Below are positions 1 to 64,000 of a stretch of 64,000 nucleotides of DNA, piece after piece. This DNA is from Poseidonibacter lekithochrous (GTDB taxonomy: Bacteria > Campylobacterota > Campylobacteria > Campylobacterales > Arcobacteraceae). The translations under genes were made by a program, and so were the position numbers. Below the pieces are notes generated by a model. It had not been told where the DNA came from. It was given only the letters and a program-made list of their open reading frames with translations, and did not search any database. Every line of letters begins with the position of its first letter. Position 1 is the first letter of the stretch. Location of the stretch: NCBI RefSeq assembly GCF_013283835.1, contig NZ_CP054052.1, forward strand, positions 3,348,001 through 3,412,000. The letters run 5' to 3'.

Positions 1-836
1 TGAGTATCTTCAATCTCTTTTTCTAAAAAAGACTCTTTTTCAAGTTTTAATTTTTCTAGATCATGATAAGTATCTTCTAGTTTATCTTTTAGAGTATTTA
101 CCAAACTCTTTATTTTATCAACCTCATCATTTCCATCGTATTTTAATCTACTTGAAAAATCTGGTTTTCTAAGGGCTAAGTTTTTTAAAGAACTTATAAT
201 ATCATCAAATCTTCTAGTTAATAATATATGAACAAAAAAGCCATTAAAAATAAGTATTGAAATACCTACAACTGAAAGGTAAAAAGAGTAAAAGAAATAT
301 GTATTTGTATTTTTTGATACTTGATTAACTGCAAAAGTTAGTTTATTTATAGAATTTTCTGCATCTTTTTTGAAAGTATTTGAGATTTGTTCTGTTAGAG
401 TTTTTACTTTTGTCATCTTCTCAATATCAAAATATTGATTATCTTTTATTATCATAAGAGTAAAACCATATGTAAAATCATAATACTCTAAAAACATCTT
501 TTTATTTTTAAGAGAATCAACTTCTCCCATCTGATTTAAATTATCAAAGTTTCGAAGAATAGTCTCTTTTTTTTCATTTGCATTTTCTAAAATATCTATT
601 TCATTAGTTAAAGCAGCATCGCTAAATATAATAGTGATATTCTCTAAGAATTTTAAATTATTAGTATAATAAGAAGATACTATCATCAACTCACTTCCAA
701 TACTATCTAATTGTTTTGTATTCTCTTTTGTAAAAGCATATCCATATAAAATTACAGATAAAAAAACAATAACATTAATACTAAATATTATAATAAGTTT
801 TTTTACAATTGAAATCTTTTTTATTTTAGAACGCAA
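1..836 (-). CDS. Membrane sensor protein, N-terminal part (cut by window edge)
   Basis: The reading frame is open from a TTG at 836 down to base 1, so the C-terminal output domain lies outside the window. An AGGA sequence about 8 nt upstream supports the TTG, and the frame is closed by a stop just upstream of it. The visible part has a transmembrane helix near the N-terminus (KKLIIIFSINVIVFLSVILY), a mostly helical periplasmic region of roughly 190 residues, a second membrane helix, then a HAMP-like segment and the beginning of a coiled coil rich in Glu, Lys and Leu. This is the layout of a histidine kinase, diguanylate cyclase or chemoreceptor; I cannot tell which. Its start overlaps the end of the porin-like gene by 11 nt, so the two are probably translated together. 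Confidence 0.75.
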   Translation of the reverse strand, partial: MRSKIKKISIVKKLIIIFSINVIVFLSVILYGYAFTKENTKQLDSIGSELMIVSSYYTNNLKFLENITIIFSDAALTNEIDILENANEKKETILRNFDNLNQMGEVDSLKNKKMFLEYYDFTYGFTLMIIKDNQYFDIEKMTKVKTLTEQISNTFKKDAENSINKLTFAVNQVSKNTNTYFFYSFYLSVVGISILIFNGFFVHILLTRRFDDIISSLKNLALRKPDFSSRLKYDGNDEVDKIKSLVNTLKDKLEDTYHDLEKLKLEKESFLEKEIEDT

Positions 837-2067
837 AACTTAGTCCTATTGTATAAAGATACACTGCTTCATTATCAGTTCCAGCAAATCTTCCTAGAAT
901 TCCTCTTCTTTCATAACCACTACTTGATACAGTTGAGTCTGAGATAGAACCATAATTTGTAGTTGTAATTCTATCAATTTGCGTTTTTATAGCAAGTCCT
1001 GGTTTAATATTATATCTTAGACCAAGAGATTGGGTTCTTTGAGAATAGTTTGTTAAATATAACATATCATCCAAACCTCTTTGTAAACTAGCAGATGTTG
1101 CATCTGGAGTATTTAAACCTGAAGTATCAAAATGTTCTTTATCATTCTTTGACTTTGCATATGCAATATATGGTGTAAACTTATCCCAGTTATATCCAAG
1201 CATTACATAATATGCTGTTGTATCAGGGTTCATAGATTTTGTTTCATATCTAGAAATTTCTGTATTTAAAATGTAATTCTCATAACTATAGTTTAAACCC
1301 AAAGTAAAAATAGTAGTATCTTTATCTTCATAACTATATTCATCTACATTATTACCATATGATTTTAATCCATTAGTTACAGTTTTTAAAGCACTTGAAT
1401 CCTCAAGGCTTGATTTTAGTTTTGTATAAGAAGTATGGATTTCAATATTGTCATCATTTGTAATATTTAATCTTATTGAATTAATATTTTTTAATTCAAT
1501 ATTCTCTTCAATATCAAAAGTTGTATTTATATTTTGTTTTGCTTTTCCATAAGGTACTAGGGTTACAGCATAATTATAATCATCATTGATAAAATCTTTA
1601 TAAGTTAACTCTACTCCATCATAATGCTCTAATGCAATAATTCTATATACCTCATTTGGAGAATGAGTCATAGTATGAATATAATCTATATGTAAAGAAT
1701 CTGAATTAAAAAGTAGATTTGATTGCATTCTTCCTACTCTTAAGGCTAAATTCTCATTAAAATCATAATTAACATTTAACCACGTAAATTTTGCTTTATA
1801 TTCATGATGGTTTCGATATGTAATTGCTTGAGATGTAAATTTGTATTTATCATTATAAATACTTACCTGCCCTCCAAGCTTTGAATAAGGAGAAAAAGAA
1901 GTGTCATTATCCACATTATCATAGTTATAATTGTTTGAAGTAAACCCATTTTTATTAAGTTTTGAGGCCATTACATTACCAAAATAATTAAAGCTTGTTT
2001 CATAATCACTTGAGCAAGCTAATGTACTTATAAAAATTAGAATATATAAAAAGCTACTCTTTTTCAT
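826..2067 (-). CDS. Outer-membrane porin-like beta-barrel protein
   Basis: A 413-residue protein with an N-terminal export signal (MKKSSFLYILIFISTLACSS). The LAC at its end could be a lipobox, but the body looks like a beta-barrel: alternating hydrophobic and polar residues, many Tyr and Asn, and a C-terminal strand ending in Phe (TIGLSFAF), as in outer-membrane proteins. I chose the ATG at 2067 because GGAAGG lies about 6 nt upstream; an ATG 15 nt earlier would put that site inside the gene. It overlaps the upstream binding-protein gene by 14 nt and the downstream sensor by 11 nt, so the three form one transcription unit. The ligand is unknown. Porin-like is inferred from composition and context. 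Confidence 0.65.
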   Translation of the reverse strand: MKKSSFLYILIFISTLACSSDYETSFNYFGNVMASKLNKNGFTSNNYNYDNVDNDTSFSPYSKLGGQVSIYNDKYKFTSQAITYRNHHEYKAKFTWLNVNYDFNENLALRVGRMQSNLLFNSDSLHIDYIHTMTHSPNEVYRIIALEHYDGVELTYKDFINDDYNYAVTLVPYGKAKQNINTTFDIEENIELKNINSIRLNITNDDNIEIHTSYTKLKSSLEDSSALKTVTNGLKSYGNNVDEYSYEDKDTTIFTLGLNYSYENYILNTEISRYETKSMNPDTTAYYVMLGYNWDKFTPYIAYAKSKNDKEHFDTSGLNTPDATSASLQRGLDDMLYLTNYSQRTQSLGLRYNIKPGLAIKTQIDRITTTNYGSISDSTVSSSGYERRGILGRFAGTDNEAVYLYTIGLSFAF

Positions 2068-2458
2068 ATAGAACCTTCCCATTTAGTTTTTGAGATGAAT
2101 AAATAATTGTATTGGGAGAAGATAATAGTTTTTGATTAACCTCGTTTTCATTTAATTTAATAGGAGGTACTCTTTTTCCTAAAAAGATTTGTTTCATCCA
2201 ATAGGCATGTATTTGAGATGGTGTTTTATTTAGAAAATACTTTGTAAACTCATCATAATACTCTTTTGTATCGTACACTATGACTTTAATTCCATTTATT
2301 TTACTTATTTTTTTTAAGTATAGTTTTGAAATTTGAGATTTACTAAGTGAATCTATAGCAATATTTTTTGATGCATAAATCTTAAAAGAAGAAGCAAACA
2401 AAAAGCTGCCAGATAACAATAATAATATAAAAAATACTTTAAATATAATATTCATCAT
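2054..2458 (-). CDS. Small periplasmic substrate-binding-like protein (PstS-like fold)
   Basis: A 134-residue protein with a signal peptide (hydrophobic residues 5-22, ending around FASS). The remainder resembles the short PBP-like domains often annotated as phosphate ABC transporter substrate-binding proteins: an early beta-strand (KIYASKNIAIDSLSKSQISK), a central FTKYFLNKTPSQIHAYWMKQ segment and a GKRVPP loop. It is far shorter than a full PstS and no ABC permease or ATPase lies nearby. It is the first gene of a unit with the porin-like protein and the membrane sensor, so it may feed a signal to that sensor. The function is inferred from context; the family assignment is moderate. Confidence 0.6.
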   Translation of the reverse strand: MMNIIFKVFFILLLLSGSFLFASSFKIYASKNIAIDSLSKSQISKLYLKKISKINGIKVIVYDTKEYYDEFTKYFLNKTPSQIHAYWMKQIFLGKRVPPIKLNENEVNQKLLSSPNTIIYSSQKLNGKVLYEKE

Positions 2459-2516
2459 GGATAAATTATATCATATTTATATTATTTACTATTATTTTAT
2501 CTAGTTTACTTAGCTA

Positions 2517-2597
2517 TTAGCCCTTAGGAAGTGATACGAAAAGTGTAGTTGATTTTCCAGAATTAAAGCTTGTTCGGAATATTGATATCTTATTCAT
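2517..2597 (-). pseudogene. Possible relic of a histidine kinase C-terminus
   Basis: Read on the minus strand, this 26-codon frame ends in SGKSTTLFVSLPKG and then a stop. That resembles the final G-x-G-S/T-T-F-x-V-x-LP strand of the HATPase domain that ends many histidine kinases. No upstream kinase sequence remains, because the frame runs directly into the end of the KAP-like ATPase gene. If real, it is the stub of a kinase that once preceded the PBP/porin/sensor unit and was cut when the ATPase/S24 module arrived. The match is only about 14 residues, so this is tentative. Confidence 0.3.
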
Positions 2598-3753
2598 CTA
2601 TTAGTATTCCTGTTTCTATGAAGTTGTGGATTACGTTAATAATATAATTTTCCATATCCCTATCTTCATATTTTGATTTTATGATAAGACAGTCTAAAGA
2701 TACTTGAAAATAAATACTATTAATTTCATTTTTTGGTAATTGTTCAAAATTTAAATTATTTACTACATCATAATTTTTTTCATAGTTCCAATTTTTATTT
2801 ATAATTTCTTCAATACATTTATTAATAGATTCATTTTTATTTTTAATATTGTCTAAAACCTCAATACTAGATTTCTCATTCTTTATTAATTTAAATATTT
2901 TGTGATTTAATATAAAATTAATATTTTGGAATATAAAATATTTTAAATACTTAGATTCATTTTTTATATCTTTTATATATAGAGTAAATTCTAATAAGTT
3001 TTCAAAAATCTGGATATATATTCTGGCATTTACCTCTTGTGAAGCTATTAGATTATTTAAAATCAATTCTTTATATTCTTTCAATTCTAAATATCTTTTA
3101 TCATATTCAAATATTAAATTGAAAAGTTCGATTATTTCTGGTTTATAATATAAAAATTTAGATACCGTTTTTTCTTTTACATTAGAAAAAACATTTTTCT
3201 CTTCACCTTCAAAAACATCGTCATTTAAAATAATTACTACTTTACAATTAAAATTCAAAGTCAATTGAGTGATAAATCCAAAAAGGTCATTTAAATCTAT
3301 ATCTTTTGATTTTCTTTCAAAGTCATCAAAACATAAAATTCCACCATTATTTAATCTTGATAGAGCAGTTCTTTCTATATTATCATTTTGTTCTTCATTT
3401 AATCCATTTGCAATTTTTGAAGAGCCAAATCTTTTCATTCTTTTTGTAAAAGTTGAGAATCCTTTTGTTACAAAATTTTCTCCACCAATAGCAGATGAAT
3501 AAGCTTGAGAGAAAATATCATTTTCTATCTCTTCAATAGAAGTTTTACCATATAGACTTATATAAGAATAAACTTCTCTTTTATCTTTAAGTTCCTGCTT
3601 TAACTCATCACTAGCTATTTCTTTCTGCCAAAAATGAGTCTTACCACTTCCCCATTTTCCAGAAAGCATAATAACTTTACCATTTGAAATATCACTTTTT
3701 AAATAGCCCTTTTCTCCAACTAAATACTTTTTAATTCTCTCTTGGTTAGTCAT
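2590..3753 (-). CDS. KAP-like P-loop ATPase of an accessory module
   Basis: A 387-residue cytoplasmic protein. The Walker A motif GKWGSGKT is at residues 32-39 and a Walker B-like GGILCFDDFE at about 137-146, followed by a strand VVIILNDD near 175 that fits a sensor position. The GKWGSGKT form and the FDDFER sequence are typical of KAP/STAND-like P-loop NTPases. The C-terminal half is Lys-, Glu- and Asn-rich, probably helical, with no motif I recognise. No membrane segments are visible, although KAP family members often have them. It lies 12 nt downstream of an S24 protease-domain gene and is probably cotranscribed with it. KAP-type ATPases occur in phage defence and plasmid systems, so a defence role is possible but inferred. 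Confidence 0.7.
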   Translation of the reverse strand: MTNQERIKKYLVGEKGYLKSDISNGKVIMLSGKWGSGKTHFWQKEIASDELKQELKDKREVYSYISLYGKTSIEEIENDIFSQAYSSAIGGENFVTKGFSTFTKRMKRFGSSKIANGLNEEQNDNIERTALSRLNNGGILCFDDFERKSKDIDLNDLFGFITQLTLNFNCKVVIILNDDVFEGEEKNVFSNVKEKTVSKFLYYKPEIIELFNLIFEYDKRYLELKEYKELILNNLIASQEVNARIYIQIFENLLEFTLYIKDIKNESKYLKYFIFQNINFILNHKIFKLIKNEKSSIEVLDNIKNKNESINKCIEEIINKNWNYEKNYDVVNNLNFEQLPKNEINSIYFQVSLDCLIIKSKYEDRDMENYIINVIHNFIETGILIDE

Positions 3754-3765
3754 ATTAAATATCCT

Positions 3766-4140
3766 CTAAAGATTCGTAAAAGTAAGAAGTACTTTTGCTA
3801 TTACTCTTACATCTTCTTTTTTATATACCAAGTGCGAATAATCTGGATTGATAGATACAAAATGTTCTTCTTCATTTATATCTCTTGCTTTTTTTATCCA
3901 CATTCTTTCTTCATAATAAACTAAAAATATTCCATCTTTTATATACTCATTTTGAGATAAATCTGCAACAACTAAAGCTTTATCATTAATCACAGGTTGC
4001 ATTGATTCCCCATCTACTTTTGTGATGAACAATGATTCTTTTGAGTAGGGATCTTTTAATAAAGAGCTTGAAAAACATATATCTCTTTTTTCTACTTTAT
4101 TATCTATAATCTCGCTAAATTCAAGGTTTATAGTAGGCAT
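3766..4140 (-). CDS. Stand-alone S24 (LexA/CI C-terminal type) peptidase domain
   Basis: A 124-residue protein that consists almost entirely of an S24 self-cleavage domain. The catalytic serine is in DGESMQP (Ser46) and the lysine of the dyad is in MWIKKA (Lys83 or Lys84). The usual N-terminal helix-turn-helix of LexA, CI or ImmR repressors is missing: only about 38 residues precede the core and they show no HTH pattern. AAAGGA lies upstream of the ATG. It sits immediately before the KAP-like ATPase gene in the same orientation. It may be a sensor subunit, an UmuD-like factor, or a repressor that has lost its DNA-binding part. No SOS-box-like operator is obvious upstream. Confidence 0.75.
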   Translation of the reverse strand: MPTINLEFSEIIDNKVEKRDICFSSSLLKDPYSKESLFITKVDGESMQPVINDKALVVADLSQNEYIKDGIFLVYYEERMWIKKARDINEEEHFVSINPDYSHLVYKKEDVRVIAKVLLTFTNL

Positions 4141-4154
4141 GAAGGTATTCCTTT

Positions 4155-4182
4155 ATAAAATTTTATTTATAAATTAATTTAT
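4155..4182. promoter_or_regulatory. Two adjacent AT-rich palindromes upstream of the S24 gene
   Basis: ATAAAATTTTAT (4155-4166) and ATAAATTAATTTAT (4169-4182) are both perfect palindromes, with centres 15 bp apart, directly upstream of the S24/ATPase module. They could be operator half-sites. In DNA this AT-rich such palindromes also arise by chance, so confidence is low. Confidence 0.2.
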
Positions 4183-4360
4183 TAACTATTTTTAATCTAT
4201 AGGCTGTCATAATGTTTAATATATTTTTGAAAGTATAACTTTTTACATATTAACTAAACGATAAAAAGATAGTATAATCTTTAGTATATGATTATTAATA
4301 AGATATTATTACTAATAATAGAGCCATTAAACTATTATTTTAGTAAAAAAGGAGTCTTAT

Positions 4361-5896
4361 ATGAAAACAAATAAATATTTATTCATCAAAGTATTCCTAC
4401 CATTTTTACTTGGTTTCTCAATAATTGGTTTTGTATCAATATTTTCACTTGAAAGACTTAATAGTGAACATCAAAAAATTAGAACTAATCAAATATTAAA
4501 CAATATTCAAAAAACTTACGAAAATAAAATCAAACAAAATTATCATATTTACAATGAAATTGTTCATCATATACAATCTGATCCAATGATTAATAAATAC
4601 TATTTACAAAAAGATAGAGAAAAACTATATGAATATACAAGTAAACTATTTACTAGATTAAATAAAGAGTTTCAAGTTACTCATTTTTATTTCCATGATT
4701 TAGATAAAAAAAACTTTTTACGTGTACACAACTCTAATCTACACTCCGATTCAATAAATAGAATTACTCTAAATAATGCAGAAAAAACAAAAGACATTTC
4801 ATGTGGTATTGAGTTTGGAATACTTCATAATCTTACAAGTAGATATGTAGAACCCTATTATATCAAGGATAAAATAGTTGGATATATCGAACTTGGTGAA
4901 GATATTGATTATTTAACACCTTATTTAGCGGAAATGTTAGATGCACAAATCTTAATAGCTATTAAAAAAGATCTAATTGATTTAAGAAATATAAACCTAA
5001 GTGAAAAAACAAAAGAAAAAATCAAAAACTACCCTGAGACAAAAAAGTATTATATTATCAACTCTAAACAAAAAACATTTGACAAAAATATCACAGAGTT
5101 AATTGATGGAAAAGTAACTATCTTAGATGCACAAAAAAGTGTTGGAAATAACTATGAGGTAGGATTAATAAAATTATATGATTTAAAACAAAAAGAAGTG
5201 GGTGAACTAATAGTATTGATAAATGCAAAAGGTAATAAAACTACTCTAATGAAATTAAAAACACAATTAAGTTTTCTAATTTTTATTATTGCCTTAATCA
5301 TTGTTAGTATTTACTATTTATACCTAAAAAACACTACTAGAAAATTAGATAAATCAACAAAAGATATTATTAAACTTACAAATACAGATCAATTAACCAC
5401 TCTATATAATAGAAGATTTTTCAATAAAAAACTTCCAACAGAAATAAAAAAAGCTATGAGATTAAATAAAGCTGTCTCTTTTTTAATGTTAGATGTAGAT
5501 TCATTTAAACTATACAATGACAATTATGGTCACCTTAGTGGAGATTTAGCCCTAAAACGAATTGCTAAGGTATTAAGAAAAACCGTAAAAAGATCTTCTG
5601 ATATTGCCTTTAGAATGGGTGGAGAAGAGTTCTGTGTATTTATTATGGAAGAGAATAATGACAAAATCAGTGGTCCTATTATTGCAAGAAAAATATTAGA
5701 AGAAGTATATGATTTGGATATTGAACATATAGAAAATGAAGGTCACAAAAAAATCACAGTTTCAATTGGTATATCTATCAAAAAAGGAAATGAAAAAATG
5801 GAGTTAGATACTTTATACAAAGAAGCTGATATTGCTCTTTATGAAGCTAAAACTTCTGGAAAGAATAAACTAGTAATTTATGATGAAAAAAATTAA
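4361..5896 (+). CDS. Membrane diguanylate cyclase with periplasmic sensor domain
   Basis: A 511-residue protein. A membrane helix lies at residues 8-28, a periplasmic region of about 270 residues looks like a Cache-type sensor (FYFHDLDKKNFLRVHNSN, then a GYIELGEDI strand), a second membrane helix is near 305-323, and a GGDEF domain runs from about 350 to the end. The active-site motif is GGEEF at about 420-424 and the product-inhibition I-site RSSD lies exactly five residues before it, so the enzyme should make c-di-GMP and be feedback-inhibited. AAAGGAG precedes the ATG. It is monocistronic and converges on the transglutaminase-like gene, with a 4-nt overlap of the two stop ends. Confidence 0.9.
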   Translation: MKTNKYLFIKVFLPFLLGFSIIGFVSIFSLERLNSEHQKIRTNQILNNIQKTYENKIKQNYHIYNEIVHHIQSDPMINKYYLQKDREKLYEYTSKLFTRLNKEFQVTHFYFHDLDKKNFLRVHNSNLHSDSINRITLNNAEKTKDISCGIEFGILHNLTSRYVEPYYIKDKIVGYIELGEDIDYLTPYLAEMLDAQILIAIKKDLIDLRNINLSEKTKEKIKNYPETKKYYIINSKQKTFDKNITELIDGKVTILDAQKSVGNNYEVGLIKLYDLKQKEVGELIVLINAKGNKTTLMKLKTQLSFLIFIIALIIVSIYYLYLKNTTRKLDKSTKDIIKLTNTDQLTTLYNRRFFNKKLPTEIKKAMRLNKAVSFLMLDVDSFKLYNDNYGHLSGDLALKRIAKVLRKTVKRSSDIAFRMGGEEFCVFIMEENNDKISGPIIARKILEEVYDLDIEHIENEGHKKITVSIGISIKKGNEKMELDTLYKEADIALYEAKTSGKNKLVIYDEKN

Positions 5897-6498
5897 TTAA
5901 ATTTTAGTTCATTTATTACTAAGCTTTTATTTTTAAAAGGATCAATTATCCCTTGTATTTCATCGTACTTATATCTTAGAGGGAATCCTATTTTAGACCC
6001 TGTTGCAGTACTCTCCAGAATATAAAATCTTTTACCATTTACATATAAAGCTTTTTTATTAGCAATTTTATCTTTTAGATTCACTATTACAAAAATATGT
6101 TTGGGAACTAATACAAAATATGCTTCGTAACCTTGTGTTTTTAACATAGATATTAATAGATTTGATTTATCATCACAATCCCCATAGTTTTGCTTTACAA
6201 CTTGTTTTGAAGATCTAGCGATACTTTCATTGATTTTATAAGGAATTGCAGTTGTGAAGTCTAATAAAGCTTGTACTTCGCACTTTTCATTGTTTTTACA
6301 ATCTTTGATTAAGTAAGTACTTAATCTTTTTGTATATTCATCTACTCTTACTTGATTTACATAAGTACTATCACCTATATCAATAAACTGATTTTTTACT
6401 ATGAAAAAAGAAGTAATTATCATATAAATCACATATATTATAAATATAAAAGATAATATAAATGAAAAATATTTTAAATACTTATTATCTATTAACAT
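5893..6498 (-). CDS. Membrane-anchored transglutaminase-like protein
   Basis: A 201-residue protein with one N-terminal membrane helix (about residues 10-33) and a C-terminal transglutaminase-like cysteine-protease fold. The catalytic Cys is in YGDCDDKS (Cys108), the His in PKHIFVIV (His134), and the third residue is probably Glu162 in FYILESTA, in place of the usual Asp. The spacing fits the family. The substrate is unknown; proteins of this type cleave or modify proteins in the periplasm. Its ATG overlaps the end of the cobC-like gene by 7 nt, so it is the last gene of the cobalamin unit by position, without an evident link to that pathway. Confidence 0.7.
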   Translation of the reverse strand: MLIDNKYLKYFSFILSFIFIIYVIYMIITSFFIVKNQFIDIGDSTYVNQVRVDEYTKRLSTYLIKDCKNNEKCEVQALLDFTTAIPYKINESIARSSKQVVKQNYGDCDDKSNLLISMLKTQGYEAYFVLVPKHIFVIVNLKDKIANKKALYVNGKRFYILESTATGSKIGFPLRYKYDEIQGIIDPFKNKSLVINELKFN

Positions 6499-7505
6499 AT
6501 CTCTTCAAGAGCCTTTTTTAGTATTATATTTGCACTAGATGCTTTTACTGCAATTCTCACATAATTTTCATCAAGAAAGTCAAAGTTTGAACAATCTCTA
6601 ATCATTATTCTATAAGGTTTTAGTTTTTCTTGCAAGTGCTTTGCTGTTATATTTTTTAGTTTTACAAGTATATAGTTTGCACTACTTTGATAAATAGATT
6701 CTATTAACTCACAGTTTTGTAAAATCTTCTCTAACTCTATTCTATTTTTTACATTTATAGCTTTTGAGATTCTTTTGAAAGAGTAATCTTCAAGGGCGCT
6801 TTGCAAATAGTTTGAATCAAATTGAGATAGTTTCCACATAGGTTCAAACCTTTTTATACTCTCAATATTTTTTTCATTTGATACAAGAGTCCCTACTCTA
6901 ATACCAGCACTTGAATAAAACTTTGTCATTGATTTTAAAATATATAATTTATCATACTCTTTTATATATTTTGTAGCTGATTTTCCATCACAAAAATCTA
7001 AGAAACTCTCATCAATCAAAATCGTACAATGCCTTTGTATCCAATAATTCATCAAAGTATCAATATCATAATATGTTCCATCAGGAGTTGATGGGTTTAC
7101 AAATACAACTAATGAGCCCTCTTTTACAGGTAAAAGCATATTCTCAAATCTATTAATAGTTCTAAGCTCATAAGCAAAGTTTACAGCTGCTTTTTTATAC
7201 TCTAAATACGCAGGAGAATAAATAGTACAGTGAGTTAAATCAAGATGTTTAAACAGAGTAAAAATAGCAGAGCTTCCACCATTAAAAAGCTCCATTTCAC
7301 TAACATCTATTTTATAGTTATTTGCAATTTTTTCATACAATTTATCATAAATTGGATAAGCAGAAATATCTAAAGAATTAAAATCAATATTTACTTCTGG
7401 TTTAATAAAGTTTATATTTGAAGATAAATCAATAATATCTTTTATTTCACAGCCTAATTCTTTTGCAAAACTATCAATTTGCCCACCATGTTCAAATGTT
7501 TTCAT
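6492..7505 (-). CDS. cobC: CobC/CobD-like PLP-dependent aminotransferase (threonine-phosphate decarboxylase type)
   Basis: A 337-residue fold-type I PLP enzyme. The N-terminal HGGQIDSFAKELG matches the HGG start of threonine-phosphate decarboxylases (CobD/CobC), which make the aminopropanol linker of cobalamin and are related to histidinol-phosphate aminotransferases. FVNPSTPDGTYYD carries the Asn-Pro segment (usually NPNNPTG), ILIDESFLDF the conserved Asp, YILKSMTKFYSSAGIR the PLP-binding Lys and GIRVG the phosphate-binding Arg. I chose the ATG at 7505, which overlaps the cobS stop as ATGA. The neighbours cobS, cobU and cobT support the cobalamin role over histidine synthesis. Name usage differs between species (cobC versus cobD). 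Confidence 0.85.
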   Translation of the reverse strand: MKTFEHGGQIDSFAKELGCEIKDIIDLSSNINFIKPEVNIDFNSLDISAYPIYDKLYEKIANNYKIDVSEMELFNGGSSAIFTLFKHLDLTHCTIYSPAYLEYKKAAVNFAYELRTINRFENMLLPVKEGSLVVFVNPSTPDGTYYDIDTLMNYWIQRHCTILIDESFLDFCDGKSATKYIKEYDKLYILKSMTKFYSSAGIRVGTLVSNEKNIESIKRFEPMWKLSQFDSNYLQSALEDYSFKRISKAINVKNRIELEKILQNCELIESIYQSSANYILVKLKNITAKHLQEKLKPYRIMIRDCSNFDFLDENYVRIAVKASSANIILKKALEEIC

Positions 7506-8248
7506 ACTACTAATACCAATGCTATATTTAATAAAATAAGTTCTACATGCTCTAGGGTATATCCTAAACAATCCCCATTTACAAATCCAAACTTTTTATT
7601 TAACCTTTTTAAAATTACATAAAAAAGAACTAATGAAGAGACAAATAAAATCATCATATGAGAGCTAATTAAAAAAGCAAAAAGTACATAAAGTAAAGCA
7701 TATAGTTTTACTTTTGTAACTCCCGCATCTTGAAAAGCAAGTGATAAAAAACTATCTTTATTAAAATTAAAAAAACCTAATAAATATATAAAGTTAATTC
7801 GTGAGAACATAAGAACAACTAAAAACAACATATACTGCTTTTCATATAATAAATATGTAATTGCCCCTACTTTTAATAAAGCTAGACCAAAAGCATACAT
7901 AGCTCCAATTGCTCCAATTGTAGGCTCTTTCATGATCTTATATGCATCTTTACCACCATGGGCTGCAAAAGAAGCATCTACTACATCACATACAGCTTCA
8001 AGGTGTAAGAAGCCATATAAAAATAGATACAAAACAGCAGAGATAAAAGAAGCATATAAAGGATTAAAAATTTCAAGTAAAAGAAGATTTATTCCAATTA
8101 CAATACTTGCTAAAATAATTCCTATTAGAGGAAGAAAAGCTAGGGTATATTTATATGTTTCATTAACTATCTTCATATCTTTTACCCATACAGGGATACT
8201 TGTAAAATATGAAAGTGCAAAATAAAAAGCGTGAAGAACTATTTTCAT
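7502..8248 (-). CDS. cobS: Adenosylcobinamide-GDP ribazoletransferase (cobalamin synthase)
   Basis: A 248-residue integral membrane protein with about six hydrophobic helices. It joins adenosylcobinamide-GDP to alpha-ribazole (or its phosphate), the last main step of nucleotide-loop assembly. Family signatures include FALSYFTSIPVW near the N-terminus, the LEAVCDVVDASFAAHGG segment (family form LDGLADTADG..GG) and the FGFVNGDCLGYT motif near the C-terminus (family form GGxTGDxLGA). The length matches CobS. It overlaps cobU by 4 nt and the cobC-like gene by 4 nt, both in ATGA-type arrangements, which indicates translational coupling. Confidence 0.92.
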   Translation of the reverse strand: MKIVLHAFYFALSYFTSIPVWVKDMKIVNETYKYTLAFLPLIGIILASIVIGINLLLLEIFNPLYASFISAVLYLFLYGFLHLEAVCDVVDASFAAHGGKDAYKIMKEPTIGAIGAMYAFGLALLKVGAITYLLYEKQYMLFLVVLMFSRINFIYLLGFFNFNKDSFLSLAFQDAGVTKVKLYALLYVLFAFLISSHMMILFVSSLVLFYVILKRLNKKFGFVNGDCLGYTLEHVELILLNIALVLVV

Positions 8249-8739
8249 TTTAGTTTTTTCTCCAGTGAGTATTTTACTTCATATACCTCATCACAATTTT
8301 GTGCTAAATACTGCCCAATAAGTCCTGATACATCTACAAAATCACGACTGTATCTATCCATTGGAATTACACCATTTCCTATATCATTTAGAATAAAAAT
8401 CATATTGCAATCAATTTTGAATAACTCTTCTAATTGCTCTTTCATTTTATCTATTCCATCATCCATATTATTTAGAATAAACATAGTCATACAGTCAATA
8501 AGATATGTTTTGCCTTTTTTAATATGAGGAAGTAAATTTTTTGTCTCTTCAATGCTCAAAAAATCTTCTTTTCTCTCATCAATATGTCTATTGATTCTAT
8601 CTTGCATGGCTTCATCATTATAAGAGTTATCATAAGTAGCCACATAATATGGTTTTTTATTTCCTGATAATTCTAAAGCTTTAGCACTAGCTTTTGAAGT
8701 CTTACCTGATTTTTGTCCACCAAAATAGAATATTTTCAT
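8245..8739 (-). CDS. cobU: Adenosylcobinamide kinase / adenosylcobinamide-phosphate guanylyltransferase
   Basis: A 164-residue CobU/CobP protein. The P-loop GGQKSGKT is at residues 7-14. The family segment VATYDNSYNDEAMQDRINRH carries the usual D-x-E-M..RI..H pattern with the catalytic His. The C-terminal NDIGNGVIPMDRYSRDFVD then GLIGQYLAQNCDEVY matches the conserved NEVG-GIVP...R-F-D...LA...D-V region. It phosphorylates adenosylcobinamide and then transfers GMP from GTP, giving the CobS substrate. It is slightly shorter than typical CobU (about 180 residues). It overlaps cobS and follows the MarC gene by 1 nt. Confidence 0.92.
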   Translation of the reverse strand: MKIFYFGGQKSGKTSKASAKALELSGNKKPYYVATYDNSYNDEAMQDRINRHIDERKEDFLSIEETKNLLPHIKKGKTYLIDCMTMFILNNMDDGIDKMKEQLEELFKIDCNMIFILNDIGNGVIPMDRYSRDFVDVSGLIGQYLAQNCDEVYEVKYSLEKKLK

Positions 8740-8740
8740 A

Positions 8741-9343
8741 TTATAATCCTAAAAAGTTTTTCACACCCGTAAACACAATTTGTGCTGAAAGTGCGGCTAA
8801 GAATAGACCTGTAATTTTTGAGATTACAAGAAGACCTTGTTTTCCTACTATTTTTTCAATAATACTTGACATATAAAGCATAAGACCAATTACTAATACA
8901 GCACAAATAAGTGCAAAACTACCAGCAATTAGTGATGATGTAGTTTCAAAAGAAGCCCCCATTACAAGTAAAATACCAATAGTTCCAGGTCCTATTGTAA
9001 CAGGAATAGCAAGAGGAACTACAGCTAAATCATATAGCGCTGTATCATCAGATTTTTTAGCTCCATCTTTATTACCTTTTACTAAATCAACAGCAGCTAA
9101 GAATAATAAAGCCCCTGCTCCTATTCTAAATGCATCTAAAGTAATACCAAAAATTGAGAAAATATGTTTTCCAAAAAATAGAAGTACTAAACTCATAATA
9201 ATTACAGATGTAGTAACCTTTATAGCTAATACTTTTCTTTCATGATTAGACGCATCAGATGTAACTGTCAAAAATACAGACAATACAAAAAACGGCGTCA
9301 TAATAAAAAACATTTTTAAAAATGTTGAAATAAATACTTCCAC
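8741..9343 (-). CDS. MarC-family integral membrane protein
   Basis: A 200-residue protein with six predicted membrane helices and the MarC/UPF0056 signatures: PFFVLSVFLTVTSD in helix 1, FRIGAGALLFLAAVDL in the middle and PLAIPVTIGPGTIGILLVMG. The family's transport function is not established; MarC is not itself a proven drug-resistance factor. It lies between cobU and cobT with gaps of 1 and 4 nt, so it is cotranscribed with the cobalamin genes, but I see no direct metabolic link. Confidence 0.88.
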   Translation of the reverse strand: MEVFISTFLKMFFIMTPFFVLSVFLTVTSDASNHERKVLAIKVTTSVIIMSLVLLFFGKHIFSIFGITLDAFRIGAGALLFLAAVDLVKGNKDGAKKSDDTALYDLAVVPLAIPVTIGPGTIGILLVMGASFETTSSLIAGSFALICAVLVIGLMLYMSSIIEKIVGKQGLLVISKITGLFLAALSAQIVFTGVKNFLGL

Positions 9344-9347
9344 TAAA

Positions 9348-10412
9348 CTATCCTAAAAAGCTTTCTATTTTTTGAGTTAACTCTTTTTTGTTTATACCAT
9401 TGATTGCTGCATAACAAAGAGCTGCTCCACAACCAACACCCTCTTTTGCTTCACCTTCATCATAAAGTTTAAGTGCAGGATGATTTGATTCTCTAAAATC
9501 AAAATCACTAGCATAAGCATTAACAGGGAATTTTAATTGTGCTAATAAGGCTTTGATATTTGAGTTTTCATCTTCATGTATCCACTTAGTTGTACATAAA
9601 GCAATATTTGAAGAATCAATTGATCCTCCCATCATTCCTAAAACAGAGTTTACAATTAATAATACTGCTGCCATTTGTGTACCACCAGCAAGTACTACTT
9701 TCATATTTTTTGAAGTTGAACCTAATACAAATCCAGCATTAAAAATAAGCATATTATCTGATACATTAGATAGTTTTGTAAATACATCATCATCTTCGTT
9801 GATATTTGCTAAAGCTTTTTTGATTGTTAGGTATTTTATATCTTCAGGACTATTTTTGAAAGAACTTGAGAAATAGTTTTTACACTTATATCCTAAAGCC
9901 ATTGCAGATGCTTGTGCTGTAGTTGTACCACTTGGAACACTCTCAGCTAAGATTACATAATCATCTTTTAATTCATAATCTTGTGCAAACTGTACACCCA
10001 TTTGGAATACTTCCATAGCATTAATTGAAGCTTTATCATCTATTCTTCTTGATGGTTCTAAATCAAAACCATAAGTCTTAAAATATTTTAGTTTTGGTTT
10101 TACAGTAAGTCCTAAATCCAATATTTCAATATTTGAAAATGGATTTAATTCATGTGTTGCTCTTGTAATAAGTGCAGGTGTTGGAACACCTTTTGGTGTC
10201 TGTGCTATATCATCAAGTGATCGAACTTCTTTCGTACATAAAAATTCTGCATCTAATGTAGGAGTTAAATCTAATTTGCCAGGAATACCTGCTTGGGAAA
10301 TATTTGGGATTTCACAAGTTTTTGTAACACTTGTACTTAAAAGGAATGAGGCCTTTTTACCTCGTAAGAATTCAAGGAAATCTACGCTTCCTAAAATAGT
10401 ATTAAAGTTCAT
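9348..10412 (-). CDS. cobT: CobT-like nicotinate-nucleotide phosphoribosyltransferase (archaeal/cyanobacterial-type)
   Basis: A 354-residue protein resembling the divergent CobT family found in archaea, cyanobacteria and some epsilonproteobacteria. Features are SQAGIPGKLDLTPTLDAEFL near residue 40-60, ILAESVPSGTTTAQA near 160, VLAGGTQMAAVLL in the middle and GVGCGAALCYAAI near the C-terminus. It would activate the lower-ligand base with nicotinate mononucleotide to give alpha-ribazole phosphate, the other CobS substrate. It is the promoter-proximal gene of the cob unit. The NPGT-type motif of enterobacterial CobT is absent, and this family has sometimes been labelled UPF0284, so the enzyme activity is inferred from family and context. 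Confidence 0.82.
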   Translation of the reverse strand: MNFNTILGSVDFLEFLRGKKASFLLSTSVTKTCEIPNISQAGIPGKLDLTPTLDAEFLCTKEVRSLDDIAQTPKGVPTPALITRATHELNPFSNIEILDLGLTVKPKLKYFKTYGFDLEPSRRIDDKASINAMEVFQMGVQFAQDYELKDDYVILAESVPSGTTTAQASAMALGYKCKNYFSSSFKNSPEDIKYLTIKKALANINEDDDVFTKLSNVSDNMLIFNAGFVLGSTSKNMKVVLAGGTQMAAVLLIVNSVLGMMGGSIDSSNIALCTTKWIHEDENSNIKALLAQLKFPVNAYASDFDFRESNHPALKLYDEGEAKEGVGCGAALCYAAINGINKKELTQKIESFLG

Positions 10413-10447
10413 AAAAAACCTTTGGTAATAATTTTAGGAAGTATAAC

Positions 10448-10493
10448 AAATCTTATATAAAAGCCCTTGATTTTTAGGACTTTTATAAGATTT
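10448..10493 (-). terminator. Hairpin at the end of dsbD
   Basis: Left arm AAATCTTATATAAAAG and right arm CTTTTATAAGATTT pair with a 2-nt bulge around a loop holding TTGATTTTTA. The hairpin begins at the dsbD stop codon. A good U-run is lacking, so it may be a weak terminator or a 3' stabilising stem. It separates dsbD from cobT. Confidence 0.5.
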
Positions 10494-12264
10494 AGAAGTG
10501 TTTATTTATAATGTTTAAGAAGTCTTCTGCATTTTTATATCCAACAATTTGAGATGACTTAATCTCTTTGTTGTTTTTATCCCAAAAGATAAGTGCTGGA
10601 GGTCCAACTACACCAAACTTAGCTTGTAGTGCTTTATCATCATCATTATTTTCAGTCACGTCAGCTTTTAGAAGTGTAAAACCTTTGAGTTTTGCCATAA
10701 CTGTTTCATCTTTAAAAGTGATATTCTCTAACTCTTTACAAGAGATACACCAATCAGCATAGAAGTCTAACATCACTGGTTTATTTGAAGCTTTTATAGC
10801 TAAGTCTAACTCTTTTAAATTCTTCACATATGAGAATTTTAATTCATTTTGTGAAACAGCTACACCCTTAGCAGATGTGAATTTTGAGAATGGCTCAAGT
10901 GGATTTGTTGCACCACTTAAAGCTCCTAACATTAAAGATACACCATATATGAAAATAACAGTTGTAATTAACTGAGCGATTATATGTTGGTACATTCTTA
11001 AATATAATCCAGTTGCAATAAATAGTAATGCCCATAACCACATAACATAAATAGGATCTAATACTCTATCTAACATCCATACAGCAACTGCTAACATTAC
11101 AATACCAAAGATTTTTGATACAGAATCCATCCAACCACCAGGTTTTGGCATATACTTACCAGCTCCAAGTCCGATTAATAATAAAGGAACTCCCATACCA
11201 ACAGACATTACAAATAGTGCTAATCCACCTAAAAGTGCATCACCTGTTTGTCCAATATAAACTAGTGCACCAGCAAGTGGAGCTGCAACACAAGGTCCAA
11301 CAATTAATGCTGATAGGAATCCCATGATAGCCACACCCATAACACCTTGTTTTTCTTTACCATCTGTTGTTCTTGTAATCTTATTTTGAATACTTTGAGG
11401 TAATTCTAATTTGTAATATCCAAACATTGAGAAGGCTAAAGCTACAAAAATACCTGCAAATACAGTTAAGACATAAGGATTTTGAAGTGCAACTTGTAAG
11501 TTAGCACCAAATAAACCAGCAATAACACCTGCGATTGTATAAGCTAAGGCCATAGCTACAACATAAACTAAAGATAAAAAGAATCCTTTAGCGGGAGTTA
11601 TCTCTTCTTTATTTCCAGCTTTTACAATAATCGAAGATAAAATCGGAATCATTGGGAAAATACAAGGAGTTAAAGACAGAGCAAGTCCTGCAACAAAAAA
11701 GAATCCTAATACAAAAAAGAAACTTCCATTTTTAAGTAAAGCAGCAATTGAATCAGTTTCGTTAACTGGTTCTTCAACTTCTACATTTACTTTAGGAGTT
11801 TTATCTTCTTCAATTGCATTTATTACAGCATTTGATTTAAGAGTAGCGCTTCCAGTAGTGTCAAGATTAAAGTTTTGCTTCATAGGAGCATAACAAAGAC
11901 CTTTTTTTGAACATCCTTGATATTGCACTTGGATTTCATATGTAGGAGAATCTATTTTTGATTGAAGTAATGAAAATGGTATTTCTATACTAATATCATT
12001 AAACTGTACAATCCACTCTTCATAAGGAACAGGCGTTGGTAATGTTATCTCTTTTGTAATTTCTTCTTTGATAGGTTTTAAAATGAATACTTTTATTTTT
12101 TCATCATATAAATATATATCTTTTCCCAATTTTAGATCAAATAATAATTTATCTTTTTCTTGAGTAAATTTAGGTTTGAAAGCTTCATCTGGTTCTAGGA
12201 ATGTTTGTTCAATTGCAAAAAGTGATTGAAACAGAACAAACAAAACTAATATAATTTTTTTCAT
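10492..12264 (-). CDS. dsbD: Thiol:disulfide interchange protein DsbD
   Basis: A 590-residue inner-membrane protein with the full three-part layout. A signal peptide is followed by a periplasmic alpha domain whose cysteine pair lies in GCSKKGLCYAPMKQ. A core of about eight membrane helices has its redox cysteines in LTPCIFPMIPILSSI and IVGPCVAAPLAGAL. The C-terminal thioredoxin-like gamma domain has the active site YADWCISCKELE near residue 500. It carries electrons from cytoplasmic thioredoxin to periplasmic reductases and to cytochrome c assembly. It lies 19 nt downstream of a periplasmic thioredoxin gene, a likely partner. Confidence 0.95.
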   Translation of the reverse strand: MKKIILVLFVLFQSLFAIEQTFLEPDEAFKPKFTQEKDKLLFDLKLGKDIYLYDEKIKVFILKPIKEEITKEITLPTPVPYEEWIVQFNDISIEIPFSLLQSKIDSPTYEIQVQYQGCSKKGLCYAPMKQNFNLDTTGSATLKSNAVINAIEEDKTPKVNVEVEEPVNETDSIAALLKNGSFFFVLGFFFVAGLALSLTPCIFPMIPILSSIIVKAGNKEEITPAKGFFLSLVYVVAMALAYTIAGVIAGLFGANLQVALQNPYVLTVFAGIFVALAFSMFGYYKLELPQSIQNKITRTTDGKEKQGVMGVAIMGFLSALIVGPCVAAPLAGALVYIGQTGDALLGGLALFVMSVGMGVPLLLIGLGAGKYMPKPGGWMDSVSKIFGIVMLAVAVWMLDRVLDPIYVMWLWALLFIATGLYLRMYQHIIAQLITTVIFIYGVSLMLGALSGATNPLEPFSKFTSAKGVAVSQNELKFSYVKNLKELDLAIKASNKPVMLDFYADWCISCKELENITFKDETVMAKLKGFTLLKADVTENNDDDKALQAKFGVVGPPALIFWDKNNKEIKSSQIVGYKNAEDFLNIINKHF

Positions 12265-12283
12265 AAGATTCTAGTCCTTGATA

Positions 12284-12646
12284 TTAATTAAATATTGAAT
12301 TGGCATTTGATTCAAGTTCATCAACTGATTGAATACCAATTTTAGTTTTAACAGCTTTGCCGTCTTGAAAATATACAAGGGAAGGAAGTCTAGTAATTCC
12401 AAACTTCTTAGTAATTAATGGTTGATCGTCAATATTAATTTTGTATATAGTAACGTTATCAGGTTTAACAATATCATATTCTTCTAATTTATTATTTAAT
12501 ACCTTACAAGGTGGACACCAAACCGCATAGAAATCAATGATAACATTTTTACCTTTTATCTTTGATTCAAAATTATCCATATTTAGTTCTTCAAAAGCGA
12601 ACGCTGATGCAACACTAAGTAATAGTATGAATACTATTTTTTTCAT
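12284..12646 (-). CDS. Periplasmic thioredoxin-like protein
   Basis: A 120-residue protein with a signal peptide (MKKIVFILLLSVASAFA) and one thioredoxin domain. The active site is WCPPCK inside FYAVWCPPCKVLNN, with the cis-proline in GITRLPSLVYF. It is the first gene of a unit with dsbD and probably receives electrons from it. The CPPC centre differs from the CGPC of cytoplasmic thioredoxin and suggests a reductase role, for example in cytochrome c maturation or repair of periplasmic thiols; the actual substrate is not shown by the sequence. Confidence 0.9.
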   Translation of the reverse strand: MKKIVFILLLSVASAFAFEELNMDNFESKIKGKNVIIDFYAVWCPPCKVLNNKLEEYDIVKPDNVTIYKINIDDQPLITKKFGITRLPSLVYFQDGKAVKTKIGIQSVDELESNANSIFN

Positions 12647-12818
12647 TTTAGGCCTTTTTATAATTTATACTCTATTTTTATTTATGCTATTATATTTAAT
12701 AAATATAAAGAGTTTGTTAATTGAATTTTATTATATTGAAAAGATATACTTATATAAGTTTTTATTATATTTAATTTTATCTTATTTATGATAAAATTCC
12801 CACTTTTAAGGAAAATAT

Positions 12819-13178
12819 ATGGATAATTTAGTAGATTTACAACCCAAAACTGTAGAAAAAATGATAAATGATAAAGTTGTAATGATTGATGTTAGAAGAA
12901 AAGATGAGTGGGAAAGAACAGGTACAATCAAAAATGCCTATAAAATGACCTTCTTTGACGAGTATGGTAATCATGATGTAAAATCTTGGATGAGTGAATT
13001 TGAAAAGATAGTTACACAAAAAGATCAAACAATTGTTTTAATTTGTGCTCATGCAAATAGAACAAGAACTATTGGTAATTTTTTAATAGACCAAGGTTAC
13101 AAGAATACTGCTCACTTATTTGGCGGTATGGCATTGTGGCAACAAGAGTTAAGAGAAACTATTAAGCATATTGCTTAA
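12819..13178 (+). CDS. Rhodanese-like protein
   Basis: A 119-residue single rhodanese domain. Signatures are MIDVRRKDEWERTGTIKNA, the CH2A-type start with Asp-Val-Arg, and the active-site loop LICAHANRTRTIGNFL, whose Cys would carry the persulfide and whose Arg shapes the loop, followed by HLFGGMALWQQEL. It has no signal peptide, so it should act in the cytoplasm on sulfur transfer or sulfide handling. AAGGAAA precedes the ATG. It is transcribed divergently from the thioredoxin-dsbD unit and stands alone. Confidence 0.9.
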   Translation: MDNLVDLQPKTVEKMINDKVVMIDVRRKDEWERTGTIKNAYKMTFFDEYGNHDVKSWMSEFEKIVTQKDQTIVLICAHANRTRTIGNFLIDQGYKNTAHLFGGMALWQQELRETIKHIA

Positions 13179-13208
13179 TAGTTATCACATTAAAATATAT
13201 TTGTTTAA

Positions 13209-13445
13209 TTATGCTTGAGACGCTTTTCTATCTTCACTTGCTTTTTGTAAAATAGCAATTACTTCATCTAAATTTTCATATGGAATATGTGATTTCCATT
13301 GTACATCTTGACCATTTAATAAAATACCAATACTTATAATATCCGCAGTATCTTTACCGTATGGTTCAGTTACATTTGATACAGAGATTTTACCTTTTTT
13401 TGTACCTGCTAATGGCAGCGACCCTAGTTCTGTTATTGTAGACAT
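13209..13445 (-). CDS. Small conserved-looking hypothetical protein
   Basis: A 78-residue soluble protein I do not recognise. It has a good start context (AAGGAT upstream of the ATG) and normal codon use. The sequence suggests alternating beta-strands (GKISVSNVTEP, DIISIGILLNG, WKSHIPYENLD) and a C-terminal helix (EVIAILQKASEDRKASQ). No cysteines or membrane segments are present. It lies between the rhodanese and the GGDEF/EAL gene with its own leader, so it is probably monocistronic. Confidence 0.6.
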   Translation of the reverse strand: MSTITELGSLPLAGTKKGKISVSNVTEPYGKDTADIISIGILLNGQDVQWKSHIPYENLDEVIAILQKASEDRKASQA

Positions 13446-13514
13446 TTTAAATCCTTAGTGTTAAAATTTAATTCATATTTTATTTTACAAAAATAAACTT
13501 TTGTTTTATTAAAG

Positions 13515-14984
13515 TTATTCAATATTTGGTGTTGGTTTCCCCAAATAAAAACCTTGAAACTCATCTATACCCAAGTCATTCACAATATTATAAACTTCTT
13601 CTGAATGTACAAATTCTGCAATAGTTTTGATATTTAATGCTTTTGAAAAATCAGTAATTGACTTCACAATTTCATATGAGTTTTTATCATTATTTATATC
13701 TTTTATAAGTGATCCATCAATTTTAATATAATCTGGTCTTGTTTCCAAGATATGTGCAAAGTTTGAGTAGCCTGTACCAAAATCATCAATTGCAATTTTA
13801 ATACCAATTTCTCTATATTTTAAAATAAAGTCTTCAAGTACAGTATAATCCGTAATTAAATCACTTTCTAATAACTCAAATATAATTCTTTTTTTATTCT
13901 CTTTTGTAATATTTCGTAGAATATCATCTAGTTGTTCAATAAAATGAGAATCTAATACATCTTTAAAACTAAGATTAATAGAGATATCTTTATTTGTTTT
14001 ATCTAAATCACTTAAAGCTTTTGTAATTACTTGACTTGATAAAAGTAAATATTGTTTTGTTTTAATAGCAACATCTAAAAATTCATAAGGAAGAATATAA
14101 TCAACTTTACCATCATTAGATTTGTTTTTTAATCTCATTAATGTTTCATATTTGATAATCTCTTTATTACGATTAAAAATTGGTTGATAAAAAGGAATAA
14201 CATTATCTTCATCAATTGTTTTTTTGATTCTATCTCTCCAAAAAATTGACTTTTTAATAATACCTTTCGCATCTAGATTATTTGTATATGCAAAGAATCT
14301 TAAATTACTTTTTTTAGCTTTTTTCAAAGCAATTCCAGCGGTTCTTAAAGGCTCATCTTGAAGCATAGAAATACCTAATGTAATATCAATGAATATTTCC
14401 ATATCAAGTTTTTCTACATAGATAGTTCTATTTTTAAATAATCGACTTAACTCTTCAGTTCGAGAAACAAACTGAGGAAAATCAATCATTTTAAATTCAA
14501 CAATAGCAAATTCATTTCCATGTATTCTATATAATGAAGAGTCATTAGTTAGAGCAAATTCTTTTAGAATCCTTGCTGTTTCTTGTAAAACTAAGTTTCC
14601 AGAACTAAATCCATATAATTCATTAATATCATTAAAGGAGTCTATATCTACTAATATTAAAGAGATAAACTCTTCATTTTTTATATCTTTTGATAAGGCA
14701 TTAGAATTTTTTAAATTAGTTAGTTTATCAAGATACAATTTTCTTTTTAATTGTGTTTGTTTTATTTGATTTTTTCTTTGGATATTAAATATTATGAAAA
14801 TAAGACCAAGTGTGATTAAGAAATACACTACATTTAATAGAAAGATTCTATTATCTAAGCTTTCGAAAAAGAATATACTCTCTGTGTTATTACTATAAGA
14901 ACTGTAGAAAACAACAAAAAGAATTAATAAAAATATAAAAGCGACTAAAATACTAGTCAACTTATAAATTTTTTCTCGTGTCAT
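13515..14984 (-). CDS. Membrane GGDEF/EAL protein, degenerate GGDEF and probably active EAL phosphodiesterase
   Basis: A 489-residue protein. Two membrane helices at about residues 10-28 and 49-66 flank a short periplasmic loop. A GGDEF domain follows (about 85-235) whose signature is HGNEF, so it probably does not make c-di-GMP. The EAL domain (about 250-485) has ETL in place of EAL but keeps the metal and catalytic residues: FYQPIF, the Glu in FELLESDLI, AIDDFGTGYSNF, DYIKIDGSLI, TIAEFVHSEE and QGFYLGKP. It should therefore degrade c-di-GMP, perhaps with GTP binding by the GGDEF part as a control. It is monocistronic. Confidence 0.85.
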   Translation of the reverse strand: MTREKIYKLTSILVAFIFLLILFVVFYSSYSNNTESIFFFESLDNRIFLLNVVYFLITLGLIFIIFNIQRKNQIKQTQLKRKLYLDKLTNLKNSNALSKDIKNEEFISLILVDIDSFNDINELYGFSSGNLVLQETARILKEFALTNDSSLYRIHGNEFAIVEFKMIDFPQFVSRTEELSRLFKNRTIYVEKLDMEIFIDITLGISMLQDEPLRTAGIALKKAKKSNLRFFAYTNNLDAKGIIKKSIFWRDRIKKTIDEDNVIPFYQPIFNRNKEIIKYETLMRLKNKSNDGKVDYILPYEFLDVAIKTKQYLLLSSQVITKALSDLDKTNKDISINLSFKDVLDSHFIEQLDDILRNITKENKKRIIFELLESDLITDYTVLEDFILKYREIGIKIAIDDFGTGYSNFAHILETRPDYIKIDGSLIKDINNDKNSYEIVKSITDFSKALNIKTIAEFVHSEEVYNIVNDLGIDEFQGFYLGKPTPNIE

Positions 14985-15053
14985 AAGAAGTCTCCAATTT
15001 TTGACTTACTTAATAATAACACAATTCCTTTTGTTATTTATTAAAAATAAAAT

Positions 15054-15863
15054 TTATTTGAAAGTTGCTATTTTTTGTCCAAATCTAACATCTTCGTTTA
15101 ATAAACTCTCGATTTCAACGGCATCTTCTTCCCATAACATTACTACAGTTGATCCCATTTTAAAGTAACCTAAACAATCAGCTTTATCAATTTTAATATC
15201 TTCATATTCATATACTTTAATTTCTGCTGTATCAATGTTAGTTTCTACTTTTGGTTCAAATTCAAATACCATTTGTCCTACATTTAAAGCACCAACAAAT
15301 ACCATATAGAAAAGTTTACCATTTGTATCAATACACTCTAAGATAACTCTTTCGTTTTGTACGAATAAATCTAACTCTTTATTTAAGTATTTTAAATTAA
15401 CAGGATATAGTTTTCCTGGAACATGAATAAGTTTTTTCAGTTGAAATTCACAAGGTGAATGATATCTATGGTAATCTTTTGGAGATAAGTAGAAGTTCAT
15501 AAAACTTCCCTCTTTAACTTTTGAGAAATTATCTGTACAATAGAATGTTAATAACTCTTCTACTGAATATTCCATACCCTTAATTTGTAAAGCTGTATCT
15601 TCTTTGATTTGCCCACACTCTGTGATAAAACTATCTGTTGGAGAGATAAATTCATTTTCGGCACTTACAATTTCTCTATTGATTTCAAGTTTTCTTGTAA
15701 ATAAGTCATTTAAAGACTTGTAATATCTTGCATTTTTAAACTCACTCATATTTAAACCTAAAAACTTTACATAACCTGCGTTAATTACCCTTTGGATAAA
15801 TGGTGGAAATTGAGTCTTCGCAAATTTACCAAAATATTGAGAAATTATATTTGTAATGTGCAT
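15054..15863 (-). CDS. psd: Phosphatidylserine decarboxylase proenzyme
   Basis: A 269-residue protein of the proteobacterial PSD type. The self-cleavage site that creates the pyruvoyl group is KMGSTVVML, with cleavage expected between Gly237 and Ser238. Other conserved parts are NDLFTRKL near residue 52, SPTDSFITECG near 88, FYLSPKDYHRYHSP (catalytic His region) and VFVGALNVGQM. It converts phosphatidylserine to phosphatidylethanolamine at the inner membrane. AGGAAG precedes the ATG. No pss gene is adjacent. Confidence 0.93.
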   Translation of the reverse strand: MHITNIISQYFGKFAKTQFPPFIQRVINAGYVKFLGLNMSEFKNARYYKSLNDLFTRKLEINREIVSAENEFISPTDSFITECGQIKEDTALQIKGMEYSVEELLTFYCTDNFSKVKEGSFMNFYLSPKDYHRYHSPCEFQLKKLIHVPGKLYPVNLKYLNKELDLFVQNERVILECIDTNGKLFYMVFVGALNVGQMVFEFEPKVETNIDTAEIKVYEYEDIKIDKADCLGYFKMGSTVVMLWEEDAVEIESLLNEDVRFGQKIATFK

Positions 15864-16057
15864 TATCTTCCTTTTTTTAATTAATATGCGAATTCTATCT
15901 AGATTTACTTCTTAATCTGCTTTAATAAATGCGTGCATTATTAACATAATCTAAAGAATAAAGTTTATCCTTAAAAAAATATTCACTTCTAAGGAAAAAA
16001 AAGTCAAAATTTTGATAAGGTAGCATATTAATTTTAATCATTATAAGGACAATATTT

Positions 16058-16297
16058 ATGTATAAAATCGTTGTAGCAAACCAATGTGGATGTTTTAAAA
16101 GGAGTGAATTACAAAATAATTTAACTTTTACATCGAAAGATGACGCTCTTATTAAAGCTCTAGAAATGAAAGATACTATGAATAATGAATTCTGTAAAAA
16201 ACATGAATTTGAAGTACAAGAGATGTACAATAATTTCGTAATTACTTTCTACACAGAAGCTAGAGATAACTGCTGTGGTAATGGGTGTTGTTCTTAA
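16058..16297 (+). CDS. Small Cys-rich protein of unknown function
   Basis: A 79-residue soluble protein with six cysteines arranged as CGC near the N-terminus (NQCGCFKRS), one Cys in NEFCKKHEF and a C-terminal CCGNGCC. The ends could bind a metal ion or iron-sulfur cluster. ATAAGGAC precedes the ATG at a normal distance. No family name comes to mind. It is monocistronic, convergent with mltA, and its stop codon lies in the loop of a terminator-like hairpin. Confidence 0.7.
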   Translation: MYKIVVANQCGCFKRSELQNNLTFTSKDDALIKALEMKDTMNNEFCKKHEFEVQEMYNNFVITFYTEARDNCCGNGCCS

Positions 16298-16306
16298 ACA
16301 ACATCC
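16283..16306. terminator. Bidirectional hairpin between the Cys-rich gene and mltA
   Basis: GGGTGTTGTT (16283-16292) pairs with AACAACATCC (16297-16306) around a CTTA loop, with one G-T wobble. It holds the TAA stop of the Cys-rich gene and directly follows the end of mltA, so it can serve both convergent genes. No strong U-run follows. Confidence 0.55.
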
Positions 16307-16307
16307 G

Positions 16308-17390
16308 TTATATATTAGGAATAAATAAAAACACCCTTCCTTTTTCTTTCATTAATCCAGCCAACTCCCCTGCACTATTACCATAACCAAAAAAGAAATC
16401 TAATCTAATTTCACCTTTAATTGCTCCACCTGTATCAGCAGCAATCATAAGTCTATTCATAGGCTTTTTTGTTTTAGGATTAAAGGTTTCAATAAACACG
16501 GGCATTCCTAAAGGAATATGTTTTATATCAACTGCTACATTTCTATTAGCTATTAAAGGAACAGATAAACTTCCTGTTGCAGTTTGTTCTCTTTTTTCAA
16601 AAAAGATATAACTAGGGTTTAAATTTAAAACTTCATCAGTTTTTTCAGGATTCTCTTTTAAATACTTTTTTATAGTTTGTAAAGATATATTTTTTTTATC
16701 CACATGACCATTTTCAACTAAATGTCGTCCAATTGCAAAATATTTTCTTCCATTTTGTGAAGCATATCCAATATTCATAACTTCACCATTTTCTAGTTGA
16801 ACTCGACCAGAACCTTGAACGTGTAAGAAAAATAGATCTACTTTATTATCCACATAAACAACTGGTACTAAATCGTCTCTATTTTCAATTTGCTCTCTTG
16901 TATCATAAGGAATGTATCTTCCATCTACCATTTTGGCTCTATATCTATATTTTTCAAACTCTAGGTAGTTTTTCTTATCTTTTATAATTACTAAATCATT
17001 TGGTATTTTATATATTGGGTATTTATATTTATCAGTTTTTATTAGACTTCCAAAAAGTAGAGGCTCAAAGTATCCAGTAATTAATCCCAAATCTCCAGTA
17101 TTTGATACTAAGACTTTAGGTGTGAAGTTTTGAGTGAAGAACTTTTTCCCATTATTATAAGAATAAACGTTGATACATACATTTTGAAATAGTTTTTTTC
17201 TAACAGATTTTTCGCAAGCAATTTTAAAAACTTCTAATGCTTCATCTAAATCATCATCATAAAAACCATTTAAATAATCATAAGGGTCATTTGGGTTAGT
17301 TATTTTTTTTACAGCAGGTTCATTTATGGATACAGATGTACATCCAGAAAAAAACAATAAAGAAAGTATAAAAGTTAAAATATATTTCAT
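16308..17390 (-). CDS. mltA: Membrane-bound lytic murein transglycosylase A
   Basis: A 360-residue lipoprotein with a lipobox in its signal peptide (LLFFSGC, acylated Cys at residue 17). The MltA domain shows VTGYFEPLL-type sequence (LITGYFEPLLFGS) and HVQGSGRVQLENG. The C-terminal 3D domain has the Asp-rich active region: MIAADTGGAIKGEIRLDFFFG, in which the catalytic Asp is expected. It cleaves peptidoglycan glycan strands with formation of 1,6-anhydroMurNAc, at the outer membrane. It appears monocistronic. Confidence 0.93.
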   Translation of the reverse strand: MKYILTFILSLLFFSGCTSVSINEPAVKKITNPNDPYDYLNGFYDDDLDEALEVFKIACEKSVRKKLFQNVCINVYSYNNGKKFFTQNFTPKVLVSNTGDLGLITGYFEPLLFGSLIKTDKYKYPIYKIPNDLVIIKDKKNYLEFEKYRYRAKMVDGRYIPYDTREQIENRDDLVPVVYVDNKVDLFFLHVQGSGRVQLENGEVMNIGYASQNGRKYFAIGRHLVENGHVDKKNISLQTIKKYLKENPEKTDEVLNLNPSYIFFEKREQTATGSLSVPLIANRNVAVDIKHIPLGMPVFIETFNPKTKKPMNRLMIAADTGGAIKGEIRLDFFFGYGNSAGELAGLMKEKGRVFLFIPNI

Positions 17391-17453
17391 AAAGAACTTC
17401 CTTTTTAAAGTTCAATAATTTTAACATTATAAAGTTAATAGTTAGTTACATTC

Positions 17454-17735
17454 TTAACCTTGAGAATAAACCTCTTTTAGTCCACACTCTTTACATTTGT
17501 ATTCAATATCATTAACTCCTGAACAACCACCGTTTTTAAGAACTCTTGCACTTATAGATTCTGATTTGAACATAGTTTTTGTATTTTCATCATAAAAGGT
17601 TTTAGTACTAGCACCACAATTTGGGCACTCGCCTTTATTTAGTTTGTCAACACGTGAGTGTTTACTTTTGAAGTATAATAAAACAGAGAATATTACTATT
17701 AGAAAAACTAACAGTAGGAAGATTATAGTTTGCAT
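17454..17735 (-). CDS. Small membrane protein with a zinc-ribbon
   Basis: A 93-residue protein. Residues 3-22 form one membrane helix (IIFLLLVFLIVIFSVLLYF). The soluble part carries two Cys pairs, GECPNCGAS and YKCKECGLKEV, that should form a zinc ribbon, and a further Cys in NGGCSGVND. The function is unknown. It begins 11 nt after the dnaK stop in the same direction, so it may be cotranscribed with the heat-shock operon. Confidence 0.7.
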   Translation of the reverse strand: MQTIIFLLLVFLIVIFSVLLYFKSKHSRVDKLNKGECPNCGASTKTFYDENTKTMFKSESISARVLKNGGCSGVNDIEYKCKECGLKEVYSQG

Positions 17736-17746
17736 GAAGCAGAGTT

Positions 17747-19636
17747 TTACTCTACTTCAGCGTCGATAACATCGTCATCGTCTTTTTTAGCTTTTTTATT
17801 TGGTTGTTCAGCACCTGCTTGGTCACCACCCTCTTTTTTGTACATAGCTTCTGCTAACTTGTGAGATTTTTCAGTTAAAGATTTAACTTTTTCTTCAATT
17901 TGCTCTTTAGTTGCATTTTCGTCTTTTAATAATTCTTCTAATTCAGCAGCAGAATCAACGATAGCTTTAGTTTCTTCTTCAGAAACTGCATCTGGGTTTT
18001 CTTCTAATGTTTTCTTAGTTGAATGTAATAAAGCGTCAGCTTGGTTTCTTACTTCAATTACTTCTTTTTTCTTAGCATCTGCTTCTTTGTTAGCTTCAGC
18101 TTCGTTTACCATTTTTTCGATTTCTTCATCAGATAATCCAGATGAACCAGAAATAGTAATTTTATTTTCTTTACCAGTACCTTTATCTTTAGCAGATACA
18201 TTTAAAACACCATTTGCATCAATATCAAATGTTACTTCAATTTGAGGAACACCTCTTGGAGCTGCTGGAATGTCAGATAATTCGAACATACCTAAAGATT
18301 TATTATCTTTAGCAAATTCTCTCTCACCTTGACCTACGTGAATAGATACAGCTGGTTGGTTATCTTCAGCAGTTGAGAATACTTGAGATTTCTTAACTGG
18401 AATAGTTGTACCTTTTTCAATTAATTTAGTTAAAACTCCACCTAGAGTTTCAATTCCTAATGATAATGGAGTAACGTCTAATAATAATACGTCTTTAACA
18501 TCACCTTTTAATACACCAGCTTGAACAGCAGCACCTGCAGCAACTACTTCATCAGGGTTAACACCTTTATTTAAGTCTTTACCGAAGAATTCTCTTACAA
18601 TTTCATTTGCTTTTGGTAATCTAGTAGATCCACCAACCATAATAATTTCTTCAATTTCACCTTTATCTAAACCAGCGTCTTTTAAAGCAACTTTGATATG
18701 ATCTAAAGTTTCAGTAATTAAATCTTCAGTCATAGCTTCAAATTTTGCTCTAGTTAATGATTTAACTAAGTGAACAGGACCAGCAGAACCCATAGAGATG
18801 AATGGTAAGTTGATTTCTGTTGATTCAGCAGAAGATAATTCTTTCTTAGCATTCTCAGCAGCATCTTTTAATCTTTGTAATGCCATTTTGTCATTTTTAA
18901 CATCAAAACCATTTTCAGTTTGGAATTCAGCAGATAACCAATCAATAATAGCATTATCGAAATCATCTCCACCTAAGAATGCATTACCATCAGTAGATAA
19001 TACTTCAAAAGTACCGTCACCGATTTCAAGTGCAGTAACATCAAAAGTACCACCACCTAAATCATATACTAATACTTTTTCTTCACCTTTTTTATCTAAA
19101 CCATATGCTAATGAAGCAGCTGTTGGCTCATTGATAATTCTTAATACATTTAAACCAGCGATTGTACCAGCTTCTTGAGTTGCTTTTCTTTGTGCATCAT
19201 TGAAGTATGCAGGAACAGTAATAACAGCGTCAGTTACAGGAGCTCCTAAATATTCTTCAGCATCAGTTTTTAATTTTCCTAAGATCTTTGCAGATACTTC
19301 TTGAGGAGTATATACTTTGTCACCAACTTCAACAGCTGCTGCTCCGTTTCTATCAACGATTTTATAACCAACTTTAGATTGTGCTTCTTTAGCATTTTCT
19401 TCGTCCATCATAAGACCCATAATTCTTTTTACAGAATAGATAGTTTTTTCTGGGTTTGTAATAGCTTGTCTTTTTGCTGGATCACCAACTAATACTTCGT
19501 TTTTGTCTGTAAATGCTACGATTGAAGGAGTTGTATTCTTACCTTCTTTATTAGGGATAACTTTCGCTTCTCCACCTTCGTAAACTGCCATACAAGAGTT
19601 AGTTGTACCTAAGTCAATTCCAATTACTTTACTCAT
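17747..19636 (-). CDS. dnaK: Molecular chaperone DnaK (Hsp70)
   Basis: A 629-residue Hsp70. The ATPase domain opens with [17 protein letters not shown] and holds [44 protein letters not shown] and [11 protein letters not shown]. The linker [19 protein letters not shown] leads to the substrate-binding domain, and the acidic tail ends [11 protein letters not shown]. Length and motifs are complete. It folds and protects proteins with DnaJ and GrpE. It is the last core gene of hrcA-grpE-dnaK; a 207-bp gap holding a long palindrome separates it from grpE. AAGGAAT precedes the ATG. Confidence 0.98.
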
Positions 19637-19728
19637 TTTAATTCCTTATCAAGTTTTGTTTTTTAATTTTAAATATTTTTTTAAATCTATTAGTTTTTTG
19701 ACATTACGGTCAGTTCAACCAAGTTGCC

Positions 19729-19850
19729 GAAATAGCATATTTTAGGCTAGTTCAAGGCAGACAAGAAATAGAAAGGAGAAGCTTACTTTTGTAAGTGACT
19801 CTTTTATATTTCGTAGTCGAACGTAGAAATAGTCAAAATATGTCTATTTC
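19729..19850. repeat. Long imperfect palindrome (REP/MITE-like hairpin) between grpE and dnaK
   Basis: The outer arms are GAAATAGCATATTTTAGGCTA (left, 19729-19749) and its near-complement on the right (19830-19850); about 18 of 20 positions pair, with a 1-nt bulge. Inside, a stretch ending GAAATAGAAAGGAG (19764-19777) pairs with CTCTTTTATATTTC with two mismatches, and the tip is CTTAC-TTTT-GTAAG. The whole could fold into a stem of about 55 bp. The right end includes the grpE stop codon. It could be a non-autonomous mobile repeat or an RNA processing element that sets dnaK level relative to grpE. No second copy is evident in this window. Confidence 0.6.
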
Positions 19851-20410
19851 TTACAGATTGAAACCATTGCTGGTCTTAACAATCTTTCTTTTAATTTATA
19901 ACCTTTTTGAAGTCTTTGAACAATCATTCCATCTTCATGGTCAGGGCTATCAATTTGCATTACTGCATCATGGAAGTTTGGATCAAACTCACCATCTGCT
20001 TCAACTTCTGAAATATCATGTTTCTCAAAAGCAGTGTAGAAGTTTTTAATTGTTAATTCAACACCTTCTTTTAATTTACCTAATAATTCATCAGAAGGCA
20101 TATCTTTAGCAGCTTCTTCAGCAGCTAGTGCCATTTCTAATGTATCAATTGGAGATAATAAATCTTTTGCAAACTTTTCAGATGCATAATCAATTGCTTG
20201 ATATTTTTCTCTCTCTAATCTTTTTTTGATATTTTCAAAATCAGCATGTACTCTTAAGTACTTATCTTCTGATTCTTTTAATTTTGCTTCAAGTTGGGCA
20301 ATTTTATCTTCAGATGTTTCTTCTTTTACTTCAACTTCTTCAGTTGCAGTTTCACAAGTTTCTTCAACAACTTCTTCAGTTGTTACTTCTTCTTTTTTTT
20401 CTTCGCTCAA
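19844..20410 (-). CDS. grpE: Nucleotide exchange factor GrpE
   Basis: A 188-residue GrpE. An acidic, Glu/Thr/Val-rich N-terminal tail (residues 1-30) leads into the long coiled coil (EDKIAQLEAKLKESEDKYLR) and the conserved FENIKKRLEREK, then DLLSPIDTLEMAL and the C-terminal beta domain with FDPNFHDAVMQID and the LQKGYKLKERLLRPAMV signature. It releases ADP from DnaK. It is encoded 9 nt downstream of hrcA. Its stop codon falls in the terminal arm of the palindromic element. Confidence 0.97.
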   Translation of the reverse strand: MSEEKKEEVTTEEVVEETCETATEEVEVKEETSEDKIAQLEAKLKESEDKYLRVHADFENIKKRLEREKYQAIDYASEKFAKDLLSPIDTLEMALAAEEAAKDMPSDELLGKLKEGVELTIKNFYTAFEKHDISEVEADGEFDPNFHDAVMQIDSPDHEDGMIVQRLQKGYKLKERLLRPAMVSICKK

Positions 20411-20419
20411 TTTTATCTC

Positions 20420-21211
20420 CTAAAAAGTTGTAATTTTTTTATAAAAGTATTCATAATTTTTTGGTAATTCGCCAATTACTAACATTTTCACATCTTCATT
20501 ATTAACCTTACAATAATGACAGATACCAATGTAATCATCAGGTAAAAGTTCTTCAAAATATAGACCTTCATCTACTCTGTCTAAAATTTCACCTTTTAAA
20601 AAGCTATTTATAGTTAATTCATCAAAATTGTAATTCAATGCTAAATTTAAAAATTCTTTATAATTAAAAATTTCAAAATCTGAATTTTGTATTGTTTGCA
20701 TTATTGCATCGTGTACTTCGTATGCTCCAACATCCTTTGAGATTTTTAAAATATCTTTAGTTGAAATTCCAACCATATCTTGTAAAAATCTATAAAGTGC
20801 ATCTGAGAACTTTACAGTAATAGCAAAAGAAGTAAACTCTAATATCATATATTTATTGTCTACATTAATAATGTCATTTAATACATCTGATTTTTCTTTT
20901 TTAATAAATACAGAAACTTCAACTTGTGATGCAAAATATTGTAAGGCAGGTAAATTTATATCTTCGATTTTAAAATTAAGTTTTGTAAGCCAGTATTGTT
21001 TTAAAGCTTCAGTAGTTGGAGTTCTTCCACTACTTATATGTTCTTGAGCTAAAAACCCTTCTTCACCCAGCTTCTTAAAGTAACCTCTAATTGTTGCAGG
21101 AGAATAAGTAATATCATACATAGATTTTAATTGTGTAGACCCAATAGGTTCACAATGCTCTATATAAGCTTTAATAATAGACTGTAATAAAAACTCTTTT
21201 TTATTAATCAT
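20420..21211 (-). CDS. hrcA: Heat-inducible transcription repressor HrcA
   Basis: A 263-residue protein, shorter than typical HrcA (about 340), as is usual in epsilonproteobacteria. The N-terminal winged helix holds EFLLQSIIKAYIEHCEPIGS, YSPATIRGYFKKLGEEGFL and the SSGRTPT turn. It represses its own operon by binding CIRCE. I chose the ATG at 21211 because an earlier ATG at 21238 would start inside the CIRCE element and its leader residues do not fit the family. The C-terminal region is poorly conserved but ends with a plausible YFYKKIT stretch. Confidence 0.93.
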   Translation of the reverse strand: MINKKEFLLQSIIKAYIEHCEPIGSTQLKSMYDITYSPATIRGYFKKLGEEGFLAQEHISSGRTPTTEALKQYWLTKLNFKIEDINLPALQYFASQVEVSVFIKKEKSDVLNDIINVDNKYMILEFTSFAITVKFSDALYRFLQDMVGISTKDILKISKDVGAYEVHDAIMQTIQNSDFEIFNYKEFLNLALNYNFDELTINSFLKGEILDRVDEGLYFEELLPDDYIGICHYCKVNNEDVKMLVIGELPKNYEYFYKKITTF

Positions 21212-21231
21212 TTTACAACCAATTTTATTTT

Positions 21232-21258
21232 TTAGCACTCGTTGTCTTAAACTGCTAA
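21232..21258. promoter_or_regulatory. CIRCE operator (HrcA-binding site)
   Basis: TTAGCACTC (21232-21240), a 9-nt spacer and AACTGCTAA (21250-21258). The left half is a perfect match to the CIRCE consensus TTAGCACTC-N9-GAGTGCTAA and the right half matches 7 of 9. It sits just downstream of the hrcA promoter, so HrcA bound here would block the start of transcription. Confidence 0.93.
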
Positions 21259-21261
21259 AGA

Positions 21262-21291
21262 ATTATAACCTATTGAGTGTATCTTTGTCAA
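21262..21291 (-). promoter_or_regulatory. Sigma-70-type promoter of hrcA-grpE-dnaK
   Basis: On the minus strand TTGACA (21291-21286), an 18-nt spacer and TATAAT (21267-21262). Both hexamers are perfect consensus. The CIRCE element lies across the expected start site. Heat control therefore rests on release of HrcA from a strong housekeeping promoter. Confidence 0.9.
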
Positions 21292-21566
21292 GTAGTTTTA
21301 TTTATAAATGAAAGAAATCCTTATAAAATGAATCTAATTTTTAAATATTTTTATCTCTAATTTACATAACGTTATATTATAAGTTATCTTGTGGATAAAT
21401 TTTATACACCAAATGTACACAAATAATTCATAGTATTATTCTAAATCCCTTTTTTTAAGTTTAGATAAATTTTAAGTATGATAAATTGTCACTAAATTGT
21501 AATTTATAAACAATTTATATGTAATTTACCTGCTAATATACATCTTGATTATTTTATTGTATGTGA
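21292..21566. other. Non-coding spacer upstream of the TAXI transporter
   Basis: Together with the flanking promoters this makes a gene-free stretch of about 416 bp between the divergent hrcA and TAXI genes. It is very AT-rich with no open frame that has a ribosome-binding site. I see scattered short A/T tracts and no clear operator or RNA structure. Regulatory sites for the transporter could lie here. Confidence 0.5.
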
Positions 21567-21572
21567 TATAAT
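21564..21572 (+). promoter_or_regulatory. Probable extended -10 promoter of the TAXI transporter
   Basis: TGATATAAT (21564-21572), with a perfect TATAAT at 21567-21572 and a TG just upstream, lies 56 nt before the start codon. No good -35 is visible, as is common for promoters in this phylum. Confidence 0.5.
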
Positions 21573-21627
21573 TATCATAGTGTTGTTTATCAAAACTAAT
21601 TAACATATTTATTTTAAGGAGAAAAGA

Positions 21628-22575
21628 ATGAAAAAAATCGCTACAGCTGCTCTTTTAGGAGCATTAACACTTCCAGCATTCGCTGCTGAATTCGTAACAA
21701 TTGGTACAGGTGGAGTTACAGGAACTTACTACCCAACAGGTGGTGCAGTTTGTAGACTTGTAAACAAATACAAGAAAGAAACTAAAATCAGATGTTCAGT
21801 TGAATCAACTGGTGGTTCTGTATACAATATTAATACTATTAAAAATGGTGAATTAGATTTCGGTATTGCACAATCTGATGTTGTATACCAAGCATCAAAA
21901 GGTATTAAGAAATTTGCTGATAAACCAGTGAAAAAATTAAGATCTGTAATGGCAATTTACCCTGAATTATTCACATTAGTTACAAGAAAAGATGCTAACA
22001 TCAACGGTGTTGCTGATCTTAAAAATAAAAGAATTAACTTAGGAAACCCAGGTTCAGGTAATGAAGCAACTGCTTTAGCATTATTCAAAGCTGTTGGTAT
22101 GACTAAAGATGATTTAAAATTTGCAGGGGCTTTAAAAGCTGCTGAAATGCCAGATGCATTAAGAGATAACAAAATTGACGGTTACTTCTACATGGTAGGT
22201 CACCCTACTGCAAATATTAAAGATGCGTCTAACTCTGTTGACGTAAAAATTACTCCTTTAGTTGGTGATAAAGTTGATGCATTAGTTAAAGCTAACCCAT
22301 ACTTTGCACAAGCTGACGTTCCTGCTGGAATGTACAAAGGTAACCCTGAAGCTACTTCTACATTTGGTGTTAAAGCTGTATTAGTTTCTAGTACTGATGT
22401 AAGTGATAAAGCAGTTTATACTGTAGTTAAAGCTATCTTAGAAAACTTCGATGCTTTCAAAAAATTACACCCTGCTTACGCAAACATTACTAAAGAATCT
22501 TTATTAGATGGTCTTTCTGCTCCAATGCATGAAGGTGCTAAAAAGTACTTCAAAGAAGCTGGAATTTTAAAATAA
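21628..22575 (+). CDS. TAXI-family TRAP transporter solute-binding protein
   Basis: A 315-residue periplasmic protein with a cleavable signal peptide (MKKIATAALLGALTLPAFA, then AEF). The mature start FVTIGTGGVTGTYYPTGGAVC and the SVESTGGSVYNINTIKNGELD segment are hallmark TAXI sequences; GELDFGIAQSDVVYQA follows. It binds a small organic solute, often a dicarboxylate or amino acid such as glutamate, and hands it to the permease encoded 107 bp downstream. AAGGAGA precedes the ATG. The ligand cannot be read from the sequence. Confidence 0.93.
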   Translation: MKKIATAALLGALTLPAFAAEFVTIGTGGVTGTYYPTGGAVCRLVNKYKKETKIRCSVESTGGSVYNINTIKNGELDFGIAQSDVVYQASKGIKKFADKPVKKLRSVMAIYPELFTLVTRKDANINGVADLKNKRINLGNPGSGNEATALALFKAVGMTKDDLKFAGALKAAEMPDALRDNKIDGYFYMVGHPTANIKDASNSVDVKITPLVGDKVDALVKANPYFAQADVPAGMYKGNPEATSTFGVKAVLVSSTDVSDKAVYTVVKAILENFDAFKKLHPAYANITKESLLDGLSAPMHEGAKKYFKEAGILK

Positions 22576-22585
22576 TTCCTAGAAC

Positions 22586-22605
22586 TCAAGGGCTTTTGCC
22601 CTTGA
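22586..22605 (+). terminator. Intercistronic hairpin between TAXI binding protein and permease
   Basis: TCAAGGGC-TTTT-GCCCTTGA forms an 8-bp stem with a 4-nt loop right after the binding-protein gene. No strong U-run follows, so it more likely acts as a partial terminator or 3' stabiliser. That would keep the binding protein in excess over the permease. Confidence 0.6.
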
Positions 22606-22682
22606 ACCCTAATTTTTATACGCAATTTAAAACAACTTTGAATGGCGTATGACAAATAATATAAATATTTAAAGGATTTACT

Positions 22683-24806
22683 ATGCCTCTTTATGAAGAG
22701 AAACCTCATAAACTTAGTGAATTAGAAGAAGAGCAATTACACGAAACTGAAGCTGTTGTTAATGAACTTGAAGGACAAAGAGTTTTTGGAGCACAACACT
22801 ATGAGTTTTGGTTAATTTCGGTTATTGCCTTAAGCTGGTCACTATTTCAATTATATATCGTAATTGAACCTATTAATTCAACTATAACAAGATCAATTCA
22901 CTTATCATTTGGTATTTTATTAGCATTCCTAATTTACCCAATGTTTAGAAAACCATATTTTTTACAAAAAATTAGATGGTTTGGATTTACACTAGCTGGT
23001 GTTGGAGTAGCAACTGCTTCTTATGTTGCAGTATTCTATGAAGATTTAGCACAAAGACCTGGTGATTATATTGGTCTTGATATTTTCATGGCATTACTTG
23101 GTATTGTTATTTTACTTGAAGCTGGAAGAAGAGTATTAGGATTTGCACTTAGTATAATTGCTATTGTATTCTTAGCTTATGATGTTTTAGGTCCTTATAT
23201 GCCTGAAATGATTATCCATAAAGGTGCATCATTAAATAAACTTGCAGGACATATGTTCTTAACTACTGAAGGTATCTTTGGTGTTCCATTAGGTGTATCT
23301 GCTGGATTTGTATTCTTATTTGTACTTTTTGGTTCATTATTAGATAAAGCCGGTGCTGGTGAGTACTTTATTAACTTAGCATTTGCAATGCTTGGTAAAT
23401 ATAGAGGTGGTCCTGCAAAAGCTTCTGTTGTTGCATCTGGGTTTACTGGAATTATCTCTGGTTCATCAATTGCTAATACAGTAACAACTGGTACATTTAC
23501 TATTCCATTAATGAAAAAAGCTGGATTTAGGCCGGAGCAAGCAGGGGCTGTTGAAGTTGCCTCTTCTACCAATGGGCAATTGATGCCACCGGTTATGGGT
23601 GCTGCTGCGTTTATTATTGCTGAATTCTTAGGAATGGCATATACAGACGTAATTATTGCAGCATTTATTCCTGCCTTTGTTTCTTATTTTGCACTATTTT
23701 ATATTGTTCACTTAGAAGCACTTAAATTAGGTCTTAAAGGAATGGATGATGAAGATTTACCTCCAAAATGGAAAACATTTATTAGAGGTATTCACTATTT
23801 AGTCCCTATTTTCTTCTTGATGTATACACTAATGGTATTAAGAGAATCAGCTGCTAGTGCTGCGTTTAATGCAATTATGTTATTAATGTTATTAATGGTT
23901 GTACAACATCCATTTAGAGCTATTTTAGCAAAAGAAAAAATTACTAAAGAGATTTTATTAAGTGGTTTTGTTGATATTTTAGCGGGTATGATTGCCGGTG
24001 CTAAAAACATGGTTCCTATTGCAATTGCTACAGCATTAGCTGGTATTGTTGTTGGATCTATTACATTAACTGGTTTAGGTCAAGTATTATTAGAAGTTAT
24101 TGAATCATTATCTGGTGGTAATATCTTTATTATTCTATTCTTAGCTGCTTTTGTTTCATTAGTATTAGGAATGGGTTTACCAACGACTGCTAACTATATT
24201 GTAATGGCATCGTTAACAGCACCAGTAATTTTAATTCTTGCGCAAGATAATGGATTCTTAATTCCTGCAATTGCTGCTCACTTATTTGTATTCTACTTTG
24301 GTATTCTAGCAGATGACACCCCACCTGTTGGTCTGGCCGCCTACGCGGCAGCTGGTATTGCTAAAGCCGATCCAATTAAGACTGGTATCCAAGGATTTAA
24401 ATACGATATTAGAACAGCGATTTTACCGTTTATGTTCTTCTTTAACCCAGAGTTATTATTAATCTCAGGTGTTGATGCTATGAATCCTGCTGATCCTAAA
24501 GGATGGATTTGGATTACAAATCCTGTTGAAATTGTAATGATTTTTGTTACAGCATTTATTGGTATGGTTGCATTCTCTTGTTTCACACAAGGATACTTTG
24601 TAACTAAAACAAATATTATTGAGAGATTTATTTTCTTAACAATTGTTCCATTTATGTTCTTACCAAAAATTATGGCAGAGTACTTAAGTTTGCCAGATCA
24701 TCATTTATCTTATCTGATAGGTCTACTTATATTTGCAGTGATTTATTTCATGCAAAAAGCAAAAGGGAAAGCTGAAAAAGTCTCAACAGCGGAAGTAAAC
24801 TTATAA
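22683..24806 (+). CDS. TAXI TRAP transporter fused permease (small plus large subunit)
   Basis: A 707-residue membrane protein with about 16-18 helices, the fused DctQ-DctM form typical of TAXI systems. Conserved parts include FGSLLDKAGAGEYFINLA, GSSIANTVTTGTFTIPLMKK, GAVEVASSTNGQLMPPVMGAAAF near residue 290, LGMGLPTTANYIVMA near 495 and ADDTPPVGLAAYAAAGIA near 540. It uses an ion gradient, usually sodium, to import the solute. Two conserved stretches use GC-rich codons unlike the rest of the gene. AAGGATTT precedes the ATG. Confidence 0.94.
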   Translation: MPLYEEKPHKLSELEEEQLHETEAVVNELEGQRVFGAQHYEFWLISVIALSWSLFQLYIVIEPINSTITRSIHLSFGILLAFLIYPMFRKPYFLQKIRWFGFTLAGVGVATASYVAVFYEDLAQRPGDYIGLDIFMALLGIVILLEAGRRVLGFALSIIAIVFLAYDVLGPYMPEMIIHKGASLNKLAGHMFLTTEGIFGVPLGVSAGFVFLFVLFGSLLDKAGAGEYFINLAFAMLGKYRGGPAKASVVASGFTGIISGSSIANTVTTGTFTIPLMKKAGFRPEQAGAVEVASSTNGQLMPPVMGAAAFIIAEFLGMAYTDVIIAAFIPAFVSYFALFYIVHLEALKLGLKGMDDEDLPPKWKTFIRGIHYLVPIFFLMYTLMVLRESAASAAFNAIMLLMLLMVVQHPFRAILAKEKITKEILLSGFVDILAGMIAGAKNMVPIAIATALAGIVVGSITLTGLGQVLLEVIESLSGGNIFIILFLAAFVSLVLGMGLPTTANYIVMASLTAPVILILAQDNGFLIPAIAAHLFVFYFGILADDTPPVGLAAYAAAGIAKADPIKTGIQGFKYDIRTAILPFMFFFNPELLLISGVDAMNPADPKGWIWITNPVEIVMIFVTAFIGMVAFSCFTQGYFVTKTNIIERFIFLTIVPFMFLPKIMAEYLSLPDHHLSYLIGLLIFAVIYFMQKAKGKAEKVSTAEVNL

Positions 24807-24840
24807 AAAAAGGGAAGCTTATATAAGCTTCCCTTTTTTA
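24806..24840. terminator. Strong bidirectional intrinsic terminator
   Basis: GGGAAGCTT (24812-24820), loop ATAT, AAGCTTCCC (24825-24833). The stem is a perfect 9 bp, preceded by seven A and followed by six T, so it can stop transcription from both the TAXI permease and the convergent response-regulator gene. Confidence 0.93.
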
Positions 24841-24866
24841 ATGTGAAAATAAAAATAAAACTATTT

Positions 24867-25586
24867 TTATTTTACAAATGGCTTTTCGATTATGTATCCA
24901 TAACCTTTATGAGAGATAATAAAATCATCATCTTTGATTTTATCTTTTAATCTTTTCATTACTGTTCTAAATGCAGAATCGTTAGTATTAATATCATCCC
25001 AAACTTCTTCTTTAAAAGACTCAACAGATACAACTTCTCCAAGACTTTTAATTAAAACACCTAAGATATCAGACTCTTTTTTAGATAGTTTAACAATATT
25101 TTCTTCATTGTAAAGTTTGTCATTAGAAAGATTGTAAGTATATGTCTTATTTATAGTAATTAGATCACCATTAGATTCAACTTCTTTTTTATCTTCTAAT
25201 ACTTCTTTTTTAGCTTTTTGAAGCATTTCCATCATATTGTCAATATTTAATGGTTTAACAAAATATCCTAGAACTCTAAGGTTAATAAGTTTTAATAAAT
25301 CTTCCTCATTTTTATGAGCACTAACAATAATAAATCTTTGATTTGGAATAATAGTAAGAATCTCTTCTATCATATCCATACCATCAATATTAGGCATTTT
25401 AAGATCAGTTAAAACTAAATCAAATGTCTTATTATCTTTAAAATTGTCTTCAATAATTGAAAAACCTTCTTGCCCATCATGAGCAACAACAACTTCGTCA
25501 AAAATTGTATTCAGATAAAAAGCAAGAGTTTTTCTTGCTACATCTTCATCTTCAACTAATAATACTCTTGTAGTAAAATCACTCAT
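24867..25586 (-). CDS. OmpR-type response regulator
   Basis: A 239-residue regulator. The receiver domain has the acidic pair in LLVEDEDVARK (residues 12-15), the phosphorylation site in VLTDLKMPNIDG (Asp61), the Ser in FIIVSAHKNE and Lys in GYFVKPLNID. A linker follows, then an OmpR/PhoB winged helix (about 140-239) with KLSKKESDILGVLI, SAFRTVMKRLKDKI and a C-terminal HKGYGYII. The gene lies 57 nt downstream of the sensor kinase and they should form a two-component pair. Position suggests, but does not prove, control of the convergent TAXI transporter. Confidence 0.93.
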   Translation of the reverse strand: MSDFTTRVLLVEDEDVARKTLAFYLNTIFDEVVVAHDGQEGFSIIEDNFKDNKTFDLVLTDLKMPNIDGMDMIEEILTIIPNQRFIIVSAHKNEEDLLKLINLRVLGYFVKPLNIDNMMEMLQKAKKEVLEDKKEVESNGDLITINKTYTYNLSNDKLYNEENIVKLSKKESDILGVLIKSLGEVVSVESFKEEVWDDINTNDSAFRTVMKRLKDKIKDDDFIISHKGYGYIIEKPFVK

Positions 25587-25643
25587 TTCTCTTCTTTCAT
25601 CTCTTTATTAATAACAAATATTATAGCGAATTTTTTATTAACC

Positions 25644-28172
25644 TCAAAAAGTAATAATAAACTCAACCCCATCTTGGGTATTTATAGCTTCGATCTTCCC
25701 ATTCATGTTCTTTTCAATAATAACCTTAGACATATATAGTCCTATACCTGTTCCTTGATTTTCAAACTTAGTAGTAAAGTAAGGTTCAAATATTCTCTCA
25801 ATTACCTTTTTATCGATGTTTCCACAGTTATTTGAAATAGAAATTTGCGTTTTTTCAGCTCTTGTTACATTGATTGTTACTTGTGCTTTGAACTTCTCTT
25901 TCTTCTTTTTTACTATTGCTGCATCAGCTGCATTGTTTAGAATATTCACAATTACTTGTTCAAATTCATTTTCATAACTTTCAATCTCAACTTTGTCACC
26001 AATAATCTCTAAATTTATTGAATTTTGCTCAAAAGAAGTAGCTACAATTTTTGAACTTTGAGATATTGACTCTTTAATATCAAACACTTTTCTATCTTTT
26101 GTTGGTTGATAAAAATTCCTAAAATCATCAATAGTTTGAGACATATAGTCAATTTGAATTTTAATATCTTTGATAATATCATTTAACTCATCTTTTGTGA
26201 AGTTTCCATAATTATCTCTAATAAAATGAGTTAATAAACTAGTGTTATTTAAAGGTTGTCTCCATTGATGAGCAATATTACCAAGCATTTCACCCATAGA
26301 AGCTAGTTTGTTTTGTTGTATTAAAAGTCTATCTTTTTCAATATTTTTTTCAACTTCTTCTTCAACTTTTTGTTTTAACTCTTCTTCATTCATTTTGATT
26401 TTTGTAATATCATTTAGATATCCATAAAATGAAATTACTCGACCATAATCATCTTTTACTAAAATAGTTCTATTAAATACCCATTTAATATTTCCATCTT
26501 TATCTATTACTCTATGTATATTAGTAAATGATGGTTTATCAGATGCAATAGCATTTTTAATAACAGCTTTTAGTGACTCAACATCATCTTTATGTACAAA
26601 GTCAAAATAAGATATTTTTGATTCTTTAAAATCTTCAGTTTCATAACCATAGTTTTCAATACTTTTAGATACAAATTTTACTGATAAGTCATCATTGTTT
26701 TTCCATCTAAAAATTACGATACGCCCATATTCTGTTAGTAATTCAACATTTCTAAGCTCTTTAGTTAAAGTCATTCTCTCATCAATATCCATTGACATCA
26801 TAAGCATTCTATTTACATTTTCACTAATAAAAGCTTTTCCTCTAACTAATACCCATTTATAGTTTCCGCTTTTTTCTCGAAGTCTATATTCACTTACAAA
26901 GTGATCTGTTTTTCCTGAGATATGCTCACTAAACTCATCTAAAACTTTTTGTTTATCTTCACTATGAACAAGAGCTAACCACTCTTTAAAGTTTTGAATT
27001 TCATCTCGTTTATAACCAAACATATTTAGCCATTTATTAGAGAAGAATATTCTATTTGTATCTAAATTAATATCCCATAATCCATCATTAGATGCAATAA
27101 TTGCAAGTTCATATCTATCTTTCCATTTTGCTAATAAAAAGTTTTTTCTCTCTAATCTTTTGTTATATCTATTAAAAATAGTATTAATAAATCTACCAAA
27201 AATATTAGCTGTTGTCATTAAGATAATTGCAATAAATATAACAATAAAAATTCCAATAATTAGTTTATTTTCATGTTGTATTTTTATCTGTCTTATCTCT
27301 TCTTTTAGGAAATCATTTTTTACTATAATTTTGTAATTATACTTTGGGAAGGTATATACAAAGACATTATTATCTAATAAATCAAATCTAGAAATATCTT
27401 TTACAGATACTTCTTTTGCTTTATTATTGTAGTTGTAAACTAGCTTTTCATTAATATCATAAAAAACAAAATGTGCATTTTCTTCTAAATTACTTGTATT
27501 TTCAATAGAGCCTAAAATAGCATGTTTTGTAAGTGCTTTCATATCATCAACTTGAGAAAAAGCCCCAAGCATTAAACCTTTGAAATCTACAAATTTAAAG
27601 TAAGACAGTCTAACTTCTCTTTTTTCATTATCAATCCAATATGTCATATTATCATTACTGTTATATTGAATGTTTTTTAGCATAAAATGATTGAATTTTT
27701 TAGTATTTATTTTTGAATTAGTTTGTTTACGCAAATAATTGATAATATCTTCACCATAAAGAATCTTATAATTTATTGCATTAAAAAGTATAAACTCAAT
27801 ACCTTTGGTTTCTTCCATAATATAAATATAGTTCTTAAGCATTTGTTCGTCTAAAGCTTCATTTCTTAAAGTAAAAGACTTTACATATCCTTGTAGTTCG
27901 TAAACATACTTAATAAGATCATTTTCTACAGAATCTATTCTTTCACTTCTTTTAATATTAATAGTTTCAATATAGTTCTTTAGAATATTCTGATTATAAA
28001 AACTCTCACTTTGTAGTAATAGTTTAATCTTACTTGACTCTTGATACTTATAAAAAAGTGTTACTACTATTGAAGAAAATATTGCAAGTAGTATTACAAA
28101 AACAAGGGGTGTATAAACAATCTGATTTTTTATATCTGATAAAGTATAAAACTTCTTTTTTCTAAACCACAT
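25644..28172 (-). CDS. PAS-containing sensor histidine kinase
   Basis: An 842-residue kinase. A membrane helix is at about residues 20-43, a periplasmic sensor region of roughly 250 residues (probably Cache-like) follows, and a second helix is near 305-328. Two PAS domains lie at about 350-470 and 480-595 (WDINLDTNRIFFSNKWLNMFG; YFDFVHKDDVESLK). The H-box is ASMGEMLGNIAHQWRQPLNN with the phospho-His in AHQWRQ. The ATP-binding domain has the N-box VNILNNAADAAI and the G-box NQGTGIGLYMSKV, ending GVEFIITF. It is followed by its response regulator. Confidence 0.93.
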   Translation of the reverse strand: MWFRKKKFYTLSDIKNQIVYTPLVFVILLAIFSSIVVTLFYKYQESSKIKLLLQSESFYNQNILKNYIETINIKRSERIDSVENDLIKYVYELQGYVKSFTLRNEALDEQMLKNYIYIMEETKGIEFILFNAINYKILYGEDIINYLRKQTNSKINTKKFNHFMLKNIQYNSNDNMTYWIDNEKREVRLSYFKFVDFKGLMLGAFSQVDDMKALTKHAILGSIENTSNLEENAHFVFYDINEKLVYNYNNKAKEVSVKDISRFDLLDNNVFVYTFPKYNYKIIVKNDFLKEEIRQIKIQHENKLIIGIFIVIFIAIILMTTANIFGRFINTIFNRYNKRLERKNFLLAKWKDRYELAIIASNDGLWDINLDTNRIFFSNKWLNMFGYKRDEIQNFKEWLALVHSEDKQKVLDEFSEHISGKTDHFVSEYRLREKSGNYKWVLVRGKAFISENVNRMLMMSMDIDERMTLTKELRNVELLTEYGRIVIFRWKNNDDLSVKFVSKSIENYGYETEDFKESKISYFDFVHKDDVESLKAVIKNAIASDKPSFTNIHRVIDKDGNIKWVFNRTILVKDDYGRVISFYGYLNDITKIKMNEEELKQKVEEEVEKNIEKDRLLIQQNKLASMGEMLGNIAHQWRQPLNNTSLLTHFIRDNYGNFTKDELNDIIKDIKIQIDYMSQTIDDFRNFYQPTKDRKVFDIKESISQSSKIVATSFEQNSINLEIIGDKVEIESYENEFEQVIVNILNNAADAAIVKKKKEKFKAQVTINVTRAEKTQISISNNCGNIDKKVIERIFEPYFTTKFENQGTGIGLYMSKVIIEKNMNGKIEAINTQDGVEFIITF

Positions 28173-28191
28173 AAAAAATCATCCTTTTATA

Positions 28192-28914
28192 TTAATAAGT
28201 AATTTGGGCTAAATACAAACCATTAGCAGGTGCAGGGATTTTAAAGACACGTTTTTTCATTCTTAACTGTTCTTTTAAATCAATAATTGAAAGTTTACCC
28301 ATATTTATTTTAAGTAAGAACCCGACCATTAATCTAATTTGTGAACGTAAGTAAGAATTAGCGGTAAAGCGAAATACATATATATCTTTGTGTTTATAAA
28401 AACAAGTATCAAAGATTTCACGTACTGTGTTTTCTTTATCACTACCTACTTTATGAAAATACTCAAAATCATATTCACCTATAAACTCTTTTATTGCTTC
28501 TTTCATAAGTTCTTCATTTATTGAAGGTACATAGGTTACAAATTTATCATTAAATGGTGTTGTATGTTTTGTAGTAATCACATATCTATAAACTCTTTTT
28601 CTAGCATGAAATCGTGAGTGAAAGTCATTAGGAACTAAAGATATATGATTAATTTTTATAGAGCTTGGAAGATGTTTATTCATAACATCTTTTAACTTAT
28701 CGAAGTTATTCCAAAAATCTGGAAGAATACAGTTAAATACCTGTCCTGTAGCATGAACATCCCTATCTGTTCTTCCACTTAAAACTATATTTGTTTCAAT
28801 ATTTACACGTTTAAATGCTTTTAATAAAGCATTCTCAACTGTTAAACCATTAGGTTGTCTTTGTGATCCTTGAAAAACAGAACCATCATAAGAGATATTA
28901 AATTTTGCGTTCAT
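28192..28914 (-). CDS. truA: tRNA pseudouridine(38-40) synthase TruA
   Basis: A 240-residue TruA. The catalytic Asp is in SGRTDRDVHATGQVFN, early sequence ISYDGSVFQGSQRQPNGLTVE fits the family, and later parts RVYRYVITT, FHKVGSDKENTVR and FTANSYLRSQIRLMVGFLL carry the usual tRNA-binding residues. It modifies uridines 38-40 in the anticodon stem. It lies 6 nt downstream of the LptF/G-type gene in the long minus-strand block. Confidence 0.95.
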   Translation of the reverse strand: MNAKFNISYDGSVFQGSQRQPNGLTVENALLKAFKRVNIETNIVLSGRTDRDVHATGQVFNCILPDFWNNFDKLKDVMNKHLPSSIKINHISLVPNDFHSRFHARKRVYRYVITTKHTTPFNDKFVTYVPSINEELMKEAIKEFIGEYDFEYFHKVGSDKENTVREIFDTCFYKHKDIYVFRFTANSYLRSQIRLMVGFLLKINMGKLSIIDLKEQLRMKKRVFKIPAPANGLYLAQITY

Positions 28915-28920
28915 ATATTA

Positions 28921-29937
28921 TTAATACTCTTTTTTTACAGTTCTTGTATAAATAAAATAAGTTCCTAAAAGCCAAACAAAAGGAACTGCGTATAAACTAT
29001 GTAAGAGAATTTTATCTCCTAGGGATTTAACTACAACATAAAATAAAACAACAGCTACAAGTGAATATGCAACTGCTCTATTTTTCTCATATCTTGGATT
29101 AAAATATCCAAACGTAATTACTAAAAATAGTGATAATGTTGGAAATAATGAAGTTAGAATATAAAAAGTCAAATCATCAATATCTTGTTTTCTTTGGATT
29201 TTTTCTTTCCAATAATTATATGTTGTTGTAAAAATATTCATTTCATCATCAGCAATTGAGTCATTAATATGCATAGTTTTAAAATCAATTTGATTAATTT
29301 CAGAATCTTTTATGAAAAATGCTTTTCCTTTTGAAAGGTTAAAACTAAGTTCTCCATTATCATTATTTAGTACTGCTGACTTACTAATTATGAATTGTTC
29401 TTGATTGTTTTCAGTTTTAAATAATTTTATTTCATAATATTTTTTATCATCTTTATCTTGAATATAAATCAACCATTCCCCAAACTTTTGACCAAATTCT
29501 GAGGCTTTAATATTGAAGTTTGCTTCTTTTTTCTTAATATCTAAAAACTGTTTTGTTAAAAACTTTGTTTTAGGAATTAAACCTACAGAAACAACAACTA
29601 AAGCTATTGATAAAAGTAAAGTTACTGGTAAAAATATTCTCATAATTTTTACAGGGTTTAAGCCAAATGACGTAATTACCGTAAGTTCATACTCACTTGC
29701 AAGTTTTGATAATGTTATTACCAATGAAATAAAAAATGAAATCGGCATAGTATAAAATAAAATTTGAGGTATTACATAAGAGTATAATGTAAATAATTCA
29801 AATACATTAATTGTAATAATTGATGTTAATGCTGCAATTTTTACTAAAAAAACTACTGATGTAATAAAATATAATCCGAAAAAAATAGGGAAAAATGTAA
29901 TTGCTAATTGTGAATACAAATAGTGTTTTAATTTCAA
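28921..29937 (-). CDS. LptF/LptG-family permease (lipopolysaccharide export)
   Basis: A 338-residue inner-membrane protein of the YjgP/YjgQ family. Three N-terminal helices (LAITFFPIFFGLYFITSVVFL; YVIPQILFYTMPISFFISL; IFLPVTLLLSIALVVVSVG), a periplasmic beta-jellyroll region (about 130-255) and three C-terminal helices match LptF/LptG. The segment YELTVITSFGLNPVKIMR is a conserved coupling helix. With LptB and C it lifts lipopolysaccharide or lipooligosaccharide from the inner membrane. I cannot assign it to LptF or LptG with certainty. It overlaps the prepilin peptidase gene by 4 nt. Confidence 0.88.
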   Translation of the reverse strand: MKLKHYLYSQLAITFFPIFFGLYFITSVVFLVKIAALTSIITINVFELFTLYSYVIPQILFYTMPISFFISLVITLSKLASEYELTVITSFGLNPVKIMRIFLPVTLLLSIALVVVSVGLIPKTKFLTKQFLDIKKKEANFNIKASEFGQKFGEWLIYIQDKDDKKYYEIKLFKTENNQEQFIISKSAVLNNDNGELSFNLSKGKAFFIKDSEINQIDFKTMHINDSIADDEMNIFTTTYNYWKEKIQRKQDIDDLTFYILTSLFPTLSLFLVITFGYFNPRYEKNRAVAYSLVAVVLFYVVVKSLGDKILLHSLYAVPFVWLLGTYFIYTRTVKKEY

Positions 29938-30731
29938 TAAATAACCTTTAATAAATCTTCTAATCTAAAAAAATATTCAAATAATAATCCTAAAACTAAG
30001 TATGGAATAAATGGAGTTTGAATGTCTTTTTTTATAAAGATGGAATAAATAGATGGTATTATAGCAAAAATTGCCGCTAAAAACACTGCAATTAATGCAC
30101 CTTTTATTCCTAAGATAATTGCAATAGCTGCAATTATTGGAATATCACCCTCACCTAATGCTTCTTGAGTTCTTAAACTTTCATCTTTTGTTAGTCTTGA
30201 TTTTATATTTTGGATATAAAAAGTTAGAATAAAATTCAATAAAACAAAGGCACCACAAAACATAAATGCATTTTTCAAAGCTTCAATTATTGGGTAAGTT
30301 GTAATGAATAAAGATAAAACAAAAGCCATTAGTAATAAATAATCAGGAACTGCTTTATATTCAAAATCTATAAAAGACAATGTAATTAAAACATAAATAA
30401 AAATACTAAAAAGTGCAAACTCTAAACCTATTCCAAATTCTTGAAATAAAAGAAGAGTAAATAAAGCACTTAAAAACTCAACAATAAAATATCTAAAAGG
30501 TATTTTTGTTTTACAATAAGCACATTTTGCTCTTAAGAATATATATGAAAACAGAGGAATATTATAATACCAAGCAATAGTATTTTTACAAGAAGGACAG
30601 AAGCTTCTTGGACTTACTATAGATTCATTTTTTGGAAGCCGTGAGATTAGTACATTTAAAAATGAACCAATAACAGCACCAAAAATAAAACTAAATACCT
30701 CCAAATCTTCTCTCACGTTTGACAAAGTCAC
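29934..30731 (-). CDS. Type IV prepilin peptidase (A24 family)
   Basis: A 265-residue membrane aspartyl protease. The N-terminal FIFGAVIGSFLNVLISRLP is the family signature. The cytoplasmic zinc-binding domain has CPSCKNT and CAYCKTK. The catalytic Asps are in FIDFEYKAVPDY and in EALGEGDIPII (GxGD). It cleaves and N-methylates type IV pilins or related pseudopilins. The start is probably the GTG at 30731, which overlaps uppS by 41 nt; the coding overlap and lack of a good ribosome-binding site make the exact start uncertain. Confidence 0.9.
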   Translation of the reverse strand: MTLSNVREDLEVFSFIFGAVIGSFLNVLISRLPKNESIVSPRSFCPSCKNTIAWYYNIPLFSYIFLRAKCAYCKTKIPFRYFIVEFLSALFTLLLFQEFGIGLEFALFSIFIYVLITLSFIDFEYKAVPDYLLLMAFVLSLFITTYPIIEALKNAFMFCGAFVLLNFILTFYIQNIKSRLTKDESLRTQEALGEGDIPIIAAIAIILGIKGALIAVFLAAIFAIIPSIYSIFIKKDIQTPFIPYLVLGLLFEYFFRLEDLLKVIY

Positions 30732-31377
30732 TTATGATATCATCTAATTCACTTGAATTAAAATCAGGCCAATACGTTGGAGTAAAGAACATTTCAGCAT
30801 AAGCATTTTGCCATAAAAGATAATTAGATAATCTAACTTCACCACTTGTTCTAATCATAATATCAACACCAGGCATACCTGCTGTATCTAAACACGATTC
30901 AAGATTTTCTTCACTTACTTCAAGTTCTTGTTCATTTAATTTTTTAATAGCTCTTATAATTTCATCTTTTGAACCATAATTTAATGCTAAAACTTGAGTA
31001 AGCCCTGTACAATGAGATGTTTTTTCTTCAACATCTCTTATTGTTTTTTGTAAATATTTTGAGAATCTAGACAAATCCCCAATAGGTTTAAATCGTACAT
31101 TATTCTCTAAATAAATTGGAAGTTCTTTTTTAAAATATCTATCAAGTAATTTCATTAAGAACTCTACTTCTAGTTTTGGTCTTTGCCAGTTTTCTGTTGA
31201 GAAAGCATATAAAGTCAAATATTTAATTCCAATATTTGAGCAATATTTAGTTATCTCTCGAACAACTTTTGCGCCTTCTTCATGGCCAGCTGTTCGTTTA
31301 AGACCTCTTTCTTTTGCCCATCTACCATTACCATCCATAATCATGGCAATATGTGCAGGCATATTTTGATTATTCAT
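30691..31377 (-). CDS. uppS: Isoprenyl transferase (undecaprenyl diphosphate synthase)
   Basis: A 228-residue cis-prenyltransferase. MIMDGNGRWAKERGLKRTAGH carries the catalytic Asp and FPP-binding residues, YLTLYAFSTENWQRP the conserved Ser-Thr-Glu-Asn-Trp, and DIMIRTSGEVRLSNYLLWQ the C-terminal RTSGExRLSNF-type motif. It makes the C55 lipid carrier for peptidoglycan and surface glycans. The ATG at 31377 overlaps the coaBC stop by 8 nt; an ATG at 31392 is also possible, and neither has a strong ribosome-binding site. Confidence 0.95.
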   Translation of the reverse strand: MNNQNMPAHIAMIMDGNGRWAKERGLKRTAGHEEGAKVVREITKYCSNIGIKYLTLYAFSTENWQRPKLEVEFLMKLLDRYFKKELPIYLENNVRFKPIGDLSRFSKYLQKTIRDVEEKTSHCTGLTQVLALNYGSKDEIIRAIKKLNEQELEVSEENLESCLDTAGMPGVDIMIRTSGEVRLSNYLLWQNAYAEMFFTPTYWPDFNSSELDDIISDFVKRERRFGGI

Positions 31378-32641
31378 TTTCTTTAAACTCATTTTGTAAT
31401 CTATTTAAAATACCAAGTGAAATTTCTAACTTTTCACCTTTAAATGAATAAGAGTTGTTTTTTAACATTAGTTCAATTTCATTTGAGTCTGAACCAAAAG
31501 AGTTTTCATCTCCTAAGATATTTAAACAAACACCATCAAGGTTTTTCTTTTCTAACATTGAACTTGCATTGTTTAAAGCACTTACTTCATCCATTTCAGC
31601 TTTAAAACCAATTGAAATCATTTCTGATTTGTTTAATGAACTTAAGATATCAATATTTTGTTTTAGATTTAAATCCCAAGAAGAGCCAATCATATCTTTT
31701 TTCATTTTCCCATCTTGAGGGAAAGATGGAACATAATCACTTACAGCTGCTACCATAAATAAATATGGAGTTTTTTGAATAAGCTCTGGTCTTGAAGCAT
31801 CCATAAGTGTAGTTTTTGTCATTACACCTTTTTTAGCAACTCTTACAGAATCTACTAAATATTCATACATTTCAGAACTACTTTGAACAGGAATAACATG
31901 GATATCTTTTGGTAAATTCTCGTAACCACGAGTGCTTACTAAACATACTTCTGCACCTTTTAAATAAAGGCTTAAAGCTAATGAGCTTGCCATCTTACCA
32001 GATGAATAATTTGAGATATATCTTACATCATCAATTTTTTCTACTGTTCCGCCGCCACTTAATACAACTTTTCTATTTACCCAATACTCTTCTTTTAAAA
32101 GCTCTCGAGCACTTGCATAAAAAATTGCTTCAGGATCAGACATAGCTCCATCCCCAACATCTTTACACACTAACTCTTTAGTTTGTGACTCAATTATCTC
32201 AAAGTTACAAAGCTTAAGCATTTTAATACTTGCTTGAGTAACTGGATTTCTTAACATATTAGTATTAGCAGCAGGTGCAAGAATCTTCATTCTAGGATAT
32301 GCTAAAGCTACTTGAGTTAATAAATTATCAGCTAAACCATTTGATAATTTATTAATAGTGTTTGCAGAACATGGAGCAATTACAAAAATATCAGACCACT
32401 TACCAATATCAATATGATTGTAATCTTGGTTTTTATCCCAAGATTCATTTGATTCATCCAAAACTTTACTTTGAGAAATAGCCTCAAAAGTAATAGGTGA
32501 AATGAATTTTTTGGCACCTTCAGTCATTATAACTCTAACTTTAGCGCCTGCTTTTATATATAATCTAATTAATTCTAAAGTTTTGTAAATTGCAATTGAA
32601 CCAGTCACTGCAACTAATATTTTTTTATCTTTTAATAACAT
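31370..32641 (-). CDS. coaBC: Bifunctional phosphopantothenoylcysteine decarboxylase / phosphopantothenate-cysteine ligase
   Basis: A 423-residue CoaBC (Dfp). The flavoprotein decarboxylase half has VAVTGSIAIYKTLELIRLY, the catalytic His in DYNHIDIGKW, and APAANTNM with the conserved Asn. The ligase half starts near 190 with VLSGGGTVEKIDDVRYISNYSSGKM and contains VAAVSDYVP. It makes 4'-phosphopantetheine for coenzyme A. Family length is about 400. It follows glmU by 16 nt. Confidence 0.95.
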   Translation of the reverse strand: MLLKDKKILVAVTGSIAIYKTLELIRLYIKAGAKVRVIMTEGAKKFISPITFEAISQSKVLDESNESWDKNQDYNHIDIGKWSDIFVIAPCSANTINKLSNGLADNLLTQVALAYPRMKILAPAANTNMLRNPVTQASIKMLKLCNFEIIESQTKELVCKDVGDGAMSDPEAIFYASARELLKEEYWVNRKVVLSGGGTVEKIDDVRYISNYSSGKMASSLALSLYLKGAEVCLVSTRGYENLPKDIHVIPVQSSSEMYEYLVDSVRVAKKGVMTKTTLMDASRPELIQKTPYLFMVAAVSDYVPSFPQDGKMKKDMIGSSWDLNLKQNIDILSSLNKSEMISIGFKAEMDEVSALNNASSMLEKKNLDGVCLNILGDENSFGSDSNEIELMLKNNSYSFKGEKLEISLGILNRLQNEFKENE

Positions 32642-32657
32642 TTAAATTCTCTATTTT

Positions 32658-33947
32658 TTATTTTTCAAAATGCTTAAAGAAGTATCCTTCAACTGCTCTT
32701 TTCTTAGCTCGACTCATATAAAGTTGACCTTCTTTTACGTCTGTTGTTACAGTTGAACCTGCAGCAATCATTGTATTATCAGCAACATTCACAGGAGCTA
32801 CTAATTGAGTATCAGAACCTACAAATACATTTTTACCAATAATAGTCTTATATTTATTAATTCCATCATAATTACAAGTAATTGTTCCACAACCTATATT
32901 TGTACCTTCATTTATTTCACAATCACCAAGATATGATAAATGACCAGCTTTTACACCATTTAACTTAGCTTTTTTTGTTTCAACGAAGTTTCCAATGTGT
33001 GTTTTATTAAGTTCACTTCCTGGTCTAATTCTAGCCATTGGTCCAGCATCAGAGTCAACTAAAATTGAATCTTCAATAATAGTATTTGTTTTAATATGAG
33101 AATTTACAATTTTCGTATTTCCAAGTAATGTAACTCCATTTTCTAAAATAGATTCACCTTCAATACAAACACCCTCTTCTATATAAATAGTATCAGGCAA
33201 TCTCATAATAACACCAGCTTTCAAGAACTCATTTTTAATTCTATTTTGGTGAATTACTTCTGCATCTGTTAACTCAACTTTTGAATTAACACCTTTGAAG
33301 TTTTCAACATTAACTGCAAGTGGTTTTAATACTTTTCCTTCATTAATTGCCATTTCAATTAAATCTGTGATGTAATACTCTGCTTGAGCATTATCATTTG
33401 ATAGTTTTGGAAGATTTTCAAGTAAGAATTTTGTTTCAAATTGGTAAATACCTGCATTGGCAGTTGTAACTGCTAATTCTTCTTCATTTGCATCTTTTTG
33501 TTCAACGATTTTTTTAACAGATCCATTCTCAACAATAACTCTACCATATCCATCAGCACTATCAAGCTCTAAAACAGACATAACAATAGTTGCTTCTATA
33601 TCAAACTTTTTTAATTCTTCTGCTTGAATTAAAGGCATATCACCATTTAGAACTAATACTTGATCATATTTTGGTGTAATACCCATTACAGCTCCACCAG
33701 TTCCTGGATAATTTGCATGGTCTTGGATTACATAATTGATACCTTCGAAATGTTTTTCCATTTCTTCTTGTACTCTTGAAGCTTGGTGGTATAAAACAAC
33801 AGTAATATCATCACTTAATTTTAGTGCTTCTTTGATTGAATAATACAACATTGATTTACCAGAGATTTTATGTAAAACCTTTGGAGTTGTTGATTTCATT
33901 CGCGTACCTGCACCTGCAGCTAAAATTATGATTGATTTGTTGTTCAT
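32658..33947 (-). CDS. glmU: Bifunctional UDP-N-acetylglucosamine pyrophosphorylase / glucosamine-1-phosphate N-acetyltransferase
   Basis: A 429-residue GlmU. The uridyltransferase half opens with ILAAGAGTRMKSTTPKVLHKI and contains NYPGTGGAVMG and VLNGDMPLI. The C-terminal left-handed beta-helix has hexapeptide repeats, ARIRPGSEL, IGNFVETKKAKLNGVKAGHL and SYLGDCEINEGTNIGCGTIT, with the catalytic His in KAGHLSYLGD. It supplies UDP-GlcNAc, the precursor of peptidoglycan, lipid A and the nonulosonic acids made further along. It begins 2 nt after the ankyrin gene. Confidence 0.97.
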   Translation of the reverse strand: MNNKSIIILAAGAGTRMKSTTPKVLHKISGKSMLYYSIKEALKLSDDITVVLYHQASRVQEEMEKHFEGINYVIQDHANYPGTGGAVMGITPKYDQVLVLNGDMPLIQAEELKKFDIEATIVMSVLELDSADGYGRVIVENGSVKKIVEQKDANEEELAVTTANAGIYQFETKFLLENLPKLSNDNAQAEYYITDLIEMAINEGKVLKPLAVNVENFKGVNSKVELTDAEVIHQNRIKNEFLKAGVIMRLPDTIYIEEGVCIEGESILENGVTLLGNTKIVNSHIKTNTIIEDSILVDSDAGPMARIRPGSELNKTHIGNFVETKKAKLNGVKAGHLSYLGDCEINEGTNIGCGTITCNYDGINKYKTIIGKNVFVGSDTQLVAPVNVADNTMIAAGSTVTTDVKEGQLYMSRAKKRAVEGYFFKHFEK

Positions 33948-33949
33948 TA

Positions 33950-35875
33950 TTATCCTTCTAATACTTCTTTTATTTCTTTTTTTAAATTCTCTGCAACTTC
34001 CGTTAACGATCTTTGCATTTTATCATCACTTATATTACTATTTAATAATTTCTCAAGATTATTTTCTTTATTTTTAAAAAATTGTGCCACTTTTTTACTT
34101 TTTGGATTTCTATTATACATTAAAACTCCCGAAGCAATAAGTGCAATAATTAATTTTACATGACCGAAAATTGCTGCATAATTCAATAATGTAAACCCTG
34201 CATTATCTGGTTCATTCATATTAGCACCAGAAGCGATTAACCATCTAGCAATTTTATAATTACCATTCCATTGAGTATGATGAAGTGCTGTTCTACCTTG
34301 TTTATCTTTAACATTTAAATCTGCTTTTTTTGTTAAAAGTTTTTCTACAACATCTAAATCATTTGCAATTACAGCTTTATGATAAACTGTTTTTCCCTCT
34401 AAATCTTGAGCTTCTACATTTACTCTAAACTTTAAAAAGAATACTAGTCTTTCTAAAAATCGTTCTTTTTCTTCTTTATCTTTTACTTTAAGACCCTCTT
34501 CCACTAAAATAGACAAAGGAGTATTACCTTCTTTATCTATTAAATTTGGATTCATCCCATAATTCAATAAAATACGAACTAACTCAAAATGATTATAATT
34601 CACTACTTCAAATAAAATTGTTCGACCACTTAATTTAACTCTATCTAATTTTGGTTTTAAAGGTAAAAGTTTTTTAAACAATAATAAATAGTTCTTATCG
34701 TCATCTTCTTCATCATCTAGGACAGATACATCACTTTTAACTATTTTTTCAATTAAATAGTCAAAAATTGTTTTTTCTTGATCATCTCTATTTTCAATAT
34801 CTGCACCATTTTTTATTAAATACGAAATCATTTTAAGATTAGTATGACCTTTTAGAATTTCTGGATATAAAAGCGTTTTTCCTTTTTCATCTCGAACATT
34901 TATATTCGCACCTGATTCAAGTAAAAATTCTATATTGTTGTAATGCTTTTTTTCCACTTCTTTACTTAAAGTCGTATTACCTTCATCATCAAACTTATCA
35001 ATATAGAAACCATATTCAATCATTAAAGATACTAGTTTTAAATATTTAGTATCTTCTTTTATAAAATGATATTTTCCTTCTAAGTCTTTTAAATTACCTT
35101 TTTGTAATTTCAGAATATATAAAACTTCATCTAGAATATTCTTATTTTCATTATCAACTATATTTAGATTAATTCCTTTTCTAATTAAAAGAGTTAATAA
35201 TTCTATATTATTTGTTCCTTTTATTACCGTATTAAAAAGGGCATTTTGACCATTTGCATCTAAAATATTTAAATCAATCCCATTTAAAACTAAAGTTTGA
35301 GCAACCTCAGTATCATCTTTTAATACAGATGAGAAAAGAACTGTTTGTCCGTTTTCATCAAGAAGATTTATATCCTCAATATTATTAATCACTTCTTTTA
35401 CAATATTAACATTTCCACCATCAACGGCATCAAAGAGTACTGTTTTATTGTAATTATCTTTTAAATTGAAGTCAGGTTTATAATTCATAAGTATTCTAAA
35501 TACTTTATAGTCACCCTCTAGGGCAACATCTTGAATTATTGTTCTATTTGAAGAGTTTTTGTGATTTACAGAAGCACCATTATCTAAAAGGAAACGAATC
35601 ATCATTCCATCACCTTTTGATACAGCTTCTGCTAAAACAGTTTTTCCATAGTCATCTTCTATATTAATATCTATTTTATTATTTAGAAGAATTTTAATTG
35701 CATCGATTTTTCTTTTTGAAGCAAGAGAAAAAAGAAAGGTTCTTCCTTTTTCATCTCTTTGATTTATGTCTATGCCATTGTTAATAAGTTTTTGTACTTT
35801 ATCTGCATCCACAGTACTTTTTAGAAGCTCTTTTTCCAAAACTTCTGAGGTATTACCCTTGAACAACTTTAACAT
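33950..35875 (-). CDS. Ankyrin repeat protein
   Basis: A 641-residue protein consisting almost wholly of ankyrin repeats, about 14 of them. Typical units are DEKGRTFLFSLASKRKIDAI, DDYGKTVLAEAVSKGDGMMI and KQGRTALHHTQWNGNYKIAR, each with the D-x-x-G-x-T-x-L turn and a helix pair. Many repeats use T-x-LF in place of TPLH. It has no signal peptide or membrane helix. The C-terminus is a Lys/Glu-rich helix. Ankyrins bind other proteins; the partner is unknown. It is embedded in a core-gene block 2 nt before glmU. Confidence 0.88.
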   Translation of the reverse strand: MLKLFKGNTSEVLEKELLKSTVDADKVQKLINNGIDINQRDEKGRTFLFSLASKRKIDAIKILLNNKIDINIEDDYGKTVLAEAVSKGDGMMIRFLLDNGASVNHKNSSNRTIIQDVALEGDYKVFRILMNYKPDFNLKDNYNKTVLFDAVDGGNVNIVKEVINNIEDINLLDENGQTVLFSSVLKDDTEVAQTLVLNGIDLNILDANGQNALFNTVIKGTNNIELLTLLIRKGINLNIVDNENKNILDEVLYILKLQKGNLKDLEGKYHFIKEDTKYLKLVSLMIEYGFYIDKFDDEGNTTLSKEVEKKHYNNIEFLLESGANINVRDEKGKTLLYPEILKGHTNLKMISYLIKNGADIENRDDQEKTIFDYLIEKIVKSDVSVLDDEEDDDKNYLLLFKKLLPLKPKLDRVKLSGRTILFEVVNYNHFELVRILLNYGMNPNLIDKEGNTPLSILVEEGLKVKDKEEKERFLERLVFFLKFRVNVEAQDLEGKTVYHKAVIANDLDVVEKLLTKKADLNVKDKQGRTALHHTQWNGNYKIARWLIASGANMNEPDNAGFTLLNYAAIFGHVKLIIALIASGVLMYNRNPKSKKVAQFFKNKENNLEKLLNSNISDDKMQRSLTEVAENLKKEIKEVLEG

Positions 35876-35944
35876 ACATAAATCCTTAATAACCAGCTAT
35901 AGATTTTTGACTTATTTTACCTAAGTTTTTATTAATTTTTTTAT

Positions 35945-37531
35945 TTAATATCTTTTTCTTCTTCTAGATTCTGTAAAAGATCTATTTTTGTTATTTTTTC
36001 CATCTCTTTCTTTTGAATCTGTTCTCTTATAGTTATTTCTAGTGTTAGGTCTATTGTTACTATCACTTATTAAATTCATTTTTAATGATTTCTCTATAAA
36101 AGAATTAAAAGAATTTCTTAAAATATATGCTTTATCATGATCAGGAAAGATTTCTGGCATCTTGTAAGAAAGCCATAAATATAAAGATATTTTCTTAACT
36201 TCATCCTCAACTAATAATAAATCTCTTTGAGTAATTGCTTTTTTTGGAAGTGTAATTGATGGTTTATAATGACACTGTTTCTTTTTGATAATTGAAGCAA
36301 TATAAGCTTGATAAGCTTGTAATATAATCTGTGATCTAGTAGAAATTGGAGCTTGTGCAAGAAGGTATTTATCTTCTAGTTTTAAATTATGTCTAGTATC
36401 TACAATTCTTGAAGCTTCCAACATTGAAGATAAGTTTGCGGCTACAAAAGGTCCTGAGAAAATCATATTTTTTGCAAAATAGTTTAATATCTTTGTTAAA
36501 GAATTTGTTTTAATATGACTAGCTAAGCCTTCTAATTGTCCAGCATTAATTTTTACTTTAAATGGAGGTTTAATAGTTTTTACAGGTTTTTGATACTCTT
36601 CTTCTATATGAGATAAGACATCTCTTTTCGTTGCACCTAGGAATCCTGCTTCAAACTGTCCAAATCTTCCAGCACGTCCTGCTATTTGAACTATTTCATT
36701 TACATTAATTTTTCTTTTACTAATACCATCAAATTTTGTATCAGTTGTAAATAAAATTGTTTCAATTGGAAGATTTAATCCCATTGCAATTGCATCTGTT
36801 GCAATTAAAATTTCTGATTTTCCTTCTCTAAATCTTCTAGCTTCATCACGTCTTACTTCTGGTGATAAGTTTCCATAAATTACAGAAACTCTATATTTCT
36901 TTTGTAATTTTTGTTTAAATTTTAAAACGTCAGATCTTGAAAAAGCAATAAGAGCAGTTGCTGGTCTTAAATTATCTAAAGATATATGTTTTGGTAAAAT
37001 TTTTAATTCATTTTTTCTTTTATGTCTTACAATTTCAAGTTCTTCATCTAAATAAGATGCAATTTTTTTAACAGCTTCTAACGCATTTACAGAACCTGTC
37101 ATAATTACTTTTTTTGCAGGACATCCAATAATTGCATTAACCCATGCCCAACCTCTATCTGCATCATCAAGCATTTGAACTTCATCTATAACAGCAACAT
37201 CAACATCTAAATCAAAGTCAATCATTTCAATAGTTGAACATACATGTGCTGCATCTTCATTTAACATTTGTTCTTCCCCTGTAATTAGGGATGCATCCAT
37301 TTTTGAAGCTTTTAAATCTTCATAACCTTCTAGGGCTAATAATCGTAATGGTGCTAAGTATAGACCTGAGTTTGATTCTTTTAATTTCTGCATTGCATTA
37401 TATGTTTTACCAGAGTTTGTAGGTCCTACATAGAATTCCAGTTTTCTATTAAGGCTTCTAGCTAAAGGATATAATGATTTTAAATCACAATTTAAAAGGG
37501 TGTGTAGTTGTTCTTGCCAATTTTCTTTCAT
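35945..37531 (-). CDS. Suv3-like superfamily 2 RNA helicase
   Basis: A 528-residue helicase. Motif I is FYVGPTNSGKTYNAM, motif II is AVIDEVQML (DEVQ), motif III MTGSV, motif V IATDAIAMGLNLPI and motif VI QIAGRAGRFG. These sequences, including GPTNSGKT and DExQM, match the mitochondrial Suv3 group. The C-terminus is rich in Arg, Asn and Lys and is probably disordered and RNA-binding. I chose the ATG at 37531 because the earlier extension overlaps trmA and has no family similarity. Suv3 works with RNases in RNA decay; that role here is inferred. Confidence 0.85.
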   Translation of the reverse strand: MKENWQEQLHTLLNCDLKSLYPLARSLNRKLEFYVGPTNSGKTYNAMQKLKESNSGLYLAPLRLLALEGYEDLKASKMDASLITGEEQMLNEDAAHVCSTIEMIDFDLDVDVAVIDEVQMLDDADRGWAWVNAIIGCPAKKVIMTGSVNALEAVKKIASYLDEELEIVRHKRKNELKILPKHISLDNLRPATALIAFSRSDVLKFKQKLQKKYRVSVIYGNLSPEVRRDEARRFREGKSEILIATDAIAMGLNLPIETILFTTDTKFDGISKRKINVNEIVQIAGRAGRFGQFEAGFLGATKRDVLSHIEEEYQKPVKTIKPPFKVKINAGQLEGLASHIKTNSLTKILNYFAKNMIFSGPFVAANLSSMLEASRIVDTRHNLKLEDKYLLAQAPISTRSQIILQAYQAYIASIIKKKQCHYKPSITLPKKAITQRDLLLVEDEVKKISLYLWLSYKMPEIFPDHDKAYILRNSFNSFIEKSLKMNLISDSNNRPNTRNNYKRTDSKERDGKNNKNRSFTESRRRKRY

Positions 37532-37586
37532 GGGCGTATTATAGTAAATACTATATAATATCGCATTAAACAAAAGAGGATAATTG

Positions 37587-38708
37587 ATGAATTGTGAATA
37601 TTTTGGTAAGTGTGGTTCATGTACACTACACGACAAAACTTATGAAGAGCAACTAGAATTTAAAAAACAAAGAGAAGAAACAAGATTTTCAAATTTTACA
37701 AATGATAAGTTTGACATCATCACAAGTGCACCACAAAACTTCAGAAATAGAGCTGAATTTAGAATTTGGAAGAATTTCGACAAAAATGATAAACCTACAT
37801 TATCTTATGCAATGACTAGTTTAGAAAAAACTACTTTAGAAATCAATTCCTGTCAAATCGTAAGCTTGGAAATACAAAGTATTATGCCAGGCTTACTAGC
37901 AGATATTCAAGCGAATGAAACAATGGCTTTTAAAATTTATGCTGTTGAGTTCTTAGGATCTACGACAAATGATATGTTAGTTACACTAATTTATCACAGA
38001 AAACTAGATGAAAACTGGAATATTGAAGCTAAGAAGCTAGAAGAAAAATATGATATTAAAATTATTGGAAGATCTAGAAAACAAAAAGTTGTTTTAACAG
38101 AAGATTTTATTAGCGAAACGCTAAACATCAATGGTGATGATTATAAATTCCAATATAAAGAAGGTGGATTCACTCAACCTAATACAAAAGTAAATGTAAA
38201 AATGATTGAATGGGTTTTAAATAATATTGAACAATCCCAAAATGATTTATGTGAACTATACTGTGGTGGGGGTAATTTCACTATTCCATTATCAACAAAA
38301 TTTAGAAAAGTATTAGCAACAGAAATTTCAAAAACATCAATTAATTCTGCAAAAACAAACTGTGAATTAAATAACAATACAAATATCGATTTTATTAGAA
38401 TGAGTGCAGAAGAATTCGTAGAAGCTTTAGAGTCAAAAAGAGTATTTCAAAGATTAAAAGATATTGATTTAAAAGAGTATAAATTTGATTCAATTTTCGT
38501 AGATCCTCCAAGGGCTGGACTTGATGATTTAACAAGATCACTAGTTACTTCTTATGATCAAATTATCTATATTTCGTGTAATCCAGAGACATTGCATAGA
38601 GATTTAGAAGAGCTAACTAAGACTCATAAAATAGATAAATTTGCATTATTTGATCAGTTTGCATACACTAATCACATTGAAACAGGTGTTATTTTAACCA
38701 AAAATTAA
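37587..38708 (+). CDS. trmA: tRNA (uracil-54-C5)-methyltransferase
   Basis: A 373-residue SAM-dependent RNA methyltransferase. The N-terminal CEYFGKCGSCTLHD is a shortened Cys motif. GGFTQPNTKVN, DLCELYCGGGNFTIPLS (SAM binding), FVDPPRAGLDD and ISCNPETLHRDLEEL with the catalytic Cys match TrmA. It makes ribothymidine 54 in tRNA. I chose the ATG at 37587, with AGAGGA 6 nt before it; a TTG directly precedes it. It is divergent from the helicase gene with only 55 bp between starts. Confidence 0.95.
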   Translation: MNCEYFGKCGSCTLHDKTYEEQLEFKKQREETRFSNFTNDKFDIITSAPQNFRNRAEFRIWKNFDKNDKPTLSYAMTSLEKTTLEINSCQIVSLEIQSIMPGLLADIQANETMAFKIYAVEFLGSTTNDMLVTLIYHRKLDENWNIEAKKLEEKYDIKIIGRSRKQKVVLTEDFISETLNINGDDYKFQYKEGGFTQPNTKVNVKMIEWVLNNIEQSQNDLCELYCGGGNFTIPLSTKFRKVLATEISKTSINSAKTNCELNNNTNIDFIRMSAEEFVEALESKRVFQRLKDIDLKEYKFDSIFVDPPRAGLDDLTRSLVTSYDQIIYISCNPETLHRDLEELTKTHKIDKFALFDQFAYTNHIETGVILTKN

Positions 38709-38768
38709 TTTTAGCTTAGGTAGAATCATGTATATATGTAATGTAGAACCCTAAAATAAGGTCAGAAA

Positions 38769-39626
38769 ATGAAAATAAATACAAATATTGCTTCATTAGC
38801 AGCACAAGAAGCAAATACTAATACGAATAATAAGTTAACAAACTCTTTATCAAAATTGTCATCAGGACTTAGAATAAATAAAGCTTCTGATGATGCTTCT
38901 GGGTTAGCTATTGCTGATAAGTTAAGAACTCAAGCAAGCTCAATTGGTCAAGCAATTTCAAATGGTAATTCTGCTGTTGCAATGATGCAAATTGCTGATA
39001 AAGCTATGGCTGAGCAATCTAATATTTTAGATATTGTAAAAACTAAACTTATTCAAGCTGCCACTGATACAACGTCAGAAGAAGGTAGAACAGCTATTGG
39101 TAAAGATGTTGATAAATTGTTAAATCAATTAAATAATATTGCTGAGCAAACAAATTACAATGGAACTACTTTACTTCAAGGAGCAACATCTGCTTCAGCT
39201 GCAGCAACATTAACATTCCAAATGGGTGAAACAAGTAGTGACACAATTGGTTCAACAGGTGGAGTAAGATCAAATGTTTCAGGATTAACACTTGAAGCAC
39301 TACAGTCTGCTGCAGCAAGTGGTGGAACAACTGCATTTACAGCTGTAGCCGCTAGAGGATTCCTTGATGATATAGATAGCGCACTTAATACACTAAATGG
39401 ATGGAGAGCAGACTTCGGGTCAACTCAAAACCAATTAGAGTCAGCTGTTAGAAACCAAATGACTCAGCAAACTAATATTAAAGCTGCTGAATCTGTTATT
39501 AGAGATGTTGATTACGCAGCTGAATCGGCTAACTTCAATAAATTAAATATTATTTCACAAGCAGGTACTTATGCAATGAGTCAAGCTAATAATGTTCAAC
39601 AAAATGTTACAAGATTACTTCAATAA
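38769..39626 (+). CDS. Flagellin 1 (divergent first member)
   Basis: A 285-residue flagellin. The N-terminal D0/D1 helices (MKINTNIASLAAQEANTN, LSSGLRINKASDDASGLAIA) and C-terminal D1/D0 helices (SVIRDVDYAAESANFNK, QNVTRLLQ) pair to build the filament core. The middle is short and Ala/Ser/Thr/Gly-rich, so no large D2/D3 domain exists. It differs from the other eleven at several fixed sites (MKINT, AAQEANTN, AMMQIADK, KLNIIS), has no conserved leader and ends in TAA followed by a strong terminator. AAGGTCAG precedes the ATG, so it is an independent unit. Confidence 0.96.
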   Translation: MKINTNIASLAAQEANTNTNNKLTNSLSKLSSGLRINKASDDASGLAIADKLRTQASSIGQAISNGNSAVAMMQIADKAMAEQSNILDIVKTKLIQAATDTTSEEGRTAIGKDVDKLLNQLNNIAEQTNYNGTTLLQGATSASAAATLTFQMGETSSDTIGSTGGVRSNVSGLTLEALQSAAASGGTTAFTAVAARGFLDDIDSALNTLNGWRADFGSTQNQLESAVRNQMTQQTNIKAAESVIRDVDYAAESANFNKLNIISQAGTYAMSQANNVQQNVTRLLQ

Positions 39627-39649
39627 CAATATTAAACTATTAATACTAG

Positions 39650-39684
39650 AAAAAGGTTGGATATTTATTCAACCTTTTTTTATT
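39650..39684 (+). terminator. Terminator after flagellin 1
   Basis: AAAAAGGTTG pairs with CAACCTTTTTTT around a 10-nt AT-rich loop. The T-run is good. It isolates flagellin 1 from the array downstream. Confidence 0.9.
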
Positions 39685-39751
39685 TCTCTATTTTGTTTAA
39701 TCTAATATTAAGAATTGGTGTGTAATAATTACATCATGCCTTATAGGAATT

Positions 39752-39849
39752 AATTGATTCCGAAGAGTGGTTAACTCTATGCTCAATAAAATGAGAATGT
39801 TTTCAGGCTCCCGTGTCAGGGTAAATCTTTTAATATAAAAGGATTTATT
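39752..39849 (+). promoter_or_regulatory. Structured flagellin leader, copy 1 (type A)
   Basis: Hairpin 1 is AGAGT-GGTTA-ACTCT, hairpin 2 CTCA-ATAAAA-TGAG, hairpin 3 CCC-GTGTCA-GGG. The final AAATCTTTT pairs with AAAAGGATTT, which holds the ribosome-binding site of flagellin 2. GATT at the 5' end can pair with the same AAATC, giving an alternative fold. The block CCGAAG, TATGC and AGGCTCCCG is fixed in all copies. Confidence 0.8.
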
Positions 39850-40707
39850 ATGAGAATTAATACAAACGTTGCTTCACTTAATGCAAGAGAAGCTGCAACA
39901 AATACTAACAACAACCTTCAAAGCTCTTTAGAGAAATTAAGTTCTGGTCTTAGAATCAATAAAGCATCAGACGATGCATCAGGTTTAGCAATTGCTGATA
40001 AATTAAGAACTCAAGCTAGCTCTATTGGTCAATCAATCTCAAATGGTAATTCTGCTGTTTCTTTAACACAAATCGCTGATAAAGCTATGGCTGAACAATC
40101 TAATATTTTAGATATCGTTAAAACTAAACTTGTTCAAGCTGCTACTGATACTACTTCAGAAGAAGGTAGAACTGCAATTGGTAAAGATATAGATAAATTG
40201 TTAACTCAATTAAATAATATTTCTAGCCAAACAAATTATAATGGTACTACTTTATTAGAGTCTTCTACAGGAACTAGTGCAACGGCATTAACATTCCAAA
40301 TGGGTGAAACTGCTACAGATATTATTCAAACAACAGCTGGTGTTAAATCTAATGTTTCTGGTTTAGGATTAGAAGCTATTAAATCAGGTGCCGCTTCTGG
40401 TGGTACTGCTGCTGCGTTTAGTGCGGGTGCAGCAAGAGGATATATGGCAACTGTTGATACAGCATTAAATACGCTAAATGGATGGAGAGCGGACTTCGGT
40501 TCTACTCAAAATCAATTAGAGTCAGCTGTTAGAAACCAAATGACTCAGCAAACTAATATTAAAGCTGCTGAATCTGTTATTAGAGATGTTGATTACGCAG
40601 CTGAATCTGCTAATTTCAACAAACAGAACATTATTGCTCAAGCTGGTACTTATGCTATGAGTCAAGCTAATGCTGTTCAACAAAACGTTACTAGATTACT
40701 TCAATAA
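39850..40707 (+). CDS. Flagellin 2 (subtype A)
   Basis: A 285-residue flagellin of subtype A: N-terminus VASLNAREAATNTNNNLQSS and C-terminus QANAVQQNVTRLLQ. The middle (about residues 130-205) reads STGTSATALTFQMGETATD and on, with many Ser and Thr that could carry glycans. Stop codon TAA. It has its own leader and its own terminator, so it can be expressed as a single-gene unit. Confidence 0.96.
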   Translation: MRINTNVASLNAREAATNTNNNLQSSLEKLSSGLRINKASDDASGLAIADKLRTQASSIGQSISNGNSAVSLTQIADKAMAEQSNILDIVKTKLVQAATDTTSEEGRTAIGKDIDKLLTQLNNISSQTNYNGTTLLESSTGTSATALTFQMGETATDIIQTTAGVKSNVSGLGLEAIKSGAASGGTAAAFSAGAARGYMATVDTALNTLNGWRADFGSTQNQLESAVRNQMTQQTNIKAAESVIRDVDYAAESANFNKQNIIAQAGTYAMSQANAVQQNVTRLLQ

Positions 40708-40715
40708 TTTAGTTT

Positions 40716-40742
40716 AAGTAATACTTTTTAGTATTACTTTTA
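40716..40742 (+). terminator. Terminator after flagellin 2
   Basis: AAGTAATACT (40716-40725), loop TTTT, AGTATTACTT (40730-40739), then TTAA. A 10-bp perfect stem directly after the gene. Confidence 0.8.
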
Positions 40743-40838
40743 ACGTTTTATAATATAACGAGATTTATACAAATAGTATTTAGTAATTTATATTCGTATT
40801 TAGGGATAAGAGATTGGAACACTTTTAATTTAGGGGTC

Positions 40839-40936
40839 AATGGATTCCGAAGAAAGCTCTCTTTCTATGCTCAATAACATGAGAATGTTTCAGGCTCCCG
40901 CGTCAGGGTAAATCTTTTAATATAAAAGGATTTATT
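40839..40936 (+). promoter_or_regulatory. Structured flagellin leader, copy 2 (type B)
   Basis: Here hairpin 1 is AGAAAG-CTCT-CTTTCT, a different sequence with the same shape as type A. Hairpin 2 is CTCA-ATAACA-TGAG and hairpin 3 CCC-GCGTCA-GGG. The 5' end reads CAATGGATTCC, adding a GGA. The anti-ribosome-binding-site hairpin is unchanged. Upstream, GTATTTAGGGATAAGAG and TTGGAACACTTTT are conserved among type-B copies and may contain the promoter. Confidence 0.8.
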
Positions 40937-41791
40937 ATGAGAATTAATACAAATGTTGCCTCTTTAAATTCACAAGAGAGTGCAACAAACACACAAAACA
41001 ACTTAAGAAGCTCATTAGAGAAATTAAGTTCGGGATTGAGAATTAATAAAGCTAGTGATGATGCTTCTGGTTTAGCAATTGCTGATAAACTAAGAACTCA
41101 AGCTAATTCTATTGGTCAATCAATTTCAAATGGTAATTCGGCTGTTGCTTTAACGCAAATCGCTGATAAAGCTATGGCTGAGCAGTCTAATATAATTGAT
41201 ATTGTTAAAACTAAACTTATCCAAGCTGCTACAGATACTACTTCTAATGAAGGTAGAAAAGCAATTGGTAAAGATATTGATAAATTAATGGATCAATTAA
41301 ATAATATTGCAACACAAACGAACTATAATGGTACAACACTATTAGCTGGTGCCGCAGGACAATCTGCTAATAATCTTACATTCCAAATGGGTGAGACAAG
41401 TAATGATACTATTGCAACTACTTCAGGAGTAAGAGCAACTGTTTCAGGTTTATCATTAAGTGGATTACAATCAGGTGTTACTACTGGACTATCAGCAGAT
41501 TTTACTGCTGCAGGTGCAAGAGGATTCCTTGATGATGTAGATAGCGCATTAAATACACTAAATGGATGGAGAGCGGACTTCGGTTCTACTCAAAATCAAT
41601 TAGAGTCAGCTGTTAGAAACCAAATGACTCAGCAAACTAATATTAAAGCTGCTGAATCTGTTATTAGAGATGTTGATTACGCAGCGGAGTCTGCTAACTT
41701 CAATAAACAAAACATTATTGCTCAAGCTGGTACTTATGCTATGAGTCAATCAAATGCCACACAACAAAATGTTTTAAGATTACTTCAATAG
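40937..41791 (+). CDS. Flagellin 3 (subtype B)
   Basis: A 284-residue flagellin of subtype B: N-terminus VASLNSQESATNTQNNLRSS and C-terminus QSNATQQNVLRLLQ. Its middle reads AAGQSANNLTFQMGETSND. One unique change is NIIDIVK where the others have NILDIVK. Stop codon TAG lies in the loop of a perfect hairpin. Confidence 0.96.
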   Translation: MRINTNVASLNSQESATNTQNNLRSSLEKLSSGLRINKASDDASGLAIADKLRTQANSIGQSISNGNSAVALTQIADKAMAEQSNIIDIVKTKLIQAATDTTSNEGRKAIGKDIDKLMDQLNNIATQTNYNGTTLLAGAAGQSANNLTFQMGETSNDTIATTSGVRATVSGLSLSGLQSGVTTGLSADFTAAGARGFLDDVDSALNTLNGWRADFGSTQNQLESAVRNQMTQQTNIKAAESVIRDVDYAAESANFNKQNIIAQAGTYAMSQSNATQQNVLRLLQ

Positions 41792-41801
41792 AAGTAATCT
41801 T
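41776..41801 (+). terminator. Stop-codon hairpin of flagellin 3
   Basis: AAGATTACTT-CAATAG-AAGTAATCTT: a perfect 10-bp stem whose loop holds the TAG stop. No U-run follows, so it may be a stabiliser or weak terminator. The same hairpin ends all type-B genes. Confidence 0.65.
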
Positions 41802-41818
41802 GGCATTTCATTTCAGAT

Positions 41819-41852
41819 CAATTCTTAATATTTAATCTAATATTAAGAATTG
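41819..41852. repeat. Inverted repeat upstream of flagellin 4
   Basis: CAATTCTTAATATT (41819-41832) and AATATTAAGAATTG (41839-41852) are perfect complements around TAATCT. The right arm is conserved before type-A genes and abuts the conserved TGTGTAATAAT, a possible -10. The arm pairing may be terminator-like or an operator. Confidence 0.55.
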
Positions 41853-41884
41853 GTGTGTAATAATAATATGATACCTATTAGGAA

Positions 41885-41985
41885 TTAATTGATTCCGAAG
41901 AGTGGTTAACTCTATGCTCAATAAAATGAGAATGTTTTTAGGCTCCCGTGTCAGGGTAAATCTTTTCAAGTAAAAAGGATTTATT
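41885..41985 (+). promoter_or_regulatory. Structured flagellin leader, copy 3 (type A)
   Basis: Hairpin 1 AGAGT-GGTTA-ACTCT and hairpin 2 CTCA-ATAAAA-TGAG as in copy 1. The loop of the last hairpin is changed to CAAGT while both pairing arms (AAATCTTTT and AAAAGGATTT) are kept, which supports that pairing. Confidence 0.8.
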
Positions 41986-42834
41986 ATGAGAATTAATACA
42001 AATGTTGCTTCACTTAATGCAAGAGAAGCTGCAACAAATACTAACAACAACCTTCAAAGCTCTTTAGAGAAATTAAGTTCTGGTCTTAGAATCAATAAAG
42101 CTTCTGATGATGCATCAGGTTTAGCAATTGCTGATAAACTAAGAACTCAAGCTAATTCTATTGGACAATCAATCTCAAATGGTAATTCGGCTGTTGCTTT
42201 AACGCAAATCGCTGATAAAGCTATGGCTGAACAATCTAATATTTTAGATATCGTTAAAACTAAACTTATTCAAGCTTCAACTGATACTACTTCAGATGAA
42301 GGTAGAGCTGCAATTGGTAAAGATGTTGATAAATTGTTAGCGCAATTAAATAACATTGCTGAGCAAACAAATTATAATGGTACTAAACTTTTAGAAGGTG
42401 CAAACTCAGCTGCTGCTGCAACTGCATTAACATTCCAAATGGGTGAAACTGCTTCTGATACAATTGCAACTGCTGCTGGAGTTCAGTCTACTACAACAGG
42501 TTTAACTTTAGATACATTATCAGTTTCTGCTGCTGCAGGATTTGCATCTGCAGGTTCAGCAAGAGCATTCTTAGATGATGTAGATAGTGCATTAAATACA
42601 CTAAATGGATGGAGAGCGGACTTCGGTTCTACTCAAAACCAATTAGAGTCAGCTGTTAGAAACCAAATGACTCAGCAAACTAATATTAAAGCTGCTGAAT
42701 CTGTTATTAGAGATGTTGATTACGCAGCTGAATCTGCTAATTTCAACAAACAGAACATTATTGCTCAGGCTGGTACTTATGCTATGAGTCAAGCTAATGC
42801 TGTTCAACAAAATGTTACGAGATTATTACAATAA
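41986..42834 (+). CDS. Flagellin 4 (subtype A)
   Basis: A 282-residue subtype A flagellin. Its middle reads GANSAAAATALTFQMGETASD and TTTGLTLDTLSVSAAAGF. The SVSAAAGFASAGSARAF part resembles the equivalent region of flagellins 7 and 8. Stop codon TAA. No type-B gene follows it, unlike other A genes; a hairpin related to type-B 3' ends lies about 60 bp downstream. Confidence 0.96.
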   Translation: MRINTNVASLNAREAATNTNNNLQSSLEKLSSGLRINKASDDASGLAIADKLRTQANSIGQSISNGNSAVALTQIADKAMAEQSNILDIVKTKLIQASTDTTSDEGRAAIGKDVDKLLAQLNNIAEQTNYNGTKLLEGANSAAAATALTFQMGETASDTIATAAGVQSTTTGLTLDTLSVSAAAGFASAGSARAFLDDVDSALNTLNGWRADFGSTQNQLESAVRNQMTQQTNIKAAESVIRDVDYAAESANFNKQNIIAQAGTYAMSQANAVQQNVTRLLQ

Positions 42835-42893
42835 TATTTATTAGTTTTTTAATAAATTAAAATATTGTATAAAATTCACTTAACTACTAATTT

Positions 42894-42919
42894 AAGATTA
42901 CTTCTAAAGAAGTAGTCTT
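42894..42919 (+). pseudogene. Hairpin relic of a lost type-B flagellin 3' end
   Basis: AAGATTACTTC-TAAA-GAAGTAGTCTT differs at few positions from the stop-codon hairpin of the type-B genes (AAGATTACTT-CAATAG-AAGTAATCTT) but no flagellin precedes it. Its place, where a B gene is expected in the A-B alternation, suggests it is what remains after a deletion. It may still act as the terminator of flagellin 4. Confidence 0.5.
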
Positions 42920-42935
42920 AATTATAAGAAAAATG

Positions 42936-42972
42936 ATATAGGAATTTTTAATCAAATTAAGAATTTCTATAT
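42936..42972. repeat. Inverted repeat upstream of flagellin 5
   Basis: ATATAGGAATTTTTAAT pairs with ATTAAGAATTTCTATAT at 15 of 17 positions around a 3-nt loop. The right arm shares ATTAAGAATT with the repeats before other type-A genes, while the flanks differ. Confidence 0.5.
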
Positions 42973-42999
42973 TATTTTAAATAATATAATATAGGTATC

Positions 43000-43096
43000 A
43001 ATGGATTCCGAAGAGGGTAACCTCTATGCTTGTTGAAACAAGAATGTCTTAAGGCTCCCGTGTCAGGGTAAATCTTTTAAAATAAAAGGATTTATT
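43000..43096 (+). promoter_or_regulatory. Structured flagellin leader, copy 4 (variant)
   Basis: A third solution for the same fold: hairpin 1 AGAGG-GTAA-CCTCT, with a GNRA loop, and hairpin 2 CTTGT-TGAA-ACAAG. The 5' end is CAATGGATTCC as in type B. The final hairpin is AAATCTTTT with AAAAGGATTT around AAAAT. The independent changes on both sides of each stem are strong evidence for the structure. Confidence 0.82.
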
Positions 43097-43951
43097 ATGA
43101 GAATCAATACAAATATTGCCTCTATGCAAGCCAGAGAGGCTGCAACAAATACAAATAATAATCTATCAAGCTCTTTAGAGAAACTAAGTTCTGGTCTTAG
43201 AATCAATAAAGCTTCTGATGATTCATCTGGTTTATCAATTGCTGATAAACTAAGAACGCAAGCAAGTTCTATTGGACAATCAATCTCAAATGGTAACTCT
43301 GCTGTTGCTTTAACACAAATCGCTGATAAAGCTATGGCTGAGCAATCTAATATTTTAGATATTGTTAAAACTAAACTTATCCAAGCTGCTACAGATACTA
43401 CTTCAGATGAAGGTAGAAATGCAATTGGTAAAGATATTAATAAATTATTAACACAATTAAATAATATCTCTAGTCAGACAAACTACAATGGTACTACCTT
43501 ATTAGAAGGTGCCAGTGCAGGAGATTCTGCTGCTGCATTAACATTCCAAATGGGTGAAGCTAGTACAGATACAATTGTAACAGCAGGAACAGTAAGATCA
43601 AATACTGGAGGTTTAGCGTTAAGTGGACTTAAAGATGACGCATCAGGTGGAGCTGCAAACTTAAGTGCAGCAGCATCAAGAGCTTATCTTGATGATGTAG
43701 ATACAGCACTTAACACACTAAATGGATGGAGAGCGGACTTCGGGTCAACTCAAAACCAATTAGAGTCAGCTGTTAGAAACCAAATGACTCAGCAAACTAA
43801 TATTAAAGCTGCTGAATCTGTTATTAGAGATGTTGATTACGCAGCTGAATCTGCTAATTTCAACAAACAGAACATTATTGCTCAAGCTGGTACTTATGCT
43901 ATGAGTCAAGCTAATGCTGTTCAACAAAATGTTACGAGATTATTACAATAG
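43097..43951 (+). CDS. Flagellin 5 (subtype A variant)
   Basis: A 284-residue A-like flagellin with some unique positions: IASMQAREAATN, LSSS where most A genes have LQSS, and DDSSGLSIAD. Its C-terminus is standard type A. The middle reads GASAGDSAAALTFQMGEASTD and GGLALSGLKDDASGGAANLS. Stop codon TAG. It is directly followed by the type-B promoter region of flagellin 6. Confidence 0.96.
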   Translation: MRINTNIASMQAREAATNTNNNLSSSLEKLSSGLRINKASDDSSGLSIADKLRTQASSIGQSISNGNSAVALTQIADKAMAEQSNILDIVKTKLIQAATDTTSDEGRNAIGKDINKLLTQLNNISSQTNYNGTTLLEGASAGDSAAALTFQMGEASTDTIVTAGTVRSNTGGLALSGLKDDASGGAANLSAAASRAYLDDVDTALNTLNGWRADFGSTQNQLESAVRNQMTQQTNIKAAESVIRDVDYAAESANFNKQNIIAQAGTYAMSQANAVQQNVTRLLQ

Positions 43952-44013
43952 TATTTAGAAATTTTGTATTCGTATTTAGGGATAAGAGATTGGAACACTT
44001 TTAATTTAGGGGT

Positions 44014-44112
44014 CAATGGATTCCGAAGAAAGCTCTCTTTCTATGCTCAATAACATGAGAATGTTTCAGGCTCCCGCGTCAGGGTAAATCTTTTAATATA
44101 AAAGGATTTATT
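44014..44112 (+). promoter_or_regulatory. Structured flagellin leader, copy 5 (type B)
   Basis: Nearly identical to copy 2 (hairpin 1 AGAAAG/CTTTCT, hairpin 2 CTCA/TGAG, hairpin 3 CCC-GCGTCA-GGG, and the ribosome-binding-site hairpin). The conserved upstream TTGGAACACTTTT is present. Only about 60 bp separate the flagellin 5 stop from this leader. Confidence 0.8.
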
Positions 44113-44976
44113 ATGAGAATTAATACAAATGTTGCTTCTTTAAATTCACAAGAGAATGCAACAAGCACACAAAACAACTTAAGAAACTCATTAGAGAAAT
44201 TAAGTTCGGGATTGAGAATTAATAAAGCTAGTGATGATGCTTCTGGTTTAGCAATTGCTGATAAACTAAGAACTCAAGCTAATTCTATTGGTCAATCAAT
44301 CTCAAATGGTAATTCGGCTGTTGCTTTAACGCAAATCGCTGATAAAGCTATGGCTGAGCAATCTAATATTTTAGATATTGTTAAAACTAAACTTATCCAA
44401 GCTGCTACTGATACTACTTCGCAAGAAGGTAGAGAAGCAATTGGTAAGGATGTTAGTAAATTATTAGATCAAATTAATAATATTGCTAGTCAAACAAACT
44501 ATAATGGAACTACATTATTACAAGCTGATGCTACAATAAGTGGAGCAGCAGGAACAGCATTAACATTTCAGATGGGTGAAACTACTAATGATACAATTAC
44601 AACTACAGCAGGAGTAAGATCAAATGCATCTGGGCTTGACCTTACAGCATTAAAGTCTGCTGCAGCAAGTGGAACATCTGCTGTATTTGATGCAGCTGCA
44701 TCTAGAGGTTATATGGCAGCTGTTGATACAGCATTAAATACGCTAAATGGATGGAGAGCGGACTTCGGTTCTACTCAAAATCAATTAGAGTCAGCTGTTA
44801 GAAACCAAATGACTCAGCAAACTAATATTAAAGCTGCTGAATCTGTTATTAGAGATGTTGATTACGCAGCGGAGTCTGCTAACTTCAATAAACAAAATAT
44901 TATTGCTCAAGCTGGTACGTATGCTATGAGTCAATCAAATGCCACACAACAAAATGTTTTAAGATTACTTCAATAG
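44113..44976 (+). CDS. Flagellin 6 (subtype B)
   Basis: A 287-residue subtype B flagellin, the longest in the array. The N-terminus has QENATSTQNNLRNS, shared with flagellin 8. Its middle reads QADATISGAAGTALTFQMGETTND and ASGLDLTALKSAAASG. Ends in the type-B C-terminus and stop-codon hairpin. Confidence 0.96.
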   Translation: MRINTNVASLNSQENATSTQNNLRNSLEKLSSGLRINKASDDASGLAIADKLRTQANSIGQSISNGNSAVALTQIADKAMAEQSNILDIVKTKLIQAATDTTSQEGREAIGKDVSKLLDQINNIASQTNYNGTTLLQADATISGAAGTALTFQMGETTNDTITTTAGVRSNASGLDLTALKSAAASGTSAVFDAAASRGYMAAVDTALNTLNGWRADFGSTQNQLESAVRNQMTQQTNIKAAESVIRDVDYAAESANFNKQNIIAQAGTYAMSQSNATQQNVLRLLQ

Positions 44977-44986
44977 AAGTAATCTT
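44961..44986 (+). terminator. Stop-codon hairpin of flagellin 6
   Basis: Same 10-bp stem with the TAG in its loop as after flagellin 3. Confidence 0.65.
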
Positions 44987-45069
44987 GGCATTTCATTTCA
45001 GATCAATTTTTATTACATTTAATCTAAAATTAAGAATTGGTGTGTAATAATAACATTATGCCTTATAGG

Positions 45070-45171
45070 AATTAATTGATTCCGAAGAGTGGTTAACTCT
45101 ATGCTTGTTGAAACAAGAACATTTTTAGGCTCCCGTGTCAGGGTAAATCTTTTAATATAAAAGGATTTATT
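45070..45171 (+). promoter_or_regulatory. Structured flagellin leader, copy 6 (type A)
   Basis: Hairpin 1 AGAGT-GGTTA-ACTCT is the type-A form, but hairpin 2 is CTTGT-TGAA-ACAAG as in copy 4, so the hairpins have been exchanged between copies as units. The final hairpin is unchanged. Confidence 0.8.
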
Positions 45172-46023
45172 ATGAGAATTAATACAAACGTTGCTTCACT
45201 TAATGCAAGAGAAGCTGCAACAAATACTAACAACAACCTTCAAAGCTCTTTAGAGAAATTAAGCTCTGGTCTTAGAATCAATAAAGCTTCTGATGATGCA
45301 TCAGGTTTAGCAATTGCTGATAAATTAAGAACTCAAGCTAGCTCTATTGGTCAATCAATCTCAAATGGTAATTCAGCTGTTGCTTTAACGCAAATTGCTG
45401 ATAAAGCTATGGCTGAACAATCTAATATTTTAGATATTGTTAAAACTAAACTTATTCAAGCTGCTACTGATACTACTTCAGATGAAGGTAGAGCTGCAAT
45501 TGGTAAAGATGTTAATAAATTATTAAGTCAATTAGATAATATTGCTAAACAAACAAATTATAATGGTACTGAATTATTACAAGCATCAGCAGCTGATACA
45601 GGTGCTGGAACTGCATTAACATTCCAAATGGGTGAAAATGCTGCTGACATAATTGCAACTACGGCTGGTGTTCAGTCTAATACTGTTGGATTAGGTTTAG
45701 CAAGTGCACAAGCTTCTGCTGCTGCAGGATTTGCATCTGCTGGTTCAGCAAGAGCACTTTTAGTTGATGTAGATAGTGCATTAAATACACTAAATGGATG
45801 GAGAGCAGACTTCGGGTCAACTCAAAACCAATTAGAGTCAGCTGTTAGAAACCAAATGACTCAGCAAACTAATATTAAAGCTGCTGAATCTGTTATTAGA
45901 GATGTTGATTACGCAGCGGAGTCTGCTAATTTCAACAAACAGAACATTATTGCTCAAGCTGGTACTTATGCTATGAGTCAAGCTAATGCTGTTCAACAAA
46001 ATGTTACGAGATTATTACAATAG
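45172..46023 (+). CDS. Flagellin 7 (subtype A)
   Basis: A 283-residue subtype A flagellin. From about residue 95 to 215 it is the same as flagellin 8 (TSDEGRAAIGKDVNKLLSQL, then ASAADTGAGTALTFQMGENA and on), while the N- and C-termini are of type A. Near the 3' end GCGGAGTCT is type-B-like and AATTTCAACAAACAG is type-A-like, so the gene is a mosaic. Stop codon TAG. Confidence 0.96.
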   Translation: MRINTNVASLNAREAATNTNNNLQSSLEKLSSGLRINKASDDASGLAIADKLRTQASSIGQSISNGNSAVALTQIADKAMAEQSNILDIVKTKLIQAATDTTSDEGRAAIGKDVNKLLSQLDNIAKQTNYNGTELLQASAADTGAGTALTFQMGENAADIIATTAGVQSNTVGLGLASAQASAAAGFASAGSARALLVDVDSALNTLNGWRADFGSTQNQLESAVRNQMTQQTNIKAAESVIRDVDYAAESANFNKQNIIAQAGTYAMSQANAVQQNVTRLLQ

Positions 46024-46084
46024 TATTTAGAAATTTTGTATTCGTATTTAGGGATAAGAGATTGAAACACTTTTAATTTAGGGG

Positions 46085-46184
46085 TCAATGGATTCCGAAG
46101 AAAGCTCTCTTTCTATGCTCAATAACATGAGAATGTTTCAGGCTCCCGCGTCAGGGTAAATCTTTTAATATAAAAGGATTTATT
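46085..46184 (+). promoter_or_regulatory. Structured flagellin leader, copy 7 (type B)
   Basis: Type-B form as in copy 2. Upstream, the TTGGAACAC element has become TTGAAACAC, which would weaken a promoter or operator there. Confidence 0.8.
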
Positions 46185-47036
46185 ATGAGAATTAATACAA
46201 ATGTTGCTTCTTTAAATTCACAAGAGAATGCAACAAGCACACAAAACAACTTAAGAAACTCATTAGAGAAATTAAGTTCGGGATTGAGAATTAATAAAGC
46301 TAGTGATGATGCTTCTGGTTTAGCAATTGCTGATAAACTAAGAACTCAAGCTAATTCTATTGGTCAATCAATCTCAAATGGTAATTCGGCTGTTGCTTTA
46401 ACGCAAATCGCTGATAAAGCTATGGCTGAGCAATCTAATATTTTAGATATTGTTAAAACTAAACTTGTTCAAGCTGCTACTGATACTACTTCAGATGAAG
46501 GTAGAGCTGCAATTGGTAAAGATGTTAATAAATTATTAAGTCAATTAGATAATATTGCTAAACAAACAAATTATAATGGTACTGAATTATTACAAGCATC
46601 AGCAGCTGATACAGGTGCTGGAACTGCATTAACATTCCAAATGGGTGAAAATGCTGCTGACATAATTGCAACTACGGCTGGTGTTCAGTCTAATACTGTT
46701 GGATTAGGTTTAGCAAGTGCACAAGCTTCTGCTGCTGCAGGATTTGCATCTGCTGGTTCAGCAAGAGCACTTTTAGTTGATGTAGATAGTGCATTAAATA
46801 CACTAAATGGATGGAGAGCGGACTTCGGTTCTACTCAAAATCAATTAGAGTCAGCTGTTAGAAACCAAATGACTCAGCAAACTAATATTAAAGCTGCTGA
46901 ATCTGTTATTAGAGATGTTGATTACGCAGCGGAGTCTGCTAACTTCAATAAACAAAATATTATTGCTCAAGCTGGTACTTATGCTATGAGTCAGTCGAAT
47001 GCTATACAACAAAATGTTACAAGATTACTTCAATAG
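46185..47036 (+). CDS. Flagellin 8 (subtype B)
   Basis: A 283-residue subtype B flagellin at the N-terminus (QENATSTQNNLRNS). Its middle is the same as in flagellin 7. The C-terminus is intermediate: QSNAIQQNVTRLLQ combines type-B QSNA with type-A VTRLLQ. Ends in the stop-codon hairpin. Confidence 0.96.
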   Translation: MRINTNVASLNSQENATSTQNNLRNSLEKLSSGLRINKASDDASGLAIADKLRTQANSIGQSISNGNSAVALTQIADKAMAEQSNILDIVKTKLVQAATDTTSDEGRAAIGKDVNKLLSQLDNIAKQTNYNGTELLQASAADTGAGTALTFQMGENAADIIATTAGVQSNTVGLGLASAQASAAAGFASAGSARALLVDVDSALNTLNGWRADFGSTQNQLESAVRNQMTQQTNIKAAESVIRDVDYAAESANFNKQNIIAQAGTYAMSQSNAIQQNVTRLLQ

Positions 47037-47046
47037 AAGTAATCTT
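47021..47046 (+). terminator. Stop-codon hairpin of flagellin 8
   Basis: Same 10-bp stem with the TAG in its loop as after flagellin 3, kept although the coding end was altered to VTRLLQ. Confidence 0.65.
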
Positions 47047-47055
47047 GGCATTTCA

Positions 47056-47107
47056 TTACACACCAATTCTTTAATATTTTAATCTAATATTAAGAATTGG
47101 TGTGTAA
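47056..47107. repeat. Large palindrome upstream of flagellin 9
   Basis: A left arm of 23 nt starting TTACACACCAATTC and a right arm of 22 nt ending GAATTGGTGTGTAA are complementary with one bulged T, around TTAATCT. It is the most complete version of the inverted repeat before type-A genes, where only the right arm is otherwise constant. It covers the possible promoter region. Confidence 0.7.
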
Positions 47108-47129
47108 TAATAACATTATGCCTTATAGG

Positions 47130-47232
47130 AATTAATTAATTCCGAAGAGTGGTTAACTCTATGCTTGGTGAAACAAGAACGTTTTTAGGCTCCCGTGTCA
47201 GGGTAAATCTTTTCAAGTAAAAAGGATTTATT
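47130..47232 (+). promoter_or_regulatory. Structured flagellin leader, copy 8 (type A)
   Basis: Hairpin 1 AGAGT-GGTTA-ACTCT, hairpin 2 CTTG-GTGAAA-CAAG. The 5' end is AATTCC where most copies have GATTCC, which weakens pairing with AAATC. The loop of the last hairpin is CAAGT as in copy 3. Confidence 0.8.
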
Positions 47233-48093
47233 ATGAGAATTAATACAAACGTTGCTTCACTTAATGCAAGAGAAGCTGCAACAAATACTAACAACAACCT
47301 TCAAAGCTCTTTAGAGAAATTAAGTTCTGGTCTTAGAATCAATAAAGCATCAGATGATGCTTCTGGACTTTCTATCGCTGATAAATTAAGAACTCAAGCT
47401 AGTTCTATTGGACAATCAATCTCAAATGGTAATTCTGCTGTTTCTTTAACGCAAATTGCGGATAAAGCTATGGCTGAGCAATCTAATATTTTAGATATCG
47501 TTAAAACTAAACTTATTCAAGCTTCAACTGATACTACATCTAATGAAGGTAGAAAAGCAATTGGTAAAGATATTGATAAATTAATGGATCAATTGAATAA
47601 CATTGCAAAACAGACAAACTACAATGGTACTACATTATTACAAGCAACTTCAACAAGTACAGACTCTGCTGGAAAACTTACATTCCAAATGGGAGAAACA
47701 GCTACAGATATTATTGAAACAAAATCTGGAGTAACTTCAAATACTTCTGGATTATTAGTAGATGATATTCAATCAGCTGTAGCAACAGGATTATCAGCTG
47801 ACTTTGATGCAACTGCAGCTAGAGGTTTTCTTGATGATATAGATACAGCACTTAACACACTAAATGGATGGAGAGCGGACTTCGGGTCAACTCAAAACCA
47901 ATTAGAGTCAGCTGTTAGAAACCAAATGACTCAGCAAACTAATATTAAAGCTGCTGAATCTGTTATTAGAGATGTTGATTACGCAGCTGAATCTGCTAAT
48001 TTCAACAAACAGAACATTATTGCTCAAGCTGGTACTTATGCTATGAGTCAAGCTAATGCTGTTCAACAAAATGTTACGAGATTATTACAATAG
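47233..48093 (+). CDS. Flagellin 9 (subtype A)
   Basis: A 286-residue subtype A flagellin with GLSIADKL like flagellins 5 and 11. Its middle, ATSTSTDSAGKLTFQMGETATD and SGLLVDDIQSAVATGLSADF, partly resembles flagellin 3 (TGLSADFTA). Stop codon TAG. Confidence 0.96.
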   Translation: MRINTNVASLNAREAATNTNNNLQSSLEKLSSGLRINKASDDASGLSIADKLRTQASSIGQSISNGNSAVSLTQIADKAMAEQSNILDIVKTKLIQASTDTTSNEGRKAIGKDIDKLMDQLNNIAKQTNYNGTTLLQATSTSTDSAGKLTFQMGETATDIIETKSGVTSNTSGLLVDDIQSAVATGLSADFDATAARGFLDDIDTALNTLNGWRADFGSTQNQLESAVRNQMTQQTNIKAAESVIRDVDYAAESANFNKQNIIAQAGTYAMSQANAVQQNVTRLLQ

Positions 48094-48154
48094 TATTTAG
48101 AAATTTTGTATTCGTATTTAGGGATAAGAGATTGGAACACTTTTAATTTAGGGG

Positions 48155-48254
48155 TCAATGGATTCCGAAGAAAGCTCTCTTTCTATGCTCAATAACATGA
48201 GAATGTTTCAGGCTCCCGCGTCAGGGTAAATCTTTTAATATAAAAGGATTTATT
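48155..48254 (+). promoter_or_regulatory. Structured flagellin leader, copy 9 (type B)
   Basis: Type-B form as in copy 2, with the intact TTGGAACACTTTT element upstream. Confidence 0.8.
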
Positions 48255-49115
48255 ATGAGAATTAATACAAATGTTGCCTCTTTAAATTCACAAGAGAGTG
48301 CAGCTAACACACAAAACAACTTAAGAAGCTCATTAGAGAAATTAAGTTCGGGATTGAGAATTAATAAAGCTAGTGATGATGCTTCTGGTTTAGCAATTGC
48401 TGATAAACTAAGAACTCAAGCTAATTCTATTGGTCAATCAATTTCAAATGGTAATTCGGCTGTTGCTTTAACGCAAATCGCTGATAAAGCTATGGCTGAG
48501 CAATCTAATATTTTAGATATTGTTAAAACTAAACTTGTTCAAGCTAGTACTGATACTACTTCACAAGAAGGTAGAGATGCTATTGGTAAAGATATTACAA
48601 AGCTATTAGGTCAGTTAAATAATATTGCTAGTCAAACAAACTATAATGGAACAGAATTGTTACAAGCTTCTGAAGCAAGTACTGCATCAGGAACTGCATT
48701 AACATTCCAAATGGGTGAAAACCTAGCAGATACTATTGCAACAACTGCAGGTGTTCAATCTAACACTGTTGGATTAGCTTTAAGTGCTCTTAAAGATGCA
48801 GCTTCAGCTGGAACAACTACAGGATTTAGTGCTGGAGATACAAGAGGTTTCATGGCAACTGTTGATACAGCATTAAATACGCTAAATGGATGGAGAGCGG
48901 ACTTCGGTTCTACTCAAAATCAATTAGAGTCAGCTGTTAGAAACCAAATGACTCAGCAAACTAATATTAAAGCTGCTGAATCTGTTATTAGAGATGTTGA
49001 TTACGCAGCGGAGTCTGCTAACTTCAATAAACAAAATATTATTGCTCAAGCTGGTACTTATGCTATGAGTCAATCAAATGCCACACAACAAAATGTTTTA
49101 AGATTACTTCAATAG
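48255..49115 (+). CDS. Flagellin 10 (subtype B)
   Basis: A 286-residue subtype B flagellin with QESAANTQNNLRSS. Its middle reads ASEASTASGTALTFQMGENLAD and VGLALSALKDAASAGTTTGF. Ends in type-B C-terminus QSNATQQNVLRLLQ and the stop-codon hairpin. Confidence 0.96.
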   Translation: MRINTNVASLNSQESAANTQNNLRSSLEKLSSGLRINKASDDASGLAIADKLRTQANSIGQSISNGNSAVALTQIADKAMAEQSNILDIVKTKLVQASTDTTSQEGRDAIGKDITKLLGQLNNIASQTNYNGTELLQASEASTASGTALTFQMGENLADTIATTAGVQSNTVGLALSALKDAASAGTTTGFSAGDTRGFMATVDTALNTLNGWRADFGSTQNQLESAVRNQMTQQTNIKAAESVIRDVDYAAESANFNKQNIIAQAGTYAMSQSNATQQNVLRLLQ

Positions 49116-49125
49116 AAGTAATCTT
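49100..49125 (+). terminator. Stop-codon hairpin of flagellin 10
   Basis: Same 10-bp stem with the TAG in its loop as after flagellin 3. Confidence 0.65.
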
Positions 49126-49209
49126 GGCATTTCATTTTAGATCAATTTTTAAATTATTTTAATCTAATTTTAAGAATTGGTGTGTAATAATAACATTATG
49201 CCTTATAGG

Positions 49210-49311
49210 AATTAATTAATTCCGAAGAGTGGTTAACTCTATGCTTGGTGAAACAAGAACGTTTTTAGGCTCCCGTGTCAGGGTAAATCTTTTAATATAA
49301 AAGGATTTATT
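49210..49311 (+). promoter_or_regulatory. Structured flagellin leader, copy 10 (type A)
   Basis: Same as copy 8 (AATTCC start, hairpin 2 CTTG-GTGAAA-CAAG) except that the last loop is AATAT, so single segments have been exchanged between copies. Confidence 0.8.
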
Positions 49312-50163
49312 ATGAGAATTAATACAAACGTTGCTTCACTTAATGCAAGAGAAGCTGCAACAAATACTAACAACAACTTATCAAGCTCTTTAGAGAAATT
49401 AAGTTCTGGTCTTAGAATCAATAAAGCTTCTGATGATGCTTCTGGTCTTTCTATCGCTGATAAATTAAGAACTCAAGCTAGTTCTATTGGACAATCAATC
49501 TCAAATGGTAATTCGGCTGTTGCTTTAACGCAAATCGCTGATAAAGCTATGGCTGAGCAATCTAATATTTTAGATATTGTTAAAACGAAACTTATCCAAG
49601 CTGCTACTGATACTACATCTGATGATGGTAGAAAAGCAATTGGTAAAGATATCAATAAATTATTAAGTCAGTTAAATAATATTGCTGAACAAACTAATTA
49701 TAATGGTACTAAACTTTTAGAAGGTGCAAATTCTGGTGCTGCTGCTGGTCAGCTTACATTCCAAATGGGTGAAAATTCTGCGGATACTATTCAGACAGCA
49801 ACAGGTGTACAGTCGACAACAACTGGTTTAGCATTAGATACAATTACAGATGATGTAATAGTTTCTGCAACTTTTGATGCAGCTTATGCAAGAGCATCAC
49901 TTGATGATGTTGACAGTGCATTAAATACACTAAATGGATGGAGAGCGGACTTCGGTTCTACTCAAAATCAATTAGAGTCAGCTGTTAGAAACCAAATGAC
50001 TCAGCAAACTAATATTAAAGCTGCTGAATCTGTTATTAGAGATGTTGATTACGCAGCGGAGTCTGCTAATTTCAACAAACAGAACATTATTGCTCAAGCT
50101 GGTACTTATGCTATGAGTCAAGCTAATGCTGTTCAACAAAATGTTACGAGATTATTACAATAG
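49312..50163 (+). CDS. Flagellin 11 (subtype A)
   Basis: A 283-residue subtype A flagellin with LSSS and GLSIADKL. Its middle (TSDDGRKAIGKDINKLL, GANSGAAAGQLTFQMGENSAD, TITDDVIVSATFDAAYARAS) differs from that of flagellin 12 at only one residue (LALDT versus LTLDT). Near the 3' end GCGGAGTCT is type-B-like. Stop codon TAG. Confidence 0.96.
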   Translation: MRINTNVASLNAREAATNTNNNLSSSLEKLSSGLRINKASDDASGLSIADKLRTQASSIGQSISNGNSAVALTQIADKAMAEQSNILDIVKTKLIQAATDTTSDDGRKAIGKDINKLLSQLNNIAEQTNYNGTKLLEGANSGAAAGQLTFQMGENSADTIQTATGVQSTTTGLALDTITDDVIVSATFDAAYARASLDDVDSALNTLNGWRADFGSTQNQLESAVRNQMTQQTNIKAAESVIRDVDYAAESANFNKQNIIAQAGTYAMSQANAVQQNVTRLLQ

Positions 50164-50224
50164 TATTTAGAAATTTTGTATTCGTATTTAGGGATAAGAG
50201 ATTGAAACACTTTTAATTTAGGGG

Positions 50225-50324
50225 TCAATGGATTCCGAAGAAAGCTCTCTTTCTATGCTCAATAACATGAGAATGTTTCAGGCTCCCGCGTCAGGGTAAA
50301 TCTTTTAATATAAAAGGATTTATT
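50225..50324 (+). promoter_or_regulatory. Structured flagellin leader, copy 11 (type B)
   Basis: Type-B form as in copy 2. The upstream element reads TTGAAACAC as before copy 7. Confidence 0.8.
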
Positions 50325-51176
50325 ATGAGAATTAATACAAATGTTGCCTCTTTAAATTCACAAGAGAGTGCAGCTAACACACAAAACAACTTAAGAAGCT
50401 CATTAGAGAAATTAAGTTCGGGATTGAGAATTAATAAAGCTAGTGATGATGCTTCTGGTTTAGCAATTGCTGATAAACTAAGAACTCAAGCTAATTCTAT
50501 TGGTCAATCAATTTCAAATGGTAATTCGGCTGTTGCTTTAACGCAAATCGCTGATAAAGCTATGGCTGAGCAATCTAATATTTTAGATATTGTTAAAACT
50601 AAACTTATCCAAGCTGCTACTGATACTACATCTGATGATGGTAGAAAAGCAATTGGTAAAGATATCAATAAATTATTAAGTCAGTTAAATAATATTGCTG
50701 AACAAACTAATTATAATGGTACTAAACTTTTAGAAGGTGCAAATTCTGGTGCTGCTGCTGGTCAGCTTACATTCCAAATGGGTGAAAATTCTGCGGATAC
50801 TATTCAGACAGCAACAGGTGTACAGTCGACAACAACTGGTTTAACACTAGATACAATTACAGATGATGTAATAGTTTCTGCAACTTTTGATGCAGCTTAT
50901 GCAAGAGCATCTCTTGATGATGTTGACAGTGCATTAAATACACTAAATGGATGGAGAGCGGACTTCGGTTCTACTCAAAATCAATTAGAGTCAGCTGTTA
51001 GAAACCAAATGACTCAGCAAACTAATATTAAAGCTGCTGAATCTGTTATTAGAGATGTTGATTACGCAGCGGAGTCTGCTAACTTCAATAAACAAAATAT
51101 TATTGCTCAGGCTGGTACTTATGCTATGAGTCAATCAAATGCCACACAACAAAATGTTTTAAGATTACTTCAATAG
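50325..51176 (+). CDS. Flagellin 12 (subtype B, last of the array)
   Basis: A 283-residue subtype B flagellin. N-terminus QESAANTQNNLRSS as in flagellin 10; middle nearly identical to flagellin 11; type-B C-terminus QSNATQQNVLRLLQ. It closes the array and is followed 95 bp later by the Maf glycosyltransferase gene. Confidence 0.96.
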   Translation: MRINTNVASLNSQESAANTQNNLRSSLEKLSSGLRINKASDDASGLAIADKLRTQANSIGQSISNGNSAVALTQIADKAMAEQSNILDIVKTKLIQAATDTTSDDGRKAIGKDINKLLSQLNNIAEQTNYNGTKLLEGANSGAAAGQLTFQMGENSADTIQTATGVQSTTTGLTLDTITDDVIVSATFDAAYARASLDDVDSALNTLNGWRADFGSTQNQLESAVRNQMTQQTNIKAAESVIRDVDYAAESANFNKQNIIAQAGTYAMSQSNATQQNVLRLLQ

Positions 51177-51186
51177 AAGTAATCTT
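51161..51186 (+). terminator. Stop-codon hairpin of flagellin 12
   Basis: Same 10-bp stem with the TAG in its loop as after flagellin 3. The sequence diverges right after it (AGGCATAC), marking the end of the duplicated unit. Confidence 0.65.
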
Positions 51187-51271
51187 AGGCATACTAAACA
51201 TAAAATAATAATCTAAGAATAAGTTTTATAAAATTTCTGTACAATCTTACTAACTAATATGAAGGCACCTT

Positions 51272-53245
51272 ATGCAAGAAGAAATCGAAGAATTTAACCA
51301 AACACTACTAAATCTTTATTTTAATAATCTTAATTTTCTTAAAGAAAACCATCCACAAATTTTTGAAAAAGTTAATAAGTTATCTGATAACATTGAAAAA
51401 GGAATCCACAAGGAGAAGTATTCATTAGAATATAAAACTGAAGGATACTTTGATATTCTAAATATAGAGTCAAATGAATTTATTTATGGATTTAACAGTT
51501 ATGATGAAGCTGATAAAAGAGCAAATATAACAAATTTTACGAAACATCACTCTTTAGATTTATTAAGAGTTGAACCAACAACAAATAAATTTGCATTAAT
51601 GGGTTCTCATGGAGCAACAGTTCATTTAGTTGATTATCTAAATAAAAAAATTGATTTTGAAAATATAACTTTTTCAAAGATTTATAAATATATCTTTATA
51701 GGTGTTGGTGTTGGTGTTCATGTTCATGAGATCTATAAAAAAATTGACTCAATGAATACTTTAATAATTGAACCAAGTACTGAATTATTTAGGCTTAGTT
51801 TATTTACAACAGATTATTCTATATTTGAACAAGGAAACAAAAAACTGTTTTTATCTATTGGAGAAACAGAAGTTCAAAGAGAATATACATTAAGTACATT
51901 TACTGCTTATCATTCATATATGAACTATAATATTAAACATCATTTATTCTGGATTGATTATGAATATATCTTAGATGAAATTATAGGTTTTTATTCTCAT
52001 AATCATGCAGGGGCATTCTCATTTAATAGTATATTACAGGTGTTTTCACGAACATTAGAATTTATGCATGAAAAAGAAAACTTCTTACAAAAAAGTTTAA
52101 TAGAAGAACATACACCTTTAAAAAATAAAAAAGTTTTACTAATTAGTGGAGGACCTTCTGTTGATAATCATATAGATTGGATATATGAGAATCAAGATAA
52201 ATTTATAATTATCTGTGTAGATGTAATTCTTAAAAAATTAGAAAAACATAAAGTTATTCCAGATATTGTAGTATCTATTGATCCATCACATTTAGTTGCA
52301 GAGTTCTTTAAAACAGAAGATGAAAATTTCTTAGAAAATAGTGCAATTATTTTCTTATCTCAACAAGATGAGACTGTATTAAATACTGTTAAGCACTTAA
52401 ATGTTTACTTTTCACAAGTTTATTACATTTCTAAAAAAATTGGATACGCAATGTCTTTAGCAAATGTTGGTACATTCTCCCTTGCAATGGGATTACTACT
52501 AGATGCTAATGAACTATATTTAATTGGTAGTGATGCAGCCTTTGAGCAAGAAACAGGAAATAGATATGCAAAAGATAGTGGACATACACATGTTGATGAA
52601 CATAAAGAGTCAGAAAAAAATGAAAATGAAAAAAATACAATTTCTTTTACTGATGTTATTGAAGTAAAAGGGAATCTAACAGATACAGTTAAAACAAATA
52701 GAGATTTATTTACATTCAAAAAAGATTATGAAGCATTTCTTCATACTGTAGTAAATGAAAAAGAATTTAAAGCATATAACCTTTCAGATGGAGCATATAT
52801 AGAAGGACTAATTCCTTTAAATATTGAAGATATTAATATTGAAGATTCTCAAAGAAAAGAGTTTAATATAAAAGAAGTTATTGATAGTATTTCAATCAAT
52901 GATATTGATGATATTGACTTTGAAGACGATATTAAAATTATAAATAGAATAATAAAAAAAGTAACAAAATATAAAAAAGTAAAGATTTCTTCTAAAAATA
53001 ATTTCTTAGAATCTAAATTAGATATTATGATATGGATTTTAGAACAAAATAAAATTATGTCAAGTGGAATATTTGGAAATATATTCCTAAAGTATATTGA
53101 ATTAATTGATATTTATATTAACTTCACATTAAATTTAGAACAAAGAGAATTAAATACTCCAAAAAATCTTGCTCAAATTAGAGATTATTGGTGTGATTCT
53201 TTAGTTGACTTACTAAAAAATATTAAAAAAGCAGTAAGTAAATAA
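51272..53245 (+). CDS. Motility accessory factor (Maf/DUF115) flagellin glycosyltransferase
   Basis: A 657-residue Maf protein. The central DUF115 domain begins near residue 286 with KKVLLISGGPSVDNHIDWIY and contains PDIVVSIDPSHLVAEFF, IIFLSQQDETV and NVGTFSLAMGLLLDANELYLIGSD. The N-terminal part holds YIFIGVGVGVHVHEIYKK, as in Maf proteins. Maf enzymes transfer pseudaminic or legionaminic acid from the CMP-sugar to Ser/Thr of flagellin in the cytoplasm. The position just after twelve flagellins and facing a nonulosonate operon supports this. A probable extended -10 (TGTACAAT) lies about 30 bp upstream, so it can be expressed without the flagellins. Confidence 0.92.
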   Translation: MQEEIEEFNQTLLNLYFNNLNFLKENHPQIFEKVNKLSDNIEKGIHKEKYSLEYKTEGYFDILNIESNEFIYGFNSYDEADKRANITNFTKHHSLDLLRVEPTTNKFALMGSHGATVHLVDYLNKKIDFENITFSKIYKYIFIGVGVGVHVHEIYKKIDSMNTLIIEPSTELFRLSLFTTDYSIFEQGNKKLFLSIGETEVQREYTLSTFTAYHSYMNYNIKHHLFWIDYEYILDEIIGFYSHNHAGAFSFNSILQVFSRTLEFMHEKENFLQKSLIEEHTPLKNKKVLLISGGPSVDNHIDWIYENQDKFIIICVDVILKKLEKHKVIPDIVVSIDPSHLVAEFFKTEDENFLENSAIIFLSQQDETVLNTVKHLNVYFSQVYYISKKIGYAMSLANVGTFSLAMGLLLDANELYLIGSDAAFEQETGNRYAKDSGHTHVDEHKESEKNENEKNTISFTDVIEVKGNLTDTVKTNRDLFTFKKDYEAFLHTVVNEKEFKAYNLSDGAYIEGLIPLNIEDINIEDSQRKEFNIKEVIDSISINDIDDIDFEDDIKIINRIIKKVTKYKKVKISSKNNFLESKLDIMIWILEQNKIMSSGIFGNIFLKYIELIDIYINFTLNLEQRELNTPKNLAQIRDYWCDSLVDLLKNIKKAVSK

Positions 53246-53267
53246 GTAGAATTTTTTCTACTTATTT
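53240..53267. terminator. Bidirectional terminator between maf and the glycan operon
   Basis: AAATAAGTAGAA (53240-53251), loop TTTT, TTCTACTTATTT (53256-53267): a perfect 12-bp stem. The stop codons of both convergent genes lie in the stem. Confidence 0.88.
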
Positions 53268-53788
53268 AAAAGTCCATATAGTAAAATATCTACATACTTA
53301 CCATTTTTAAACATAGCCTCTTTTTGATGACCTTCTTTTTCCATTCCTAACTTAAGTGCTAACTTTTGCATAGGAGTATTTTCACTACTTGTACCACAGT
53401 AAACTCTATGTAGATTCAAAGTGGTAAAAGCATGATTGATTATCAAACTAGCCGCCTCATAAGCTAAACCTTTTCCATGATAGCCAGTTTCACCCATTAC
53501 AATTGCAAATTCAGCACAAGAATCAATATAATTTATATTTTGAATACTAATATTACCTATATGTGTATTATCTTCTTTATAACAAACTGCTAAAACCAAG
53601 TTTGTATTAGAATTATTTACACTATCAATATATGATTTAGTTTTTTCTTTAGTATTTACAAATCTATGATGAGCATTATATTTACAAACTTCGGCATCAT
53701 TTAACCAATTTACATAGTTACCATTTAAATCATTTTCATTTAATGCTCTAAGATAAACTTGTTCACCTTCAATAAAAATATCTTTCAC
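53258..53788 (-). CDS. GNAT acetyltransferase (RimL-like), last gene of glycan operon
   Basis: A 176-residue GNAT protein. It starts VYLRALNENDLNGNYVNWLND, typical of RimJ/RimL-like enzymes, and has GETGYHGKGLAYEAASLIINHAF with the acetyl-CoA pyrophosphate loop (G-x-x-G-x-G-x-A) and LNLHRVYCGTSSENTPMQKLALKLG. In this context it more likely acetylates a sugar amine than a ribosomal protein. The start is a GTG that overlaps the upstream stop as GTGA. It is paralogous in type, but not in close sequence, to the GNAT at 59078-59608. Confidence 0.85.
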   Translation of the reverse strand: MKDIFIEGEQVYLRALNENDLNGNYVNWLNDAEVCKYNAHHRFVNTKEKTKSYIDSVNNSNTNLVLAVCYKEDNTHIGNISIQNINYIDSCAEFAIVMGETGYHGKGLAYEAASLIINHAFTTLNLHRVYCGTSSENTPMQKLALKLGMEKEGHQKEAMFKNGKYVDILLYGLLNK

Positions 53789-54723
53789 TTCTTATCCTTA
53801 TAGTCATTTAGAATATTTTTTAATTCATCAGAAGAATTAATTACTTCAACTTCTTTTATTGTATCTAAATTTTTTTTTGCTCCAATTTGAACACTATAGA
53901 TAGGTTTTTCTAAAACTAAAGCTTCTTTAAAAACTGAAGAGTTTAAACCTAAAACTATTTTTGAATTAAATAAAACTTCTTGAATATTATAATCATCTTT
54001 ATAAATTTTTATATTCTTATACTTACTTATGATTTGATCATATTTATTAGATTTTTCTGCTGGATGTAATTTAATAAAAACTACAATATTTGAATCTAAT
54101 ATAGATATAGTTTTTAATATGTCTTCAAGAAAATTGTATTCATTAAAGCCAAACTTATCCCCATATAAATCAGAAATATACTCCGTTAGAATTAATAAAT
54201 AGTTCATTTTATGCTCAAGAATATCTTTATTTTTTGTAAGCATTTTTGTTTTATAAAAAACTTCTTTTAAATACTTTAGGTATAAATTTTCTTTCTCTAT
54301 TATCCTATTTTTTAATAGGGGATACTCTAAAAAATCAAATTTGTTTTCATAGAATATTTCATCAGGTAAAAACTCTTCATTTAAAAGTTTTCCATTTATT
54401 GAAAATCTCATCTTTAAATTACCTGTAGCATCTAATAAAGATATAGTTTTATAAACAATATTTTTTGACTCTCTTATTACTTCCATTTCATAATCAGAGT
54501 GCATTCCTGATGTTCCCGTTATAACAAAATCATTTTGTTTAAAATCAATCTTTTCCTCACAAATCAATGAAGGTACATGATTTTCAAATATTTTTAAAGC
54601 AGGTCCTTTTGGAAAACACTTTACTTCATAACCTTCTTTATTTTTATAATATGCATAAGCCATTGCAAGATTAGCTCCTCCTGCATCATATGAAAAAACT
54701 AAAATACGATTATTTAAGTTCAT
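53785..54723 (-). CDS. GT-B-like glycosyltransferase or sugar-processing protein
   Basis: A 312-residue soluble protein. The N-terminus ILVFSYDAGGANLAMAYAYY resembles the first Rossmann half of GT-B enzymes, and the C-terminal half has VVFIKLHPAEKSNKYD and VLGLNSSVFKEALVLEKPIYSVQ. The latter match the nucleotide-sugar-binding half of GT-B proteins and of polysialyl- or glycerophosphotransferase-like enzymes. The exact family is unclear. It overlaps the DegT gene by 14 nt and the GNAT gene by 4 nt. It may add a further residue to the flagellar glycan or act on a nucleotide sugar. Confidence 0.55.
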   Translation of the reverse strand: MNLNNRILVFSYDAGGANLAMAYAYYKNKEGYEVKCFPKGPALKIFENHVPSLICEEKIDFKQNDFVITGTSGMHSDYEMEVIRESKNIVYKTISLLDATGNLKMRFSINGKLLNEEFLPDEIFYENKFDFLEYPLLKNRIIEKENLYLKYLKEVFYKTKMLTKNKDILEHKMNYLLILTEYISDLYGDKFGFNEYNFLEDILKTISILDSNIVVFIKLHPAEKSNKYDQIISKYKNIKIYKDDYNIQEVLFNSKIVLGLNSSVFKEALVLEKPIYSVQIGAKKNLDTIKEVEVINSSDELKNILNDYKDKK

Positions 54724-55996
54724 CTATATTTTCACAAACTTTCACATATGCAGAAATAACATCATTTACATCATCTAAAGATAAAGGACTTCTTGTAAAA
54801 TCATGAGTCCAAAGCTTGTTGTAATGCATATCTTCAACTACAGGACAAGTTCCTTTCTCATAAGATATTTCATCTTTAAAGGCAAATCCTTTTGAATTAT
54901 AAGCTATCTTATTTTGAAACATAGGAATTAAATATAAAGGTTTAACATACCCTTGTCCAATAGGAACACCTTCATTTTCTCTACCCTCAACTGCTTCTAA
55001 TTCTGCTTTTACTGCTGTAATAAATTTATCTCTTGAAATTCCAGCTATTTCTTCTAAGAACTGAAATGTTTGAAAATAATAAGCGTGAGTTCTATTATCT
55101 AATTTTACAGTTTTAATAAAATTATATTTATCTAAAGCTTCATTATATAATTTTGCATACTCTTGTCTAATTTTAAGTTCAGTATCTAATTTCTTAAGTT
55201 GTTCAATACCTATTGCTGCTTGAATCTCTGTTAGTCTAAAATTAAAGCCTAACATATTTTCAAGTTGTATATCACCTTTGTTTTCAACAACAGATTCTGC
55301 ATGATTTCTAATTAACTGCATTTTATTTGCTAAGGTATCGTTATTTGTAATACAAACACCACCCTCACCTGTATGAATATGTTTATGATAGTTTAAACTA
55401 AAAATTCCAATATCCCCAATAGTTCCTACAAACTTATCATGATATTTAGTTCCAGGAGCTTGTGCACAATCTTCAATTACATATAAATTATGTTCTTTTG
55501 CAACTTCCATAATTTCATTCATATTTGAAGGACAACCAAAAATATGTACAACTACAATTGCTTTTGTATTTTCATTTATATTCTTTTTTATTGAATCAAT
55601 ACAAAAAGAATAAGTTTCAGGCTCTAGATCACAAAATACAGGAGTAGCATTCCAAAATAATGGAGCTGATGCAGAAATAGACATAGAATAAGACGAAACT
55701 AATACCTCATCACCTAATCCAACTCCACAAGCACCTAAGGCAGCTATTATCCCTGAAGTATTTGAGTTAACAGAGATAGAATGTTTTACTTCAAAATACT
55801 CACTCCAAGCCTTTTCAAACTCTTGTATTTTATCTCCCCCATAAAAGTCTTCATGCCAAGCTCCTAAGTATTTAGAAAGAACTCCTGATTGCATTACTTT
55901 TATAACTTCATTTATCTCATTTTGATCTATATTATTATATCTTGGGAAAAGTTTATCTCTTACTTTGTCCCCACCATTAATTGCTAATACAGACAT
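54710..55996 (-). CDS. DegT/DnrJ/EryC1/StrS-family sugar aminotransferase
   Basis: A 428-residue PLP enzyme. The PLP lysine is Lys205 in FSLNYHKHIHTGEGG, in the family form S-x-N-x-x-K-x-x-T-x-G-x-GG; VIEDCAQAPGTKYHDKFVG carries the Asp and Gln that hold the cofactor. RNHAESVVENKG and NFRLTEIQAAIGIEQLKKLD are further family marks. It transfers an amino group to a keto-sugar or related substrate. It lies downstream of a Gfo/Idh oxidoreductase, a common partner that oxidises the sugar first. The substrate is not known. Confidence 0.92.
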   Translation of the reverse strand: MSVLAINGGDKVRDKLFPRYNNIDQNEINEVIKVMQSGVLSKYLGAWHEDFYGGDKIQEFEKAWSEYFEVKHSISVNSNTSGIIAALGACGVGLGDEVLVSSYSMSISASAPLFWNATPVFCDLEPETYSFCIDSIKKNINENTKAIVVVHIFGCPSNMNEIMEVAKEHNLYVIEDCAQAPGTKYHDKFVGTIGDIGIFSLNYHKHIHTGEGGVCITNNDTLANKMQLIRNHAESVVENKGDIQLENMLGFNFRLTEIQAAIGIEQLKKLDTELKIRQEYAKLYNEALDKYNFIKTVKLDNRTHAYYFQTFQFLEEIAGISRDKFITAVKAELEAVEGRENEGVPIGQGYVKPLYLIPMFQNKIAYNSKGFAFKDEISYEKGTCPVVEDMHYNKLWTHDFTRSPLSLDDVNDVISAYVKVCENIDELK

Positions 55997-56005
55997 TTTT
56001 AATCC

Positions 56006-56974
56006 TTATTTATTTTCTAATATTTTTTCTATAAATTTAAAATTACTTAATTCATCTTTGTAAGAAGATGTTATTGTTTTATTTTTTTCCAAATGTAAAT
56101 AAAGTTCTTCATATACATTATAAATTAGTTTTTTTGATATATTATTTTCATAAGAAGTATTTTCATCTATAAAATTATAGCCCTTATATTCGATACTCTC
56201 ATTTATATTAAAATAAGAAATTTTTTGTTTGCTATTTATATACTCTATAACTTGTTTTTCAAAATAAAGTTTGAATTCAATAATATTATATTTTGTATGA
56301 TCATGTGATATAAAATGTATGGGAACTATTTTATTTTTATATTTAATCTTTATAAAAATATCGTAAGTCAAATCTTCTTCACTAAAACCAAGTGAGCTAT
56401 CAAGGATAGAAGAAGATATTATCTCAGGACTATCAAATAAAAAGTTAATTAAATCAATAAAATGTGAGCCATTATTTTTTAAACCCTTCACATAATTTAA
56501 AATGATTTTATTAATCAATCCAAATTTATCATTTCGTATTTCTTCTCTTAATTTAATCAAAGGTTCTTGAAATCGTCTCATATAGTTTACCACTAGTTTA
56601 TCTTTAAAAAAATTATCTAAGTTTTCATATTCATTTTTATTATAAAACAGTGGTTTTTCAACTAAAAACAATTTTATATTACTATTTTTAAAATAATTTA
56701 ATATTTCAAAATGTAAATTTGTAGGAGCAGCAATTACTAAGATATCTATATTAGATGTATCTAATAATTCATATGAGTTTAAATACTTTACATTTGGAAA
56801 TAAGTCTTTTAAAAGTCCTATGTTCTTATCACTTGGGTCAACAACATATTTTAAATCAAACTCTTTATGTAAATATATTGCTTTTGCATGCGAATATGCC
56901 CTATTAGTATCTTGTTTATTATAATCATATAATAAACCTATATTTCCCATTCCTAATAGTGCAACATTAATCAC
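56006..56974 (-). CDS. Gfo/Idh/MocA-family oxidoreductase
   Basis: A 322-residue NAD(P)-dependent oxidoreductase. The nucleotide-binding start is VALLGMGNIGLLYDY (GxGxxG), then ILVIAAPTNLHFEIL and the FLVEKPLFYNKNEY motif with the conserved EKP lysine. LKNNGSHFIDLINFLF holds the likely catalytic region (G-x-H-x-x-D). It oxidises or reduces a sugar or nucleotide sugar and probably works with the DegT aminotransferase downstream. The start is a GTG that overlaps the stop codon of the upstream SpsF-type gene by 1 nt. Confidence 0.88.
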   Translation of the reverse strand: MINVALLGMGNIGLLYDYNKQDTNRAYSHAKAIYLHKEFDLKYVVDPSDKNIGLLKDLFPNVKYLNSYELLDTSNIDILVIAAPTNLHFEILNYFKNSNIKLFLVEKPLFYNKNEYENLDNFFKDKLVVNYMRRFQEPLIKLREEIRNDKFGLINKIILNYVKGLKNNGSHFIDLINFLFDSPEIISSSILDSSLGFSEEDLTYDIFIKIKYKNKIVPIHFISHDHTKYNIIEFKLYFEKQVIEYINSKQKISYFNINESIEYKGYNFIDENTSYENNISKKLIYNVYEELYLHLEKNKTITSSYKDELSNFKFIEKILENK

Positions 56975-57699
56975 TAGCTTAAACCTTTTCTTTCTATAAG
57001 TACATTTATATCTAATAGCTCAGGATTAGACTTTACGTACTTAATAATATCATCTAGTGTAAAATCTATTGTATTAAAATGATTTGCAATAGCACTCATT
57101 ATTTCATAATCTTCTTTTGTATCTAAAGTAATAGATAGTTCTGGGTAGTACAAAGAAGAAGGAGCTTCTACGTTAAAAATATTATATTTTCCACTTGTGT
57201 AAAACTCAGGAGTAACATGCTCTTTATCTACATATTGCAACTCTTTTTTAGAGATCTCTTTTAATGCTTCATATTTATAAACTTGTACAGACATTCCAAT
57301 AGGATAAGTATGCTCAATCCAATTACTAACATAGTCATATGAGTTATTCAAATAAACTTCTATTACCTTATCCACAATTGTATAATCTAAGAAAGGGCAA
57401 TCCCCTGTTAGTTCTACAATAATATCTGTTTCATACTCTTCATGGGTTTGTAAAACTCTTTCAAATACATTGTCTTCACTACCTCTAAAATAACTAATAT
57501 TATTTGATTTACAAAAATCTACAATTGCATCATCTTCTTTATTTATAGTTGTCGCAATTATAATATCATTTACATATTTAGATTTTTTAATTCTTTGTAC
57601 CATCATATCAAGAACAAAAGTATTACCTAAAGGAAGCATAACCTTACCTGGTAATCTACTTGATGTCATTCTAGCTTCTATTGAAACATTGATTTTCAT
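56974..57699 (-). CDS. SpsF-type nucleotidyltransferase (CMP-sugar synthetase-like), copy 1
   Basis: A 241-residue protein of the acylneuraminate cytidylyltransferase / CMP-KDO synthetase superfamily. The nucleotide-binding loop is SIEARMTSSRLPGKVMLPLG, followed by DIIIATTINKEDDAIVDFC, YFRGSEDNVFERVLQTHE and VELTGDCPFLDYTIVDKV. These match SpsF proteins. It probably activates a nonulosonic acid or another sugar with CTP. It is one of two such genes in the operon and shares about the same length and motifs with the copy at 58345-59088. Confidence 0.85.
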   Translation of the reverse strand: MKINVSIEARMTSSRLPGKVMLPLGNTFVLDMMVQRIKKSKYVNDIIIATTINKEDDAIVDFCKSNNISYFRGSEDNVFERVLQTHEEYETDIIVELTGDCPFLDYTIVDKVIEVYLNNSYDYVSNWIEHTYPIGMSVQVYKYEALKEISKKELQYVDKEHVTPEFYTSGKYNIFNVEAPSSLYYPELSITLDTKEDYEIMSAIANHFNTIDFTLDDIIKYVKSNPELLDINVLIERKGLS

Positions 57700-57707
57700 T
57701 TTAAACC

Positions 57708-58331
57708 TTAGTTAGTTTTTTCTAATAAGAACCAAGAGATATCATCTTGATGGAAATTATTATCTCGGTGGTAAGCAAAACCATAATCAACTAATCGTAA
57801 GTCTTCATATTTATCAAGTAATTCTCCAGCAAAATCTCTTTTAAATAGTTTTCCTTCATGACCTCTATAATTTACCTCAACTGGTGTTGGGTTATAGTAT
57901 TCTGCCACTAAGATATATTTACTACTTGTTTCATACAACTTCTTATATACAGCATCTAAGTACTCAGGATTAATATGAATTAAAACAACTTTTGTAAATA
58001 CTAAATCTCTTTTTTCTTTACATTCAAAATCAAAAATTGACTCATTATGAATAGTATTAAGGAAATTTAGTTTTTCTAAACTTGTACAAGCTTCTTTGTT
58101 TATTTCAATAGCAGAATATTTTGCAGATGGAAGTAATTGATTTAAAGCTAATAAGTTTAATCCTATATTTGCCCCAAACTCAATAACACTATTAATATTA
58201 TGTGTTCTATCTAATACTTTTGAGAAAAAGTTAATATTGTTTTTTACTCTATCATAACTATTTCTCTTTATATATTCACTTCCCCATTCATTTGATGCCC
58301 AAAACTCTTCTTGTTCAGTTTTTAAACTCAT
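57708..58331 (-). CDS. SAM-dependent methyltransferase of the pseudaminic acid-associated type
   Basis: A 207-residue methyltransferase. The N-terminus TEQEEFWASNEWGSEYIKRN matches the small family found in pseudaminic and legionaminic acid loci. The SAM-binding region is INSVIEFGANIGLNLLALNQL, then YSAIEINKEACTSLEKL and DLVFTKVVLIHINPEYLDAV. It would O- or N-methylate the sugar or its carrier form. I chose the ATG at 58331 because AGGAG lies about 6 nt upstream; longer versions add residues with no family match. It sits between the two SpsF-type genes. Confidence 0.85.
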   Translation of the reverse strand: MSLKTEQEEFWASNEWGSEYIKRNSYDRVKNNINFFSKVLDRTHNINSVIEFGANIGLNLLALNQLLPSAKYSAIEINKEACTSLEKLNFLNTIHNESIFDFECKEKRDLVFTKVVLIHINPEYLDAVYKKLYETSSKYILVAEYYNPTPVEVNYRGHEGKLFKRDFAGELLDKYEDLRLVDYGFAYHRDNNFHQDDISWFLLEKTN

Positions 58332-58344
58332 ATTCTTCTCCTTT

Positions 58345-59088
58345 TTAATCTTTTGCATTTTTTTGATAAACATGATTATTTATTTCATATATATATTCGT
58401 TATCTTTTAACATTGAAATTAACTCTTCATATGAGAACTCAATTTTATTTTCAAACTTTGAATATACTTCTTTTATTGCCTTATAGTCTGAGTTTTCATC
58501 TAAAGTTAATCTATATTTTGAATTATCATCCTGCTCTTCACAAGAACCAATTTTATATTTATCTTTATTAGATAGATAAATATATGGTGTTACATGTTCT
58601 TTTTCAAAATCTTCATTAGCATTATTATAACTCTCTTTTAAAACAGCAAAACTAAAAACTTCTACATCTAATCCTATAGGGATAGTTCTATTTATTCTAT
58701 TAGACACATAATCATAATTTCCTTGAACAAACATATCAATTGCTTTTTCCATTAAAGATTGATCAATTAAAGGGCAATCAGAAGTAATTCTTACAATAAT
58801 ATCTTCATCTTTAGCATTGTACTTTTTAGCAGATAGATAATATCTCTCTAAAACGTTATTTGTACTACCTTTGAAATATTTAATATCTAAAGTTTCACAC
58901 AAATCACTTATTGCTTCAGAACTATTATCATCTGTAGTAGCAATGATAATATTCTTTTTATATTTACCTAACCTATCCATAACTATTTCAAGAACACTCT
59001 TTTTACAAAGAGGTAACATAACTTTTTTAGGAAGCCTTGTTGAAGTCATCCTTGCTTGAATAATTATGAATAAATTTCTATTTTTCAT
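58345..59088 (-). CDS. SpsF-type nucleotidyltransferase (CMP-sugar synthetase-like), copy 2
   Basis: A 247-residue paralogue of the gene at 56974-57699. It has the loop FIIIQARMTSTRLPKKVMLP, then NIIIATTDDNSSEAISDLC, YFKGSTNNVLERYYLSAKK and VRITSDCPLIDQSLMEKA. The similarity to the first copy is clear but far from identical, so they are probably specialised for different sugars. It overlaps the upstream GNAT gene by 11 nt, a sign of translational coupling. Confidence 0.85.
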   Translation of the reverse strand: MKNRNLFIIIQARMTSTRLPKKVMLPLCKKSVLEIVMDRLGKYKKNIIIATTDDNSSEAISDLCETLDIKYFKGSTNNVLERYYLSAKKYNAKDEDIIVRITSDCPLIDQSLMEKAIDMFVQGNYDYVSNRINRTIPIGLDVEVFSFAVLKESYNNANEDFEKEHVTPYIYLSNKDKYKIGSCEEQDDNSKYRLTLDENSDYKAIKEVYSKFENKIEFSYEELISMLKDNEYIYEINNHVYQKNAKD

Positions 59089-59608
59089 TAAAAGTACTTA
59101 AGTATGAATAGTATAAAGAGTTATGCCATTTATTTTCAAACCAATATGTTTCTTTTAATTCTCCATCTAGTTTAAAACCTAAGCTGTCAAAGAAAACTTT
59201 CTTCTTTTCATCTATACTATATATTTCTGCCCATAATCTATGTAAATTTAGAATCTCAAAACCATAAGTTCTCATAAGCTCTGCAGCTTCAATAGCAAAT
59301 ACTTCATCAATATAAAGATCTTCGTATCCAATATAAATAGAAAAATCAGCACTTCTATTAACCCAGTCTATGTAACATAGTCCACAAACACCAATTATTT
59401 CATTTGTATCTAATTTAATAATTGCAAACATTTTGTTAATTGAGTTTTTATCACATATTGATTCAAACCATTTATTTTGATTAAAATCATTTAATTCATT
59501 AACTTCTCTAAAAAATTTTCTTTGACTAGGATTATTTCTCCAGTTTTTCAATTGAGGAAGATCTTCTTTTTCAAGAGCTCTTAATCCTACTACTTTCCCT
59601 TTAATCAT
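59078..59608 (-). CDS. GNAT acetyltransferase (PseH/RimL-like)
   Basis: A 176-residue GNAT enzyme. VGLRALEKEDLPQLKNWRNN near the start resembles PseH and RimL proteins; IIGVCGLCYIDWVNRSADFS and the LNLHRLWAEIYSIDEKKKVFF end with FFDSLGFKLDGELKETYWF fit the fold. The acetyl-CoA loop is less canonical than usual. In a nonulosonate operon it probably acetylates an amino group of the sugar precursor, as PseH does. Its stop overlaps the start of the downstream SpsF-type gene. Confidence 0.8.
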   Translation of the reverse strand: MIKGKVVGLRALEKEDLPQLKNWRNNPSQRKFFREVNELNDFNQNKWFESICDKNSINKMFAIIKLDTNEIIGVCGLCYIDWVNRSADFSIYIGYEDLYIDEVFAIEAAELMRTYGFEILNLHRLWAEIYSIDEKKKVFFDSLGFKLDGELKETYWFENKWHNSLYYSYLSTFNEK

Positions 59609-59627
59609 ATCTTGCCTTTTTTAAAAA

Positions 59628-60974
59628 CTATACTTCAACAACTTGTGAATCACTTATAATCTTTTCTTTTTTTAATTTCTTAGCAAACTCAATAACATTA
59701 TAATCATCATATTTAGCACTTACAATTTGGAAACCAAAAGGAAGATTATTTGGCCCTTTAAATTTTGGAGTTGCAAGTATAGGTAAACCTAATAGAGTCC
59801 AAATTAAAGTAGAATCAGGATGATTATTGTAATCTAAACCTTTAGGCGCTTCACTTGAACTTGATAAAGTTAACACAACATCATAATTGTTTTTAATCCA
59901 AGCATTAAACTCTTTACTCATTTCTTGTTGCTTATCTAGTTCTACTAAATACTCTTCTAAAGTGATTTTATCTCCATCTTCAATAATATCAATAATTAAA
60001 CTACTTAACTCATTTTGATGATTTATATACTCACTTTTAAAATAGTATGATATTGATTTATTATAAATCTTACGATGAACTTCCCTTGCATCTTTTAAAA
60101 ATGAAGGTAATTCAATAAACTCTACTTCAAAGTTATTCACATTTGATAATTCATCTTTAAATTTTGAAAATGCTTCTTTTGCATATTCTTCTTTTTTTGA
60201 AAAAGAGTCTGAAGCAATTAAAGCAATTTTTGTTTTCTCATCAAAGTTTTTAGTTTTTTTATCATCTAGATTATTATAAATATAAGGATGATTCTGACCA
60301 CTTAATCGTAAGTTATCAAAAGAGTATTCTATATCTTCAATAGTTCTAGTAAAAACTGACAAGGTATCTAAGGTATCAGATGTTTTTAGAACTCCTGTTC
60401 TTGGGAAAACACCAAAAGTAGGTTTAAAACCATATATACCACAATAACTTGCAGGCTTAGATGTTGAAGCTGCTGTTTGTGTTCCAAAAGACAAAGGAAC
60501 AATTCCCGTAGCTACGGCAACAGCAGAACCTGAACTTGATGTTCCGGGAGTATGATCTAAATTATATGGGTTTAAAGTATCAGATGGCTCATGAATAGAG
60601 AACTCTGCCATTTTAGTTTTCCCTATTACTAATGCACCTTCATCTCTTGCTTTTCTTATAATTCTTGCATCATTACCAGCAGTATAATCTTTATAAATAC
60701 TACTACCTCTACGAGTATACATTCTCTCAGTGTTATAACAATCTTTTACACCTATAGGAATACCTTTGAAATTCGTTGAATATGGGAATTCACTTTGGTC
60801 CAATTCATCTGCTTTTTCTAATATATAATCATAATCAACATCTTCAAAAACATTTAACTTTTTATCAACTTCTTTACTTCTATTTATTATAGCTGAGATA
60901 ATTTCTTTAATTGTAAAAGTTTTATTTTCAATTCCAGATATTAATTCTACTAAACTTTTTTTATGAAATTCCAT
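59628..60974 (-). CDS. Amidase-signature hydrolase in a glycan operon
   Basis: A 448-residue amidase-signature enzyme. The catalytic triad fits: Lys77 in IPIGVKDCYN, the cis-Ser in TPGTSSSGSAVAVATG (about 146-148) and the nucleophile Ser170 in FGTQTAASTSKPASYCG. It is related to GatA but no gatB or gatC is nearby, so it is not the tRNA amidotransferase. The second motif reads GTQTAAST where GTDTGGSI is usual. It starts 1 nt after the sugar amidotransferase gene. It may remove an amide, acetyl or amidino group from a sugar or provide ammonia; both are inferences. Confidence 0.85.
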   Translation of the reverse strand: MEFHKKSLVELISGIENKTFTIKEIISAIINRSKEVDKKLNVFEDVDYDYILEKADELDQSEFPYSTNFKGIPIGVKDCYNTERMYTRRGSSIYKDYTAGNDARIIRKARDEGALVIGKTKMAEFSIHEPSDTLNPYNLDHTPGTSSSGSAVAVATGIVPLSFGTQTAASTSKPASYCGIYGFKPTFGVFPRTGVLKTSDTLDTLSVFTRTIEDIEYSFDNLRLSGQNHPYIYNNLDDKKTKNFDEKTKIALIASDSFSKKEEYAKEAFSKFKDELSNVNNFEVEFIELPSFLKDAREVHRKIYNKSISYYFKSEYINHQNELSSLIIDIIEDGDKITLEEYLVELDKQQEMSKEFNAWIKNNYDVVLTLSSSSEAPKGLDYNNHPDSTLIWTLLGLPILATPKFKGPNNLPFGFQIVSAKYDDYNVIEFAKKLKKEKIISDSQVVEV

Positions 60975-60975
60975 T

Positions 60976-62163
60976 TTAACCCTTAAAGTAATTATCTTTT
61001 TCTTTTATTAATTTTTCAAAATATTTTTCATCACTAAGTGTTGAGTCATTAACTATTCTTTTTTTATTTGGATCAGAAAAAATCATTCTTTGTTTAGAAT
61101 CAAATAACTCTTTTGCAGCTGTTTCTCTTTGCTTAATTAAAATATTATAAAACTCTTTTTTCTCAATTCCAGTTTTTTTAGTATAGTAATCCATCATTAT
61201 TGGTTCTTCTGAATCATAATGACTACTTAACTCATGAAATTCATCTATAGATATAATTCCATTTCTTAAATCTTGAGTAGCAAAGTCAGTTCCTCTACCA
61301 TATCCTCTTTTTACATATTTCGAATAATCATGAACCCCTGTCATAATACACTCTGCACTTTTATATCTTTTATAAGTACCTTCTAGTTGTCTTTCTTTCC
61401 AACCATAGTGTTTTGTTAAAAATTCAGTAAAGTATTCTCCATCCCAAAATAGATAATCACCCATAAAAATTCCATGTAAGCCAGAACTACCAAATTCTTC
61501 TGCATCAGGGGGATAGAAGAACATCATCTCATTCTCTTCAATTCCTCCAGCAGCTATCATCTTCTCAGGACCTTGTTTTGTAGAAACCTTTCTAAAGTAA
61601 TCTTCATCATAATCTATTGGATTACTATATGTTGCACATTTACCCCATTCAGCTACAGATTCACCCCATACAAGAAGTTTGATATTTAATTTAATTGCCA
61701 TTTGAAGAGGGAAGGCTCCAACTCCAGCATGACAATGCCAACAAGAATCTCCAATTAAAGATAAAGAATTTTTCATCATTCTATCTACTAGTGATCTTTT
61801 AGGAGTATATTCAATATGGTCAATATCAAGTTGTTCAAGCATCATATGAAGATTTTCTCTTCCTTCTTGTGAAAAAAGATTATGGCTAAATGTAACAGCA
61901 AGAGGATTCATATTAAATTCTTTTTTTAACATATGCATTTGATAAGCACTGTCTTTCCCACCACTTACAGGAACAATACAGTCGTAATTAGTTTTGCTTC
62001 TATATTTATCAAAGATTTTTTCTAATTGACCTCTTTTCTTTTTCCAATCAATTTTCATTTTTTCTTCAGATGCTCTACATATTTCACAAACACCTAAAGC
62101 ATCCAAGGAAAGACCCTCATAAGATGTAGGCATATTACATCTAGTACACTTCATTAATTTCAT
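60976..62163 (-). CDS. N-acetyl sugar amidotransferase (PseA/WbpG-like)
   Basis: A 395-residue ATP-dependent enzyme. It begins with a zinc-type Cys motif, CTRCNMP and CEICRA (Cys 6, 9, 26, 29), and has the PP-loop VPVSGGKDSAYQ at about 65-75. CWHCHAGVGAFPLQMAIKL and LLVWGESVAEWGKCATY are conserved in the family. Proteins of this family convert a sugar acetamido group to an acetamidino group (PseA, WbpG). I chose the ATG at 62163, with AGGAGA upstream; the longer form would overlap the NeuB gene. Confidence 0.9.
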   Translation of the reverse strand: MKLMKCTRCNMPTSYEGLSLDALGVCEICRASEEKMKIDWKKKRGQLEKIFDKYRSKTNYDCIVPVSGGKDSAYQMHMLKKEFNMNPLAVTFSHNLFSQEGRENLHMMLEQLDIDHIEYTPKRSLVDRMMKNSLSLIGDSCWHCHAGVGAFPLQMAIKLNIKLLVWGESVAEWGKCATYSNPIDYDEDYFRKVSTKQGPEKMIAAGGIEENEMMFFYPPDAEEFGSSGLHGIFMGDYLFWDGEYFTEFLTKHYGWKERQLEGTYKRYKSAECIMTGVHDYSKYVKRGYGRGTDFATQDLRNGIISIDEFHELSSHYDSEEPIMMDYYTKKTGIEKKEFYNILIKQRETAAKELFDSKQRMIFSDPNKKRIVNDSTLSDEKYFEKLIKEKDNYFKG

Positions 62164-62171
62164 TTTTTCTC

Positions 62172-63248
62172 CTAAAGAATGATATCTGACCAATTTACAG
62201 AATTGCCAAGTTTTATATCATTACTTAATTTTTTTCCTAATATATTATCTTTCTCAAAAGGTAAAACTGTACCTTTTGGAGCTGGTCTTAAAGGTTCAAA
62301 CATATCACTAGTAATTACATCATTTTTATTTAAGTCGCGAGTAGCTCTTAAACATCTTCTTTGTAAAACACTTGTTTCTAATTCATTATCTTCTATTTTC
62401 TTAATACAAGTTCCCAATGCATACTCTAATTCTCTTGTTCTATCAATCATTTCTCTCCAAGTTAATGGATTCATAGAAAACTTATGATCTGGCCCTTCTA
62501 AAGAATTATTATCAGTAAAATGTTTTTCAACAACTTTAGCACCAAGAGCCACAGCACCTAATACAGTTGTGTGACCTAAAGTATGATCTGATAATCCTAA
62601 AATAGCATTAGGAAATAGTTGAGCATATGATTTTAATACATTTAATTGAATATATTTAAAGTTCTCATTACTTGCTGTATAGTTAGTATTACACTGCATT
62701 AAAACTATTTGTTTATTTATTTTTTCTAGTTTATTAATTAAACATATTACTTCTTCAATATTTGAGGCACCAGTAGCTACAATCATTGGTTTGTAAAAAC
62801 TTGCCATTTTTTCTACAATCTCATGAAAAGTTATATCTCCTGAACCTACTTTATATGCAGGTACAAAATTATTAATATAATCTATATCATTTATATCATA
62901 TGGCGAAGTAAAAAAATCAATTTCTGCTTTTTTACAAGTATTATATAATTCTTCAGTCCATCGAAGAGGAACTTCCGCATCTTTATATACCTCATATATT
63001 GATTTATTCCAATTCTTTTGATGGCTTGATTTACTTCCTAAATTCTTAAAGCCAACATCACTTACAATTGAGCTTGCTTTAAAGTGCTGAAATTTAGCAG
63101 CATCAGCCCCAGCTTCTTTTGCCAAATAAATTAAATCTTTAGCTTTTTGTAAATCACCATCGTGATTTGCAGCAATATCAGCAATAAAATATGTTTTTGA
63201 ATTTGCAGAGATTTCACTGCTTCCTATATTAAAAGTATTATTATTCAT
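62172..63248 (-). CDS. NeuB/PseI/LegI-family nonulosonic acid synthase
   Basis: A 358-residue synthase. YFIADIAANHDGDLQKAKDL, AAKFQHFKASSIVSDVGF, DFFTSPYDINDIDYINNF, YKVGSGDITFHEIVEKM and GLSDHTLGHTTVLGAVALGA are NeuB motifs. The C-terminal SAF domain starts near 290 (LQRRCLRATRDLNKNDVITSDM). It condenses a hexosamine-type sugar with phosphoenolpyruvate to give a nine-carbon nonulosonic acid. Family alone does not separate sialic, legionaminic and pseudaminic types. I chose the ATG at 63248 because AAGGTGA precedes it. Confidence 0.9.
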   Translation of the reverse strand: MNNNTFNIGSSEISANSKTYFIADIAANHDGDLQKAKDLIYLAKEAGADAAKFQHFKASSIVSDVGFKNLGSKSSHQKNWNKSIYEVYKDAEVPLRWTEELYNTCKKAEIDFFTSPYDINDIDYINNFVPAYKVGSGDITFHEIVEKMASFYKPMIVATGASNIEEVICLINKLEKINKQIVLMQCNTNYTASNENFKYIQLNVLKSYAQLFPNAILGLSDHTLGHTTVLGAVALGAKVVEKHFTDNNSLEGPDHKFSMNPLTWREMIDRTRELEYALGTCIKKIEDNELETSVLQRRCLRATRDLNKNDVITSDMFEPLRPAPKGTVLPFEKDNILGKKLSNDIKLGNSVNWSDIIL

Positions 63249-63249
63249 T

Positions 63250-64000
63250 TTAATCACCTTTTTTATATTCATAATATAAAGAGTCTATAACCTCTTCTAT
63301 TTTTGGCATTTTTAAATCTAAATCTCTTTCAATTTTTGAAGTATTTAAACCTAAAGTTAATGCCCTTTGAATTGAACTTTCATTTTGAATTAAAACAGTT
63401 TTTTTTATTTTCTTATTATCAAAAGAAAATTTTTTAGAAACTTTCATTCCAAAATCATACTTACTTATACTTTCACATGAAGATATATTATAAATCCCAA
63501 CCAAACCTTTTTTATAACATTTTAAAAGAATCCCTCCAAGTAAATTTACCGAGATAGGAGATGTAAAAAAGTTTTCATATAAATTTATATTTAATTCTTT
63601 AGACATATTATTTATAAGCCATTCAAAAAAAGACTCTTTTCCATTTTTTCTAAAACCAATAATATTTGTACGAACAATTAATGATTTCTTATAAATATCA
63701 AGAACTGCCTCTTCTGCTTTATATTTAGTCTTCGCGTAATTATTCAATAAAGAAACATTTTCATTTTCATTATGTCTATACTTTCCATCATTATAATAAT
63801 GATCAGTAGAAACATGTATAAAATAAGAATTATTTTTTTTTGCGAGTTCTGCTAGGTTTATTGAGATTTCATAATTAGAAAAGTTTGCTAAAGGTAAATC
63901 ATCCTCACATTTTTGTAAATCTACTAAAGCAACAGTATTTATGATTAAATCAGGACACCAAGAATTAAAATAAGTATCTAACTCAATTGTAATATTTGAG
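63250..64000 (-). CDS. RmlD-like sugar-nucleotide reductase (5' end outside window)
   Basis: The frame is open from the window edge at 64000 to a stop at 63250, giving at least 249 residues, so the N-terminal GxxGxxG motif lies outside. Visible motifs are INTVALVDLQKCEDD (family NAAAYTAVDKAE), FIHVSTDHYYNDGKY (STDYVFDG) and NNYAKTKYKAEEAV with the catalytic Tyr and Lys (YxxxK). This is an extended short-chain dehydrogenase of the dTDP-4-dehydrorhamnose reductase type. It begins the visible part of the operon and overlaps no gene; NeuB follows at once. Confidence 0.85.
   Translation of the reverse strand, partial: SNITIELDTYFNSWCPDLIINTVALVDLQKCEDDLPLANFSNYEISINLAELAKKNNSYFIHVSTDHYYNDGKYRHNENENVSLLNNYAKTKYKAEEAVLDIYKKSLIVRTNIIGFRKNGKESFFEWLINNMSKELNINLYENFFTSPISVNLLGGILLKCYKKGLVGIYNISSCESISKYDFGMKVSKKFSFDNKKIKKTVLIQNESSIQRALTLGLNTSKIERDLDLKMPKIEEVIDSLYYEYKKGD

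Follow-up and report, generated by a model that had tools for sequence, protein, structure and literature searches.

The eleven near-identical leaders in a flagellin gene array of Poseidonibacter lekithochrous raise the question of whether they form a genuine RNA structure and, if so, what this RNA does. In the window, i.e. the whole stretch of 64,000 nucleotides that was analysed (contig NZ_CP054052.1, positions 3,348,001 to 3,412,000), 12 flagellin genes lie in tandem (38769-51176), and the leader precedes genes 2-12 and is absent from gene 1 (Table 1). Flagellin 2 was tested with the Pfam models PF00669 and PF00700; PF00669 is found at 14 places in the genome. Two flagellin types (NAREAATNTNNNL, NSQESATNTQNNL) alternate in two- or three-gene units, and this arrangement together with the near-identical leaders suggests repeated duplication and gene conversion. 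Downstream of the flagellins (51272-63747) there are genes for a Maf-type glycosyltransferase, NeuB, cytidylyltransferases and a DegT aminotransferase, likely a locus for flagellin glycosylation (nonulosonate).

Table 1 Flagellin genes, leader RNAs and associated elements in the window. E-values refer to matches with the covariance model R2; SD, Shine-Dalgarno sequence.
Feature	Position	Strand	Details
Flagellin 1 (MKINTN...)	38769..39626	+	60-nt short leader, element absent
Promoter-like block before flagellin 2	39690..39735 (approximate)	+	contains TTTAATCTAATATTAAGAATTGGTGTGTAATAATTAC, extended -10 TGTAATAAT
Flagellin 2 leader	39746..39849	+	E 1.2e-16 at 39744-39801
Flagellin 2 leader, P1	39746-39761	+	GGAATT-AATT-GATTCC
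Flagellin 2 leader, GA link	39762-39763	+
Flagellin 2 leader, P2	39764-39778	+
Flagellin 2 leader, AUG link	39779-39781	+
Flagellin 2 leader, P3	39782-39795	+
Flagellin 2 leader, P4	39810-39821	+	CCC/GGG
Flagellin 2 leader, predicted SD hairpin	39823-39846	+	AAATCTTTT/AAAAGGATTT
Flagellins 2-12 behind leaders	39850..51176	+	starts 39850, 40937, 41986, 43097, 44113, 45172, 46185, 47233, 48255, 49312, 50325
Flagellin 3 leader (operon-internal type)	40831..40936	+	E 2.4e-15; P1 GGGGTC/GATTCC, P2 AGAAAG/CTTTCT, P3 CTCA/TGAG
Flagellin 4 leader	41879..41985	+	E 1.2e-16
Flagellin 5 leader	42992..43096	+	E 2.3e-16; P2 AGAGG/CCTCT, P3 CTTGT/ACAAG
Flagellin 6 leader	44007..44112	+	E 2.4e-15
Flagellin 7 leader	45066..45171	+	E 2.4e-15
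Flagellin 8 leader	46079..46184	+	E 2.4e-15
Flagellin 9 leader	47126..47232	+	E 2.5e-17; P1 GGAATT/AATTCC
Flagellin 10 leader	48149..48254	+	E 2.4e-15
Flagellin 11 leader	49206..49311	+	E 2.5e-17
Flagellin 12 leader	50219..50324	+	E 2.4e-15

The preliminary description of this locus had proposed a covarying structured leader with fixed sequence blocks and three hairpins. Indeed, all 11 leaders carry the blocks CCGAAG, TATGC, AGGCTCCCG and CAGGGTAAATC without any variation, and AGGCTCCCGNGTCAGGGTAAATC, when up to three mismatches are allowed, occurs exactly 11 times genome-wide, each time at this locus, as compared to zero occurrences of the reversed control. The first two hairpins, which we refer to as P2 and P3, covary in the way described, with AGAGT/ACTCT, AGAGG/CCTCT and AGAAAG/CTTTCT in P2 and CTCA/TGAG, CTTGT/ACAAG and CTTG/CAAG in P3. 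All three hairpins are present, but a further conserved hairpin located just 5' of the first, P1, had been missed, and the third one, which corresponds to a variable stem in other genomes (P4), is found only as CCC/GGG in the window genome. Beyond these hairpins, another one is predicted over the SD of the window leaders. The 11 copies are tandem duplicates in about seven distinct versions, and since such recent duplicates are not independent, they are weak evidence if taken alone; therefore, evidence was sought in other genomes. Single-sequence folding of the leaders is unremarkable and only slightly better than that of shuffled sequences (z -0.9 to -1.6).

A covariance model built from nine leaders (R1) gave matches across Arcobacteraceae, and a second model (R2), based on 26 diverse sequences and including P1, was used with a cutoff of E<=0.001. 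R2 matches were present in 76 of 104 Arcobacteraceae genomes, covering 15 of 20 genera, most of them with one leader copy per genome, and Flagellin_N was present in 92 of the 104. RNA and flagellin occurred together in 75 genomes and were both missing in 11, while one genome had the RNA only and 17 had flagellin only, i.e. 75 of the 76 R2-positive genomes carry flagellin (Fisher p 1e-6). Those of the 17 that were tested for CsrA also lack CsrA. When the model was searched across the order, all R2 matches with E<1e-9 in the sample of 399 genomes fell into Arcobacteraceae. Of the weak matches outside the family (best E 5e-4), the 11 that were inspected look chance-like: they lie mostly inside coding frames and none of them before a flagellin gene. 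Several of these fall into a gene with the reading VYGSMLDYLR, identified in one genome (G056) as the sigma-28 gene. An exact 21-base block of the window had no match in a scan of genome contigs, a looser pattern matched ten contigs, and no leader pattern was found in the viral contigs scanned.

Some genomes of the family deviate from the usual arrangement. One copy of the leader core has no flagellin behind it and might be an orphan or a recombination remnant (L152:603-800, G033), and another leader precedes the remnant of a broken flagellin gene, the genome in question having no scored flagellin (L176, G008:C4:7660-7715). In genus g2 (L168, L171; G010, G125), the flagellins have a similar promoter block and short leaders and the RNA is absent; as an outgroup, this genus is useful for determining when the leader RNA was gained or lost.

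For a description of the structure, 95 leaders upstream of flagellin starts were parsed, using the sequences CC[GA]A, TGCT and AA as anchors and, wherever these were ambiguous, choosing the better-pairing one, which biases P2 and P3 slightly towards pairing. In these leaders, P1 comprises 6 bp (GGNNNN-RAUK-NNNNCC) and is followed by a GA or AA link, P2 has at least 4 bp and a length of 12-28 nt and is followed by an AUG linker, and P3 has 4 bp, a length of 14-29 nt, a loop that is mostly GURANA and, in some cases, an extended arm. After P3 there is an AANGU linker, then P4 and then a tail. P4, which was located by a best-hairpin search that is less strict than the core parse, differs in sequence between lineages with its pairing kept (CCC/GGG in the window and GTGA/TCAC, GTAAAC/GTTTAC, TGCAATT/AATTGCA or TCCTG/CAGGA in others).

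In the alignment of 26 sequences, 97.3% of the helix cells are paired, compared to 86.5% in shuffled and 36-48% in slid controls, and double changes are found at 11 of 16 pairs. The decisive structural evidence comes from the other genomes. Among 81 distinct cores with a total of 1296 helix cells, 97.5% of these cells are paired, and the summed covariation G of the proposed pairs amounts to 539, as opposed to a maximum of 94 in 300 runs of a phylogeny-aware null. This null is home-made on the principle of R-scape and not the R-scape program; it preserves both the tree and the types of substitution and is restricted to the core, since the tail is poorly aligned and adds too much noise. Based on this null, 10 of the 11 variable core pairs reach E<0.05. 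Moreover, the 81 cores contain 157 G.U cells compared to three A.C cells, from which we conclude that the structure resides on the mRNA strand, i.e. in the sense RNA. P3 is only moderately stable in single-sequence folds (mean pair probability 0.46). The proposal of a covarying structured leader RNA is thus borne out by helix pairing and phylogeny-aware covariation across other genomes, and the RNA family itself is firmly supported. With a conserved, covarying structure on the mRNA strand and a consistent place directly upstream of one gene type, flagellin, the element has the hallmarks of a cis-regulatory leader.

The family does not correspond to a known class, as had been presumed: Rfam 15 gave no match at or above the gathering score in the window, no match over 12 diverse leader loci apart from an unrelated 5S rRNA, and, in permissive scans of three leaders with E up to 10, no riboswitch match and chance-level families only. 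In an intergenic screen that covered the genome of Arcobacter sp. L, most of the candidates confined to Arcobacter received no name, and neither flagellin nor flagella are mentioned in its main text (PMC6429828); the flagellin leader region may be among these unnamed motifs. As judged by Rfam 15 and by the open literature that could be searched, the leader family is previously uncatalogued.

A promoter-like block (TTTAATCTAA-TTTTAAGAATTGGTRTGTMATAATT) is common across Arcobacteraceae. Besides flagellin 2, it precedes flagellins 4, 7, 9 and 11 in the window and is missing before 3, 5, 6, 8, 10 and 12, and terminator-like stems are located behind genes 1, 3, 6, 8 and 10. The leader is also found before apparently operon-internal flagellins, and this speaks against a function confined to the 5' end of the mRNA.

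Between the core and the gene, a hairpin is predicted at the translation start. In most genera, UCAUAAU matches AUUAUGA, which includes the start codon, as its complement, with the SD in the predicted loop, and the start codon of this majority type is paired to 0.94, compared to 0.63 when the upstream sequence is shuffled. For the species of the window and its closest allies, AAAUCUUUU is predicted to pair with AAAAGGAUUU, covering the SD itself, which is paired to 0.93 as compared to 0.53 after shuffling. Two different pairings are thus predicted to occlude the same start region, which suggests control at the level of translation. However, UCAUAAU resembles an extended -10 element (TGTCATAAT) that recurs in the upstream promoter-like block, and its conservation may therefore have a promoter cause. 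Since we did not recognise a conserved alternative pairing that opens the start hairpin in the leaders, a switch step is unsupported; a pairing of P1 with GGGTAAATC, considered as an anti-sequestering stem, amounts to only about four pairs in the window genome and is not conserved. Where flagellins start with MIINTN, as seen for L040 of G111 and for L041, L042 and L051-L053 of genus g1, their leaders have (A/T)CGTCAT in place of GTGTCAT, and the start-site pairing of these leaders gains a G.U pair.

Structured leaders acting in cis on flagella are known from the c-di-GMP riboswitch classes, which the Arcobacteraceae leader resembles in this respect and from which it differs in architecture and by the lack of an Rfam riboswitch match. 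In Caulobacter, the 5' untranslated region of the flagellin mRNA is read by FlbT/FlaF, which are alphaproteobacterial proteins, and a protein-read Arcobacteraceae leader would be comparable in this respect. The flagellin leader of Campylobacter jejuni (flaA) is read by the protein CsrA (PMC4894983), and the CsrA-FliW leaders (C. jejuni flaA, B. subtilis hag) have in common with the Arcobacteraceae leader the presence of hairpins in the flagellin mRNA leader, stems that covary in relatives (PMC4894983) and one GGA/SD in the start-site loop, which is predicted as AAAGGA in the Arcobacteraceae majority type; they act on flagellin at the level of translation, and the Arcobacteraceae leader probably does so as well. 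In contrast, the CsrA-FliW leader is only 45 nt long, compared to about 100 nt with the different P1-P3 architecture, and is transcribed from a sigma-28 instead of a sigma-70-like promoter. CsrA-FliW leaders are characterised by two or more GGA motifs in hairpin loops, with one of them over the SD; apart from the AAAGGA in the predicted start-hairpin loop of the majority type, no second conserved loop GGA was seen in P1-P3.

CsrA itself, which a leader of this type would involve, was found in none of the 37 sampled family genomes (the window genome and 36 others), compared to 18 of 23 sampled relatives, and the same numbers apply to sigma-28 over the cutoff (0/37 vs 18/23). The window genome has no sigma-54 (RpoN), and neither do most of the sampled family members. 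The same regulator losses have been reported before (PMC9321776, PMC2147049), and the possibility of an entirely new regulatory system has been raised (PMC2147049). Part of the family has FliW, but several of the genomes that carry the RNA lack it, which rules FliW out as an obligatory partner.

From these results we slightly favour a cis-acting flagellin-leader RNA on which a trans factor, most likely a protein, shifts access to the start site. The leader would consist of the consecutive hairpins P1, P2 and P3 with the fixed linkers GA, AUG and AANGU, a variable P4 and the start-site hairpin; an RNA-binding protein reporting flagellar assembly or flagellin level might bind P1-P3 and thereby alter access to the start site, so that flagellin translation would be set by the leader in a lineage without sigma-28 and CsrA and mostly without sigma-54. 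Control of flagellin translation by the leader is likely on the basis of the predicted occlusion. Of the initial wording, a candidate riboswitch or RNA regulator, the latter part fits and nothing points to a small ligand: the row of consecutive hairpins, the variable P2 and P3, flagellins as sole targets, the C. jejuni leader being read by a protein and the absence of CsrA and sigma-28 from the lineage all point more to a protein-read RNA. The escape of flagellin 1 from the element speaks against the favoured model, as do the 17 flagellin-bearing family genomes that gave no R2 match, the only moderate stability of P3 in single-sequence folds and the possible promoter cause of the UCAUAAU conservation.

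The leader could also be constitutive, with P1-P3 stabilising a very abundant mRNA, offering ribosomes a standby site or enhancing translation in the absence of any switching. Flagellin is produced in great quantity, hairpins in a row can shield mRNA from RNases, and no alternative fold was found; however, the linkers CC[GA]A, AUG and AANGU are conserved beyond what stability needs, the element is not confined to 5' ends, and the predicted occlusion of the start site, which exceeds the chance level, would be odd for an enhancer, and we thus regard this explanation as rather unlikely. Less likely still is a small-molecule riboswitch acting on translation, e.g. for a cyclic dinucleotide: conserved unpaired linkers beside conserved stems are followed by a start-site hairpin, and the absence from Rfam leaves room for a new class, but we detected neither a multi-helix junction nor a pseudoknot or a closing stem, P2 and P3 vary widely in length, and the element is restricted to flagellin genes and to one bacterial family.

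That the leader mainly serves as a titrating RNA or a cleaved small RNA, acting on other flagellar mRNAs or sequestering a regulator, is improbable. The C. jejuni flaA leader does antagonise CsrA (PMC4894983), and eleven copies in one genome would yield much RNA, but CsrA is missing here and most genomes have a single copy. Mechanisms at the level of DNA palindromes (operator), transcription attenuation or a leader peptide are the least probable, although P1 can be a perfect palindrome (GGAATCAATTGATTCC) and the conserved AUGC block contains an AUG: the excess of G.U over A.C cells and the variation in hairpin length are signs of an RNA, the window leaders do not end in a terminator-like site, and the frames starting from the AUG have 3-41 codons, fall into all three frames, mostly lack an SD and are conserved neither in frame nor in length. 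Terminator and leader-peptide control are thus not supported.

Returning to the protein-read leader, a more far-reaching version, which we regard as plausible and yet put forward only tentatively, is that an RNA-level checkpoint replaced sigma-28 and CsrA, with the new leader family coupling flagellin translation to flagellum assembly; the reader might then be an RNA-binding protein, or flagellin or an export chaperone itself. The control of flagellin in Arcobacteraceae has been a standing question since 2007, and the structured leader provides a concrete molecular handle on it.
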